Origin: Zanthoxylum bungeanum
Lineage: Eukaryota; Streptophyta; Magnoliopsida; Sapindales; Rutaceae
Direction: 5' to 3'
Assembly: GCA_019454045.1 (NCBI GenBank)
Contig: SKCR01038157.1
Location: forward strand, 558,001 to 622,000
Length of the DNA stretch: 64,000 nucleotides
Below the pieces are notes generated by a model. That model searched no databases. It was not told the origin of the DNA and saw only the letters and a list, made by a program, of their open reading frames with translations. Made by a program: the position numbers and the translations under genes. The stretch's first letter is position 1. Each line of letters opens with the position of its first letter. Positions 1-64,000 of the stretch are shown here, piece after piece.

Positions 1-474
1 TATTAATTAATATTTTGCTTTGAAAATGATTGATAATGACTTTTAATAATTACACTCCACACACTTCTGGATGGTTCATCAATTTCGGTCATGAAATCAT
101 CAGAATTTGAAAATATTTTCTCTTTAAAAGTTGTAGATCTTGGAGTCTTCTTTAATCTGGAACTTGAATTAGCCCAATCCGATATCTGAGTAAAAAGTTA
201 TGCCCAAAATACAACAGATGCGCAAAACTGGAATTTCCAAAACTGCACTTCGTCAAAAACGCCCTTTCAAGTTTCCAATCTCCAAAATTAATATATCAAG
301 TCCAATAATTGCCCTTATTTGATCCATATTTCATCCTAAATGATTTCATTAAGTCCCAATATTATTTTATCTGCAAAAAAACTAAAACACATCAAAACGT
401 TCATCAAACCCGAGAAACTAAACAAAATATTAAGAAAAAGGGGCGGTAAATATTGATATATTTTCCGCTCATCA
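1..474 (-). repeat. Athila-1 3' LTR, U3 part only (window edge)
   Basis: These bases repeat nearly exactly at 10,410-10,883. The LTR begins on the minus strand with TGATGAGCGG at 474, directly after the polypurine tract. The rest of the LTR lies left of the window. Confidence 0.93.
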
Positions 475-485
475 CCCCCCAAACC
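475..485 (-). other. Polypurine tract of Athila-1
   Basis: Minus-strand GGTTTGGGGGG sits immediately before the LTR start TGATGAG. This is the plus-strand primer site of the element, in the form typical of Athila elements. Confidence 0.85.
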
Positions 486-1809
486 TAACATTTTGCTAGT
501 CCTCGAGCAAAACAACAAAATAAAATACAAGAAACAATTAAATTAAACTAAGCCACTTTCGTAGGGATCACGGTTGCATTTAGCGTATGCAACAAGCCTT
601 TAAACCCCTAGGTGTCCCTAGTGGACGAGTTTTGTAGTCTCGTGAGGGTTTACAGCAATGACACCCACAAACATTTTACACAAAGTAAAAAGTAGTAAAA
701 CTAATGCACACAAAAGCAAAAAGACAATTGAAAAGAGAATAAAGAAGATAGTGACTAATCAGGTGAAACTTCTACTCCAAGTTACTAGTTGTTTTGTTTT
801 TTTCTAAATTACCGAATAAGTAAATTCTCCGATTATATTTACCATTCTCCATATACACAGCTAACATAATATTAAACAACTCATTTTTGCCCACAACAGT
901 CATAAGTGCAGTTGATAAGAGGGGTAATATTTTTGTCCTAAAGTTCTATCAGATTTCACACACTTTTTACAGTGATGGAATAATTTTTTTCGGATTTTTC
1001 TGATTTTTTTCTTTGATTTTCTGATTTTGACTTTTTTATTTATATACAATACCTTCCGTCTATGTAGCGAGCTTTGGGTCGGTGGCTCCCAAACCAGTTG
1101 GCTTTAGGGCACCAGGTGTTAAGACACCCCTACGGACTTAATTACCCAGACATTAGATATAAATATTTTTGCAACATCCTTGATCCATGTAGCGAGCTTT
1201 GGGCCAGTGACTCCCAGATCAGTTGGTTTTAGGGCACTGGGTGTTAAGACACCCTTACAGACTTAATAACTCGGATCTCAGACGTTTTTTTTTTTTTTTT
1301 TTTTTTTTTTACTCCATCACTTTTGTGAGATGCTTCCTCCAATTAAACTATAGCACTGAATATTACAAAATTTTCAATTTTAGCTCATGTCTGTATGTTA
1401 CTATGCATGTTGATAATACCTGTCAACTGAGCATATGAAGATCCATTTTAGTCAGTGTTAAGGAGAATTCACAAATTAAATAATTAAAAGGAAATAAAAA
1501 AAAATAACTTGTTTCGAAATAGGTTTGAGATAAGTCTCAGGAGTGGAAATTCCTTACTCGGCTATCTCTTACCAATTTCACCTTTTTAGTCAAAAAAAAC
1601 ATAAAAATGCAAAATATTTTGTAATTTATGAAAATGTTTCAATTTTTTTGTATTTTTCGAAAAAAAACTTAAAATAAAAAAACAACATACAACTAAAAAC
1701 AAGATATTAATCAGTTAATTCCCTCCCCCAAACCTAAATGAGACATTGTCCCCAATGTCTTAAATAGTAGAAGAAGAGTTTAGACGATAATACCTGGTTA
1801 ACTGAAATT
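486..1809 (-). other. Athila-1 noncoding 3' region with a two-copy direct repeat
   Basis: No coding ORF is supported here. It holds two diverged copies of a roughly 100-base unit (about 1,058-1,145 and 1,183-1,267) containing GTAGCGAGCTTTGGG and GGTGTTAAGACACCC, plus a 21-base T run near 1,287. The same arrangement occurs in Athila-2 at about 23,410-23,630, so it belongs to the element family. The self-complementary GGTGTTAAGACACC core could fold as a hairpin. Confidence 0.7.
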
Positions 1810-2472
1810 CTACAGGAATTTAAAGGTTAAGATCCAGATTAACCGACGTCTCTTACCACGATCGTCCCCAGACCAATTTATCTTTGAAATGATAGGGTCA
1901 ATTTGTGGTTCATATGCTATGAGTTGGTCAATTAGATCCGGAGCGGTTCTGGCAGTAAGTAATAGTTCTTTTAAAGGTTTTGATATGAACCCATTCCTCC
2001 GTGCATCATCAAGAAACACACAAAGAAAATCATAAAATCCATCAACATTGTACAGCCCAATTGGTTTCTGGTGTATGTTCAGGTTCGCCCAAGATAGTAC
2101 AATAAAAATTTCTTCCAATGTACCCAAGCCACCTGGCAAAGCAATGAAAGCATCAGCACGGTTAATCATTTCTACCAGTCGTTCAGACATACCTGGCACG
2201 ATCAGTTCCTCTCTGTTTGATGTTTCAATAAGATTTGCCTCTGCCAAGGGTTTTGGGATGATTCCCAAACACATGACTGCCTCCTTCCTGTACAGCCTTT
2301 GAAACGATCCCCATTAATCCAAGATTGCCTCCGCCATATATAAGTGCATATTTCTTGCAGCTAAGACTCGACCCAATTCCTGTGCTGCTTCTACGTATTG
2401 TGGCTTAGTACCAACACTACTACCGCAAAACACGCAGATGTTTTCAACTCGTCTTCTTGAAGTGGCTTCCAT
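1810..2472 (-). pseudogene. LOG: LOG-like cytokinin riboside 5'-monophosphate phosphoribohydrolase, frameshifted copy in Athila-1
   Basis: LOG enzymes release active cytokinin free base from its riboside monophosphate. The minus-strand ATG at 2,472 opens a frame with the family's CVFCGSS start. Relative to Athila-2, one base is missing near 2,340 and one is added near 2,270; the frame between them hits a TAA at 2,316-2,314. The downstream frame to 1,810 keeps the hallmark PGGLGTLEE loop and the C-terminal half. The copy has no introns, whereas plant LOG genes are normally interrupted, so capture from an mRNA is likely (inference). As it stands it cannot give a full-length enzyme; translation from the internal ATG at 2,274 would lack the N-terminal nucleotide-binding half. 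Confidence 0.85.
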
Positions 2473-2525
2473 TTTTATGTTTTTCTTTCTTAACTCTGGA
2501 TGACTTCAAAGGTGCAATGATGAGT

Positions 2526-2545
2526 TGAATTTATAATACCTGAAA
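2526..2545 (-). promoter_or_regulatory. TATA-like box and possible splice acceptor upstream of the Athila-1 LOG copy
   Basis: On the minus strand the sequence CTTTCAG is followed by GTATTATAAATTC about 60 bases before the LOG ATG. It could be a core promoter or a splice acceptor that places LOG on a spliced mRNA. The same feature is kept in Athila-2. Functional status is unknown. Confidence 0.4.
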
Positions 2546-2736
2546 GGGGTGAGTAAAAATAGCACAAGTATCTTCCAAAGGACGATTAGTAGAACAATAG
2601 TAAAATAGATCGTGATAGTCAAAAAGGTCTGGATCATGTCGGAGAAAATAAAAGAAAACAACAAAACAAATCACAATTATTAGAAAAAGACAAAGAGATA
2701 TAATATGTACAAGAAAAGTAACGGCTTGATTGACAT

Positions 2737-3363
2737 CTATGCGTCAGGGACAAGCTTCCCATCCAATTTTCTTATAAATTGGCAAACAGGGTCTTTTTGA
2801 GTCAGATTCCCAAGACTTAACTGTTGTCTTTCTTTTAGAAATTGTGTATGTAATTTGCGAATGGCTATATGAACATATCCACTGGGATGCGTCTCAAGAG
2901 TCGAAGATAGATCATCTAAAGACTCCTTACTCAAGCCATCCCTAATGAATTTAATTTTGTCTTCGCGATTATCAGACACCATTCCTAAAGAACGACAACG
3001 AGTATTACAATTAAATCGTGCACATTTGAAACAAACACCCATTTGCTTAGCTCTACGTTTCTTTGCGTATGTGCTTCTTCCTAAACCAGGCAGATATGAA
3101 ATAAAAGAGTCAGAAGACTCACCTGCCAATCGGACTCGTGCTTCAATTACCCAACGAATATCATTAGGAACACCGTGAATTGTCAGTAACCTCATCCGTT
3201 CCAAACGAGCTTTGTAAACTTTCATCAGAGATTTTTGAGGGAGAGAAGGATAATTGCTTGCGAAGATTTGCGAGAGCTTCTTCCATTTTAAAATGACTAA
3301 TCCTGCAAAAATTAAACACACAAAAATAAAACACACCAAATCACAATATATACACAATTGCAT
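2737..3363 (-). CDS. Athila-1 post-integrase ORF, unknown function
   Basis: A 208-codon minus-strand ORF between integrase and LOG. I do not recognise it. The first ~25 residues look hydrophobic, but that DNA is a T-rich tract ending TTTTTGCAG near 3,303, which resembles an intron end. The real coding part may therefore begin at about residue 21 and be spliced. The middle holds a Cys cluster (C111, C114, C119, C123; CX2CX4CX3C) beside a basic KKRR run. It occupies the env-like position of Athila elements, but no convincing signal peptide or membrane anchor remains once the intron reading is allowed. Athila-2 keeps only traces of this region (about 25,050-25,300). Confidence 0.5.
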   Translation of the reverse strand: MQLCIYCDLVCFIFVCLIFAGLVILKWKKLSQIFASNYPSLPQKSLMKVYKARLERMRLLTIHGVPNDIRWVIEARVRLAGESSDSFISYLPGLGRSTYAKKRRAKQMGVCFKCARFNCNTRCRSLGMVSDNREDKIKFIRDGLSKESLDDLSSTLETHPSGYVHIAIRKLHTQFLKERQQLSLGNLTQKDPVCQFIRKLDGKLVPDA

Positions 3364-3398
3364 GGGTTGCCTCCCTGCGAGCGCTAAGTTTAAAGTCG

Positions 3399-3623
3399 TC
3401 AGCTAGACGTGACTTTTCGAACGTTTAGGCTGGATCTGAAAGTGTGACACTTTTTTTGTCGCTCCAACGGTTCTCCCCAATAATGCTTAACCCGCTGACT
3501 GTTAACTTTGAATGTGTTGTTGGTATTGGGATCCAGTAACTCAACAGCTCCATGTGGTAAAACCTGAGTGATCACAAATGGACCTGACCACCTTGATTTC
3601 AACTTTCCAGGGAAAAGTTTCAA
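3399..3623 (-). pseudogene. Athila-1 integrase C-terminal tail
   Basis: A 74-codon frame reading SRWSGPFVI and ending after a [13 protein letters not shown] motif, as in the GPY/F-like end of gypsy integrases. It continues the integrase in another frame, so a frameshift separates it from the catalytic core. No chromodomain is visible, as expected for Athila. Confidence 0.75.
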
Positions 3624-4381
3624 CTCGAGTTGTACAACAACACCTGTTGCTTTGGTTCCAACTGTCTGTGCACTATTTTTCGGTCATGCCATCTCTTGGT
3701 CTTTTCTTTGTACAGTCTGGCATTCTCATAAGCCTGTAGGCGAAATTTCTCCAATTCATTGAGTTGGTGAAGTCTTTTCTCTCCTGCAGCTTGTGGATCA
3801 AAATTCAACTTCTTCAGTGCCCAGTACGCCTTGTGTTCAAGCTCAACTGGCAGATGGCATGCTTTCCCAAACACCAATCGATATGGTGACATACCAATGG
3901 GTGTCTTGTAAGCTGTACGGTAGGCCCATAATGCATCATCCAATTTTGCAGACCAGTCCCTCCTTGTTGATCCAACGGTTCTTTCCAAGATTCTTTTGAT
4001 TTCTCTGTTTGAAACTTCAACCTGTCCATTTGACTGTGGATGGTAGGCTGTGGCAACCTTGTGAGTAACTCCGTATTTGGATAGAAGTGCATCAAAGTAT
4101 TTGTTGCAGAAATGAGAGCCACCATCGCTGATGATTGCTCGAGGTGTTCCAAACCGAGTGAAAATGTTCTTTTTCAGGAATTTGATCACCACTTTTGAAT
4201 CATTGGATGGCAGTGCAATTGCTTCAACCCATTTGGAGACGTAGTCTACAGCAACCAAGATGTACAGGTTTCCGAATGATGGAACAAAGGGTCCCATGAA
4301 ATCAATACCCCACACATCAAATATCTCAACTTCCAGAATGTTTTGCAATGGTCCTTCGTTTCTTCTCGAAATATTCCCCAT
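3620..4381 (-). pseudogene. Athila-1 integrase catalytic core
   Basis: Inserts retroelement cDNA into chromosomes. This 253-codon frame contains the DDE residues in context: GIDFMGP, then SDGGSHFCN, then the [14 protein letters not shown] block, followed by [19 protein letters not shown] typical of plant gypsy integrases. The zinc-binding N-terminus lies upstream in another frame (about 4,570-4,380, beginning [16 protein letters not shown]), so a frameshift near 4,380 breaks the protein. Confidence 0.88.
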
Positions 4382-5283
4382 TCTCTGGCACCTGTCACAT
4401 TGAAAAGCAAAAGATAAGCATCTTTAAAAAGTGTAGGCCAGAACAAACCTGATTGAAGGACTTTTGCTGCAGTTTTGTTTCCGCTGAAGTGTCCGCCATA
4501 TGGTGATGAATGACAGTGCTGCAAAACACTGTTGACCTCCTCCTGTGGAACACACCGTCTCAATAATTGATCAGCACACCGTTTGAACAGGTACGGCTCA
4601 TCCAGATATAGTGCTTGCTTGACTTCTTTGAAGAATTTCTTCCGTTGTTGAGTTGTCCATTCCAACGGCCATTTTCCTGACACAATGTAGTTGACATAGT
4701 CAGCATACCAAGGGGTATCTTGTTGTTTCATAGCAAACAGCTGTTCATCTGGAAAAGTTTCTTTAATTGACAGTTCTTTGTCAGCTGTTTCTCCATTCTC
4801 GAGCCTCGATAAGTGATCTGCCACCTGGTTTTCTGTTCCTTTCCTGTCTCGAATCTCCACGTCAAATTCTTGCAGAAGAAGTATCCAACGGATAAATCTG
4901 GGTTTGGCATCTTTCTTTGCGATCAAATATTTGATTGCTGAATGATCTGTGTAGACTACCACCTTGGGATCCAACAGATAAGAACGGAATTTGTCAAAAG
5001 CGAACACAACTGCAAGCAACTCCTTTTCAGTGGTTGTGTAGTTGAGTTGAGCTTCATTCAAAGTTCTGCTGGAGTAGTAAATGGTGTGGAAAATCTTTGC
5101 TTTGCGTTTTCCCAAAACTGCACCTACAGCAAAATCACTAGCATCACACATTACTTCAAATGGAAGGGTCCAGTCTGGTGTTACAATGATGGGGGCAGAA
5201 AAAAGCTTCTGTTTCAAGATCTCGAAGGCTTCCTGGCATTCTTGGTGAAGTTGAAAGGCACATCCTTTTCCAGAAGGTTGCAA
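4246..5283 (-). pseudogene. Athila-1 RNase H and integrase zinc-domain region
   Basis: A 345-codon frame that starts within the RT-RNase H connection. RNase H features include [17 protein letters not shown], the [13 protein letters not shown] block and the [10 protein letters not shown] block, ending at the [10 protein letters not shown] motif. It continues into the integrase N-terminal region with paired His residues. The reading then leaves the integrase frame. It degrades the RNA strand of the RNA-DNA hybrid during reverse transcription. Confidence 0.88.
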
Positions 5284-6570
5284 AGAGGTTTTGCAATTTT
5301 GGAAAAGTCTTTGATAAATCTCCTGTAAAAACCTGCATGTCCAAGAAAACTCCGAATGCCTTTGACAGATGTTGGAGGAGGTAGTTTTTCAATTGTCTCG
5401 ATCTTTGCTTTGTCTACCTCAATTCCCTTTTGTGAGATCCGGTGTCCAAGAACAATGCCTTCATGTACCATAAAGTGGCATTTCTCCAGTTGAGTACCAA
5501 GTTCGTGTCTTCACACCTTTGTAATACTGTTCAAGATTTTGCAAACAATGATCAAATGAATCTCCAAATACAGAAAAGTCATCCATGAAAACCTCCATAC
5601 TCTGCTCCAACATATCTGAGAAGATGGCCATCATGCAACGCTGAAAAATGTGCAGGGGCATTACATAGTCCAAATGGCATCCTGCGGAAAGCAAAAGTAC
5701 CATAAGGACATGTAAATGTGGTTTTCTCCTGATCCTCTGGTGCAATGGCAATCTGATTGTATCCTGAATATCCATCCAAAAAGCAATAGAACTCATGTCC
5801 CGCCAATGTCTAACATCTGGTCAATGAATGGCAGCGGAAAATGGTCCTTTCTGGTGGCTTTGTTCAGCTTACGATAGTCCATGCATACTCTCCATCCAGT
5901 CACCGTTTTGTGTTGGAATCAACTCGTTCTTTTCATTTGTGACAACAGTAATTCCTCCTTTCTTTGGTACACACTGCATAGGACTTACCCAAGTGCTGTC
6001 TGAGATGGGGTAAATGATGCCAGCATCTAACCATTTGATGATTTCTTTCTTCACGACTTCCTTCATGATTGGATTGAGTCTCCGTTGATGCTCCACTGTG
6101 GGTTTGTACTCATCGTTCATCAAGATTTTGTGCATGCAAAATGATGGACTAATGCCTCGAATGTCTGCTATAGTCCAACCAATGGCTTTCTTGTGCTCTC
6201 GCAATACTCTCAACAACTTTTCTTCCTGTTCCAATGTTAGCGACGAAGAAATTATAACAGGTAATTCAGAAGAGTTTCCAAGAAATGCATACCTGAGATG
6301 GCTCGGGAGTAACTTCAGCTCCAGCTGCGGTGGTTCTTCAATCGAGGGTTTGATCCGGTCTGTCTTTGGAAGTTCCAAACTTTCAATTGGTTGTGTCACC
6401 TTGAAAGAACGGCTTGTCAAGATAGTTGATACATTCCATAATTTCAGCATCAAGCTCACTGTCAGACATGTTGGTGATGCAAGCTTCAAGTTTATCTGTG
6501 GGAATTGTATCAGTATCTTGAATGATACTATCAACAACATCAATTCTGAAACATTCTTCTTCCTTTTCAT
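5214..6570 (-). pseudogene. Athila-1 reverse transcriptase, frameshifted
   Basis: RT domain of the gypsy type, recognisable from LNPIMKEVVKKEIIKWLDAG (about 6,110) through FLDGYSGYNQIAIAPEDQ (about 5,780), the catalytic FMDD (5,589-5,578) and the [17 protein letters not shown] block near 5,300. The peptides match the Athila lineage. At least three frame changes (around 5,870-5,800, 5,700-5,650 and 5,500-5,470) prevent one continuous product. Confidence 0.88.
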
Positions 6571-7314
6571 CGCTCGGGAATTTCATGGCTTTGAAAACAT
6601 TGAAGTAACTTCTTGGTCCTGAACTTTCATGGTTAGTTCTCCTTTTTGTACGTCAATCACAGTTCGACCTGTTGCCAAAAATGGTCTCCCAAGAATGATT
6701 GGAACATCTTTGTCTTCTTCCATGTCAAGGATAATGAAATCAGCTGGGAGAATGAGTTTGTCAACTTTCACCAACACATCTTCAACCACTCCTCTTGGAA
6801 ATGCGAGCGTCCGATCGGCAAGTTGCAAAGAAACAGAGGTAGGCATTGCTTCTCCAATCTGTAGTTTCCTGTAAATAGAAAAAGGCATCAAGTTAACACT
6901 AGCACCTAAATCACATAAAGCCTTACCGATGTAATGTTCTCCAATGGTGCACGGGACTGTGAAACTGCCAGGATCTTTCAACTTCGGGGGAAGTTTCCTC
7001 TGAATGATTGCGCTGCATTCTCTGTCAATGCACTGTCTCATGTCTCCCAATCTCGTTTTCGTGAAAGAATGTCTTTCATGAATTTGACATAGCTGGGCAT
7101 TTGTTCCAAGGCTTCTGCAAATGGGATGTTGATGTGCAACTTTTGAACACCTCCAGGAATCGAGCGAACTGCTTATCCAGTTTGTTTTTCTGAAGACGCT
7201 GAGGAAAAGGTGGAGGTGGAGTGATCTGTTCTTTTTCCTTTGCTTCTTTTTCCTCCATATGTTGCTGTCTCTGTTTCTTTTGGTCTTCTTTGGCTGTTGC
7301 CTTGATTCCAACAT
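6383..7314 (-). pseudogene. Athila-1 aspartic protease and linker to RT
   Basis: The 7,314-6,583 frame holds a retropepsin-like domain: LCDLGASVNLMPFSIYRKL (DLGA in place of DTGA, usual in plant Athila proteases) and the later IILGRPFLATG flap-side block. After a frame change the linker (6,586-6,383) ends in an acidic peptide, EACITNMSDSELDAEIMECI. A related peptide ends the Athila-2 ORF. Confidence 0.82.
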
Positions 7315-7339
7315 CTTTGTTAAATTCAGTGCCGCTTTT

Positions 7340-8660
7340 CAAGGTGATGGCTTGACATTGCTCCTTCCCTCGGTCCTTGGATTTGTTCTGTGTTGCTGGG
7401 AAGATTTCCTGGCGGTCTGTAACTCTGAGCATTGGCCAGTTGTCCAATTTGATTTCTCAATGCTTTGATGGAAGCTGATTGGTTTTGAACATAGCTTCAT
7501 ATTTTTTAACTGAGCTAGGACTTCTGCCATTACTGGTTCTTTTTCATGCTCCTAGCCTTTGTTCTGTTGTTGGAATCCAGGTGGTGGAAAGTTCTGCTGT
7601 TGGAATCCAGGTGGTGGATTATTTCTTTGTCCCAGATTGTTGCTCCATGAAAATTGGGATGATTCCTCCACCCTGGGTTGTAGGTGTTGGAATATGGATT
7701 GTTTCCCTGTCTGTTGAAATTGTTGACATAATTCACCGTTTCTTCAGGTTGAGTTGGCTCTGGTACTCCTCCATATGTTGAACTTGTTGCTCCAATATTG
7801 CTTTGAGTGTTGAGAGTCTCCATGAATTTGCATATCTGGTCCAGTTTGGCACTAACTGCTGTGTTGGCTCCAACTTCATAAATTCCTGCAATCTTTGAAT
7901 CAAGCTCCTTTCTGTTGGCCACAAGGAATTGTTATTGGCCATCTCTTCGATTAGGTCCCAGGCTTGATCTTCTCCTTTTGACATCAAAGCTCCTCCAGCA
8001 GCAGCATCAATAGTGGTTCTCATCAATCCAGAAAGTCCATTATAGAAAGTTTGGACTTGAAGCCATTTTGGAATCTCATGGTGAGGACATTTCCGGATTA
8101 GATCTTTGTATCTTTCCCAAGCTTCGTACAGGATTCTGAATCTGCTGCAAAGGATGTGATGTCATTCCTCAACTTTGCAGTTCTGGCTGGTGGAAAGTAT
8201 TTTGCAAGGAATTGGTGGCCAGAGTGTTCCATGTTGTGATGGAACCAGCTGATAGTGAATGTAGCCAAGCCTTTGCTCTGTCTTTCAAAGAGTATGGAAA
8301 AAACCCGCAATCTCATTGCTTCTTCAGCTCCTCGGTTGTATTGAAAGTGCCGCAAACTTCCAGGAAGTTGCTGATGTGGGCGTTAGGATCTTCAGTTGCA
8401 TTCCCCCCCAAATTGTACTGACTGTTGAATCATCTGAATGCAAGTTTTGATATCTCCTGCATTTGCTGGTAAGGGAGGAGGAAGTACAATACAGGAAGTG
8501 AGGCCATCTACCACCGGAATGGTTCTGTCTCGAATGGGAATTGGTGGTGCAACCTCCAAAGGTTCAGGTTCCATGTTAACAATTGCTTCTTGGCCTTCTC
8601 GCCTTTCCCTTCTCAACTGTCTGATGGTTCTTTCAATCTCAGGGTCAGCGGATGGATTTC
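7340..8660 (-). pseudogene. Athila-1 gag, degenerate
   Basis: Gag pieces in several frames: DPEIERTIRQLRRERR near 8,640, PIPIRDR near 8,540, an FLAKYFPPARTAKLRNDITSF block near 8,200, GLMRTTIDAAAGGALMSKGE near 8,000, and a Gln/Asn-rich end near 7,700-7,530 with a duplicated 27-base unit encoding HHLDSN. An intact start codon and frame are missing. Confidence 0.8.
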
Positions 8661-8793
8661 AAAGCTTCTGGCTCGTCTCATTAAATGTCTGAGAACCTGC
8701 AAACAAGACAAGAAAACAAAAACAATAAGTAAAAAGAAAATAAGATACAAGTAACGAAACTAACCCGTAAACTAATAATGAAAGATAAATAAG

Positions 8794-8811
8794 TCCCCGG
8801 CAACGGCGCCA
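8794..8811 (-). other. Athila-1 primer binding site, tRNA-Asp
   Basis: Minus-strand TGGCGCCGTTGCCGGGGA is fully complementary to the 3' end of plant tRNA-Asp(GUC). It lies six bases inside the 5' LTR, which ends at 8,818. Confidence 0.93.
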
Positions 8812-8817
8812 AAAACT

Positions 8818-10883
8818 TGACCGGCGTAAACACACACGTATAACGCAAGCGCACGTATCGTTCAAGTAGTATAAAAAGTATCGATCCCACGAGGACTTAA
8901 TATCTAAACTATTAATTTTATGAGGTCAAATGATTACTAATATCTAACAAGTTTTGATTGATTGATTTGAAATGGTGACGATTCTAAATTTAAAAGCAAG
9001 TAAATAAAATTGTTCGAAAGTAGGTTTTAAGAAAATTCAATATTAAAAACTATCTAGGGTTGTGATTTCTTTCAATATCATTTTAAAGATGAAGTGGTTA
9101 TCTTAAAGTTGGGTAATATATTGATTTATTAACCTGGAACACTAAATTATGTGTAAGCCTCTGTCGATGGTCAGACACAAATATCCAGTTTAACCCAATT
9201 GAACCATATGTCTATGTCAACCAAATTATCTGGATTCATTAAGTTTAAGTTCCAATTATGGCTACCCCCGCCCGACAGGTATATTTCTATCCTGTAAGGA
9301 AATCTATTAAAGGGTTATCTATCCTCAAGGAAGATCGTGGCTATTAAGTCTAAGGCTGAAACCTAAAATCCCTATGTCTAGTTCATTTTAGATTTATCAG
9401 ATCAATTTTATTAATGGCCAGTTAATGAAAAAGCATTAAGTTTAAGACTCAATAAATAAATCTTTATATTACCCATGCTATAATCTAACCCTTATAAAAT
9501 TGTGATATTGGATTTCATCACAACCCCAGATAATAATTTAGTTACCAACACATAACTGGGGCTAGTAAAAGCTTGAAAATAAAAGACATAAGTAAAAATG
9601 CGGTAAAGTAAATACTGAAAAGTAAAGTACAATAAAATAAAATGCTAAGGTAAAAGGAATTACTTTTACTACTACTAATTTAGATATCTCCCATAATATA
9701 CTATATAAACTTGTGATAACATTACCAACCAGCCATATAGGCGGTAACCTGATTAAGTCAAATTAAGTCCAACCGGCCATTAAGGCGGTAAAAAGATTTG
9801 TCAATGAACCTGCCATATAGGCGGTAAGAAAGTTTAATTACCAACCGACCAATCTGGCGGTATCCTTGATTAGTCAGGTTAAAACCAGATTAAAATGAAT
9901 TACCACCGACCAATTTAGCGGTATCCTTTTTAAGTCAATATTTAAAATAGTGAATATATTATATTTAAGGGAGATTAATCTAAATAGCAATAGTAAAGGA
10001 ATTACCTTTCACCCTAGAGGGGAAGTTACCTCCTCATTACTGAAAAGTAAAAACTGAAAAATTAAGAAAGAAAAGTTACTGTGCGTAAAAGTAAATTGCG
10101 GAAAGAAAACTGAAAAGTAAAGAAAAGAAAGTGTGAAACTGAAAATTAATTACTGAAAACTAAAAATAAACAAACTAGATACAATCTTCTTATTTATTCA
10201 TTAAGAATTTCAAAGAAGAAAGTATGAATTTTACAAATGAAATGGCTTGGTATTTATAGGCAAAATTTTGCCACCATCAAATCATCCACCAAATAATTCT
10301 TATTAATTGCTCCACTAATTGCTTATCTAATTGCTCCACCAAATCCATTATTGCTCCACTAATTTCTTATCTTGTTTGGTGGTGATTTGATAATTTTTAT
10401 TAATTATTTATTAATTAATATTTTGCTTTGAAAATGATTGATAATGACTTTTAATAATTACACTCCACACACTTCTGGATGGTTCATCAATTTAGGTCAT
10501 GAAATCATCAGAATTTGAAAATATTTTCTCTTTCAAAGTTGTAGATCTTGGAGTCTTCTTTAATCTGGAACTTGAATTAGCCCAATCCGATATCTGAGTA
10601 AAAAGTTATGCCCAAAATACAACAGATGCGCAAAACTGGAATTTCCAAAACTGCACTTCGTCAAAAACGCCCTTTCAAGTTTCCAATCTCCAAAATTAAT
10701 ATATCAAGTCCAATAATTGCCCTTATTTGATCCATATTTCATTCCTAAATGATTTCATTAAGTCCCAATATTATTTTATCTGCAAAATAAACTAAAACAC
10801 ATCAAAACGTTCATCAAACCCGAGAAACTAACAAAATATTAAGTAAAAGGGGCGGTAAATATTGATATATTTTCCGCTCATCA
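8818..10883 (-). repeat. Athila-1 5' LTR (2,066 bp)
   Basis: Bounded by TG (10,883, minus strand) and CA (8,818), placed by the primer site on one side and the polypurine-adjacent copy on the other. It contains a TATA box (minus GCCTATAAATACC near 10,247-10,259), giving U3 about 0.6 kb, and a variable array of a GCCATATAGGCGGTAA-like unit (about 9,725-9,930). It shares ends with the Athila-2 LTRs, so the two elements are subfamilies of one family. Confidence 0.9.
9725..9930. repeat. VNTR in Athila-1 LTR, unit about 40 bases
   Basis: Five diverged copies containing GCCATATAGGCGGTAA or GACCAATYTGGCGGTA. The Athila-2 LTRs hold three copies (about 21,776-21,875) and four copies (about 27,580-27,715), so copy number varies between LTRs. 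Confidence 0.75.
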
Positions 10884-12290
10884 CGTACCATGCTAACTCA
10901 TAGTTTTAAAGCCGCCATAGATACTCGTTGGGTTAGAGAAGAAGGAAGGCTCGTCAAAAGACCGTTAGCGAACATGAGTGAGTCCGATAATGAGGGTTAT
11001 CACATGGATCAGCTAGAGACTAATCTCACTAAGATTACCAAGCAGTTGCAAGCTTTGACCGCCGCTGTGGCCAATATGGCAGTGCCCTGTGCAGGAAGGG
11101 CATAAAGCTCTGATAATGTCAGGCGTGAAGAGCCTCCGAACATGATGAGTGATGAGATCCATGTTTTTGATGATGACATGGCTGAGTATGCCGCGGGAAG
11201 GGTAGTCGGGTCTCAGGCCGAGTTACAGAAACTCAGGGATCAGGTAGAGTCAGTTACCCGTAAGATGAGGGGTAAGCATGATGACCTACTACACTACGAG
11301 GCGATGGCTTTCGAGGAACAGATGCCTTCCCAGTTCAAGATGCCTGACATAGCCAAGTTCAACGGGAACATGGATCTGAGGGTGCATATCCGACAGTATG
11401 TTTCTGTGATTAGTTCAGTGGGCCTGTCGAAGCGTCAGGTTAAGAAGATGTTCGGGATGTCGCTCTAGGGGGCACCCATGGTGTGGTATCATGGCCTTGA
11501 GAGGAAGGTCAATGATGATTGGAGGGAATTGGCGGAGGCCTTTCTGAATCAGTATGTCACGGATTTGGAGATCGACTTGTCGCTCCGCAACTTGGAGAAT
11601 ACCAAGCTGAAGCCGGATGAGAGCTTCAAGGATTATGTAGATCGTTGGAGAAGCCATCTTTTGAAAATGCAGACTCGGCCCTCGGAGAAGGACCAGATCA
11701 CGATGATCATCAAAGGTACTAAGCCTTTTATTTACGGCAAGCTGAGGATGATGAACTCTATGATTGGCGACTTTCGACAGTTGAGGGAGACTGTTATGGA
11801 CATTGAGGAGGAATAAGCTGAGAATAGGAAGTTCTATGGCTAGAATAGAAGGACTATTGTGGGGCCTTCTGAGACCAAGCCCGCTACTGCTGAGGTCACT
11901 GCCGTCATAAATAGGCGATTCTCCAACCTTGGTAAACCTCTGTCAAATGTGTTTGAGAAGTTGAAATGACAAAGACTCCTGAATCCTTTAGAACCTATAC
12001 CAATTCCGGACCTTGTGCCACACTATTTTAACTTAAACCAATATTGTCACTTCCACCAGTAGAAAGGCCACGAAACAGACAAATGCGCCCGCCTCAGGCA
12101 TGAGTTCCAAAACCTCATTGACGCTCATAAGATACCCGACCCAGAAAAAGAACAACCCAACACACACAGAAATACCCTACCTAACTACCACTCTGTTCCA
12201 CCACCCACCTACATGATCAACTCGGGCCTACCCGAAAGCTTTGTCCTCCAAACTCTCAACCGCCAAGCTTCTTGCATGGGGATGTGGGGA
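10884..12290 (+). pseudogene. Tat/Ogre-like gag with six in-frame stops
   Basis: A single uninterrupted plus-strand frame reads as Tat-lineage gag: PSQFKMPDIAKFNGNMD, the MVWYHGLE block, KLKPDESFKDYVDRWR, and a zinc-knuckle-like CHFHQxKGHETDKCARLRHE near 12,050. It is broken only by stops at 11,103, 11,466, 11,814, 11,841, 11,967 and 12,060. Several fit C-to-T change (for example HQ-stop-KGHE, where family members have Gln). There are no frameshifts in this stretch. The 5' part is separated by the Athila-1 insertion at 10,884. Pol is absent: the frame runs directly into 3' UTR-like sequence after about 12,290, so an internal deletion removed it. Confidence 0.82.
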
Positions 12291-13524
12291 TGGCAGCAGT
12301 GAAGAACCATAGGCCAAGGTAGAAGGCAATGTTGTAGACAGTGAAGATGTTTTCCCTAGTTTATTTAATTACAATCCTGCATTTTTTTTAATAAAGACAT
12401 TGATTTTGCCTACATGTTCGAGTCTTTTCCTCAATAGTTAAGCATGAGTCCGATGATGAAATTGTTTGCTTTAGGGTGAAACCTTAGAAACGATAAGTGC
12501 GAGATGTGCTCTCATCTGATGTTTTGAGTAGTTGATCTCGGTTAGACTCGGGAGCACTTAATTATAGGATCTTAGCGGTGAAAGCCTGAGTAGTCGGCAA
12601 GATGACTAGTTGAAGAGAGTACGGATTAATGAATGATCGTTCGCTTAGATGTCCATCATGGCTTACTTGTGTTACGATATGTGGTATGGTTGGAAACAAA
12701 AGAAAAGTCTATAAAGAAGAAAATATAAACCACCAATAACCGATAAGCGTGAAGCTACCCATAGGCGAGTATTAGGACCACCATGAGGAGAAATGCTACC
12801 TTAAAGGGTAAGTGTGTAAAAAAAAGGAAGATGAAAAAGAGACGAAAGAAAAGGAAAAGAAAATCATATCACATTGAGTACGGATAAGTAATTACAGAGC
12901 ATGATCAAGACATCTAAGTTAGTTTGACCCCTCGATCTCATTCTTTGAAACAAAATCATTGAGTTGGCTTACCCACGGATCAAACTGTAAAAGAACCTTA
13001 TCAAACACACACTTTGAGTCTGGTTCAGATCATTTATTCAAACAGTTGAATTTGAGTTACATCAAGTACTTTGAAGGTTCTCTGGTTTCGACAATAGGCA
13101 TCCTTTGAGGGCAATAATATGTATAACTATTGGGACTATTTCGTAAAAGGCAATATAGTATGTTGATATGGAACGTCACATCACATGATCTACTTTGACC
13201 TAGTGCAAGTAGAAAATAGCAGAAAGATAAACCAAGTGTGGGGGCGACCAGTCTACCACCTCGCGAATAAGGGACGTAATGTAATCTTGAGTCATGGGAT
13301 CAAAGAAAACTGAGCAATCACCAGAAGAGAACTGACAAAATGAATCTGTAAGCATGCCCAGGGGGCGACCAAAGACATTAGTAGGCGAAGGGCGCCAGAG
13401 AACACATGGAAGACCTAACACAGCGGAATAGGAAACACATCCATGCATACATGCATACACGTCACATGCATGCAATCTTTGTCTTATTTTTTCGCAGGTT
13501 TTGAAGAAAAGCGGCAAAAACAAA
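12291..13524 (+). other. Tat-like element 3' untranslated region
   Basis: No gene is supported. The sequence follows the truncated gag and leads into the 25-bp array and the LTR in the same element. It is purine-rich around 12,820-12,870. Confidence 0.5.
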
Positions 13525-14070
13525 CAATTCGGGAATAAGACCCACAACTCAAATCGGGAACAAGACCCGGAACTTTATTCGGGAACAAGATCCAAAACTC
13601 AATTCGGGAACAAGACCTGCAACTCTATTCGGGAACAAGACCTACAACTCAATTCGGGAACAAGACCCACAACTCAAATCGGGAACAAGACCCGCAACTT
13701 TATTCAGGAACAAGACCTACAACTCAATTCGGGAACAAGACCCACAACTCAAATCGGGAACAAGACCCGCAATTTTATTCGGGAACAAGACCCACAACTC
13801 AAATCGGAAACAAGACCCACAACTCAGTTCAGGAACAAGACCCGCAACTCAATTCGGGAACAAGACCCACAACTCAAATCGGGAACAAGACCCACAAGAT
13901 CCTCAGCTCAATCCGGGAACAAGACCCTCAGCTCAATCCGGGAACAAGACCCTCAGCTCAATTCGGGAACAATACCCTCAGCTCAATTCGGGAAAAGACC
14001 CACAATTCAAATTGGGAACAAGACCCACAACTCAGTTCGGGAACAAAATCCACTCGGTGGTTCGGGAACA
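13525..14070 (+). repeat. 25-bp tandem array, about 20 copies, in the Tat-like 3' UTR
   Basis: Consensus unit near TTCGGGAACAAGACCCACAACTCAA. Because 25 is not a multiple of 3, the frame rotates and the array reads as a 209-codon ORF with a 25-residue period; that ORF is an artefact. Variable arrays just upstream of the 3' LTR are known in Tat-lineage elements and can seed satellites. Confidence 0.9.
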
Positions 14071-14346
14071 ATACCCAGGGGTCACAGCGCCTCGCCATCA
14101 ATCTCAACTCAAGTAACAGCTCAAAAATGAGCCATCTCTCATCAATAACGGTTTGGGAATGAACCATCTTTCATCAAGTAACGGTTCGGAATGAACCAGT
14201 GGTCAAGCACCTCGTCACTATCAACTCGGTTTAAAGCGTCTCAGAACAACCGATAAGTTCGGCAACAGCTCGCGAGTCAGGTAAGTAAAAAATGCATGCA
14301 TGACATTGATAGAATTGTCACTGTTACACACTGCACAAGTCTCATC

Positions 14347-14360
14347 AAAGTAGGGGTGAC
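14347..14360 (+). other. Polypurine tract of the Tat-like element
   Basis: AAAGTAGGGGTGAC directly precedes the LTR start TGTAGACACTTTTATT. The pair is typical of Tat/Ogre elements. Confidence 0.75.
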
Positions 14361-17300
14361 TGTAGACACTTTTATTTTTGCATGAAAGCCCAATGATGAG
14401 CCTCGTATGGATGCACTACCCGATAAGTTGCGGAAGTCGCTGGAAACGGACGTCGGAAGGAAAAATTTTAAAAATAAATACATCAATAAATTTAACTCGC
14501 TAATTGGCTTCGGATTCGCCCGATTAATCTCTGTTTTAAAATATTAAGCCTCGGCCCAAAACCCCTGCACCCATCCAAAGCCCATTTCGCCCAAGCCCAA
14601 TCCAACAATAATTAAAATATTTAAAACACATGTCACAAATTAAATTAAATCCAATTAAATTAAATTATATCAAATCCAATTAAAATCAAAACAATCTCAT
14701 TCCTAAATTAAATAAATCCCTTCCTAATTTAAATAAACCACTCACCAAATCAAAGATATTCCTCACAAAAAATACACAAATTCTTTTCTAAATAACTTGA
14801 TTAAATATACCCCCACCAAAATTACATGATTTATTTCCCTTAATAACTTAATGTATCCATTTATTACTTGATTCATTTCCTTCTTGAAAATCCATGCACA
14901 AAGAAACTCTGATACACCATTATAAAAACATGACAAAAATCAAACCCTAAAACTCTTTCATTGTCTCTCATTCACGGCAACACAAACAAAAAATACAAAC
15001 TCTTCTTCACTCGTTCTCACTCCTGACGGCTTACACAAAAATTCACAAAGAAAATCACCTATCGGCCTCTCTCTCTTCCATCTCTCTCAATCATAATTCC
15101 CCTCTCTCTTTAGGAACAACTTACGGCATTCACCAAAGTAGATAAACCATAAACACTTCACAAAGAAACAAAAATCCTTTTTCCCTTAGAGATTCACGGC
15201 ACCACCCAAAAAAAAAAAAAAAAACCTAAAAAAGGCTAATCATATCGCCTCTCTCACCTACTGGTCTCTCTCTCTCATCAACTCTCAGCCATCATCACCC
15301 TCTTTTCTCTCCCCCGGCCGACAAACACACACATATGGCAACTACCCACGTAAACTACAAAAAACCCTAAGCTAACATATTATCATTCTCTCAACCTCTC
15401 GACAGCCCACCAAAAAGACCCTCATCGGCAACCCTTCAACACATGCACTCAGAAGTCACACTCACACACAGCCACACGACTTCAACACACAGACACATCG
15501 ACAAAACAAAAAATACACAACCCACTCGACAAAGACACAAACCATCACATCCCCTTTCACAAACAAACTGACACACACAGTTCACACATAAACACATCCC
15601 CCACACCACCGATTGAAACAAAATAACAAAATTGTCTCCACTCACACAAATAGACACGCACGTGAAGACACCTTGCACGTCCCTTCAGCCAACAAAACGC
15701 ACACACAAACTGACTCACTCACTGCCGAGAACAAACTGCCAAAACACACACATAACCGAATGAGAATACAGACAAAACAGCCCCAAAAACAGTCCAAACC
15801 AATCCACAAAACAGTCTAAAAAAGTCCATAAAACAGTCCAGAAAATGGTGATCCAAAACATAATCTGAAACGGTGAAGGAAAAATAATCCAAATCAGTGA
15901 ACCGGAAAAGCTACGGAGCATTAACCATTCCGGCGACGGCGTAACACATTTCCAAGAAGCGACTTAGAAGGTAAGACCTGAGGGCGCCCTTTTGTTATTT
16001 TTTTATTCATCTTTTCAATTATCTATTGTCATTTCCTTGCATGCATCATTATGTTTTACGTGTATTTTCATTTATGTTGAGTTAATGATTGTGTGCTATC
16101 TCTTGCGGTATATCGAATGGAAACCCAGACGTAAATTTCGTAGCCGAATCTGAATGGACGATAGTGCGGTCTGTACTTGGGATACAATTCCACATACCGC
16201 TTGAGAAACTTTCAAGCACATGTTTACTTTTGTTATTTAATTTTATGTTCATTTGTTGTTTGTGTTTATGCATTTTTTCTTTATTTAAGCATTGTAGATG
16301 TTGGCCTTGGTCGCATCTCTTTTATTATTCTGTTATTTACTTTCTGCATGTTATTGCTTTATTTATTTATGTATTGTTAATTTAGTGCGCATGGGCTAAT
16401 CATGATGGATTAAAGGTCATCTATTCGAGGGAAATGCCTAAAGGCTACCTTTACCACAACGTTTTGTCGCGCCGGACAAAGTATACTTGGTTGAATGTAA
16501 AATACGTTCAATCAGGCATACGAGGTCCCATATAGATTTTGGCCTTGGTCACATCTCTTTTATTTAATTATGCATTGTTGCTTGATGCGCATGGGCTAAT
16601 TACGTTGGTTTAAATGTCCTCTATTTGAGGGAGAAAATGCCTAAAATGCTACCTTTACCACAATATTTTTGCCGCGCCCTTCCCCTATTGACTTTGCTAT
16701 CCATCTTTGTTTTGGTTGTTGTTTTACATCTTTTCATTTTTGCATTCGTGTCATGTTTATGTTTGAGTGTTTGCTTCTAACGGTATATCGAATGGAAACT
16801 CGGACATAAATTCGGTAGCCGAATCTGAATGGACGGTAATGCGGTCTGTACTTGGGATACAACTCCGCGTATCGCTTGAGCAACATTCATACATGTTTGA
16901 TGTTTCCGTGTCATTTTAGATACCACTTTGGTAATCTCGTTCGAACACGTTATCAAACGCTACTCGAACGCATGCATTCTGTTTACCGTTCGAACGCGTT
17001 CTCAAACATGCATTCTGTTTACCGTTCGAACACGTTCTCAAACGCTCCACGAACGTGCATGCAGTAGGTCAACTTCTTTTCCTCATATTTCGTGCATGTT
17101 TGCTTATTTAAGTCATTTCTTTCGCATTGCATAATTAACCATATCACTTCATTAGTGACGCTTTTACCGTTATTAATTATTCATATTTTCGCATTTATTT
17201 ATTTGATATGTTCATGAGATTGTGTGCTCGCTTTTATTATTAATGCCTTCGTAGTTGTTATTAGTTACACTATTGCGCTTCATCGTTTAATACGTTTATG

Positions 17301-17520
17301 AATTTTGCATTTTGCCTTCATTTTTTTTATTTACGATTATAGGTGTGCAATCTTGTGTGTTGATTACATTATCTTGCATGTGTTACATAAGACTTGGTTA
17401 TACTATTGCATAAATCTTTTCATTACAATTGGCATAAGTAAGGGACCATTCCGAACTCAACGGTTTGAGGTCTTCCCTTGCGAGGGGTGAGTGCAGCCTT
17501 AAATCATTTCTCAGTTCACA
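14361..17520 (+). repeat. Tat/Ogre-like LTR (3,160 bp)
   Basis: Starts TGTAGACAC after a polypurine tract and ends TTCACA five bases before a TGGCGACTCC primer site. A TATA box (TATAAAA, 14,921-14,927) suggests about 560 bases of U3 and a long, CT- and CA-rich R/U5. Internal direct repeats: 16,106-16,225 with 16,781-16,900 (CGGTATATCGAATGG start), and 16,386-16,478 with 16,587-16,680. Short repeats of GTTCGAACACGTTCTCAAAC lie at 16,930-17,055. Confidence 0.82.
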
Positions 17521-17525
17521 TTGGG

Positions 17526-17640
17526 TGGCGACTCCATTTTATCTCTTCGGTTTAGTCCCCCACGGGCTACTCCGTACTCCCGACCGGGCCGCGAGGCCGG
17601 GACAGCGTCGCCGATTTCTGTGTTCAACACCACTACATAA
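17526..17640 (+). other. Primer site and leader after the Tat-like LTR
   Basis: TGGCGACTCC at 17,526 matches the start of the tRNA-Arg-type primer site of Tat/Ogre elements, with decay after it. A GC-rich leader (CCGACCGGGCCGCGAGGCCG) follows to about 17,630, where copia sequence takes over. The LTR is therefore followed by a 5' leader even though it is preceded by a 3' end. Confidence 0.6.
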
Positions 17641-17754
17641 TCATCCACAGATCAGGATGACGACAGACCTCCAGAAACCAGTGAACCTCAAGTATGAAGA
17701 TATGAGCAATGTCGGATTCTATCAACCACATACTCATGATCTGACTATATTTTG

Positions 17755-17951
17755 ATTATTGACGAGGGGGAGCCAGAAAATTTCAAGGAAGTTGTATCTC
17801 ATAAAGACAATGGAAAATGGCTGCAAGCAATGCAAGATGAAATATAATCTCTGCAAAAGAATCATACTTATGAGATATCCAAGCTCCCACAAGACAAAAA
17901 GGCACTGAAGAATAAATGTGTGTTTAAGCTGAAGAAAGATGGCAGTGGAAA
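17755..17951 (+). pseudogene. copia RT, N-terminal piece
   Basis: Reads DEGEPENFKEVVSHKDNGKW, then MQDEI, a stop, and KNKCVFKLKKDGSGN, the well-known start of plant copia RT. It ends at the CACTA insertion point. Confidence 0.85.
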
Positions 17952-20256
17952 CACTACAAGAAATTACAGTTTTAGGGACGGAATTTAGCGACGGAATATT
18001 CCGTTTCAAAATTTAACGACCAAATTGAAACGGATAATGAAATTAGGGACGAAATTTAGCGACAAAAAAAGTTTCATCTACAAATTAGAGACGGAAATAA
18101 ACTTTCGTCGCTAATTAGAAATAAATTATTATTCCGTCGCTAATTTCATCTAGAAACAAAATTTTTCCGTCGTTATTCCATCGCTAATTAGAAACGGAAT
18201 TATTATTTCGTCGCTAAATAGAAACATAATCTTTATTCCGTCGCTAATTTTAAATTTTCATTTTCATTTTAATTTAATTTCTAATTTCCAAAACTATTGG
18301 TAATTAATAACGGAATTTTTCCGTCGCTAATTAGAAACAGAATTAAAAATCCGTCTCTAAATAGATACATAATCTTTATTCCGTCGCTACTTTTAAATTT
18401 TCATTTTTATTTTAATTTTAATTGGTAATTAGAAACTTGATTTTTTTGTCGCTAATTAGAAACGGAAGTAAAATTCCGTCGCTAATTAGAAACGAAATTA
18501 AAAATCCGTCGCTAAATAGATACGAAATCTTTATTCCGTCGCTACTTTTAAATTTTCATTTTTATTTTAATTTTATTAGAAACAAAATTTTTCCGTCGCT
18601 AATTAGAAACGAAAGTAAAATTCCGTTGCTAATTAGAAACGAAATTAAAAATCTGTCGCTAAATAGATACGAAATCTTTATTTCGTCGCTACTTTTAAAT
18701 TTTCATTTTTAATTTAATTTAATTTCTAATTTCCAAAACTATTGGTAATTAGAAACATAATTTTTCCGTCGCTAATTAGAAACGTAAGTAAAATTCTGTC
18801 GCTAATTAGAAACGTAATTAAAAATCTGTCTCTAAATAGATACAAAATCTTTATTTCATCGCTACTTTTAAATTTTCATTTTAATTTTAATTGGTAAATA
18901 GAAACGGAATTTTTCCGCCGCTAATTAGAAACGAAAGTAAAATTCCGTCGCTAATTAGAAACAGAAATAAAAATCCGTAGCTAATTTTAAAATTTTAAAA
19001 CCCCACAAAAATTAAATCCTTTCGGCGCATTTTTTTTTTAAAAAAATAGAGACGGATTTACCGTCGCTAATTAGAAACGGAATGAAAATTCTGTAGCTAA
19101 TTAGAAACGGAATTGAAATTCCGTAGCTAATTTTAAAATTTTCAATCCCCCAAAAAATGCAATCCTTTCGGTGCCACTTTTTTTTTAGAAAAAATAAATA
19201 GAGACGAATTTTTCGTCGCTAATTAGAAACAGAATTAAAATTCCGTAGCTAATTTTTAAAATTTCCAATCCCTCCAAAATTTTCAAAAATTTACCGCCTT
19301 ACGAAAATTTCAAATGTCTATAAAATTTACAAATTTTCCTGCTTCTCATATCTTTTCCTCTATATATACACCACAATCTTTTTAACTCTCAACTTCAATA
19401 CATCATCCAAAATTTTCCTACTCAATTCCATATACCATCAAATTTTTTCATAACTCAACTCTCATTATCAATCTCTCATTTTTCTTATCTCCACTTTTAT
19501 AATTTCCTAAAAAACAAAAACTAATATATATTTTTTTTGGGTTTAAAGTGGAGTAAATGGATGGTGGTGTGTCGAAGCTTGCGGTGGACATTACGTTATC
19601 TTGTGGAATTGAAGATTTATATATAACATTAACAAAGTCAATTTTTTAAAATTTTCTACCATTCAAAAATTTTAAAATTTTCCCTTATATAAAATTTAAA
19701 AATTCACTCTCTCTACAATTTATAAATTTCTCACATCTATATAATTATAAAATTTCACACCCCTCTAAAATTTTTTCCTTTCTAAGATTTTAAAAGTTCC
19801 ATGCATCTTTAAAATTTTAAAATTTTAAAATTTCACGCCTCTCTAAAATTTTAAAATTTTCGTTTTTAATTTTTTTTTAAAATATATAGCTACGGAAATT
19901 CCGTCTCTAATTAGCAACATAATCTTTATTCCGTCACTAAATAGTGACAAAAAATTATGTGTCTATTTAGAGACGGAAATACTTTTGTCGTTAAATAGAA
20001 ACAGAATTTTCCGTCACTATTTAGAGACAGAATAATTTATGTCGCTCATTAGAGACGGAATTTCCGTCACTATATAGAGACGGAATAAAATTTCGTCGTT
20101 AATTTTAGCGACAGATGAAATATTTCCGTCGCTATTTTTTTTACGACCAACAAAATAGAGACGAAATTTTTTCGTCGCTATTCCATTGCTAGTGGTCAGT
20201 TAGCTACAGATTAGCTACAGATTTTTCCATCGCTATTTGACAATTTTCTTGTGGTG
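17952..20256. mobile_element. Non-autonomous CACTA (En/Spm-like) transposon, 2,305 bp
   Basis: Left end CACTACAAGAAATTACAG; right end, on the other strand, CACCACAAGAAAATTG; flanked by the 3-bp duplication AAA. Both sub-terminal regions are packed with direct and inverted copies of a TTAGCGACGGAA / TTCCGTCGCTAA motif, the likely transposase-binding arrays. No transposase ORF is present, so mobility would depend on an element elsewhere. The middle (about 19,340-19,640) is AT-rich without recognisable coding sequence. Confidence 0.9.
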
Positions 20257-20924
20257 AAACACAAAGTTCGGTTAGTAGTCAAATGATTCCAATAGAAAAA
20301 GGAAATCGACTTTGATCAAATTTTTTAACCAGATGTACAAATGATTTCTATCCGAGTTATCCTATGATTGTTTGCTAATTTGAACATAGAGCTTGAATAG
20401 ATGGATGTTAAGACATCATTTCTTCATGATGATCTATATGAAGAAATCTATATGGATCAGCCAAAATACTTCAAGGTTTCAGGAAAATAGAACCTTATTT
20501 GCAAGCTGAATAAGAGCTTGTACAGCCTCAAACAAGCACCAATACACTGGTACAAGAAGTTTTACTCGTTTATGGTGAGTCAAGGCTATAAAATAACTGC
20601 ACCAGACCATTGTGCTTACATTCAAAGGTTTCCGAATGAAATTTCGTTTTTTTTTATATGTGGATGACATGTTGATCGTTGGACAAGATGCAACGAAGAT
20701 CAGCCGCCTGAAAAATGAACTCTCTAAGTCTTTTGACATGAAAGACTTATGACCAACTCACAAATTTTGGGAATGTAAATAGTTTGAGACATACAGAACA
20801 AATGATTGTGGCTTTCACAAAAGAATTATATTGAACGGGTGATCATAAGATTCGATATACAAAATGCCAAAGCTGTAAGCATTCCACTAGCACATCACTT
20901 CAAACTAAGCAAGAGTTCGTACCC
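20257..20924 (+). pseudogene. copia RT, central piece
   Basis: Resumes with KHKVRLVVK after the CACTA element, then MDVKTSFLHDDLYEEIYMDQ (about 20,402), LICKLNKSLYSLKQAP and a decayed YVDDMLIVGQD region (about 20,655), followed by an FKLSKSSYP-like stretch at the Athila-2 boundary. It carries several stops and frameshifts. Confidence 0.85.
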
Positions 20925-22851
20925 TGGCCGGTGTAAACAAACACGTATAACGCAAGCGTACGTATCGTTCAAGTAGTATAAAAATATCGATCTCACGAGG
21001 ACTTAATTCCTACTGTTGTTATTAATTATTGATACTATTTATTTACATGTATCTAAATATATGGAGAAGGGAATTGATTGTTTTTAGTTGGTTGAATGTG
21101 GTTTTGCAAAATAAAATAAAAACAGACTCAAAAGAAAATACTAAGGAAAATAAAAGAAAAGACTCAAGGATCTAGGGTCTTGACTCCACACAATATTATT
21201 ATAAAGATGAATTTATTCTCTTATCTATGTGTAATAAATCAATTTGCTAACCTGGAACACGAAAATATGCAAAAGCCTCTGTCGATGGTCAGACGCAAAT
21301 ACCATGTATAACCCAATTGAACCATATTTCTATGTCAACCAAATTACCTGGATTCATTAAGATTAAGTTCCAATTATGGCTACCCCGCCCGACAGGTATA
21401 TGTCTACCCTGTAAGGAAATCTATTAAGGATTATCTATCCTCAAGAAGATCGCGGACTATTGAATCTAAGGCTGAAACCTAAAATCCCTATGTCTAGTTC
21501 ATTTTAAGTTTATCAAATCAATCTTATTGGTGATCAGCCAACAAGAAGCATTAAGCTTAAGACTCAATAAACAAACTAAAGAATTACCCATAAAAAGAAA
21601 ATCAATTATTAAGTGTGGATATTGTGTTTCATCATTTCCCTAGAATAAAAATAAAATGCTGGGGGTTAGAGGATTCACATTTAATATTTCTTATCTAGGA
21701 ATCTCACTTATTATAATATATAAATTATTTTATGTTCTACTTTCTCAGGAATTAATAATATTAAACATTTAAAACCAGCCATATAGGCAGTAATCCATTT
21801 AGTCCAACTACACCAGCCATATAGGCGGTAATTATTAAAGTAATTTATATTTAACCCGACCATATAGGCGGTAATAAAGTCTGATATTAATTAATCCGGT
21901 TAAATTATAATTTATAAATTATAATTAAGTGAGATTTACCTAGATAATTATATTAAAGGTTTCACCTTTTACCCCAGCGGAAATTTAACTACAAAACATA
22001 AAGTAAATAAATAAAAAGATGTAATAAAAACTAAAAATAAAAATACATAATTTTATTATTACAAAATTAGATGATTCCTATGAAATCAGGGAAAAAATCT
22101 CAAGAAAAGCACACCAAATGAAGTGAAGAAGGCCTGAATTATAGGCATTTTCGGCAACTGGCGTCGCAACGCGTAGGGTCTTGGCGTCGCGACGCCAGCA
22201 CGCGGCTTTGGTCCACGTGGGTTGACCACGCATGTTCTGTCAGCAGAATCTGGTGATGACACGTGTCACGCGGTGAAGGTGGTGCAATAAGAGGATGACA
22301 CGTGGCACACAGTGATTGGCTGATCTTTCGGTCAAATGAAAAGTTGACACGTGGCACGCGCTTAGGATCGGTCAAATGAGAGGTCGACACGTGGCAACAT
22401 GTGATTTGTCCAATATTCGATCTAATGAGAGATTGACACGTGGCACGCGCTTGATTTGGTCCAATGAGATTTTGACACGTGGCAGCCGGCGCATTTTAGC
22501 AGATCTTCTGTGATGATGACACGTGGCACAACGCACGTTAGCAAGGTTGGTGCACGTTAGCAAGTCCAATTTCTCAGATTCTGACACGTGTCCCTCGGTG
22601 CACGTTAGCATGGCCGGCTCACTTTAGGCGTCGCGACGCTGAAGGTCTTGGCGTCGCGACGCGGAAAAATTACAAATATGCCTTTTTTTCATTTTTTCTC
22701 TATTTTGTCTCCAAATTACTTCCAATGTTTTCCCAACTTTATTTATCTGCAAAATAACACAAAACACATCAAAACGTTCACAAAACTCGAGAAACTATAC
22801 AAAATATTAGGTTAGATGAGTGGGAAATAGTGATATAAATATCACTCATCA
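20925..22851 (-). repeat. Athila-2 3' LTR
   Basis: Runs from the left TACCC duplication to TGATGAGTGAT (minus strand) next to the polypurine tract. The terminal dinucleotide at 20,925 has diverged slightly (TGGCCGG against TGACCGG in the other LTR). It retains two GCGTCGCGACGC palindromes at each side of the G-box array, which the 5' LTR has partly lost. Confidence 0.92.
22255..22595 (-). promoter_or_regulatory. G-box array in Athila-2 3' LTR (eight copies)
   Basis: Eight ACACGTG motifs, mostly GACACGTGGCA, spaced about 40-50 bases, lie in U3 upstream of a TATA-like site near 22,138. ACACGTGGC is the ABRE/G-box core bound by plant bZIP and bHLH factors. A further CCACGTGG lies near 22,213. 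Confidence 0.8.
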
Positions 22852-22863
22852 CACCCCCAAACC
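22852..22863 (-). other. Polypurine tract of Athila-2
   Basis: Minus-strand GGTTTGGGGGTG precedes the LTR start TGATGAG, equivalent to 475-485 in Athila-1. Confidence 0.8.
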
Positions 22864-24130
22864 TAACATTTTGCTAGTCCTCGAGCAAAACACAAAATAA
22901 AATAACATAATAAAATTTAACTAAGCCACTTTCGTAGGGGTCACGGTTGCATTTAGCATATGCAACAAGCCTTTAAACCCCTAGGTGTCCCTAGTGGACG
23001 AGTTGTAGTCTCGTGAGAGTTTACAGCAATGATACCCACAAACATTTTACAAAAGTAAAAAGAAAGTAAAACTAATGCACACAAAAGCAAAAAGACAAGC
23101 GAAAAGAGAATAAAGAAGTTAGTGACTAATCAGATGAAACTTCCACTTCAAGTTAATAATTGTTTTGTTTCTTTCTAAATTATCGAATAAGTAAATTCTC
23201 CGATTATTTTTACCATTCTCTATATACACAGCCAACAAAATATTAAACAACTCATTTTTGCCTACAACAGTCACAAGTGTAGTTGATATGAGAGTAATAT
23301 TTTTGTCCTAAAATTCTATCAGATTTCACATCTTTTTGTAGCAATGAAATAATTTTTCTCATTTTTCTGATTTTTTTTTTCTATTTTTTATTTATATACA
23401 ATATCTTCCATCTATGTAACGAGCTTTGGGCCGGTGGCTCCCAAACCAGTTGGCTTTAGGGCACCAGGTGTTAAGACACCCTTACGGACTTAATTACTCA
23501 GACTTCAGATAAATATATTTTTTTGCAGCATCTTCGATCCATGTAACGAGCTTTGGGCCAGTGACTCCCAAACCATTTGGTTTTAGGGCACTAGGTGTTA
23601 AAACACCCTTACTGACTTAATAACTCGGATCTCAGATTTTTTTTTTTGTTTACTCCATCACTTTTTGATATGTTTCCTCCAATTAAATTAGAGCACTGAA
23701 TATTACAAACTTTTCAATTACAGCTCATGTCCGTATGTTTCCATGTATGTTGATAATACCTATCAACTGAGCATATGAAGATCCATTTTAGTCAATTTTA
23801 TGGAGAATTTACAAATTAAATAATTTAAAAGGAAATAAACAAAAATTAACTTGTTTCGAAATAGGTTTGAGATACGTCTCAGGAGTGGAAACTCATTACT
23901 CAGCTATCTCTTACCAATTTCACATTTTTAGTCAAAATAAAAACACAAAAACGCAAAATATTTTTGTAATTTTTGGACTAAAAATAAAAACAACACACAA
24001 ACTAAAAACAAGGTACTGATCAACTAATTCCCTCCCTCAAAGCTAAATGAGACATTGTCCCCAATGTCTTAAACAGTAGAAGAAGAATTTAGAAGATAAT
24101 ACCTGGTTAGCTGAAATTCTACACGAAAAG
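22864..24130 (-). other. Athila-2 noncoding 3' region
   Basis: Closely similar to 486-1,809 of Athila-1, including the two-copy repeat with GGTGTTAAGACACC (about 23,410-23,500 and 23,540-23,630). No gene is supported. Confidence 0.75.
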
Positions 24131-24784
24131 TTAAAGGTTAAGATCCAGATTAACACGACGCTTCTTACCACGATCGTCCTCGGACCAATTTATCTTTGAA
24201 ATGATAGGGTCAACTTGTGGTTCATAGGCTAAGAGTTGGTCAATTAGATCCGGAGCAGTTCTGGCAGTATAGAGGAGTTCTTTCATAGGTTTTGACACGA
24301 ACCCATTTCTCCGGGCATCATCAAGAAACACACAAAGAAAATCATAAAATCCATCAACGTTGTACAGTCCAAACGGTTTCTGGTGTATGTTTAGGTTCGC
24401 CCAAGATAGCACTATAAAAATTTCATCCAATTTGCCCAAGCCACCTGGCAAAGCGATAAAAGCATCAGTACGGTTAATCATTTCCACTAGTCGCTCGGAC
24501 ATACCTGGCACAATAAGTTCTTCTCCGTTTGATGATCCAATAAGATTTGCCTCTGCCAAGGGTTTTGAGATGATTCCCAAAAAGTGACTGCCTCCTTCCT
24601 GTACGGTCTTTGAAACGATCCCCATTAGTCCAAGATTGCCTCCGCCATATACTAAGTGCATATTCCTTACAGCTAAGACTCGACCCAACTTCTGTGCTGC
24701 TTCTATGTATTGTGGTTTAACACCAACACTACTATCACAAAACTCACAAATGTTCTCAACTCGTCTTCTCGAAGTGACTTCCAT
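24131..24784 (-). CDS. LOG: LOG-like cytokinin riboside 5'-monophosphate phosphoribohydrolase, full-length copy in Athila-2
   Basis: A 217-codon intronless ORF, the usual size of plant LOG proteins (about 210-230). LOG enzymes cut the ribose phosphate from cytokinin nucleotides in the cytosol to give active hormone. Seen: YGGGNLGLMG at residues 46-55, Arg in the SERLVEM block (residues 96-102), DAFIALPGG at 107-115, and a C-terminal NVDGFYD block. Odd points: the hallmark PGGxGTxEE reads PGGLGKLDE (113-121), replacing the Thr and the first catalytic-loop Glu, and the N-terminal CGSS reads CDSS (16-19). The fold is probably kept but activity is doubtful. Base composition matches the rest of the element. 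The same gene in Athila-1 shows that capture preceded their divergence. Confidence 0.85.
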   Translation of the reverse strand: MEVTSRRRVENICEFCDSSVGVKPQYIEAAQKLGRVLAVRNMHLVYGGGNLGLMGIVSKTVQEGGSHFLGIISKPLAEANLIGSSNGEELIVPGMSERLVEMINRTDAFIALPGGLGKLDEIFIVLSWANLNIHQKPFGLYNVDGFYDFLCVFLDDARRNGFVSKPMKELLYTARTAPDLIDQLLAYEPQVDPIISKINWSEDDRGKKRRVNLDLNL

Positions 24785-24835
24785 TTTTTTATGTATTTAT
24801 TTCTCAAATCAGGATGCCTTCCAAAGTACAATGAC

Positions 24836-24856
24836 GAGCTGAATTTATAGTACCTG
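24836..24856 (-). promoter_or_regulatory. TATA-like box and possible splice acceptor upstream of the Athila-2 LOG ORF
   Basis: Minus-strand GTTTCAG followed by GTACTATAAATTC ends about 57 bases before the ATG. It is conserved with Athila-1 and fits either an internal promoter or an acceptor for a spliced transcript. Confidence 0.4.
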
Positions 24857-25049
24857 AAACGGGTGAGTAATAATAGCACTAGTATCTTCCAGAGGACGTT
24901 TGTTAGCTAAACAACAAAATGAATCGTGAAAGGTCAAAAAGTCTGGATCCTATCTATGAAAATAAAGATAATTACAACATAAAAGAAAATCAAAGCAATA
25001 ATTAGAGCAACATAATTGTGTACGCAATACGCTACTCGCTAAGTATAAA

Positions 25050-25560
25050 TTCATAAGGATGCGTCTCAAGAATCCATTCCTTACTCAGCCACCACTAATG
25101 AATTAGCTCTCATCTTTGTGATTGCCAAACATCATTCCTTCTGTCTTAAAATGCTTAGTTTGTGCTTTTCCCTACAAAAATAACACACAAAATTAAAAAC
25201 TCTACAACATGTATACAAAATATAAAAATAGAAATTACAACAAAGTGCATAGGTTGCCTCCCTGCTAGCGCTAAATTTTTCGTCTTCAGCCAGACGTGAC
25301 TGAAATCCATCTGTCAAGGCGGTTTCAGTGTCGTTTTGGATGTCCGATTAAAGACAATCCCATGAGCGTTGCTTTTGAAGGGTCTCTTCCAACGGTAAGG
25401 TAGCGAAAATAGTTTTTTCTCATTCAGTGCTTGTGCCACCTTTTTATTCTTTGCCCCTCCAATGGTTCCTGAAAAGAAAGAAAGAAAATCAGGAGGTCCC
25501 GTATGGTGCTTGACTTGGAATGGGAGTTCCATTCTGTCAAGCTTCTGGGCGATATGTGTA
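25050..25560 (-). other. Remnant between the Athila-2 acidic ORF and LOG
   Basis: Contains GTTGCCTCCCTGCTAGCGCTAA (shared with 3,366-3,390 of Athila-1), a T-rich tract ending TTATTTTTGTAG that resembles an intron end, and traces of the post-integrase ORF. No intact gene. Confidence 0.5.
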
Positions 25561-25640
25561 ATTTATATTCCCCAAAACAGTGATGTTTCGCCTAAATTCA
25601 CTGGATCTTCAATTTGGTCTGACAATTGCTCCTCCATTTG

Positions 25641-26588
25641 CTATGCTTCTTGCTCCACCTTTTCTTCACAGATGTATTTGAAAATTTCTGAATTCAGCTC
25701 TTCATCTGTCATCTGTGAAATGCATGCTTCAAAATTATCAACCTGAGGATGTAAAGAAATGTCAGATTTTAGGTCTTCATCCTCTGATACGACTGGAATG
25801 GATGGTTCAGGTAGATCTTCATCAAACATCATGGTAAAGCATGCTCCAAGATCTTCATTTTGAGGATTGAAAGTTTGATCCTCCGTTGTTGGTGCAATCG
25901 GTACAAATAGATCAGCTTCATCCTCGTCAGAGTCAGAATAATAAAAATCAAATCGAGACTTTTCCGGTTCGGGCTCCTGAACTGATACCTCTGGTTGTTG
26001 ATACTGCTCAGCCTCCTCCTTTGTTGAAGTGTCATTGTGAACTGATTGGTACTCGAAGGCTTCATCTGTGTCATCTGAAACTGGTTCTTGAGGTATGTAG
26101 TTCTGGTTTTCTGTGAATTGTCTCATTTGATCTGTCATTCTCTGAATAGATGCTGATTGTCTCTGAATACTTTCGAGTTGATTCTGATATGTTTCAAGCA
26201 TTGTATCCAACTTTTCGTCTCGCTTCTTGAACCAATCTTTGAGCATGTCAATCATCTGATCTTCTTCTGATGGTTCTGATTGTTGATGAAGATCGTAGGT
26301 AGATGGTGGATAAGATGGAAAATATGATGTCTCTTCATACCTTGAATGATTCCAATAATTCTGCCACTCTGAAATATATATACATTGATTGCTCGGGTGG
26401 TTACCATCACAATTACACATCTTCTCATTTCGTTCTGTTGAGCAAATGTAGCATTGCTTGGTTCTGGCATCCAGCGATAATTGTTGGGCTAGACAACAGG
26501 CCTCAGAAAATCAGACTGTTGCTCCCAGATGTGGGGTGTATCTTCTTGTAAAGCACGTAATCTCTCAATCTCCCAATAGTGTTCCATT
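25641..26588 (-). pseudogene. Athila-2 acidic ORF with a Cys motif, unknown function
   Basis: The best start is the minus-strand ATG at 26,588 (MEHYWEIERLRALQ...). One in-frame stop and a small frameshift near 26,425 separate it from the long 259-codon frame 26,420-25,641. That frame begins with CNCDGNHPSNQC (zinc-knuckle-like), then a predicted coiled-coil stretch rich in Gln around residues 55-105, then a strongly acidic region. It ends in EACISQMTDEELNSEIFKYI, which resembles the linker between protease and RT of Athila-1. It may be a gag-like packaging protein, but this is not shown. Confidence 0.55.
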
Positions 26589-26700
26589 TTTCAACCACCT
26601 GAAAAACAAAAGAAAGAAATAAAAATTACACATAAAAATAAAGAAAATTAGATACAAGTAAATTAGATATCTTCAAAATTAATAACTCAAGAAAAATAAG

Positions 26701-26718
26701 TCCCCGGCAACGGCGCCA
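26701..26718 (-). other. Athila-2 primer binding site, tRNA-Asp
   Basis: Identical to the Athila-1 site (TGGCGCCGTTGCCGGGGA on the minus strand), six bases from the LTR end at 26,725. Confidence 0.93.
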
Positions 26719-26724
26719 AAAACT

Positions 26725-28638
26725 TGACCGGCGTAAACACACACGTATAACGCAAGCGTACATATCGTTCAAGTAGTATAAAAATATCGATCCCACGAGG
26801 ACTTAATTCCTACTGTTGTTATTAATTATTGATACTATTTATTTACATGTATCTAATTATATGGAGAAGGGAATTGATTGTTTTTAGTTGGTTGAATGTG
26901 GTTTTGCAAAATATAATAAAAACAGACTCAAAGAAAATACTAAGGAAAATAAAAGAAAAGACTCAAGGATATAGGGTCGTGACTCCACACAATATTATTA
27001 TAAAGATGAATTGATTCTCTTATCTATGTGTAATAAATCAATTTGCTAACCTGGAACACGAAAATATGTAAAAGCCTCTGTCGATGGTCAGACGCAAATA
27101 CCCAGTATAACCCAATTGAACCATATGTCTATGTCAACCAAATTACCTAGATTCATTAAGATTAAGTTCTAATTATGGCTACCCCCATCCGACAGGTATA
27201 TGTCTATCCTATAAGGAAATCTATTAAAGGGTTATTTATCCTCAAGGAAGACCGTGGTCTATTGAATCTAAGACTGAAACCTAAAATCTCTATGTCTAGT
27301 TCATTTTAAGTTTACCAAATCACTCTTATTGGTGATTGGTGATCAGACAACAAGAAGCATTAAGCTTAAGACTCAATAAACAAACTAAAGAATTACCCAT
27401 AAAAAGAAAATCAATTATTAAGTGTGGATATTGTGTTTCATCACTTCCCTATAATAAAAATAAAATGCTGGGGTTAGAGGATTCACATTTAATATTTCTT
27501 ATCTAGGAATCTCACTTATTATAATATATAAATTATTTTATGTTTTGCTTTCTCATGAATTAATAATATTAAACATTTAAAATCAGCCATATAGGCGGTA
27601 ATCCATTTAGTCCAATTACACCAGCCATATATGCGGTAATTATCTGTCACATAAAGACCAGCCATATAGGCGGTAAAGTAATTTATATTTAACCCGACCA
27701 TATAGACGGTAATAAAGTCTGACATTAATTAATTCTGTTAAATTATAATTTATAAATTATAATTAAGTGAGATTTACCTAGATAATTATATTAAAGGTTT
27801 CACCTTCTACCCCAGCGGAAATTTAACTACAAAACATAAAGTAAATAAATAAAAAGATGTAATAAAAACTAAAAATAAAAATACATAATTTTATTATTAC
27901 AAAATTAGATGCTTCCTATGAAATCAGTGAAAAAATCTCAAGGAAAGCACACCAAATGAAGTGAAGAAGGTCTGAATTTATAGGCATTTTCGGCAACTGG
28001 CGACGCCAGCACGCGGCTTTGGTCCACGCTGGTTGACCACGCGTGTTCTGTCGGCAGAATCTGGTGATGACACGTGTCACGCGGTGAAGGTGATGCAATG
28101 AGAGGACGACACGTGGCACACGGTGATTGGCTGATCTTTCGGTCCAATGAAAAGTTGACACGTGGCACGCGCTTAGGGTCGGTCAAATGAGAGGTCGACA
28201 CGTGGCAACATGTGATTTGTCCAATATTCGATCTAATGAGAGATTGACACGTGGCACACGCTTGATTTGGTCCAATGAGATTTTGACACGTGGCAGTCGG
28301 CGCATTTTAGCAGATCTTCTGTGATGATGACACGTGGCACAGCGCACGTTAGCAAGGTCAGCGCACGTTAGCAAGTCTAATTTCTCAGATTCTGACACGT
28401 GTCCATCGGCGCACGTTAGCATGGCCGGCTTACTTTAGGCGTCGCGACGTAGAAAAATTACAAAAATGCCCCTTTTTCATTTTTTCTCTATTTTGTCCCA
28501 AAATTACTTCCAATGTTTTCCCAACTTTATTTATCTGCAAAATAACTCAAAACACATCAAAATGTTCACAAAACTCGAGAAACTATACAAAATATTAGGT
28601 TAGATGAGTGAGAATAGTGATATAAATACCACTCATCA
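26725..28638 (-). repeat. Athila-2 5' LTR
   Basis: Ends at TGATGAGTGGT (28,638, minus strand) next to the TACCC duplication. U3 holds the G-box array; a TATA box (minus GCCTATAAATTC, about 27,974-27,985) lies about 85 bases downstream of it. A VNTR of GCCATATAGGCGGTAA-like units lies at 27,580-27,715. Confidence 0.92.
28068..28405 (-). promoter_or_regulatory. G-box array in Athila-2 5' LTR (eight copies)
   Basis: ACACGTG motifs near 28,069, 28,110, 28,158, 28,198, 28,246, 28,286, 28,330 and 28,395, followed on the minus strand by the TATA box. This is the transcription-driving LTR of the element. Confidence 0.8.
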
Positions 28639-28858
28639 TACCCCTCATCCAAGAAAGAGATAGAGAAGATTCCATCAATACAATATTCTCCAATAGTTGG
28701 AAGCCCAATATATACAATGGTATGTACCAGACCAAATATTGCTCACCTACTGGGTGTAGTGAGTTGTTTTCTCTCTAATTCAAGAAAATAACACTCAGAG
28801 GCAGTCAAATGGATTCTCAGGTACCTCAAGTGTACATCGAAGTTATCTCTGCGCTAGA
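28639..28858 (+). pseudogene. copia RT/RNase H junction piece
   Basis: Reads SSKKEIEKIPSIQYSP, then YTMVCTRPNIAHLLGVVS and EAVKWILRYLK, the continuation of the copia protein that ended at 20,924. It has one in-frame stop and is cut off near 28,858. Confidence 0.85.
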
Positions 28859-28914
28859 TCAGTGCTGGGCTCCGAAGGTTGATTTGTTTCCCTTCAGCAT
28901 AAGTCATGAATGGT

Positions 28915-29480
28915 TTTATTCGGCTAGGGTCCGGATTCATTCCGCCGAGGCCTGTGTTGGTATTATTCGGCTCGGGTCTGGATTCGTTCCACCGGGGCCT
29001 TATGGTATTATTCTGCTCGGGGCTGGATTCGTTCCGTCGAGGCCTGTGTTGGTATTATTCGGCTCGGGGTTGAATTTATTCCACCGAGGCATGTGTTGGT
29101 ATTATTCGGCTCGGAGCTGGATTCGTTCCGTCGAGGCCTGTGTTGGTATTATTCATCTCGGGGCTGGATTCGTTCCGCCGAGGCCTGTGTTGGTATTATT
29201 CGGCTCAGGGCTGCATTCGTTCCGCCGAGGCCTGTGTTGGTATTATTCGGCTCGGGGCTGGATTCGTTCCGCCAAGGCCTGTGTTGGTATTATTCGGCTC
29301 GGGGATGGATTCGTTCCGCCGAGGCCTGTGTTTGTATTATTCGGCTCGGGGCTGGATTCGTTCCGCTGAGGCCTGTGTTGGTATTATACTATTATTCGGC
29401 TCGGGGCTGGATTCGTTCCGCCGAGGCCTGTGTTGGTATTATTCGACTCGGGACTGGATTCGTTCCGTCGAGGCCTGTAA
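28915..29480 (+). repeat. 47-bp tandem array, about 12 copies
   Basis: Unit near GGCTGGATTCGTTCCGCCGA followed by GGCCTGTGTTGGTATTATTCGGCTCGG. It lies upstream of the polypurine tract and LTR of a Tat-like element, the usual place for variable 3' UTR arrays. Because 47 is not divisible by 3 and the unit lacks stops, all three plus frames stay open for 400-560 bases. Those ORFs are not treated as genes. Confidence 0.9.
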
Positions 29481-29831
29481 TTGTATTGATAATCGCAGGA
29501 TTGGATGTCCTCCCCTGAGGTTATTGATTATATTCCCAGGATTATGGTCGGTTCTGCTCTGTCAATGTCAGGATGCTCTTTTCGGCCAAGAGTCAGATGA
29601 CGTCTCAAGAGAACCGTCTCAACTAAAGTTTTCAGAGGAATTGTGAGCAAACAAGAGGATGAAGCAAATCATTAAAATCGTAAACAAAACAGAAACTTAT
29701 CAAGTAGCTACAACAGAAGAAGTTCCGAGATATGCAGAAAGAGAGGAATACTGTTCAAAAGTAACATGGGGCCCCATTCGGGTTACACCTTACAAACTAT
29801 CCCGTTCAGGGGCGGCCGTTTCGGCCTCAGT

Positions 29832-32800
29832 CTAGTTGGGTGATGGCAGGCTGGCCTCGGTCTCGGATGGGAGGATAACGGTTTCTGTCTCGGCGGGCTG
29901 GGAAGTTTCGGCAGATGTAGCTTCAAATGCAGGAACATGCACCTCAGTACGATTTTCTTCGGGAAGTAGGGGCACCTCGGCTGATGGAGCATGAGCATGG
30001 GTTGTTGACTCCAGGGTTTCCGGAGCTGGGGCAGCTGAAATAAGGTCGGAACCCAGGGCCGCTGTTGGAGATGAGGGCATCCATCTTTTGAATTCCTCTT
30101 GGGAAATCTCCCATTTGCATAAACGGATGGCTGCATGAATCGGCCCATGTCCAGGTCGGGGCAGCATCATTGGAATAAACTCTGCACAATCACTGACCCC
30201 TTCAAGACGGATTGCGTCCCTCTCAGCCTCTAACTCGGCCTCTCTCCTTTTAAGCTCGTCATAAATTCGCGCAAGTTCTTCATCTTTGGCCCGAAGCTTA
30301 GATTCTGTACTACACATCTCCACCTGCAAAATTTTGATCTCGCTCTGAGCAGCTTTCAAGTCCCATTTGGCAGTCTCAGCATTTTTTCTCTCCAAAGCAG
30401 CGGCAGCTTTAAGAGCCTTATTTGTGTTAAAGGCCTAAACCGCGGCTAGCTCTTGGTTCTTTATTACCTCTTCTCTATCGGCCAGTTTGGTCTCCATTTC
30501 CGTGAAACGGTTTTGAAGTCTCTAGGCATGGCCGACCTCGGCTAGAAGACTTAGAACCAGGTCTTTGTTTTTGGCTGCCAAATAGTTTGCCTGGACAAGA
30601 GCAAGGAAACCGGAAATAGAGCCAAAAAAAAAAACTCAAGTACATGAAAAGAAAGAAGAAAGAAAGAGAAGGAAAAGTGGAAATATTTCAGATACCTTGG
30701 CCATTTGAGAGCATAGTCCCGCAATCACTTCTTCAGGATAGAAGTCCTCATATTTCGGAATCTTCTCTGGGGGGACCGCTTCGGCTAACTCACTTATAGC
30801 CGGCACCAGGTGGGAGGTGGCCGCCCTGATATCTTGACCGAGGTCCTCTACCCCGAGAATAACAGCACCCTTCCGCTTCTTGGAGGGGTCCGCCAGTGTT
30901 TTCCTTTCTTCCCGAACAGCTTGCCTTTGACTCAAAATTTGTTCTTCCTCCATCTCCCGAGAGAGCTCGACCTCCTCTACCCCGAACATGCGTCTTCTCT
31001 TTCGTATTGATCTTGAGGGGTTGTCACGCCGAGCAGCCGCTGGGGGTAATTCCCTAGATGAAGAAGACGGGATCAGAGCGGTTGACGGGGCTACCTCTTC
31101 CACCACTATCTTAGTTTCGACTTGAGCGGCCTGTCTCCGAGAAGGTTCGGCTCCAATTTGGCCCGTTTTCTTTGTGGCACTAGCTAGTTGATCAAAAAAT
31201 TTCGAACTTTTGGACATTCCTGAAAACAAAACATGGTCAGTCTGGAGTTTTGGCTAAATCACGAAAGTAGCATCGCAACAGAAAGGACTGAGGAATTTCG
31301 ACTAAAAGTTAGTAGAGGTCTACCAATCCGACCTGAGACCTTCGGGGGAACGAATGAAATGAGACTCGACGCGGCCAAAGCGTGTTCATTAACAAACTCC
31401 TTCCAGGAGCCAGTAATTTGCCGGGCAGAGCGTATCCACATCCGGACTTGGTGTGAGACTTTGAGAGCATCTCTACAGCATGCTGGGAAGAAATATAGGA
31501 GTCAACACCCTATGGTAAAATCAGAAACAACTAAATTAAAGGAGGAAAGTCCTAACCTCCTGCCATGAAGGTGTCCGAGATCCGAACCTCACCCTCTTGG
31601 GTCCTCAAGGCCCGCCCCCAATCTCTTGTGGCCAAGAACCACAAGTCCTTAAAGTTCTTGTTTGAATCAGGGAGTTTACCAACAAGGCTCGGCGAGTCAA
31701 CATAGGCCGAGAGGTAGTACCAACCATGGTGGGTTTTCGGGTTGGCCTTCAGTTTATATAGTCTTTTTATTTCTTCCAAAGAAGGCTCGCCAAGTCCCGC
31801 CCGGTGCCATATCACATACAGCGAGGCCAGGATCCTCCAACTATTTAAGCTCAATTGGCAAGGGGCAATCTTCATCTCAGCCAGCAACCATGCGAAATAT
31901 GGTTGAATTGGCAATCGAAGTCTGCATTCAAAGAAAGTCGGGAGAAGGGCTACAGATCCCTCGTCTGGTTGGCTGGCACGGTCAGAGGGGCCAGAAACTT
32001 CGAGAGCAATGCTTGCAGGAATGTCGTAGCGTTGTCGAAGTAGTGTCAAGTCATCTTTGTTTATCCGGGATGGCCGGTCCATGTCCAAGGATGAGCAGTC
32101 AAAGTCATCAAGCTCCGGATTCTTTCGAGGGATCCTTTGGTGATAAGTATCTTGTTCAACCTCAGAAAGGGTAGGGATAGTATCAAGGTCTTCTATGTTT
32201 GACGTCCTCGAGCTTGAAGAAAGTTCTTCGGCTGGGAGAGTCGAGAATGTTGGGGTTGGGGTTGGGGTTGGTGCTCAGAGCGCCAATTCCCGGTTGTATT
32301 TCTTTTGAATACTTCTGTAAAACATTATCATTATGAATAATATATGCAGTTTCTATAATATAATCTATCTTATTAAATGGTAAAGACGTAATGACCTTAG
32401 AATGATTAGTCATGGTACTGTTGCAAAAGCGTCGCAACTGACATTGAGTAGTATCATGACGTTGTCATTCTCAGATTGTTCCTGGTCAAGGTTTACACTA
32501 CTTGGTCAGTATAGTAAACCCGTTGAGACCAGTACATGTCGTATACTGGAATATATGATTCCAATGGTTTCTCAATGAACCATTAGTCTTGGAGACTAGT
32601 ATAGACGTGTAGGTGTTTATAGCGGATAAACATTGAACGACTCACCGAAGATTCTTAATGGATGGTACACCAACGTCAATAAGAATCTTCTCGGGTTGAG
32701 TAGCACTTGTGATTCTTAGACTTGAGATGTCATTGTGGGCACATGAGACATCTTCTACACTTAGATGGCAGTCACGTCACCGATCTATTAAGATCAGACC

Positions 32801-34700
32801 TCCGCCTGTTCGTTGGGTGTAGATAGATCCTCAGGGTGTCCTATGTGTATCAAGATATGATCCGTCAGTTCTGTGTACCAGAGCATAGGTAGTCCATATG
32901 ATTAGCAATCAGATAAAACCATGGGCCCGTGGTAAAGTTTAGAAGCTAGTTCTAAACATTCTTTTAGAGATTGCTAATAGAATAGTCGGCTGGATAATCC
33001 CCATAGAGATTTGACGTTTACATCTATATCTCTGGGATTTATCTGGATACCTGTGACGGATGAATTATACATTTGCCATGACCTCGACCTGTATGATTCA
33101 GCGAGATTATCCGTGATCGTCATAATTTATGGGTGGATAAATTATGGACACGAAATTTGATTTCGTGACGGATATACCTGAATCTAGAGAGTCTCAATAA
33201 TGAAACATACTCGTAGAGCACTAGAGCAACATTAATAAATAATATTGATTATTTATAAAGTCGTTTAAAGGTTAAACGCAAGATACGTGCCAAGGGACCC
33301 GATAGTCATTTGATTAATTATTGTGTATTTACATTTAATACTTGATTAATTTAAATACACATTAATCAATAGTCAAATTGAGATATTTGACTTATATCCT
33401 AAATGAATATATGTATTTGATATTTAATGTAAATATAATACATATATTTAATATATTTGTATTTACATAATTAATTAATTATTTAATTGTTAAATGATTA
33501 AATTAATTAAAATATAAATATCTTAACTTTGGATATTTGATTTAAAATGATTAAGTTGCCTTTGTTGACTTTATTAAATATCTTTAAAGGTATTTTAGAT
33601 ATTAATCAACTTGACCAAATGAAATGTTAAATGAAATTGAAATTAATTTTGTAATATATGCTTGTGAAATTCGGCCATAAGCTTTTTGTGCACAAGTATA
33701 TATTGTTTTCATTTCATTTTCATTTGGTAACCTAATACACTTTAACCTAAACTCCATTAAAAGAAAACCAAAGAAGCTTGTGAAGAAGAAAAGATAAAAT
33801 CAAAGAAAGGCTTGGATTTAGTAAGTTTTCTCAACTTACTATTAGATAGGAAAATGTTCCTTATGATCTAGGCTACATCTTGTGATGTTCTTAATTTATT
33901 CTTTTCTTTATTCTTTGTGTTTTTGGTGAATGGAAGTTTGATGGAAGTGTTGAGCATGTATGATGAATGGAGCTTATAACTATTGTAGTAATAAGTATTC
34001 TTTTATGGTTTTGGAAGCCTTGTTACTAATCTAGAGTTGTTGATCCACTCTAAGATGATCTAGATTTGATCTTGAGTTGTTTCAATGTGTTGAGACTTTG
34101 ATTGGATGGAAGAATGATGATTAAAGTAATTGATTTAAACTTTTTGGTCTAATTTGTTCATTTTGAAGAAATTGAAAAATTATGGTTCATGAATAATTCC
34201 AAATTTGGGGCTTTTCATTTATGTTGTGTATTTGGATGTGTATATGATGCATATAAAGTTTCATGTTGATTGGATTACATCTTGATGTGTTTTGAAGCAT
34301 GAAATGACAAAGTGCACAAATTGGCACCAAAGTGGTGCATTCGGCCAAGGGTCCAAAATTTGGGGATTTTGTTGCTTTTGGTGTTTTGATGTTTTGAACA
34401 TGCTAAGTTCATCTTAGAAATGATTTAGAATCATTCAAAATTGATTTGATCAATTTCGGACTAAAATGGACAAAAATACCAAGTAAGGGTAATTTGGTAA
34501 ATTCACCTAAATATGATTTATTGAATTTTATTTCATAATTTGATTATTGGAATATTAAATAAATATGTTTATTTAATTAATCCGAGAAAAAGTTTTGAAA
34601 TCGGAAAATACGATTTTCCACCGCTTCCGCTGCGTTACCGGATTCAGCCCCTAAAAACCCCTACAGAGGGGTTAGCAGAGGGAGGTACGGCGTCAGACAT
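29832..34700 (-). pseudogene. Antisense four-exon gene in a Tat-like element (Transposase_28-like protein)
   Basis: Minus-strand exons that join in frame: exon 1 34,700-34,666 plus 32,271-31,557 (split by a solo LTR), exon 2 31,470-31,324, exon 3 31,219-30,696, exon 4 30,590-29,832. Introns follow GT-AG. Exon 1 holds FFECRLRLPIQPYFAWLL and SWRILASLYVIW, resembling the plant 'putative gypsy type transposon' family (PF04195, from memory). Exon 3 is basic and low-complexity; exon 4 is a coiled coil (about 30,560-30,200) with a Pro/Glu-rich tail. In-frame stops at 30,524 and 30,437 and the solo LTR make it a pseudogene. It opposes the LTR at 35,756, like the antisense ORFs reported in some Tat-group elements. 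Its function is unknown. Confidence 0.65.
32272..34665 (+). mobile_element. Solo LTR, copia-type, inside exon 1 of the antisense gene
   Basis: Begins TGCTCAGAGCGCC and ends TTCCGCTGCG ... CCCCTACA, similar in layout to the solo LTR at 43,908. Flanking 5-mers are GTTGG and GAGGG, only a partial duplication. Removing the insert plus one 5-mer rejoins the surrounding exon in the correct frame, which supports these edges. No internal coding region is present. Confidence 0.65.
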
Positions 34701-35755
34701 TCCTAGTGGCGAGGAGGATGGAAGGAGGAGGGAAAGGTCAATCTGCGACTACTTCTAAGAAAATTAGCAAAGGTCTCCCGTTTATTTTGGGAGCTTATAA
34801 TTAAACCCTAGGGGCCTTAAAAGTCTAGGCCAAGTTCGACGAAAATGGGTTTGTTGTTCTAAAAATAAAGAAAGATTTAAAGGTAGCAAAGGAGAAAAGA
34901 TTCAGAATACGAAATAAAAAAGGTTGTTCGGACTTACTTGTGTTCCGGCTAAAGAAGTATGGCGTGGTAAACGCGGTTCTTGGAGCACTCCTGGGATTCT
35001 GATGAACTTTTTGTTAAATGACGAGGGAGATATGTTGTTTGGAAAGAACAGAGACAATCAGAGCAAGAGGGGAGGAGTCGTCTGGTGAGTTTTAATTAAA
35101 TGAATCGGGTAGCTGAAGGGTTGGGAGAGCAGCACTAGATGGGCGCCACCTGTCACCTTTTGAGAATAAGCGGGGTAAATGGGCGAACGAGATCGTGAAC
35201 CTTTTTAGGCTGGCAACCAACGGACGGATTGATTGCTTTTTCGGCGGGAAGATAGTGGATGATCGACAGATGTCAAACTTGTGGAAAACTCTAGCATGTG
35301 ACTTGATGGGCATTTAAGAAAGACGTGATGTTTTGCGTTTCTCGAGGAAGGCTTGGTAGAAATTTATTAAGAGGATTTCACCTTAAAATGGTAGCGGATA
35401 AAGAAAGCGAAATGGGCAAGAATCTGTTGTGAATGGTCGATAGAGCCACGGAGAGAGTACAATTATAGTTCCCGGAACCGACTCGTAAACTCATTGGAAC
35501 CGAGAACTATGAGACAGATGTTGAGGTATTTTTTGGGCCTAGTAATATCTTTAGTAAGAGGAAGGGTAAAAAAGTAAAAGGTTACCCTGCAAAGGGGGAT
35601 TTCCAAGGCAAATGCTCTGGGCGGGGTTGAGGAAGGTCGGTTACAAGATGGGGAGAGCCGACCACTTTTAGTATGAACACCGGACGGCCGCAGCACGAAG
35701 AAGACTTCGTCAGGATGCTCGGTTGAGCCGACCTCATAGGCAAAGGCAGGGGAGA
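34701..35755 (+). other. Region between the antisense gene and the Tat-like LTR
   Basis: No gene supported. It ends in the purine tract AAAGGCAGGGGAGA (35,742-35,755), the probable polypurine tract of the plus-strand element. Confidence 0.5.
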
Positions 35756-35988
35756 TGTGATGATATTTTTCCACCGTCTTACTCTTAAGAGATAAGGTGA
35801 TGGGACAGTGTCCTTAAGAGATAAGGTGATGAGACATCACTAATGATGAAAAATAAGATATTTTTAGCCAAGTGGTCTTGAGAGAATAGATTTCATTTAA
35901 TGAAAAGGTTCCCCCTTGAGGGGGAAACCGCCTCAAATTAGTATAAATAGGGGGATATAGGAAAAAAGCAGATATCTCTTTTTTTTTT

Positions 35989-36019
<31 letters not shown>

Positions 36020-36333
36020 GAAATGAATAGTATTCTGTCTGAATATCGCTTAAGCCATGTATGTTGTAACTGCTCGGGTTTAACTGACCGATCACATTCG
36101 GTTTGGCTGACCACCTTGTTTATAATAAAAAGATACTCGTCTTGTGCTCGTGGACGTAGGCAGGAATCACATCCGCCGAACCACGTTAAATCTCTGTGTA
36201 AACTAGTGAGCATCTTGCCTTCTACTAAATTTGTCTTTGGTTTTCCCCGTAATCAAATAAATTCATTGTTGAAAGAAGATTGTCGCGGGGTGAAATTCCC
36301 TTTTTTCCCTGAAACGAAAATCAGCCATCAACA
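35756..36333 (+). repeat. Tat-like LTR (578 bp), 3' copy
   Basis: Starts TGTGATGATATTTTTCC after a polypurine tract and ends GCCATCAACA. It has a clear TATA box (TATAAATA, 35,942-35,949) and a CGTGGACGTAGG ... CCGAACCACGTTAAATC block near 36,150-36,195. The latter recurs at 45,957-46,010. No primer site follows, so this is a 3' LTR. Confidence 0.7.
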
Positions 36334-37829
36334 ATTAGTTATTAAATAAAAATTTATATTTAATTAAATCTTAATAATTCATTATTATTAACGCATAATA
36401 AATCTATAGAAAAACTTAACACAATTTACTTCAGCTGGAGAAAACTTGTACTCAACGAAATATGTAATTGGAAAACTCATTAAAATCCGTGAGTAATAGA
36501 CATCATAATTTAATTAATTTGGAGGTCATTCTCGTCAAGTAAATGAAGATCTAAATTAGTAATTAATTGCGAACCTCCCCAGAAGATCGACTAATATATG
36601 TATAATTTCTCTCTTAATAAGAAGGGGTGTCAACTAATTCAAATTAATTAAAAAAAAATGAATGTAAACAAAAAAATCTAAAATTTGAATCCTACATATT
36701 TAGATGAAGAGGAGATTTATTAATCAGTATACATCATAACTGATGTCTAAGAGTGTGTTTTGAAGTGTTTAAAATCATATTAAAATTATTTTGGAAAAAT
36801 TAATATTATTTAAAATTTCTTAACAATAGATTTTAAAACGTTAGTTAAAGAATATTCCCAAACTAACCCTAAGTCTCACCTTTAATTGATATTTCCACGA
36901 TTATGTATATATAGCTAATAATGGTAACTGAAGAAAAATACAATAATTGTGCTAATTGAGTTTAGGGTTCCGTAAAATATTTTTCATCAAAATTATTTTT
37001 CGGAAATGATATTATTTTTCGGAAATGATATTATTTTTCGATGTTTGGTTACCGTTTAAAAATATTTATAGAAAAGTATTTTCGAATTTTTGGAGCATCC
37101 AAATTATTATTTTTTTGAAAAATATATGTTGGTGGTTCAAAGTAAGATATGGAAGCAATAGAAAAAAATATTTTATGTAAAATAACTTACGAAATTATAT
37201 TTTATAAATCACTTTTCAAGGAAAAAAAAAAGGTAAATTTTTTTCCTTCTATTACATAATTGCTCGATCCAAAATTTAAATTAATAAGTGATACTCTAAA
37301 TGTGATGGTTGCAAATATCAATGTGTAAAATATATCCACACGTCATAAAACACAAAAATATTTAGACTTCATATAAATTCATAAATAGATTTTATAATAA
37401 AAGTGTGATGTTGAAGGATTAAACATAATTTCACTATTTTTGTAGAAAGCTTTAAATTAAAAATGCTTCCGATCATCCAAGCAATGAAGGAACCAAGACA
37501 ATTAGTTGACATCAATAAGATTGTTCATATCTTAAAAAAATTATTATAATTTGAGTTAATTATTCAGTGCGTTTTTTGTAATTTTACAAATTTTCTGAAA
37601 CATATTTAATGTTACTTTTTTTAATTGTTAGACCTAATTTTTTAAGAGAAATAATATTTATGATTCAAACAAATTTGATATATAACAGGTGAAAATATAA
37701 TACAACTAAAAAATATTTTATCGAAAACAAATATATAACATGATTTTTTGTGCAACTTTAAAAAAAATACAATGACAAACTGTGTAATATAATTGCTCAA
37801 AATGTAAGAACTAAAGTATAATTTACATC
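36334..37829. other. AT-rich intergenic stretch
   Basis: No gene seen. Contains a short tandem duplication of ATTATTTTTCGGAAATGAT near 36,985-37,040 and many homopolymer runs. Confidence 0.6.
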
Positions 37830-38473
37830 TAGACCCGGCTGGCGGTTCGGTTCGGTTCTGAACCGGAACCGAACCGAACGGTTCTCTGTTCTACGAGTGT
37901 GGAATCGGAACCGAACCGGTTAATTCCAATTCGGTTCCGGTTCCACACTAAATGTGGAACCGGAATCGTTCGGTTCGGTTCCGGTTCCATTCAGTTTATT
38001 TTTTTTTGCACTTTATTGAAAATAAAAAATTGAGATTGATAAATTAATATAATTTAAAATTATGAATTTGAATTTATATAATAAACTTACATTACATAAT
38101 TACATTAAATTACAAATAAAATTCTTATATATAAAAAAAATTATTAAATTAAATAGTTTGAACTTAAATTTTTAAAAACTTAAGTTGCCTACGTATCCTC
38201 CAGTGGTGAGATGAATCAAAACTCATTTTGAGAAAATTGAGAAATTGGTGTGTTGAAATAATGAAAATGACCCATATTTATACATTTTAAGAATATTTTT
38301 GTAATACCTAAAATGTCCCTAAAATTAGTCGTTTTATTACTGTTATTAAGGGTAATTTACGGCTCATTGCCCCACCCAGCCCAATGACTAATAGCCGTAG
38401 GGGAGGGGGGATTGGAATCCTAGGGTTCCAACCGGTTCGGTTGATTTCGGGACCAGAACTTTGGCCGGGTCTA
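37830..38473. mobile_element. hAT-like non-autonomous element, 644 bp
   Basis: Terminal inverted repeats TAGACCCGGC / GCCGGGTCTA are flanked by the perfect 8-bp duplication TTTACATC (37,822-37,829 and 38,474-38,481). Sub-terminal GGTTCGGTTCGG / CCGAACCGAACC motifs are dense at the left and present at the right. No transposase. Confidence 0.92.
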
Positions 38474-40366
38474 TTTACATCTACCAAGGGATTAACATGT
38501 TATCATAAACATTAATAAAATGTCCCATGTACATACGTAAACATTACTATATGGGCCCCAATCCAAAAGTATAAGATAAAAAAAAAAAAAACGTTTTTTT
38601 CTTAATAAATCATAATCATAAAACCTACTTAATTTTCTAACTCTGGGTTTCATCATTAATCCAAAGTTTAATTTAAACTTAACCTACTTGCCAAGTAAAG
38701 TTGACAATGTATGGTGGTGATTGTGACCTTTATATAAGCTAGAACATGATAATTTCTTATATGAATCAAATAGTATAGAGATGATATTCGACAGTCGACA
38801 TATGTGATTGATTAAATTTTAAATTTGACCTAAATTTAAAGTCTTAAATATTAAGAAAATTTATTTTTAATATTTTATTAATAGATATTCCATTTAAAAA
38901 ATCAACTTAAGGTCCAACTCATATCGGTTCTTACAACATCTAGTGGGGGGATATTTTGGTAAACGAGATAAGCACAAGCACATACGAGCTATTTATTGAG
39001 GTGGGCTCTAAGCCTTTATTTTATTGGAAGGCCAAGGGCAAGGGTGTCTTCAATTTAATGTTATTTCAAATTTGTATTGGTTGTGTTGTGTGTGTGGTGA
39101 GTAGCAAAGGCCAAATGGGATCTGAAATTTGTATTGGTTGGTTTAATGAATAGGGAGAGGGAGAGGGAGAGGGACACCATTCTTAATTTCTTCTTTGATG
39201 ATCATTCACAGCTTTAGCTTTAGCTTTTTGTATGGTCCAACATTGAATTTATTATCCTATTAAATGACTTTCCATTACACTTGTCCAATTTCTTTACGCC
39301 CCACGTGGCTTTTCTATTTGCCCTTCATTGAAAGCTTAAGCATAAGAATGGGGCCTGGGGGGGGAATCACCACTGGGTCAGCGGTAATTTTATACACAAA
39401 GTCACAAGTCTTACTAAGATTTCTATTGAGTGATTGGATTTCAAGATCATATGAATCTAACATGCGCTATTCGTTGGCGTTTTGAAAAATTCATTAATAT
39501 TTTAAGTATTTTTTTTATTAAATTTTGGATTTGAAAAAATACACTGATACAAAAATCATAAAATAGATTTTTAAAAAAAAATATCACGAAACTAATATTA
39601 TATAAGAAAACTTAATTGATTTAAAAAGATTAATTCGATAAATAAGAATCTGTCATTAGTATTAATAATAAATTACAATAAAAAAACATACAATGCAATG
39701 AGTTTTAGTAAATAAATAGTTTCTTAGGTGTTTGCTTGCTCTATAAAGTGAAATCTAAAAGGGAGGAGTTTTATAGATTAACCCCACTAATTGAATTAGT
39801 TGCAAGGGCTGAACCAATTATTTATATTTGTCAGATATAATGATAGTGTGACATATCATAGAAAAATTATTTAATCGTATTGGAAGTGATTCGATTATTT
39901 TATCGTTTTGACTAAATATTATTAATATTGACCCTAATAATGATTATCAAAATTATGAATTGCTTTAAACTTGAGATTAATTTTTTAACCTTTAGGGACT
40001 CAATGCCCAAAGTAGATATTCTCCATACTTTTTTTAGGATTAACGCTCTCTTGTTCTTATATTTTAGACTAATTATTCAACTATTCTCAGTATTTGTAAG
40101 ATTTCCTGAAACAAAATGATGTTATTTTCATTACTTGAATTTGATTTTTCAATAGTAATTAAAATAGTATTTATATCTAATATAACTTAATATTTAAACA
40201 TATTTTATCTTCAATAAGTGAAAAATATATGATAATTAAATAGATTTTAATAATAATAAAATATATATACAATATAATTTTTTAAAGTAATTTTTAAAAA
40301 TATATTGACAAATTACATAAATTACCTCAAAATATTGGAACTAAGTTCATTTGCCATTTTTTTTTC
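38474..40366. other. Intergenic stretch
   Basis: No gene supported. Includes a (GGGAGA) microsatellite at 39,149-39,172. Confidence 0.6.
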
Positions 40367-40511
40367 AAAATGGTACACCCACACACACTTTCACTTAAAA
40401 TTTTATCAACTCTCTCACTGTAACTACAATGATCTATAATGAATCACTGTAGCTACAGTGAAAGAGTTGGTAAAATTTTAAGTGAATGTGTGTGTGAGTG
40501 TATCATTGCCC
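40367..40511. mobile_element. Foldback MITE
   Basis: About 60-base imperfect arms (ACACACTTTCACTTAAAATT on the left, its complement on the right) surround a short loop near 40,431-40,443. The arms contain CACTGTAGCTACAGTG, itself a palindrome. The right end is disturbed by the SINE at 40,513. Confidence 0.7.
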
Positions 40512-40512
40512 A

Positions 40513-40677
40513 GCCCCCAAGGGGTGTGGCTTGGTGGTGAAGAGTCCAGAATCTCACCTTGAGGTTCTGGGTTCGAATCCAGGGGGTGCAACTTCTTGTA
40601 AGAGCCTGGGACAGCCGGGGGTTTTACCTGCGCGCGGCCCAGAATGGGTGGTTTGGTGGCGGGGTTTCCAACGATTT

Positions 40678-40710
<33 letters not shown>
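40513..40710 (+). mobile_element. tRNA-derived SINE, copy 1
   Basis: Flanked by the 16-base duplication AGTGTATCATTGCCCA (40,497-40,512 and 40,711-40,726) and ends in a 31-A tail. The head has a pol III B-box-like GGTTCGAATCC (about 40,569) and a GTGGCTTGGTGGT A-box-like region. The body contains TTGTAAGAGCCTGGGACAGC. Confidence 0.92.
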
Positions 40711-40713
<3 letters not shown>

Positions 40714-41510
40714 GTATCATTGCCCACTATCGACAGCAACATTTGATGACGTTGACTTGACACGCGAAACTCTGCACAAAGTTAATAATTATTAAATTAG
40801 AGTAGTCACTTAGGTCATTAAATAACCGAAATTAGAGTAATAAATTAAAGAAAATCCACTATGCATAATTAGCAAGAAGTAATTAATTACATTAATATTT
40901 GAAGGTGGTTGGAAGCTGCCAATAATGGGATCATATTCAAATTTTCAAATCTGAAAATGAGGCAAATAGGTTAAGATTATGTAATTAGTACCCTTAACAT
41001 AAATTAGTTCCAAGACACGCTACCAGGTTTGGGTGGCTTTAAACAAGCCACTAAAAATAGGATTATAAATTAGGTCGAAGTTATTAAGTAATAATAATAT
41101 TTGAAAAGATTTAAGAACCATGTGCCGCAAATTTTTTCCTCATAAATGAAAATCTTAGGCCACAACCTAGACAGTTTATTTCTGAGAATCAGCATAGGTT
41201 CATCCCAGTCAAATTTCTCCTTGAGTGGAGTTTGAACTCATAATTGTTGTATCACAACAATAGATTTCACTAACTACTATGGGTAGCAATAGAAGTGGAC
41301 TGTTTATGCCTAAGTTTGTTGCCGATCTCATCATTTGTTATATAATTTTTCTGTAAAATAATAACAATCAAAATATTTAATCAATTAATATTACATGGAA
41401 AAATTTAATCACCCTAAAATAAAATCATGCGTACGCCCTTACTGCCTACATTAAGAAATATGCATATACCGATATAAATTTACTAAAATTATGGATGTGA
41501 TGCAATTAGC

Positions 41511-41692
41511 TGTCATGGGGCGTGACTTGGTGGTGTAGACCTCAGTATCTGGCATTCAGGTATTGAGTTCGAATCCAAGAGGTACATTTATTGTAAGCGC
41601 CTGCAGTAGCCGGAAATTTTACCTACTGTATTTAAACCCGAATCAGATAATTTAGTGACTGGATTTCCAACTAGCTTGTTAGTTTTGTAATG
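41511..41692 (+). mobile_element. SINE, copy 2 (same family, older)
   Basis: Shares GGCGTGACTTGGTGGT, GAGTTCGAATCC and TTGTAAGCGCCTG with copy 1 and ends GGATTTCCAACTAG without a clean A tail. No convincing duplication. Confidence 0.75.
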
Positions 41693-43106
41693 ATAATTTG
41701 TCGACAACATTTCTCTTATCTAAATTGATAGATAATAGACGCAAAGTATAGTCACAATTAACATGTCACTTAAAAAAAAAAAAAAAAAATCATATTTTCA
41801 TTAGTCAGAAAATGATTGAAAATTCATTATCTTATGATTAAATAGTGATTAACTGATTGGAAGATAAGAGTACCTCAACAATCATTAGAAAGTTTCATTT
41901 CATCACCTACCAAAAGAAAAACGTACTAGTATTACTAATTGAAGTTGAAAGATTGGTTTTGGGCTTTCAGAGTTATTTGAAAAATCATCTTGGACAAAGC
42001 CCATAAACACTTCAATAATATCTCAAACCTTGCAAGCCCAATATTGATCACGTCGTAATGAAGTCACATAACCTAATTTTTTTAAAAGGTCGTAGGAGGC
42101 ACACAGGAAACAACTCAGTCAATATATAATTATATATATATTTTCAATAATTAAGGTACTTAATTAACTAGTGGTTTTAGATTTATTATTAAGAAATTTC
42201 AAATACTTTCAATATGATTTTAAACATTTTGAAACCAATTCTAACATACTGGCAATAGATAACAGAGTTTTCTTTTCCATCTGCCATTAATTTCTTTGAA
42301 GTTTCCATGGCTTTGATTATGGATACAAATTATCCCAACATCAATTTTGAGCATTTTTGTGTTGATATACCTTATTTTCCTGTTTGTTTATTTGTCACTC
42401 TTCATGGATTTATACATACTTAAAATAATAATAATAATAATAATAATTTAGTTTAATAGTAATCCAATCATCTCAGTCCCCACTCATATAAGTGTGGTTC
42501 GAATAATTTCCAAAACAAAATTTTTTATTAACTAAACTAATGGACACCGTACGATAGTAAGAGATCTCACAATTTCGGCCATCAATTAACCAGAAGATAA
42601 CTTACAACTTGATTTTGCCAAGTTTGGAAGATTTTAACTTCATTCTACTTTTAATTCATTTTTTTTAGCTTTGTTATACTTAGATTTATCTTGTTATGAT
42701 ATAATATTAAAGATTAAAATAATATGAGGTGTATTCATCATGTCCATATAATATTTGTTGATCATATATAGTCGCATACCATGCAAAAATAACCATGTAG
42801 TGAAAGTAAACAAAGAAGAAATTAAGTCAGCTAGCCGCCGTTAAAATATATATAAACAAATCTAAAGTATTTAGGTTGTATTCTAATTACAATAAAATGG
42901 TATCTAATTAGTGTATTCAGTTTTATATTTCAATTTAAAAATGTGTGTAGACATTTGCACACTGAAGATTTATTATAATAAAACTTGCATACCTAGGCTA
43001 GATTTATAATTTATTGACACCATTTCTCTATTCAAATGTTGGTGAAATTTTAGAGAAAATAAAATGGTTGGGAAATATCAATTGTTTGTATATAAATTTG
43101 TTGAGA
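41693..43106. other. AT-rich intergenic stretch
   Basis: No gene seen. Contains an (AAT) microsatellite at 42,425-42,449 and an A run near 41,773. Confidence 0.6.
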
Positions 43107-43346
43107 ACTCCAATGGTTGACTCAGTGGTAAAGGCTTTGGGTTTGAGTGGTTTGCTTCCTCTCAGGTTCAAGATTCGAATCTCACTAGATGTATTTCTTT
43201 GGGGTCATGTCCCCTGATGTGAAAAGCCAGCGACTTACCCTGATATGTGTTGGGAAACTTCTGAGGGCACGGGGTACAGATTATGGGGATTAATCGAGGT
43301 ACGCATAAGCTGACCCGGACACCCCGATTATCAAAAAAAAAAAAAA
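43107..43346 (+). mobile_element. SINE of a second family
   Basis: Head TGGTTGACTCAGTGGTAAAGG with B-box-like GATTCGAATCTC (about 43,171); the body contains ACCCCGATTATC before a 13-A tail. Flanked by the 8-base duplication TGTTGAGA (43,099-43,106 and 43,347-43,354). Confidence 0.82.
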
Positions 43347-43620
43347 TGTTGAGATTTCTATTCACAACAACTATATATATAGTACGATGCACTCCAAATA
43401 TCATGGAAGATTGGGATGGATTTACTTCTAAAAATAGGAAAAAAAAATATTTTTTTCATCGATACCAATGAAGAATTCAAATCGTTTTCACATAAGTGGA
43501 AACTCAAATCCAATAAAAGATAGTTTTTAAATATATGGAATATCATAGAGACATAATCTATTGTCTAAATTTATTTTATACAAAATGATGGGCATATCTG
43601 ACTCGTCGGATAAAAATATT

Positions 43621-46140
43621 TGTTGATGGTGTTTTTTTAAACAGTACGGCATGGGTAAAAATAGTAACTCCCTTGTTGATCAAAATCATTAATACCGATC
43701 CGACCACATGAGTTAGGGGCCGGGCACTTATGATCGGTAACTCGACCACTTAAGATCGGATGACCGGGCATTATCATATCGGTAGCAACATTCTCGATTC
43801 AAATGACCATTATGGCCGACCTCATGAAAACCAAGCATATGGCGAGACGTGCTCCAAAAGATAAGATACCATATTCTTACGGATAAGATGGCAAGTTATC
43901 CTACTTTTGTTGGGATTTGTATGCCCGACAAGCAAATATGTTCGAAACATGATTGATTAATAAATTTGTGATTCTATTTTATTCCATGTATGCATTATGA
44001 TTTGCTTTATAAAATTCATGAAAATTCCGTGATTATTTATGTAGCTTTAAATTAAACATATATGTATATGTAAAATGTTACATACATATATGCATGGATA
44101 AAATTTAAAGAGTAATAATCAAAATTTGTCCATGATTATGATTTGAAGTTGGGAATCTTCAAATCCAAAGTCATAAATACAGTTCATTCCATTATGAATG
44201 GTATAGTTCTATCCAGACTATATCATGTAGAGACATATAAATGAATGTGTTTTATATAATAAGATTATATTGGACAGGACCAGATAAAATTGAAAAGTTC
44301 TAATAATTTCCGTTAAATAAAGAACATCAATTTTATCATAATGATGGTCATATATGCGATGATCTTAAATCATTATATTTAGCAGACTCCTATATCATAT
44401 TAATTTATTCTTTAATTTACTCGGTATGATTTTGTATTTATTACATTTCGTAAACCTTGTATTTTGGGAATGAGTTGAATGAATAGCTGGGAATGCTAAC
44501 CTGATATAATGAAATCTGTTCATAAGATTCTCTTGTTTGTTAGTTTAGGACCTGAACGATTAGCGCGCAAATTCATAAAAGTTATGAATTAATTGTTCAC
44601 TTGAGAACTAATGGAAGTCAAGGATAAAGATGTAACTGGAGAGGTTGACAGATATTTTATACCTAGCTCATTTACGAATCTGTTATGGAGGATCATTGCA
44701 TAGGTAATGACTATATCAATGGACGAATACTTTGAGTAATTAATTCTATAATTCTAAGAGTGCAATTCTGGGTATTTAGTGGAGTTACTCCAGAATTAAT
44801 AATTTCGTTTGATTAATAAAAGAGTTTATAATTAATTGACGAAATTATTGGAGCTTATAATTATAGGTCCATCGGTCCCCTCGTCGTCTTCTATCACTGT
44901 TTGAACGATTATAATTACGAAGAAAAATAGTTGAGAATTGTTTAAAATAATTATGAATTATTTTACACTCTAATTATTTCATAAAGCTCATGTTTGGAAA
45001 TTATGACAAATGTTGTCTTAATATATTTATTAATAGATAATGTATCTATTTATTAAATTATGAAAATTAATATTATTTAATTTGATTAATTAAATTTTAA
45101 TTCATGAGATAATATTTTCAAAAGTTGAAAATTTTAAAAAATTGTTTTTAATGATTATCTTGATAATTTAGAGGATAAATATCAAATGATTTTATTTTTG
45201 ATTTTATTTGAAAATTAAAATTAATAATATCCTTAATGGATTTGCTTGATAAGAATTTGATTTTGATCAAAGTTAATCAATTCAAAAAAAATAAAAATCC
45301 ATATGCTATAACAACAATAAAAACGTGAGCTGTTGGAAAAGTTTTACAGGTTTTTCAATTTTGATTAAAAAGAACAACAACAAAAACAGCTAGAGAAGAG
45401 AGAAAATAAAGAAAATTGTTTTCTTTTATTTTTTCTTAAGTTTGATTTTGAGAAAATCAAAAGAAAACAGCATCCAGGATTCGTCTCATGTGCTGAGTAC
45501 ATGGATCCTTAATAAATTAGAGTATTCTTCGTAATTACTTTCACGCCCACACGTGTCGTTGGAGGTGAGTAGATAGACGAGGAAGATCGTAGTTCAAAGA
45601 ATCGATTTGCAAAGATATTCAGATCTGCAGGTATATTTTCTTACTTGAGTTCTAAATAATTTTATTATTAATATACTAGAAAATACGGATCCGGTTTTGA
45701 TTGTTCATGTGTGAAAATTAAATTTTTTCATGTTACCCTAAAACGATTTCCGCTGCGCATGAACTCTGAAAACCTACAACTTTCATGGGGTAAACTGATA
45801 AGTCAGTGTCCTAGTAGGATAAAGGAAGTGAATGTAGTTTCTGACTAGGAATCCTTATGGGAATCAATATCAAGATCATTACGATCAGACTTGTAAAACA
45901 CAAGAGATATCAGAGAAGCATATCTCAGTAATAAAAAATATCATCTGTTTTATGCCCGTGGACGTAGGTTGGATCTGATCCGCCGAACCACGTTAAATCT
46001 CCTTGTTGATTGGTGTATTTATCTGTCTTTTGCTAAATTTGTTTTTGGTTCCCCTTAACCGAACAAATTCACTATTGAGGGAGGATTGTCTCGGGAGTAA
46101 TATTCTCATATATCACTGAGACCAAAATCAGCCGTCAACA
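43621..46140 (+). mobile_element. Solo LTR related to the 35,756 LTR, interrupted by another solo LTR
   Basis: Ends are TGTTGATGG and CCGTCAACA. The 3' third (45,940-46,140) matches 36,120-36,333: CCCGTGGACGTAGG, CCGCCGAACCACGTTAAATC and a TTCACTATTGAGGGAGGATT tail. Without the nested insert it is about 640 bp. The flanks ATATT and CACAT do not match, so the target duplication is lost or the left edge is slightly off. Confidence 0.6.
43908..45778 (+). mobile_element. Nested solo LTR, copia-type, 1,871 bp
   Basis: Begins TGTTGGGATTTGTATGCCC and ends TTTCCGCTGCGCATG ... AACCTACA. It is flanked by the exact 5-bp duplication ACTTT (43,903-43,907 and 45,779-45,783). No internal region, so it arose by LTR-LTR recombination. 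Confidence 0.9.
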
Positions 46141-47128
46141 CACATGATTAATTTTTATTATTATGTATTTTCACCAACCATAATATATCTTCATCAAATC
46201 TATTTGTTATGTCAAATTATATATACAAAATAAGTTTGATAAATATAATAAAACAATAAACATATAGACCATACATGATAATGTCCATCCACGTGCCCTC
46301 AAAGGTTAAACAGTCACCACCTCACATTAAAGAGAAAGTAAAATACATTGCATTTTGCATGAAAAACACTTGAGAAGACAAATGCTTTATGTCAAGTTTA
46401 ATTATTTCCACAGCATGCAAAAATATAAATAAATATCATTTTTACTCACAAATTAATTTTTGTCGAGAAGAGAGTCGTGAATATTTTTTTTTCTTGGCTT
46501 CTTCTTTTTTCCAATTTCCATACAAAGTAACCTTCACTCGATACTAAACTACAAAGTACTTTGTTTTTTTGTGGTTCATCAGAAAAAAAAACCAAAGATA
46601 AGATGCACCAACATCCCTTATTCAATTCATCTACTTCATTAAAATCATTTTTCCTTTTATAATTATTTTTTACCACATTCAACGATTATTTTTAATTATT
46701 AATGTTTTTAAAACCGAATAAGAATATTAAAGATGATAATGTCTTTGCATTTTATGGCAATTTCGGTTGATGTAATATTGATTGCTTGCCTTTGGTTCAA
46801 CAACTTACCAAGTGAAATTCTAATCTAGCTACTTCTACCATGTGGGCATATTGCAATATATATTACTTATATGCTAATATTTTATTCTTAATTAGTAAAT
46901 GTAAGAGTTGAGTTTTGAATAATGTTTCAATAATTTTGATTCTTTCATCAGACGCGTACTTGAATATCATGTTTTTTTTTTTATTAAGTATTTTAATATC
47001 ATGTTTGGCTTCATTGGTTGGTTGATTGTGAAAATGATTGAAGAAGGCTTCCAAATTATTTTTATTTTTGTTGAAAAGAGGCATCTATAAAATAAATAAA
47101 TTTAATGGTCACTTGACTCTCTCAAATC
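46141..47128. other. AT-rich intergenic stretch
   Basis: No gene supported. Confidence 0.6.
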
Positions 47129-47135
47129 TGATGTG

Positions 47136-47305
47136 GGGAAAAATTTTATATAGGACTGTTTTTATAGTATCCAATCAATGAATGACACGTGTTCCAGTTA
47201 TTTTGATAAAGACCAATCAAAATAGAGAGAGAAAAATTACTGAAACACGTGACATTCATTAATTGGATGGTCATAAGGGACCGTCCCTATATAAGTTTTT
47301 TTCCC
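47136..47305. mobile_element. MITE, 170 bp, with CACGTG motifs in both arms
   Basis: Long inverted arms starting GGGAAAAATTTTATATAGG; flanked by the 7-base duplication TGATGTG (47,129-47,135 and 47,306-47,312). Each arm holds an ACACGTG motif next to a CAATCAATGAATG-like stretch. Confidence 0.85.
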
Positions 47306-47312
47306 TGATGTG

Positions 47313-47934
47313 AGATGAGTTTAAATTTAGAAATAAAACTATTTTATATGATTCGTGAATCTGATAAAATAAATTTGAACCCATTCAATATATATTTTTT
47401 ATTATTTAGATTTTATAACATATATTTTATTACATTTTCTAACATTTAAGTAGATTATGTCTGATAAATATATAGAGACAATTAATATAATCAAATTGCA
47501 TAAAAATAGATTATTATCAATCGTGGGTGTCATCTAATTCAGGTGATAAAATCTCTTGGATGAAAATAAGATATATGAAATTCGAATCTTATTCACATAT
47601 GATAATTGAGTTGTGATTAAGGTATAATTATATTAAAAAAATATTGGGTACCATTAATTTCCTATATTCATGCCTACTATTTATAAAATATTATAAGAGA
47701 TTTTAAATTTAAATTCCGCCTTCATGAGGATTAAGATTAGATTAGGTTGTAGAGCAATAATTTGATGATGATGTTAACATCGGGTCTAATAGCTAACGAA
47801 CGAAGTGGGGGAAGTGGGCTCCACTTACTGCCTAATTCTGTATCTCCCCATTTTTTTTTATTATTTTTTTTAATATCGTCACAAGTGTAACTTTTGAAAA
47901 AGAAATTGGCAAAATTAGTTAAATTTTTTTTTTT
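47313..47934. other. AT-rich intergenic stretch
   Basis: No gene supported. Confidence 0.6.
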
Positions 47935-48600
47935 TTGTGATTTATTAAAATAAGCCATAATATTTGTGTTTTGTCAAAATAATTTATTTTTCCGAAGTAA
48001 ATTTCAGAAAAATCAACTTTTCCGAAGTCTACTCTGAAGTTTATTTCGGATCTCTTAAGTTTTAATATTTTTGTATTTTTTTTTGAATTAAAACCTTGGA
48101 GATCGTAAGTTAATACCTCGTAAGTTTTAATATTTTTTTATTCTTTTGAATTAAAATTTAGGAGATCTTAAGTTAATATTTCAGATATCTTAAGTTTTAA
48201 TATTTATTATTATTATTTTGAATTAAAACTTAGGAGATCAGAAGTATTAACTTATGATCTCCTATGTTTTTATTTTATTTTTTTAATTTTTATTTAAAAC
48301 TTATGAGATCTTAAGTCGAAAATTGAAATTTCAGGTTTCTAAGTTTTTTAATTTTTTTTTATATTAAAACTAAGGAGATCATAAGTCAAAATTTAGGATT
48401 TCGTTAGTTTTTGACTTAGGATCTTAAGTTTTATTATTTTATTATTATTTTTTATTTAAAATTTAGGAGATTCTAAGTCAAAACTTTGGATTCTCCTAAG
48501 TTTTTATTTGTTTATTTAAAATTTAAAAGATTCTAAGTCAAAATTTTGGATTCTCCTAAGTTTTTTAATTTTTTTTCGAGAACTTGGTGTGACCTAACAA
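47935..48600. repeat. Degenerate tandem repeat, dispersed family, copy 1
   Basis: Begins with a lead-in (TTTGTCAAAATAA ... TTCCGAAGTCTACTCTGAAG), followed by about eight degenerate units of roughly 60 bases containing AAAACTTAGGAGATC and CTAAGTTTT. The same lead-in and unit recur at 49,370-49,735. Confidence 0.65.
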
Positions 48601-49369
48601 AATTACGAAAATGCCTCGCGTTAATGCCTTTTGATTTTATGCCAAAATCGAGAATCTACATTCACCTACTACGGTGAGATAATACTCAATCGATCCATGT
48701 GATATTTTTCTCTGATATGCCATCGGTATATGTTACTAACTGTTCCTAGCTACGTCTAGTCTTAATAAATGACTCTACTGATCTAACACTAACAGATCTA
48801 AGATGTTTGTTACCTCAACTAACCCTTCAGTTCAGACTTCTCAAGTAATCTGTTTATCAACTCATTATCTTCCTCGCAAGTTCGAACAAACTTCACTGAA
48901 ACTTTTTTTTAAAAAAAAAAATTATCCTAAATTCAGCTGTCTTTTTCTTCTATATATAATTAATTGAATATACGTTTGAAATTTGAAGCCGAGAAAATGA
49001 AAGTTCAATGTGTTCGTTTTAAAAAATTATAATACAAGCTTGCATATTCATTTCAACAACAGTAATATTTGAAAACATTTCTAAGTTATTTTCTTTTTAC
49101 CCCCCGAGTAGAACTGACAATTGATTGTGACCGTCTTCTAATATCGCCATGATTATGAATTCAATATGAAAAAATATTAATTTTTTAAATTTGTACGGAA
49201 AATCATAATTAATTTCAAAATGAATGATTTAAAATCTCAAATTTTAATCAAAATTTGAGTTTTTTTTTTTAATTGAAGATGAGAATTTATCTAAATCTAT
49301 ATCAAAGTAAAATTTGACATGTCTATTTCAAAAGGGGAAATTGGTAAAACTAGACAAAAAATCTTTATC
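48601..49369. other. Intergenic stretch
   Basis: No gene supported. Confidence 0.55.
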
Positions 49370-49730
49370 ATTTATCAAAATGAGTCACAACGTTTTCTTT
49401 TTGTCAAAATAACCAACTTTTTCAAAGTAGATTTTAGAGAATCCAACTTCTCCGAAGTCTACCCCGAATTTTTTTTTTTAAAAAAAAAAAATTGGAGATC
49501 CGATTTACTAACTTTAGATCTCATAAGTTTTAATTTTTTTTATTTTTTATTTAAAACTTATGAAATCTTAAGTCAAAACTTATGAATTCCTAAGTTTTTA
49601 AATTTTTTTATTTTATTTTTTTAAAACTTAGGAGATGCTAAGTCAAAACTTAAAATTTCCTAAGTTTTTTTTTTTTTTTTATTTAAATCTTTAAAATTTA
49701 GGAGATCCGAAACTTCGGATCTCCTAAGTT

Positions 49731-49770
<40 letters not shown>

Positions 49771-49772
49771 TA
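49370..49772. repeat. Degenerate tandem repeat, copy 2, with an (AAT)n(ATT)n palindrome
   Basis: Shares the lead-in TTCTCCGAAGTCTACCCCGAA and the GGAGATC units with copy 1. It ends in about eight AAT repeats followed by ATT repeats (49,733-49,771), a self-complementary microsatellite. Confidence 0.65.
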
Positions 49773-50793
49773 ATTGTTAAAACTTTGTATATTTAAATCT
49801 TTCTTATTTTCATTATAAGAGTTAGACCAAATATAATTCGAAGAATATGTTGTATTTGATTGATGGCATTAAGCCCATATCCGCAGATTGGGTGATTTGG
49901 CTACATCATTTTCAACGTTTCAAAGAAAAAATTATAATGAGTACACAAAATACTAATTATTATTATTATTTTGAAGCTCATTTATGGCAGAGATAAGAGT
50001 AGATGGTACAACCAACTAAATAATGAAACAAAAATAGACGAAATGCACATCTAAGGCCATTGCTATGTGAAGCATACTTCCAATATCTAAACTTAAATTT
50101 GGTGGTCTCTCATGCACCAAAATACAAAGGATAGCTCCAAATGGTATACTTGGAAATAATTAAGTTTTCAAAAAGCAGAAAGTTTCATTTCATGCAAGGA
50201 TTACAGCAATGATATTTTTAATGAACCGATGTCAATTTTATATAGTAGTCTTATTTATCTAAATGATATTTTTTAATGTGTCTTCAAAATATACACGAAG
50301 ATGAATTATTAAGATTGCTATAAAATTTCTCTATTTATTATTCGTCGATAATTTTGGATCGTTGATCTCTTGGACATGTGTCTTTAATGTATAGGTTAGC
50401 ACAATCCTCTTATGTACATTTTTATAAAGTAAAATGATCTAAAATGTTGCAATCAAAATACAAGTTAGCTAAGAACATCAACCAAGTAAAAAAGATCATT
50501 AGATTGTACTTTGATTTAAATGTTTTTCAATGCACTCGTGCATCTTGTCACCTATTTTTCTTCAGAACTAAATTAAACTATTGGTTGGTGGTGGCGGCCT
50601 AACATTTGACATGAAATTTTGACTAGATAGCGGGAGGGAGAAATAAAGGCATTAATTTCTGCTAACCTATCTACCAAAAAAATCAATAGCAAACTTGGAC
50701 AACACTTTGCATAATCTTGTGTATTCATTTGTATTTTAAGAAAATTATTATTATTTTTTTGTCATTTATGCTTTTATAAATACACATAATGGT
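49773..50793. other. Intergenic stretch left of the SINE pair
   Basis: No gene supported. Confidence 0.55.
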
Positions 50794-50972
50794 CCTTAAG
50801 AGGAGTGACTTAGTGTCAAATGATTTAGATTTGGTTGTCAGGTTCCGGGTTAAAGTCCAAATGTACATTTCTTGTAAGAGTCTGGGGTAGCCAGAAGTTT
50901 TACCTATTTTGCTTAAGCTCAGTTCAGGTGGTTTGGCGGTGGGATTTCAAACATTTCCAAAAAAAAAAAAAA
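50794..50972 (+). mobile_element. SINE, copy 3
   Basis: Same family as 40,513: TTCTTGTAAGAGTCTGGGGT and GGTGGTTTGGCGGTGGGATTT, with an A tail. Flanked by TACACATAATGGT (50,781-50,793 and 50,973-50,985). Confidence 0.9.
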
Positions 50973-50985
50973 TACACATAATGGT

Positions 50986-51160
50986 GCCTCCAAGTGGCGT
51001 GACTTGGTAGTAAAAGATTTATGATTTATTGTCATGTATTATATTCGAATTCAGTAGTACATCTCTTATAAGAGCATGAAGCAGCCCCAAGTTTTACCTA
51101 CCACTTTAAATTCGAGTCGGGTGATTTGACGGCGTGATTTTCGAACGTTTCTAAAAAAAA
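50986..51160 (+). mobile_element. SINE, copy 4, inserted back-to-back with copy 3
   Basis: Starts right after the shared TACACATAATGGT with GCCTCCAAGTGGCGTGACTT, ends in A8, and is followed by a diverged third copy of the target, TATGCATAATGAT (51,161-51,173). Confidence 0.85.
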
Positions 51161-51469
51161 TATGCATAATGATGCGAATGTTTATGCAAATATCATTTTT
51201 GAACTTAAAAAAGAACAATTCATGATAGATTAACCGAATAACTTGACTCATTTTTTTAAAAAATAAAATTTAAGATTCGAGCATCGGCCTTTGGGCATTT
51301 TTTTTCGTGGGAGTAAATTTCACTCAGGTTTTACTATATCTAGATTAATTTTCAGTAGATATTGATTAAATATAGTATTTCAAAGAACTAATAATTAAAC
51401 ATAATATCATATTGATTAAATATATGAACAAATAAATAAACATGATATGTCACTAACAAATTTATAGTT

Positions 51470-51585
51470 TTTTTTTCTTGGAAACTTTGGAAACTCTATC
51501 GTCAAATCATCTAACTCAAGCTTAAACGGAGTAGGTAAAACCCCCGACTATCTCAGGTTCTTCCCTTAGGGATAAAAAATTTATA
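51470..51585 (-). mobile_element. SINE fragment
   Basis: The complement of the SINE 3' body (GTAGGTAAAACCCCCGACT on the plus strand) with a T run at the left. The head is missing. Confidence 0.65.
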
Positions 51586-51799
51586 CAGTTACATGAACAG
51601 AATCAGTAACTTACAATTTGGGTCCTAATTGATCTAAAAATAAGGGAAATATCTCCAATCACAAGGGTGGGAATCAGAAATATGGATACAAGCTCTTCAT
51701 TTTACTACCTATAGTTTGAATGTAGATAAGTTTATACTTTATACACACCCCCACAACTTTGAAACAAAAATAATAATTACTAAGATTATACGTTATATT

Positions 51800-53020
51800 T
51801 CAATAGTTCCAGAGACCATCAATGGCTACTGCGCCAGCAGAACATGATGGATCATCTTGATCATCAAATGACCTTTGAATGAATTCATGTTTTGATACAA
51901 CAGAATCCTCCTGTGAGAACTCTGCTTTTGAATTTTTCTTCATGTTGGGCCCATGATTTTCAAGCAACATCTTCAATATTGACTGGTCTTGCATCAAAAA
52001 AGAATCTGGGTATTGCAAATTTTCTGTACTTGGAAGAATTTGGTTGCCATAGAATGAGTTTGAAACAGAAGATTTTGTCAATAAAAATGAGAGGGGGGAA
52101 ATTTCAGAGTGAGGGTTTGATGATGATGAAGAAGCTAAAAGAGAATTGTTGAAGCTATCGATCACATCTTCTTGAGCTTTCTGGTCCTCCATCGGAACGG
52201 AGAAGCAGGTCACGTGTGAAGTTTCATTAATGGCAGTTCTTGTTTCACTGTCGTAAGGAGATGAATCCATCAACGGAGGCAATTCAGAAGAGCTGATACC
52301 GTTCCCAAATGATCCTAATTTCACCTTCCCTTGAATAAACGTTTTCTTTCCACCACCACTCTTTTGAAACACCCTGCAAATCACCCACTCATTCTGCCAA
52401 AAGAAAAAGAATCATTAAAAACATATTGTTAAAACAACCGAAAGCAAAGAAAACAGGGCGAAGGACACTTACTTTGGCTATTTTAGGGAGATTATAAGCA
52501 GAATATTTGCCTTCTATTCTATATTCATGCATGACCCAGTTGGTTTTTTCACCTCTTGGGGCTCTCCCTTTATAAAAAACCAAAGTTTTCTTCATTCCCA
52601 CAAGTGCTTTTGCTTTGTAAATCTCCTTATCTTTGCCTGTGGCTTTCCAATAACCAGCTTCAGTAGCTCTATTTGTTCTCAATCCAGTTGGGTACTTTCT
52701 GTCCCTCACACAATAAAAATACCATTCCTTTTCTCCCATTTTAGCTCTCCCTTTATTGCAAAAACACATCCACACACAAAACCAATTAGCACAAATTTCA
52801 TAAATAAACAAAAAAAAAAAAAAAGATAAATAAAAGGTTACTTACGAGGCAAATCCCAAGGCTCACACTTGTTCAAATCAACTTCACCAACAGCTATAGC
52901 TGAAAACCCACCAGAACAAACTTTTGGTGTTAAGTAATGAGTAATAAGCTCTTCATCTGTGGGATGGAACCGAAACCCCGGGGGCAATTCAATCTGCTCA
53001 TGATCATCATATTTCTCCAT
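51800..53020 (-). CDS. NAC100-like: NAC transcription factor, NAC100/ORE1 (ANAC092) type, three exons
   Basis: Exons on the minus strand: 53,020-52,846, 52,750-52,473 and 52,393-51,800, with GT-AG introns, giving 348 residues. The NAC DNA-binding domain fills the first ~160 residues with subdomains A ([19 protein letters not shown]), B ([13 protein letters not shown]), C ([20 protein letters not shown]), D ([20 protein letters not shown]) and E ([12 protein letters not shown]). The acidic, Ser-rich tail ends QDDPS ... LWNY, as in NAC100, NAC080 and CUC-type proteins, where it acts as activator. Intron positions match the family. Proteins of this clade act in the nucleus in organ boundary formation or leaf ageing; which role applies here is not decidable. 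miR164 is expected to limit its mRNA. Confidence 0.95.
52198..52218 (-). promoter_or_regulatory. miR164 target site in NAC exon 3
   Basis: The plus strand reads CGGAGAAGCAGGTCACGTGTG, of which 17 of 21 bases equal miR164a. Mismatches fall at miRNA positions 1, 13, 20 and 21; the cleavage centre (10-11) pairs. It lies in the conserved VTCFSV coding stretch where other miR164-regulated NAC genes carry theirs. Confidence 0.88.
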
Positions 53021-53983
53021 TCTTGCCAGAAGCTAAGAATGAAAAGTCCTTAATTGAAGACAAGTTGTGAAGTTTGAAGCTTGTAATAAAAGAGGTGTAA
53101 AGAGAAAAAATATGCGTCACTTAATAATTAGTGTTTATTTGACCAGGAACAATTCATTTTCTGTTTCCTGCTTATAAATTTGATAACAACTATTTCCTCC
53201 TTTTTTTCTTTCTTTTTTAAAAAAAAAAAAAAAAAAAACAATTCTGTAATGAAACTCTTATGTGAATGCTAGGTGTAATAAAGAAAAAATGAATAATAAA
53301 ATTGGGCAGGTTCAAAGTTTATTTGTTAGAAATTATCTGTTTAACCACCATATTTATTATATATCCAATGTGCAAGAAGCAATATTTGATTTGTCTATTG
53401 GGGAAGTGAAATTAAGAAGTTGATTTTATTATTGGTTTTGGTTCTAGAAAGATTACAAAGTCACAAAAGAGATACCCCATGTAGTAAAATATAAGAGAAT
53501 TATATCATATATCATGCAAGTCACATGACCACATTATCCACACTCCCAAATTATCTTATTAATAAATTAATAGTGCATTTGAGTGTGTTTTTTTAACTAA
53601 TTTTATGCTTATTTAATAAACATTATTTTTAAATATTTGTACAAAAGATTAAAATTCTTGTGTTTCATTTAATCATTCATGATTTCTATATCAAGAAGCA
53701 AGTTTATTAAATAAGAGGACAAATACGAAAACCCTAAAAATTGAAATCGTGTGTTGTTGATATGAGGCTCATAATGAATCTCAAACAAAGCATGTATACA
53801 AAAAATTGTGTTCGCATTCAAATAAATTAGGTTTCTGTTCATTGTGGCAATAACAACATGAATGTGCATATGTATGCTGCCACAATTTTAAGCATCTCTA
53901 GTAAATATTGATTCTTTGTTGTCTAATTTAATGACGTGAGATTTTCCGATATTCCTAAAATAAAAAATAAAAAATAAATAAAT
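53021..53983. other. Upstream region of the NAC gene
   Basis: No second gene seen. A 24-base T/A run pair lies near 53,200-53,240. I could not place a firm TATA box; CTCTTTTATTAC (minus) near 53,085 is a weak candidate. Confidence 0.4.
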
Positions 53984-54815
53984 TTAGCTAGCAATAGCAT
54001 AAACCAAGTGAACAAAAGCCACATCTACGTCTTTTTATCTTCTGATTTTTCCTTCTGTTTTTTTTTTTCCACTGTGGATGGAAACCAGCCAAGCTTATCA
54101 ATACAAAGAAAAATCTTCAAAATGAGTATGTCATCATTGCTTTTTCCTTCAACAAATACTCACATATTTGCCCAATTTTCTTATCCCAATTTTTAAATAA
54201 GATAATTTTAAAAAACTAAGATTTCAATTTTTTATTTTTATTTTAAGTAGCATCCCATAATGAGTTGGAATATAATTGCTAGATTTTTTTTTTCCGAAAT
54301 CATCAACAACACTTTCATACAAATTATTTATTTTTAATATATCGTATCGAAAGTATATGAATATCACAAATAACGAGGATTTTGGGCCCCAATATATAGA
54401 TTGTGATATTTCATATCGTTTGAAATACATATTGATAATGTACTTATAAATAATGAATTCTTTTAATTAGTTTAACGTATTTTAGGTCAGCTTGCAATGC
54501 ACATCAAGACGTTACCAAGTAAAATATTAGAAACATTATGAAGTGTATGTTTAGTAATAATCCTAAAATATCAATATTGATTTATGACCAAATTTTAATT
54601 TAATTATAAAAATATATTATCGTTGTCCTAGCTTACAATTAGATTTTTCTTTACATTACATCTTTTGAAAAAAAAAATTCCCTATTATTGACTAAGTCTA
54701 TGTTTGGTATAAATTTTCAAATAAATTATTTTAAATAGAGTTTTTACTAGTATAACTTTTGACAAAAGAAAATTAGTTGTTTGGTTAGTGAAAACTTTTG
54801 TTAAAATTGTAAAAT
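53984..54815. repeat. Tandem segmental duplication, copy A
   Basis: Begins TAGCTAGCAATAGCATAAACC. It matches 55,206-56,850 along its length, including GTGGATGGAAACCAGCCAAG, the GAGTTGGAATATAATTGC block and TATTATCGTTGTCCTAGC. It lacks the three insertions found in copy B. Confidence 0.85.
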
Positions 54816-55444
54816 TATTTTAATGGATTAGTGTTTTAAAATTGTGTTATAAAATGAATGAGATAATTTTATGAAATAAAATAAGGGTATTTTAGATAAT
54901 TTATTTTTTTTTATAAAAGTTTTACCACATATATTCTCATAAGCTCAAACTTTGAGCTTTTACTAATAGAAACAAAATAATTTTTTTAGTTCCAAAATTT
55001 CTACTTAAAAAATAAATGTGACAAAATGAATTAACCAATCAAATTTGTATCGAATCTCAAACAAATCGAATCAAAATGTGATGGATTTGTGTTCGATTCA
55101 TAAACGAATCATAATATCATGATTCATATTCGATTCGTTTAAATTATGATAAATTATGTTATTAAATAATGTTAAGATTAAATAAATATTTTGGAAATGT
55201 CCGATTGAGCTAGCAATAGCAAATAGCATAAACCAAGTGAACAAACGCCACATCTGTCTTTTATCTTCTAATTTTTCCTTCTGTTTTTTTTTTCCCACTG
55301 TGAATGGAAACCAGCCAAGCTTATCAATACGAAAAAAAATCTTCAAAATGAGTATGTCATCATTGCCTTTTGCTTTAACAAATACTCACATTTTTGCCCA
55401 ATTTTCTTATCCTAATTTTTAAATAAGATAATTTTAAAAAACTA

Positions 55445-55610
55445 AGACTTTTTTTAAGATCTTTTGAAAACCAACCGCCAAATCACATCTTCCAGGCTTA
55501 AACAGAGCGGTTTTCTTACAAGAAACGCATTCCTTGAATTCGAACTCATAACCTCAAGGTGAGATGCTAAATCCTACATTACCAAGACACGCTCATTGAC
55601 ATTGGAAATG
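55445..55610 (-). mobile_element. SINE, copy 5
   Basis: Complement of the SINE family (plus strand: CCGCCAAATCACATCTTCC, TCTTACAAGAAACGC, TTCGAACTCATAACCTC). The site is empty in duplication copy A near 54,225. Confidence 0.85.
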
Positions 55611-55822
55611 TTTTTTTTTTTTTTTTTCTTTTAGCATCCAATAATGAGTTGGAATATAATTGCTATAATTTTTTTCTAAATCATAAACAACACTTTCATA
55701 CAAATTATTTATTTGTAATGTATAAAGAGAATTAATGCATCGTATCGGAAAAATATGAATGCCACGACAAACGAGGATATTGGGCCTCCATATTTAGATT
55801 GTGATATTTCATTCGTTTGAGA

Positions 55823-56302
55823 TAGCACTGGGTATTATCGGATTCAGATCGGATCAAACCGAATCCGAATCCGATCTGAAATACTCTGAAATGTTTGATT
55901 CGTTCGGATCGGATCATGTTATCGAACTCGATCCGATCCGATAGTTATCGGATCGGATCGGACCAATCCGATCCGAAATCATCCTATTTCGAATCGGATT
56001 GGTTCGATTCGATTCGAATTATTTCAGATCGGATTGGTCCGATCCGATCCGAATTCGGTACACATAATCTGGTTTTGAGTCAAAAAAATCGAGCGGATCG
56101 GATCGGATAAAATCTGATCCGAAATAATTCGAATTTTTTTTATTTAATATGTAACAACGTCGTTTTGGATATTAAATAAAAAAAAAATTCGAGCGGATCG
56201 GATAAAATCCGATCCGATCCGAAATCCGTCGAACCGGACCAACTCAATTCGATCGGATTTGATAATCGGATCGGATTCGATCCGATCCGATGCCCACCCC
56301 TA
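55823..56302. mobile_element. hAT-like non-autonomous element, 480 bp
   Basis: Flanked by the perfect 8-bp duplication GTTTGAGA (55,815-55,822 and 56,303-56,310). Ends are TAGCACTGGG and, on the other strand, TAGGGGTGGGCA. The interior is filled with GGATCGGATCGGAT / ATCCGATCCGAT motifs, giving a strongly self-complementary element. Empty in duplication copy A. Confidence 0.9.
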
Positions 56303-56391
56303 GTTTGAGAGACGTATTAGTAATGTACTTATAAATAACAGATTCTTTTAATTAGTTTAATATTTTGTAAGTGAGCTTGCAATCCACATCA

Positions 56392-56573
56392 AGACTTTTT
56401 TTTTTTTGGAAAAGTTGAAAACCCCGCCGCCAAATTATCCCATCCGGGCTTAAGCGTAGCAGTTAAAATCTCTGACTGTCTTAGGCTTTTATAAGAAACG
56501 CACTCACTATATTCCAACCCATGACCTCAAAATGAGATCATGAACCCTACACCACTAAGCTACACTCCTTGAG
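56392..56573 (-). mobile_element. SINE, copy 6
   Basis: Complement of the SINE family with T11 at the left (plus: CCGCCGCCAAATTATCCCATC, TTTTATAAGAAACGC). Empty in copy A after CACATCAAGAC near 54,505. Confidence 0.85.
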
Positions 56574-56850
56574 GACAATTGTGAAGTGTATGTTTAGTAA
56601 TAACACTAAAATATCAATAATTTATTGATGACCAAATTTTAATTTAATTATAAGAATATATTATCGTTGTCCTAGCTTACAATTAGATTTTTCTTGACAT
56701 TGCATCTTTTGAAAATATTCTTCTTTTTTTTTTTTTTCTATTATTGACTAAGTCTATGTTTGGTATAAAATTTCAAATAAGTTATTTCAAATAGAGTTAT
56801 TTTAAAAATTAAGTTGTTTGGTAAGTGAAAACTTTTGGTAACTTTGTAAT

Positions 56851-59134
56851 TTTTTTTAAAAAAACTTTTGTTAATATTTTGGTAATGTTTATTATACAAT
56901 AATATTATTTATGTAGAGTATTGGTAACAACCCGTGTCTCTCATAAAACAGTTGTGATGGATTAAGTGTGATTATCTAGAACAATTATCAAACTTATTTA
57001 ATACCGTTAGCGCACATATCATATCAATATCAATATCAATCTGAGAAGGACGTTTGGCAAAATTATAATGATATGGGTGAGCAAATTATACATGGGGACA
57101 CAAATTTGTAATTGTAGACTAAAGTAAGAAAATATTAATGTACTCTAAAGACTAAGAGGGAGTTGTTGGTGGTTTTGTTATGTTAGCTGCCTGCTTGGTT
57201 GAACAGCTGAGACAGGTAGCTAGGGCTCGCCACACACCTGTATTCCTAATAATAATAATAATTCATAAAAATAAAAAAAAAACAATATTAAATTGTGCTG
57301 CATCATCATCATCAATTGCTTCAATTAAAAATACAAACTCAAAAACATAACGTAGACCACCATAAGTCCAGCCAATTAAGCTTTAGCTCCATTGGCAACT
57401 AAAATACATGTTGCAATTATATGCTATAAAGCGGTTGAATTTTTCCCCAACCACTCATCGCCAACTGGAAAACCTGCCTGCCTGCCAGATAAAGATTATA
57501 TTGCCCACAATAAACATACATTGCAATATCAATCAGCAGCAGCATATTGGACAACATATAAATGTTCCAGTGAGCAACCTTCCTTGCTCATCATATGCTA
57601 AGCAACTATATATGTGGCTGTGGCATGATTCTACCACATCTCGTCTCACTGGTATTGACGTTCTGGATTAAACAAACGGCCACGTTGCAATGTCACCCAC
57701 TAAGATCATTCCGCTTCCACAACCACAACAATCTATACACACGATGTAATATAGAAGAAGCCAATCTACCACCTGCTACCCCATGAAATTCGTAGATTCA
57801 CCTTCAATAGCCTCCAAAATATTCATAATAAGTTGCAACATACCTTTTGATTGCGGCCTCCAAAACTTGCACAAATGAGAATACCAAGAAACTGTTTCTT
57901 CAGACAAATTGATAATTACCCCCTCTCATTAAGATATTCATCAGTATCGGCAGAGTGATCAACATTGCAAAGCAAGCAATAAAAGTGCATTGCAAAAACA
58001 GATGGAATATAGCAATTAGTGGAGTAAACTAAGGCTGAGAACCCATAACTGCAGTAAAGGAGAAATTAAATTACAGCACACAAACCTGACAAGCAATTCA
58101 GAAAAGAGAAAATGACCTAGTTTTGTCTGTTTCTGTATCCACCAAAACCAAAGCCTAAATGATCTCACATAGCCAAGTTGTGCACAACAATGAGCAATGA
58201 GCACATCCGTTATATAATCCCACCATACCAGTATAATTATTAATGCATGCTTCATGGATATGTTGTTTCTTACGGTAACATCGACTCCCATGGCTATTTC
58301 CAATGACAAACTCACAATTGGAACAATAGCCAACCACTAACATATTCAATTGAGCACATATTTCTGAAAGACACAATGCATAGGATTTTCAGGCCATGGT
58401 CCAAAGTATTTCATTGAAACGCTAGACCACTCACAGGTTCACCTCACAACCATTGGTCAATGATTATGAAGACAAAACACCAACACCTGCTTTTATATTT
58501 AAATTGACACGAACAAAACACCAATGCAGATAATGTCAATTCTGCTACTTCAAAATGGCTAAGGTCTGAAATTGAATCCATCAAAACTTACAAAACTAAA
58601 ACATTTAATACAACTTCCAGAGGATGGAAGTAACAAGGCTTTGTATTTCTTAGAAACCTAAACTAGGATAAAAGCAAAATAAGCAGCAAAATAGGCAGCC
58701 AGCTATATAGGTTATTGGGAGCACAAATGTAGAGATTGGTAAATTTGGTGACAAGGAGAAGTCAAGTTCAATAGTGAATAAACGAGTCTTCCACATATAT
58801 TTAGTCCTTCTAATTACAGGCATGAGGGTGGGCCATGAGAATGTCAACCCCGGTTCAACTGGTCTTCTGGTTTAGGAGGCTTCATCAAAATAGGCAGAAG
58901 GCTGGCTTCAGGCTTCATGGATCTCAGCTGTTTTAATGGGAAAGGGAAAGGCAACAAAGGTAAAACATGAGCATCAGAATCCTATTTAGAGGGAGTTGGA
59001 TAGGTTATCATATCAAACAGTCATATACCAGTGTGTGACTAGTATATATACGATGGAGTTGCTAATTATCTCAATTGTCAGGGAAATAAAAGAAAATGAA
59101 AACCACAATCTACCTGCATGGACAGCACATAATT
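56851..59134 (-). other. Intergenic sequence and probable 3' UTR of the KH gene
   Basis: No convincing coding ORF. Composition becomes less AT-rich between about 57,350 and 59,100, as in transcribed sequence. A possible 3' UTR intron runs from minus CATGCAG|GTAGATT near 59,113 to AAACAG|CTGAGATCC near 58,931. The transcript end is not determinable. Confidence 0.4.
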
Positions 59135-61936
59135 CTAGTAATAGCTTTTGCGCCGAGAAACAGAGGTGTGGCTGGATAACCTGATAAGAGAAGCTAATAT
59201 GAGGATTATCATCTATAAACTAGAAACTCATCCTAACAAATATAAGAGAAATCTTAAAATGTCTGACTTAGAGACGTTAGAATCAGAAGCCATGGCATGT
59301 AAATAAAAACTACCAGGCATTGATAAACTGAATCCTGTTATAACCATCACCAAAAAAAATCCTACAGCTAAACAAAGCTTAGGTGCAGTAGAAACAATTA
59401 AAAAGGATAAACAATACTTACCCAGAGGTACCACTTCGTCCTGAAGAATAACCTCCATAACTTCCATAAGCACTGCCACTACCACCAAGCTACAGATAAC
59501 ATGAAAAATTATTATACAGCAAATAAAAGATGAGTTTTGTAAAACAAATTTGCTACTCAATAAGAACAGCAAGTAAAATACAACATATAACGAAATAAAT
59601 ATGGAACAAATTAACAACTAATGCAGCAAAATGATCTTCCCTAAATAAATTTGAAAAAAATACCAAAGCAAGTTCAACAAATTTCTCCTAAAATTAAAAT
59701 GAAGTACCTGTGAACCAACATAACTTCCATAACTATTACTAGTGACCAAATCACTTGAACCATAGCCACCATAAGCATGCCCACGTCCATGACTTTTGCT
59801 ATCTCTACTTTCATAATTTAAGGCGTCTGAACCATTTTCTGCCACAGGAATGTATGGCAAAACAGGCACAAATGTAGAAACGGCACTCTCCCTATCGAAA
59901 AGATTTGCTCTTAACCGCATCATTATTTGTATGATAGCATCCTTGGCAAGATCAAGGTCTCCAGAAATCTGATCATTAAAAAATAACAACGTTTACTTAG
60001 ATAAAGAAAAATTGAAAAAATATAACTATACAGGGCGACAATTAAGAATACATATGTAAAGGCTTTAATATAGTCTTTACCTGCACCATCTCGTCATCTT
60101 CAGATGCAATTTTTGGAAGGCTGTCCTTAGGAAGTATGCGAATATTAGCTTGGGTCAGTCTCCTCATCTCAGTTATAATTGATCCTCCTTTACCAATAAG
60201 GCAGCCAATACGAGAGGTTGGAACTAGTAGACGGGTCGTGAATGAGATGAGTCTTGAATCCCTTTCAATTTTCTCACTGCACCTGGGTTGCAACCGCACG
60301 ACTGCTTCTATAGTTGGAGATAGTGTGTCCTCATAAAACTGGAATGGCTCAAAATTTGAATATGTTCAGAACTATACACAGCAAGATACTCTACAATTAA
60401 CCATGCTTAAAAACATATATATAAAAATAAATATTCACCTCCTTCGACGAAACAGTTATTAAACAATCATCTCCTTCAGTTGCTGAACTATCAACTTTGA
60501 TAGCTGCCCCAGACTCCTGTCTGATCTGATTGATTATGGCACCACCCTTGCCTATCACACCTCCGATATTAGCGACTGGACAAACCAACCGAAGAGAAAA
60601 TTCTTTTGAAGACATATCATCCCGTGGAGCTGAGAATAAAGAGAGTGACCAGTCTCCAGCAGTGTCACCTTTATATCCTCCATAAGGACCCACCAATGGA
60701 GCTATTTCCACAATTGGGGCCGTACCAGTGGGACCCATGAGTGAACCGCTAGAAGGGTGGGCATTGGAAATAGCAGAAGCAAGCAAGTGTTGAGATCGAG
60801 ATGGATTTTCATGAAGGCGAGATGCAATTTGATATAAAGCCTTTTTGACAACTGAAGCTTCCCCAGATATCTGAAGGCCAGGAAAAAGGAGAAGTTCAGT
60901 CAGAACCCAGAGCCAAGAAAGGAATAACAAGTTATGGCTGCTTCTATTTTTCATAGATTCTGGTAATATTATATGCAATTAACAAGCCAAAAAATACACA
61001 AAAATATGAAAACAACTACGCAAACACCAATTCAAAATTAAAGCATGAAAGGGGGGAATACAAACAATTCATTTATCATTAATTAAAGTAATATTCGGCG
61101 CAAAAGTCAGTTGTAAATCCTCTGGTATTATGAAAATACAGTTGCAAAAAACAGGACCTACAGGTGAATGAGTTGGAGACAACATAAATTTATACTGTTT
61201 TTATCAATTATAAAAATACCGTTTTATTCTGCAAAATTTTCATTCTGCATAATTTTCATTGATTGTTACAACAGGTTCTGAAGAAAAAGAAAAATAAAGA
61301 AAACGAGGCATTGCAGTGTACCACAAGAAAGTTATAACATTCATCTAGAATGAATACCTGCACAAGCTCATCCGACCTCAACGCACAAGTAGGCAAATGC
61401 TCATCCTTAAGAATGCGAATCTGGGAACCAGTTTCACCACGAATGTTCTGAACTATCTGTCCGCCTTTCCCAATAACACATCCAATCTGATCAGATGGTA
61501 CAAGAAGCTTAGCAGTGACCTGATGACCTCCTTCTGAGTCTTCATCACCACGCAAGTCTTCAGCAATAACTCTATCATGCACCCTAAACAGTGCATCCTG
61601 AGCAGGTGAAACCAATTTTTCACCATCTTCATAGGCATTAGTCTCGTCACTGGCACTGTAAATAGTAACTACACGTTCCTCAGAACCCGGAATTGTCTCA
61701 CCAATTTTGATTTTTGATTTAGTGTCTAATCTTAATTGCTTGACAATCTCCCCTCCTCTTCCAATAATGCTCCCAATCTTTCTAATTGGGCACAGGTACC
61801 GGTACACAGTATCTTCTGAACCAATTATAAATTGGTCTCTATCCTCACCAGTATATCTCCTTTTACTAGGACCATGGTCAGCATAGTCTCTCTGCAAATG
61901 GGACCGTTTTCCATGACTATTCCTCTGACCACCCAT
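59135..61936 (-). CDS. KH-domain RNA-binding protein, At5g15270/At4g18375 (HEN4-related) type, six coding exons
   Basis: Minus-strand exons 61,936-61,358, 60,870-60,439, 60,338-60,081, 59,968-59,708, 59,489-59,422 and 59,180-59,135 join in frame with GT-AG introns to encode 547 residues. Four KH domains are visible by their GxxG loops: GRGG at 59-62 (KH1), GKGG at 156-159 (KH2), 300-303 (KH3) and 386-389 (KH4). Each pair is followed by an ISGE/ISGD helix segment at an exon start. The N-terminus is basic (KRRYTGEDRD), and the C-terminus is Gly/Ser/Tyr-rich and ends SRRKSYY. Relatives bind single-stranded RNA in the nucleus and affect pre-mRNA processing. I see no fifth KH domain, which some relatives have. 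Confidence 0.93.
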
Positions 61937-62499
61937 GAGAATAAGTGGGTTTATATCTGCTCAAAATTCAAAAAAAAAAAAAAAAAAACTTACATTATTT
62001 AAATACAAATTATACAATAGATTGAAAATTCTTATAAAACAAACTGCAGTGTAGACAAAATACATCTTCCAAATTATTTATACAAACTATATATTAACTG
62101 ATTAACAGTTCCAGCACTTGGGAGGCAAAGTCGCTGTTAAGCAATCTCAACGTGTCAATCTAGACAAAAAACCACAATGCAGCGAATAAACCAAACCAAG
62201 TTTCTAGTTTTATTAACTCATCCATCATAATATCATAAAATTCAAAACCGAAATTCAAAAGCATTTGAAAAAAAAGAAGCCCGTATAGAAATAGTGTCCT
62301 CAAGCGTAACCCAGATATAATTTCCTCATAAAGTTACGTAATTTACACATGATATGTATAAATGAAACATATAACATAGATCTGCATAATGAACGGTAAA
62401 GTCAAACCCTAATTCCCAAAAAAAAAAAATTAATAACAAACAAGAAAATTGAATGACAAAATTGACAAAGACGGTACGTCGTTTGATAGATGCCGATGA

Positions 62500-62660
62500 A
62501 GGTAAGAGAGAGTGTGAAATTAGAACAAAATCTTATTCTTCTTCTTCTTTGCTGGCGCCTTCTTCGTTTTGGATTCTAGGGTTTTGACCGAGCTTGGGTT
62601 CATTTATTGGTAAGCTGTGTCGCTTGGGTTCATGTCAAACGTGAGCCGTTGGAAATTCCT
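62500..62660 (-). promoter_or_regulatory. Probable promoter and 5' UTR start of the KH gene
   Basis: On the minus strand: GTCAAAACCCTAGAATCC (a telo-box-like AAACCCTA near 62,580) then a GAAGAAGAAGAAT run typical of plant 5' UTRs. An acceptor-like TTTTGAGCAG near 61,965, just before the ATG, implies a 5' UTR intron of about 0.5 kb. Further upstream a palindrome GCCGTTGGA / TCCAACGGC (62,646-62,667) includes a match to the mitotic MSA element YCYAACGGYY. Confidence 0.5.
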
Positions 62661-62667
62661 CCAACGG

Positions 62668-64000
62668 CGCACGTGTTAAGTAAAAAAAACATTGGAGGAA
62701 AAATATAAAAAAAAATTTAAAAATTTAAATCGTTTGATCAAAATTTAACCGTCCAAATAATAATATAATGAGAGCGGGTTCCAGTAGATTTTGTACTGGA
62801 GATCCGAACCCTGTCGAATGTGATGAGACATGATGCTATGTTGTTACTGGTGCACACTGTCGTTTCGTTTTGATTCTTTATTACATGGACACCCCGTATG
62901 TTATGGATATTTGCTTAAAATTACTAATTTGTTTTAAATTCAAACAATAAAAACATCTTCATTTTAAAAAAAAAAAACAAAAAATGGAGTTTCGGATATA
63001 AGTCACTCTCTTTCCTATGTTCAGATTGAATAACAGATAAACTTCTTTTAACCTTGTAGTTTGGGAAAGCGGGTCAAAGTTAAATTTTGTTGGATTATAT
63101 TGATTTATATGACAAATTTCCTTCACTTGTCATAGTTTACTCATAATTTATGGTAACTTTTTAATTAACATTCTCGTCAATAAATTAAGACCTCGAATTT
63201 ATAAAAAAAAAAAAAAATTTAATATATAATTTGACTTATATAATTTTTATTTTTTTATTAGTAAGGATCTCATTTTAAAAATTTGTCTAAAAATTTATCT
63301 ACAGTCCAATAAAATTTAAAATAACTCAAGACCTCATTGATCAACATGCCAGTAACTTTCTCTTAATGTTCTCGTCCAAAGGCAATGTGAGGATAATGAA
63401 ACAAAAATAAGAGAATAAAATAAGAAGAAATTGTAATGCATTGATATAGAATGTAATAAAAATGTGATAGGAATGGACGGAAATCCTGTCGCTTAACCAC
63501 CTATGTAATAAAAATTAGCGGACATTACAAAAATTTGTCGAAGTAATTGGAGATGAAGAGCAAAATGAATGTGAATACTCAAGTGTTTATTGAAAAAAAA
63601 AAATATTGTGTGGTCTTAGCTTATGACTCTCTTTATAAGTGAGTTGATAATTTAAGTTTCTAAACTCATCGGACATATGCACATTCATTCAGATGCATTA
63701 GGGTCATGTGTAAAATATCTTCAACTTTTGAATCCTGTATTTTTAGCACTGAGATTGGCATACCGGTCTCCCACGCCGGTATACCGGTGACCCTAATTTG
63801 TCTTGGACAAATTTACATGCTATCTGGAACCGTGCTGCTTCATACCGATCTCTCATAACAGTCAGTTGGAGTTTGCATTAATACTGGAACCGGGAAGGTT
63901 CATACCAATCCCTAAACCGATGAGCTAGCCAGCATACCGGTCAGTAATCTGTTATTGCGCTTTAATCTTCAACGAGAATATAGCCATTATATTTTTCAGG
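62668..64000. other. Right-end intergenic sequence
   Basis: No gene supported on either strand. The segment 63,740-63,950 has repeated CATACCGGT / ATACCGAT words and may be the edge of a further element beyond the window. Confidence 0.5.

Follow-up and report, generated by a model that had tools for sequence, protein, structure and literature searches.

We analyzed a 64-kb window (the whole stretch of DNA considered here) of the Zanthoxylum bungeanum genome, a 3.96-Gb assembly in 51,709 contigs. The minus strand of the window holds two LTR retrotransposons, each with an intronless LONELY GUY (LOG) gene placed 3′ of pol (element 1) or 3′ of the former pol site (element 2). The features of the two elements are as follows.

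8818-10883, minus strand: 5′ LTR, element 1
8794-8811, minus strand: primer-binding site, element 1, identical to the element 2 site
6583-7314, minus strand: protease region, element 1; matches weak, below the Pfam cut-off
5461-6570, minus strand: reverse transcriptase (RT) region, element 1; frames broken, a single RT match below the Pfam cut-off
4246-5283, minus strand: RNase H and integrase H2C2, element 1 (Pfam; H2C2 27.3 bits)
3620-4381, minus strand: integrase core (rve), element 1 (Pfam, 67.1 bits)
2737-3363, minus strand: Viral_NABP / Carla_C4 zinc-finger ORF, element 1, 208 codons
2539-2560, minus strand: candidate 3′ splice site before LOG copy 1, with a pyrimidine tract and its CAG at 2540-2542
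1810-2472, minus strand: LOG gene copy 1, element 1; read in pieces, as one-base indels disrupt the frame
1721-1761, minus strand: directly 3′ of LOG copy 1, an 8-bp stem-loop with a second polypurine-like tract behind it
476-485, minus strand: polypurine tract, element 1
1-474, minus strand: 3′ LTR, element 1; runs past the window edge
26725-28638, minus strand: 5′ LTR, element 2
26701-26718, minus strand: primer-binding site, element 2
24131-24784, minus strand: LOG gene copy 2, element 2; open 217-codon frame with basic patch and LxLxL end
22854-22863, minus strand: polypurine tract, element 2
20925-22851, minus strand: 3′ LTR, element 2
20920-20924 and 28639-28643, no strand: target-site duplication GGGTA, element 2; perfect, 5 bp

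Read 5′ to 3′, element 1 runs from the protease region through RT, RNase H, integrase, the NABP-like ORF, and LOG to ≈1.3 kb of noncoding DNA and the polypurine tract, and its two LTRs share 98.7% identity across the 475 bases of the 3′ LTR that the window contains. Its protease and RT scores fall below the Pfam cut-offs, probably because the frames are broken, and the ORF at 5869-6570 in the RT region gave no Pfam RT match. The internal part of element 2 (≈3.9 kb) has no pol that we could find among its ORFs. The initial annotation had placed both LOG genes between pol and the polypurine tract; both do lie upstream of the 3′ polypurine tract and that of element 1 follows pol, but for element 2 the pol side was not found.

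Athila elements use a tRNA-Asp primer, and the same 18-base primer-binding site follows both 5′ LTRs, a site that we take to be complementary to tRNA-Asp. Element 1 has the gypsy pol order RT-RNase H-integrase (its RT match being weak), and this order recurs at other loci of the genome. A second, archaeal-type RNase H is described as marking the Tat lineage (PMC6317226); none was named in the scanned ORFs of element 1, whose frames are broken and which were covered by a general domain scan. The Athila ORF-1 (PF03078), reported for 16% of Athila elements (PMC6317226) and not required for membership, was absent from the Pfam matches of the scanned window ORFs. Like Athila elements with an env-like 3′ ORF, those described here have a primer-binding site, long LTRs, a polypurine tract, and a 3′ accessory ORF after pol, but the accessory genes are an NABP-like gene and LOG instead of the env-like ORF.

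Other observations concern the surroundings of these features. An Rfam snoR71 match at 8073-8175 on the plus strand (42.4 bits, cut-off 40) falls inside element 1 on the opposite strand, where gag is expected, and is perhaps due to chance or derived from a repeat. Plus-strand ORFs at 10890-11816, gag-like by eye, adjoin the 5′ end of element 1, which may therefore be nested in another element; one of them, 11142-11468, has no Pfam match. Tandem arrays occupy 13475-14077 (25-base unit), 28911-29491 (47-base unit), and 18173-19254 (copies spaced ≈150 and 300 bases). Element 2 has at 25641-26420 (minus strand) a 259-codon acidic ORF with a zinc-knuckle-like start (CNCDGNHPSNQC), which has no Pfam match above the cut-off and is perhaps a gag remnant.

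Identity and origin of the element LOG

LOG genes had been proposed at 1810-2472 and 24131-24784, and we confirmed both sets of coordinates on the minus strand. Both genes pass PF03641 (Lysine_decarbox; 109.6 bits each, Pfam cut-off 27) and TIGR00730 (cut-off 96.35; copy 2 scores 150.3 bits, the copy-1 piece 103.3 bits); with the NCBIfam LOG equivalog, a model built for prokaryote annotation, copy 2 scores 99 bits, below the cut-off of 300. Copy 2 matches the Arabidopsis LOG 2a33 with E = 8e-54. An AlphaFold2 model of copy 2 computed from 31 sequences (pLDDT 80.4) likewise finds 2a33 as its best PDB match (E = 6.6e-21, TMt 0.94), followed by other type-I LOGs of plants and bacteria. LOG phosphoribohydrolases have a PGGxGTxxE motif and a catalytic arginine. 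The residues R98, G114, G115, G117, T118, and E121 are near- or fully invariant among 31 homologues; the motif reads PGGLGTLEE in copy 1, and in copy 2 a lysine replaces the family threonine of PGGxGT. By family, the window genes are LOGs, and from this membership we infer a putative role in hormone (cytokinin) activation. With the canonical plant LOG1, LOG3, and LOG8 they have in common the type-I fold, the PGGxGTxxE motif, and ≈50% identity; they differ in being intronless in the window, in forming a sister clade, and in carrying a basic patch and a terminal LxLxL.

A protein search returned 985 homologues, and many of the best 120, which we listed, have 217 residues and ≈50% identity. These include named members from Populus, Paulownia, and Reevesia; Xanthoceras and Orobanche supply others. 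We built a tree of 68 proteins, which left out Orobanche, the host's own LOG, and other canonical LOG types. In it the sampled element-type LOGs form one clade (100/98), the 21 canonical plant LOGs, of types LOG1/3 and LOG8, are its sister (99/98), and these two groups stand together against 16 bacterial LOGs (96/97). The bacterial set had been retrieved with element-type LOGs, 16 of its 80 loci were used, and one row (L030) holds a stop that was entered as X. A quicker tree of 86 rows that included Orobanche and the copy-1 piece again gave one clade (SH-aLRT 91). LOG had been proposed as cargo common to one element family, and the single clade bears this out. The element LOG is therefore no recent duplicate of a plant LOG in the sample, nor, on this tree, is it bacterial; a bacterial origin is not favored, given the 96/97 grouping with plant LOGs against the 16 bacterial ones.

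The source plants of the element-type homologues are rosids and asterids, so the capture is probably old; a single old capture is possible, as is later movement between plants. The element-type clade can include plant gene models annotated as LOGL10, as in Populus, and such models may distort counts of the LOG family.

Element copies and constraint on the LOG

We searched the genome with PF03641 and scored the best 150 of 47,331 loose candidates; all 150 exceeded the cut-off, 147 of them without an internal stop. A second search, with a canonical LOG as query, scored the best 150 of 58,360 candidates: all were single-block matches 49-52% identical to the query, 142 lacked an internal stop, and none looked canonical, so that exons of the host's canonical LOG were absent from these 150. 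Since the two tables have ten places in common, the genome holds at least 290 distinct LOG places, a few of which may be allelic contigs (the LOG sequence is identical in some); the figures of 47,331 and 58,360 are candidate counts and not copy numbers. Random genome stretches contained no LOG in 35 kb, a sample too small for an estimate of density. The initial annotation would have been refuted had LOG been missing from every other copy of the family; these places show that it is not.

To place the genes in context, we read by eye 20 stretches of up to 10 kb around high-scoring LOG copies. Three have protease, RT, RNase H, integrase, and NABP matches with the LOG; seven have NABP and a short C-terminal integrase match (50-57% identity) with no RT or RNase H match; five have the LOG alone, as in element 2, one of these with a 41% protease match 5 kb off on the other strand; and the remaining five are truncated or not classifiable. 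Where pol and NABP occur together and share an orientation, pol comes first, followed by NABP and then LOG.

These searches bear on a further explanation, namely that the genes form a separate host LOG subfamily captured independently by elements in each species. The element context was seen in copies from this genome, and the matches from other species are known here as proteins, which leaves room for such a history. Set against it are the 150 single-block matches at 49-52% identity with nothing canonical-looking among them, the Reevesia matches, whose locus tags look like those of nine or more chromosomes, and the LOG reported in Citrus and Populus Gypsy consensuses (PMC9289625); we consider it improbable.

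The two window copies had been said to align and to share flanks, and both flanks do align between the elements at 87-88% (1670-2666 to 23979-24983 at 87%; 354-1627 to 22731-23972 at 88%). The idea that the host's own LOG gene was inserted twice, independently, is refuted by these shared flanks and disfavored by the tree (built without the host LOG), in which the copies fall outside the canonical plant LOGs and group with each other and with LOGs from other species; element-type LOGs also recur at hundreds of genome places. We found no evidence in support of such insertions and regard them as highly implausible.

The history of the LOG within the elements appears more involved. A DNA tree of 25 LOG copies, in which 3 of 22 inner branches are well supported, requires nine changes of element class, against a mean of 8.3 when classes are shuffled. 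LOG copies thus do not sort by element architecture, which suggests transfer of the LOG module between element types; the earlier proposal of one capture followed by spread is too simple. Between the two elements, the 1.1-kb noncoding stretch 3′ of the LOG (window 480-1627) is 92% identical and thus more conserved than the leader before the LOG (77%) or the synonymous sites of the LOG itself (dS 0.28). The mismatch of tree and class and the 92% stretch are compatible with element types having swapped their 3′ ends; alternatively, the noncoding DNA may be under constraint. In the same stretch (minus strand), a unit of roughly 85 bases occurs twice, in imperfect copies.

The stem of the loop at 1721-1761 is a perfect 8 bp, and the pattern of the second polypurine-like tract was found in 22 of 24 genome copies. 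Upstream of the LOG, the CAG of the candidate acceptor is kept in 25 of 26 aligned copies, with TAG in the remaining one, and by eye the N-terminal extensions of two homologues (P0008 and P0010) resemble a similar leader. The conserved acceptor-like CAG and the leader-like extensions make a spliced LOG message plausible.

The companion ORF at 2737-3363 matches Viral_NABP (29.1 bits, cut-off 23) and Carla_C4 (27.1 bits, cut-off 20.9; PF05515 and PF01623) and is akin to the carlavirus nucleic-acid-binding protein. Homologues of ≈182 residues occur in Populus, Acer, Xanthoceras, Rhamnella, and Orobanche; relative to them, the N terminus of the element 1 ORF is out of frame. One homologue (P0229) is a gene model fused to a protease-like stretch. 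The model of the NABP-like protein (pLDDT 60.2) was too poor for a fold search, scans of IMG/VR for relatives of LOG or NABP gave none that was confirmed, and literature searches on the NABP family names returned unrelated titles only. As a plant-virus-like gene retained by an LTR element, this ORF may match the LOG in novelty.

The ratio dN/dS had been proposed as a check on retained function. Between the window copies, it is 0.21 (bootstrap 0.12-0.36), well below 1, with 16, 11, and 37 differences at the three codon positions. Among 24 copies from the genome, in which one pair with an identical LOG was merged, the median is 0.23 over 275 of 276 pairs (one dropped for a dS of 0.02 or less; stop codons skipped, indels kept). 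By class, the medians are 0.19 where the LOG stands alone (15 pairs, window copy 2 included) and 0.21 where pol is deleted (21 pairs), and the pol-bearing class gives 0.16 from one pair, two of its three pairs having been dropped as likely indels. The amino acids of the LOG are constrained in each sampled element class.

Because copies chosen by score favor conserved LOGs, we chose a second set through noncoding DNA. With 221 bases 3′ of the LOG as query, the best 40 of 1,210 candidates were scored and 12 loci fetched, one of which was element 1 and another cut by a contig end, leaving ten usable. Nine of these ten contain LOG. For the window copies and these nine, the pooled pN/pS is 0.33 (of the 55 pairs, 16 whose pS does not exceed 0.03 enter the pooled value and not the median), and differences by codon position number 578, 414, and 1025, a third-position excess counted over pairs that have branches in common and are not independent. 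In the near-identical subset, where changes are few, pN/pS is not clearly low.

One of the nine LOGs is free of indels and stops, and the other eight have broken frames. Among loci L116-L124 and element 1, near-identical copies differ by many one-base indels and few substitutions. Two copies almost without substitutions (pS 0, pN 0.002) differ in having four indels and none relative to copy 2, and indel sites mostly differ between near-identical copies, although two or three may be common. This pattern points, in part at least, to uncorrected assembly errors. That copy 1 has a broken frame is hence no proof of a dead gene, and frameshifts in this assembly may be unreliable.

Eight broken frames in nine are what favors neutral hitch-hiking, in which the LOG was captured once and copied along unused. 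We nevertheless think this unlikely, in view of the dN/dS values of 0.16-0.23 by class and overall (from score-selected copies), the pN/pS of 0.33 in copies not selected by LOG, the excess of 1025 third-position differences over 578 and 414, and the conservation of tail and motif across species. The LOG belongs to an amplified element family as a genuine accessory gene and is under constraint. Bs1 of maize is reportedly a low-copy LTR element with host sequence in the form of a captured gene fragment; the element LOG, in contrast, is a whole gene constrained over many copies. On balance, we favor the view that these are Athila-type Ty3/gypsy elements with an old, retained LOG as a 3′ accessory gene.

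The C-terminal tail

Among the 101 element-type homologues that have the C-terminal region, 78 end in LxLxL; the other 19 of the 120 listed were set aside because the region is missing. Leucines occupy positions -5, -3, and -1 in all 78, as the selection by pattern dictates, while -4 and -2 vary; the tail usually also has L, I, or V at -7 and K or R at -11, -10, and -8. Within the last 12 residues, LxLxL occurs in 0 of 120 canonical LOGs versus 79 of 120 of the element type (fragments included), and a basic patch in 1 of 120 versus 98 of 120. One canonical LOG in 120 fits a looser end pattern, and by eye the canonical rows with the looser end or the basic patch are odd gene models. Short motifs can arise by chance; when the last 12 residues of the element-type LOGs were shuffled, LxLxL appeared on average 14.9 times, with a maximum of 24 in 300 shuffles.

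Copy 2 retains both the basic patch and the terminal LxLxL, and 14 of 24 copies picked by score from the genome reach LxLxL in frame. Residues 203-217 of the copy 2 model have pLDDT under 50, and from this low confidence the tail is probably disordered and exposed. The basal branches P0031, P0068, and P0088 have the basic patch and no LxLxL, ending instead in KRRRLD or KKRRLA, and one subclade of element-type LOGs ends in DIDLNR. EAR motifs of the LxLxL type are described as binding TOPLESS/TPL and TPR corepressors (PMC10942257; PMC13252061). The resemblance suggests that the tail of the element LOG is an EAR-type, TOPLESS-binding motif and the protein a putative corepressor recruiter.

Possible roles of the element LOG

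The accessory gene probably encodes an active LOG whose tail binds corepressors. In the mechanism that we propose, a spliced subgenomic RNA would serve for translation of the LOG, in the manner of an env-like gene, and the protein would retain the type-I LOG fold and its reaction, the conversion of a cytokinin nucleotide to free cytokinin. The basic patch would carry it into the nucleus, where the terminal LxLxL may bind TOPLESS-type corepressors. The element could gain from local cytokinin, in dividing, meristematic cells leading to the germ line, from TOPLESS recruitment, or from both, and the benefit would often have to act on the carrier element itself for the LOG to be kept in pol-less derivatives. 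We offer as a tentative reading that a captured hormone enzyme has turned nuclear effector, which would make cytokinin and recruit TOPLESS where the element transposes and which has been kept across rosids and asterids and in pol-less derivatives.

The protein might instead be mainly a nuclear adaptor, with the LOG fold as a scaffold or a sensor of cytokinin nucleotides, the EAR tail recruiting TOPLESS to silence host genes, and free cytokinin beside the point. Such a role draws on the derived tail, which is kept in lineages only ≈50% identical in the body of the protein, its leucines constant while -4 and -2 vary. A mere scaffold, however, would have no need of R98, G114, G115, G117, T118, and E121, which are near-invariant in the 31 homologues, and we hold this role to be rather doubtful.

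The initial annotation knew of no LOG cargo in an Athila family, a statement that, as worded, published work does not support. A YgdH (LOG) domain is reported for the Gypsy consensuses of two Citrus species, C. sinensis and C. clementina, and, when no filter was applied, of Populus trichocarpa (Alvarado-Marchena et al. 2022, PMC9289625, which cites Steinbauerova et al. 2011); the passages on the domain give no Gypsy lineage. LOG cargo as such was therefore already known. The published consensuses resemble our elements in having a LOG-family domain inside plant Gypsy LTR retrotransposons, but those passages amount to two sentences of a domain screen and do not describe a clade, tail, selection, architecture, or companion ORF. 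The same report describes an AlkB (m6A demethylase) ORF in Phalaenopsis Gypsy elements, likewise a host-type enzyme as a Gypsy accessory gene; it differs in enzyme and lineage, and activity was demonstrated there in vitro (PMC9289625).

Our search on Athila with LONELY GUY returned PMC9289625 alone, further searches turned up nothing more on LOG in elements, and among titles on LONELY GUY with EAR motif and TOPLESS, none concerned such a LOG. Within the literature searched, there is no description of the clade, the tail, or the NABP companion; what is new lies in the tail, the companion ORF, and the keeping of LOG in pol-less elements.

Extra genes in plant LTR elements are often regarded as passengers, and a constrained LOG with this tail suggests a useful tool of the element. 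Here a hormone-enzyme gene stands at hundreds of sites, outlasts the loss of pol, and carries a tail that resembles a motif known for recruiting corepressors. Were the gene active, a transposon would here be steering the hormone or chromatin state of its host.
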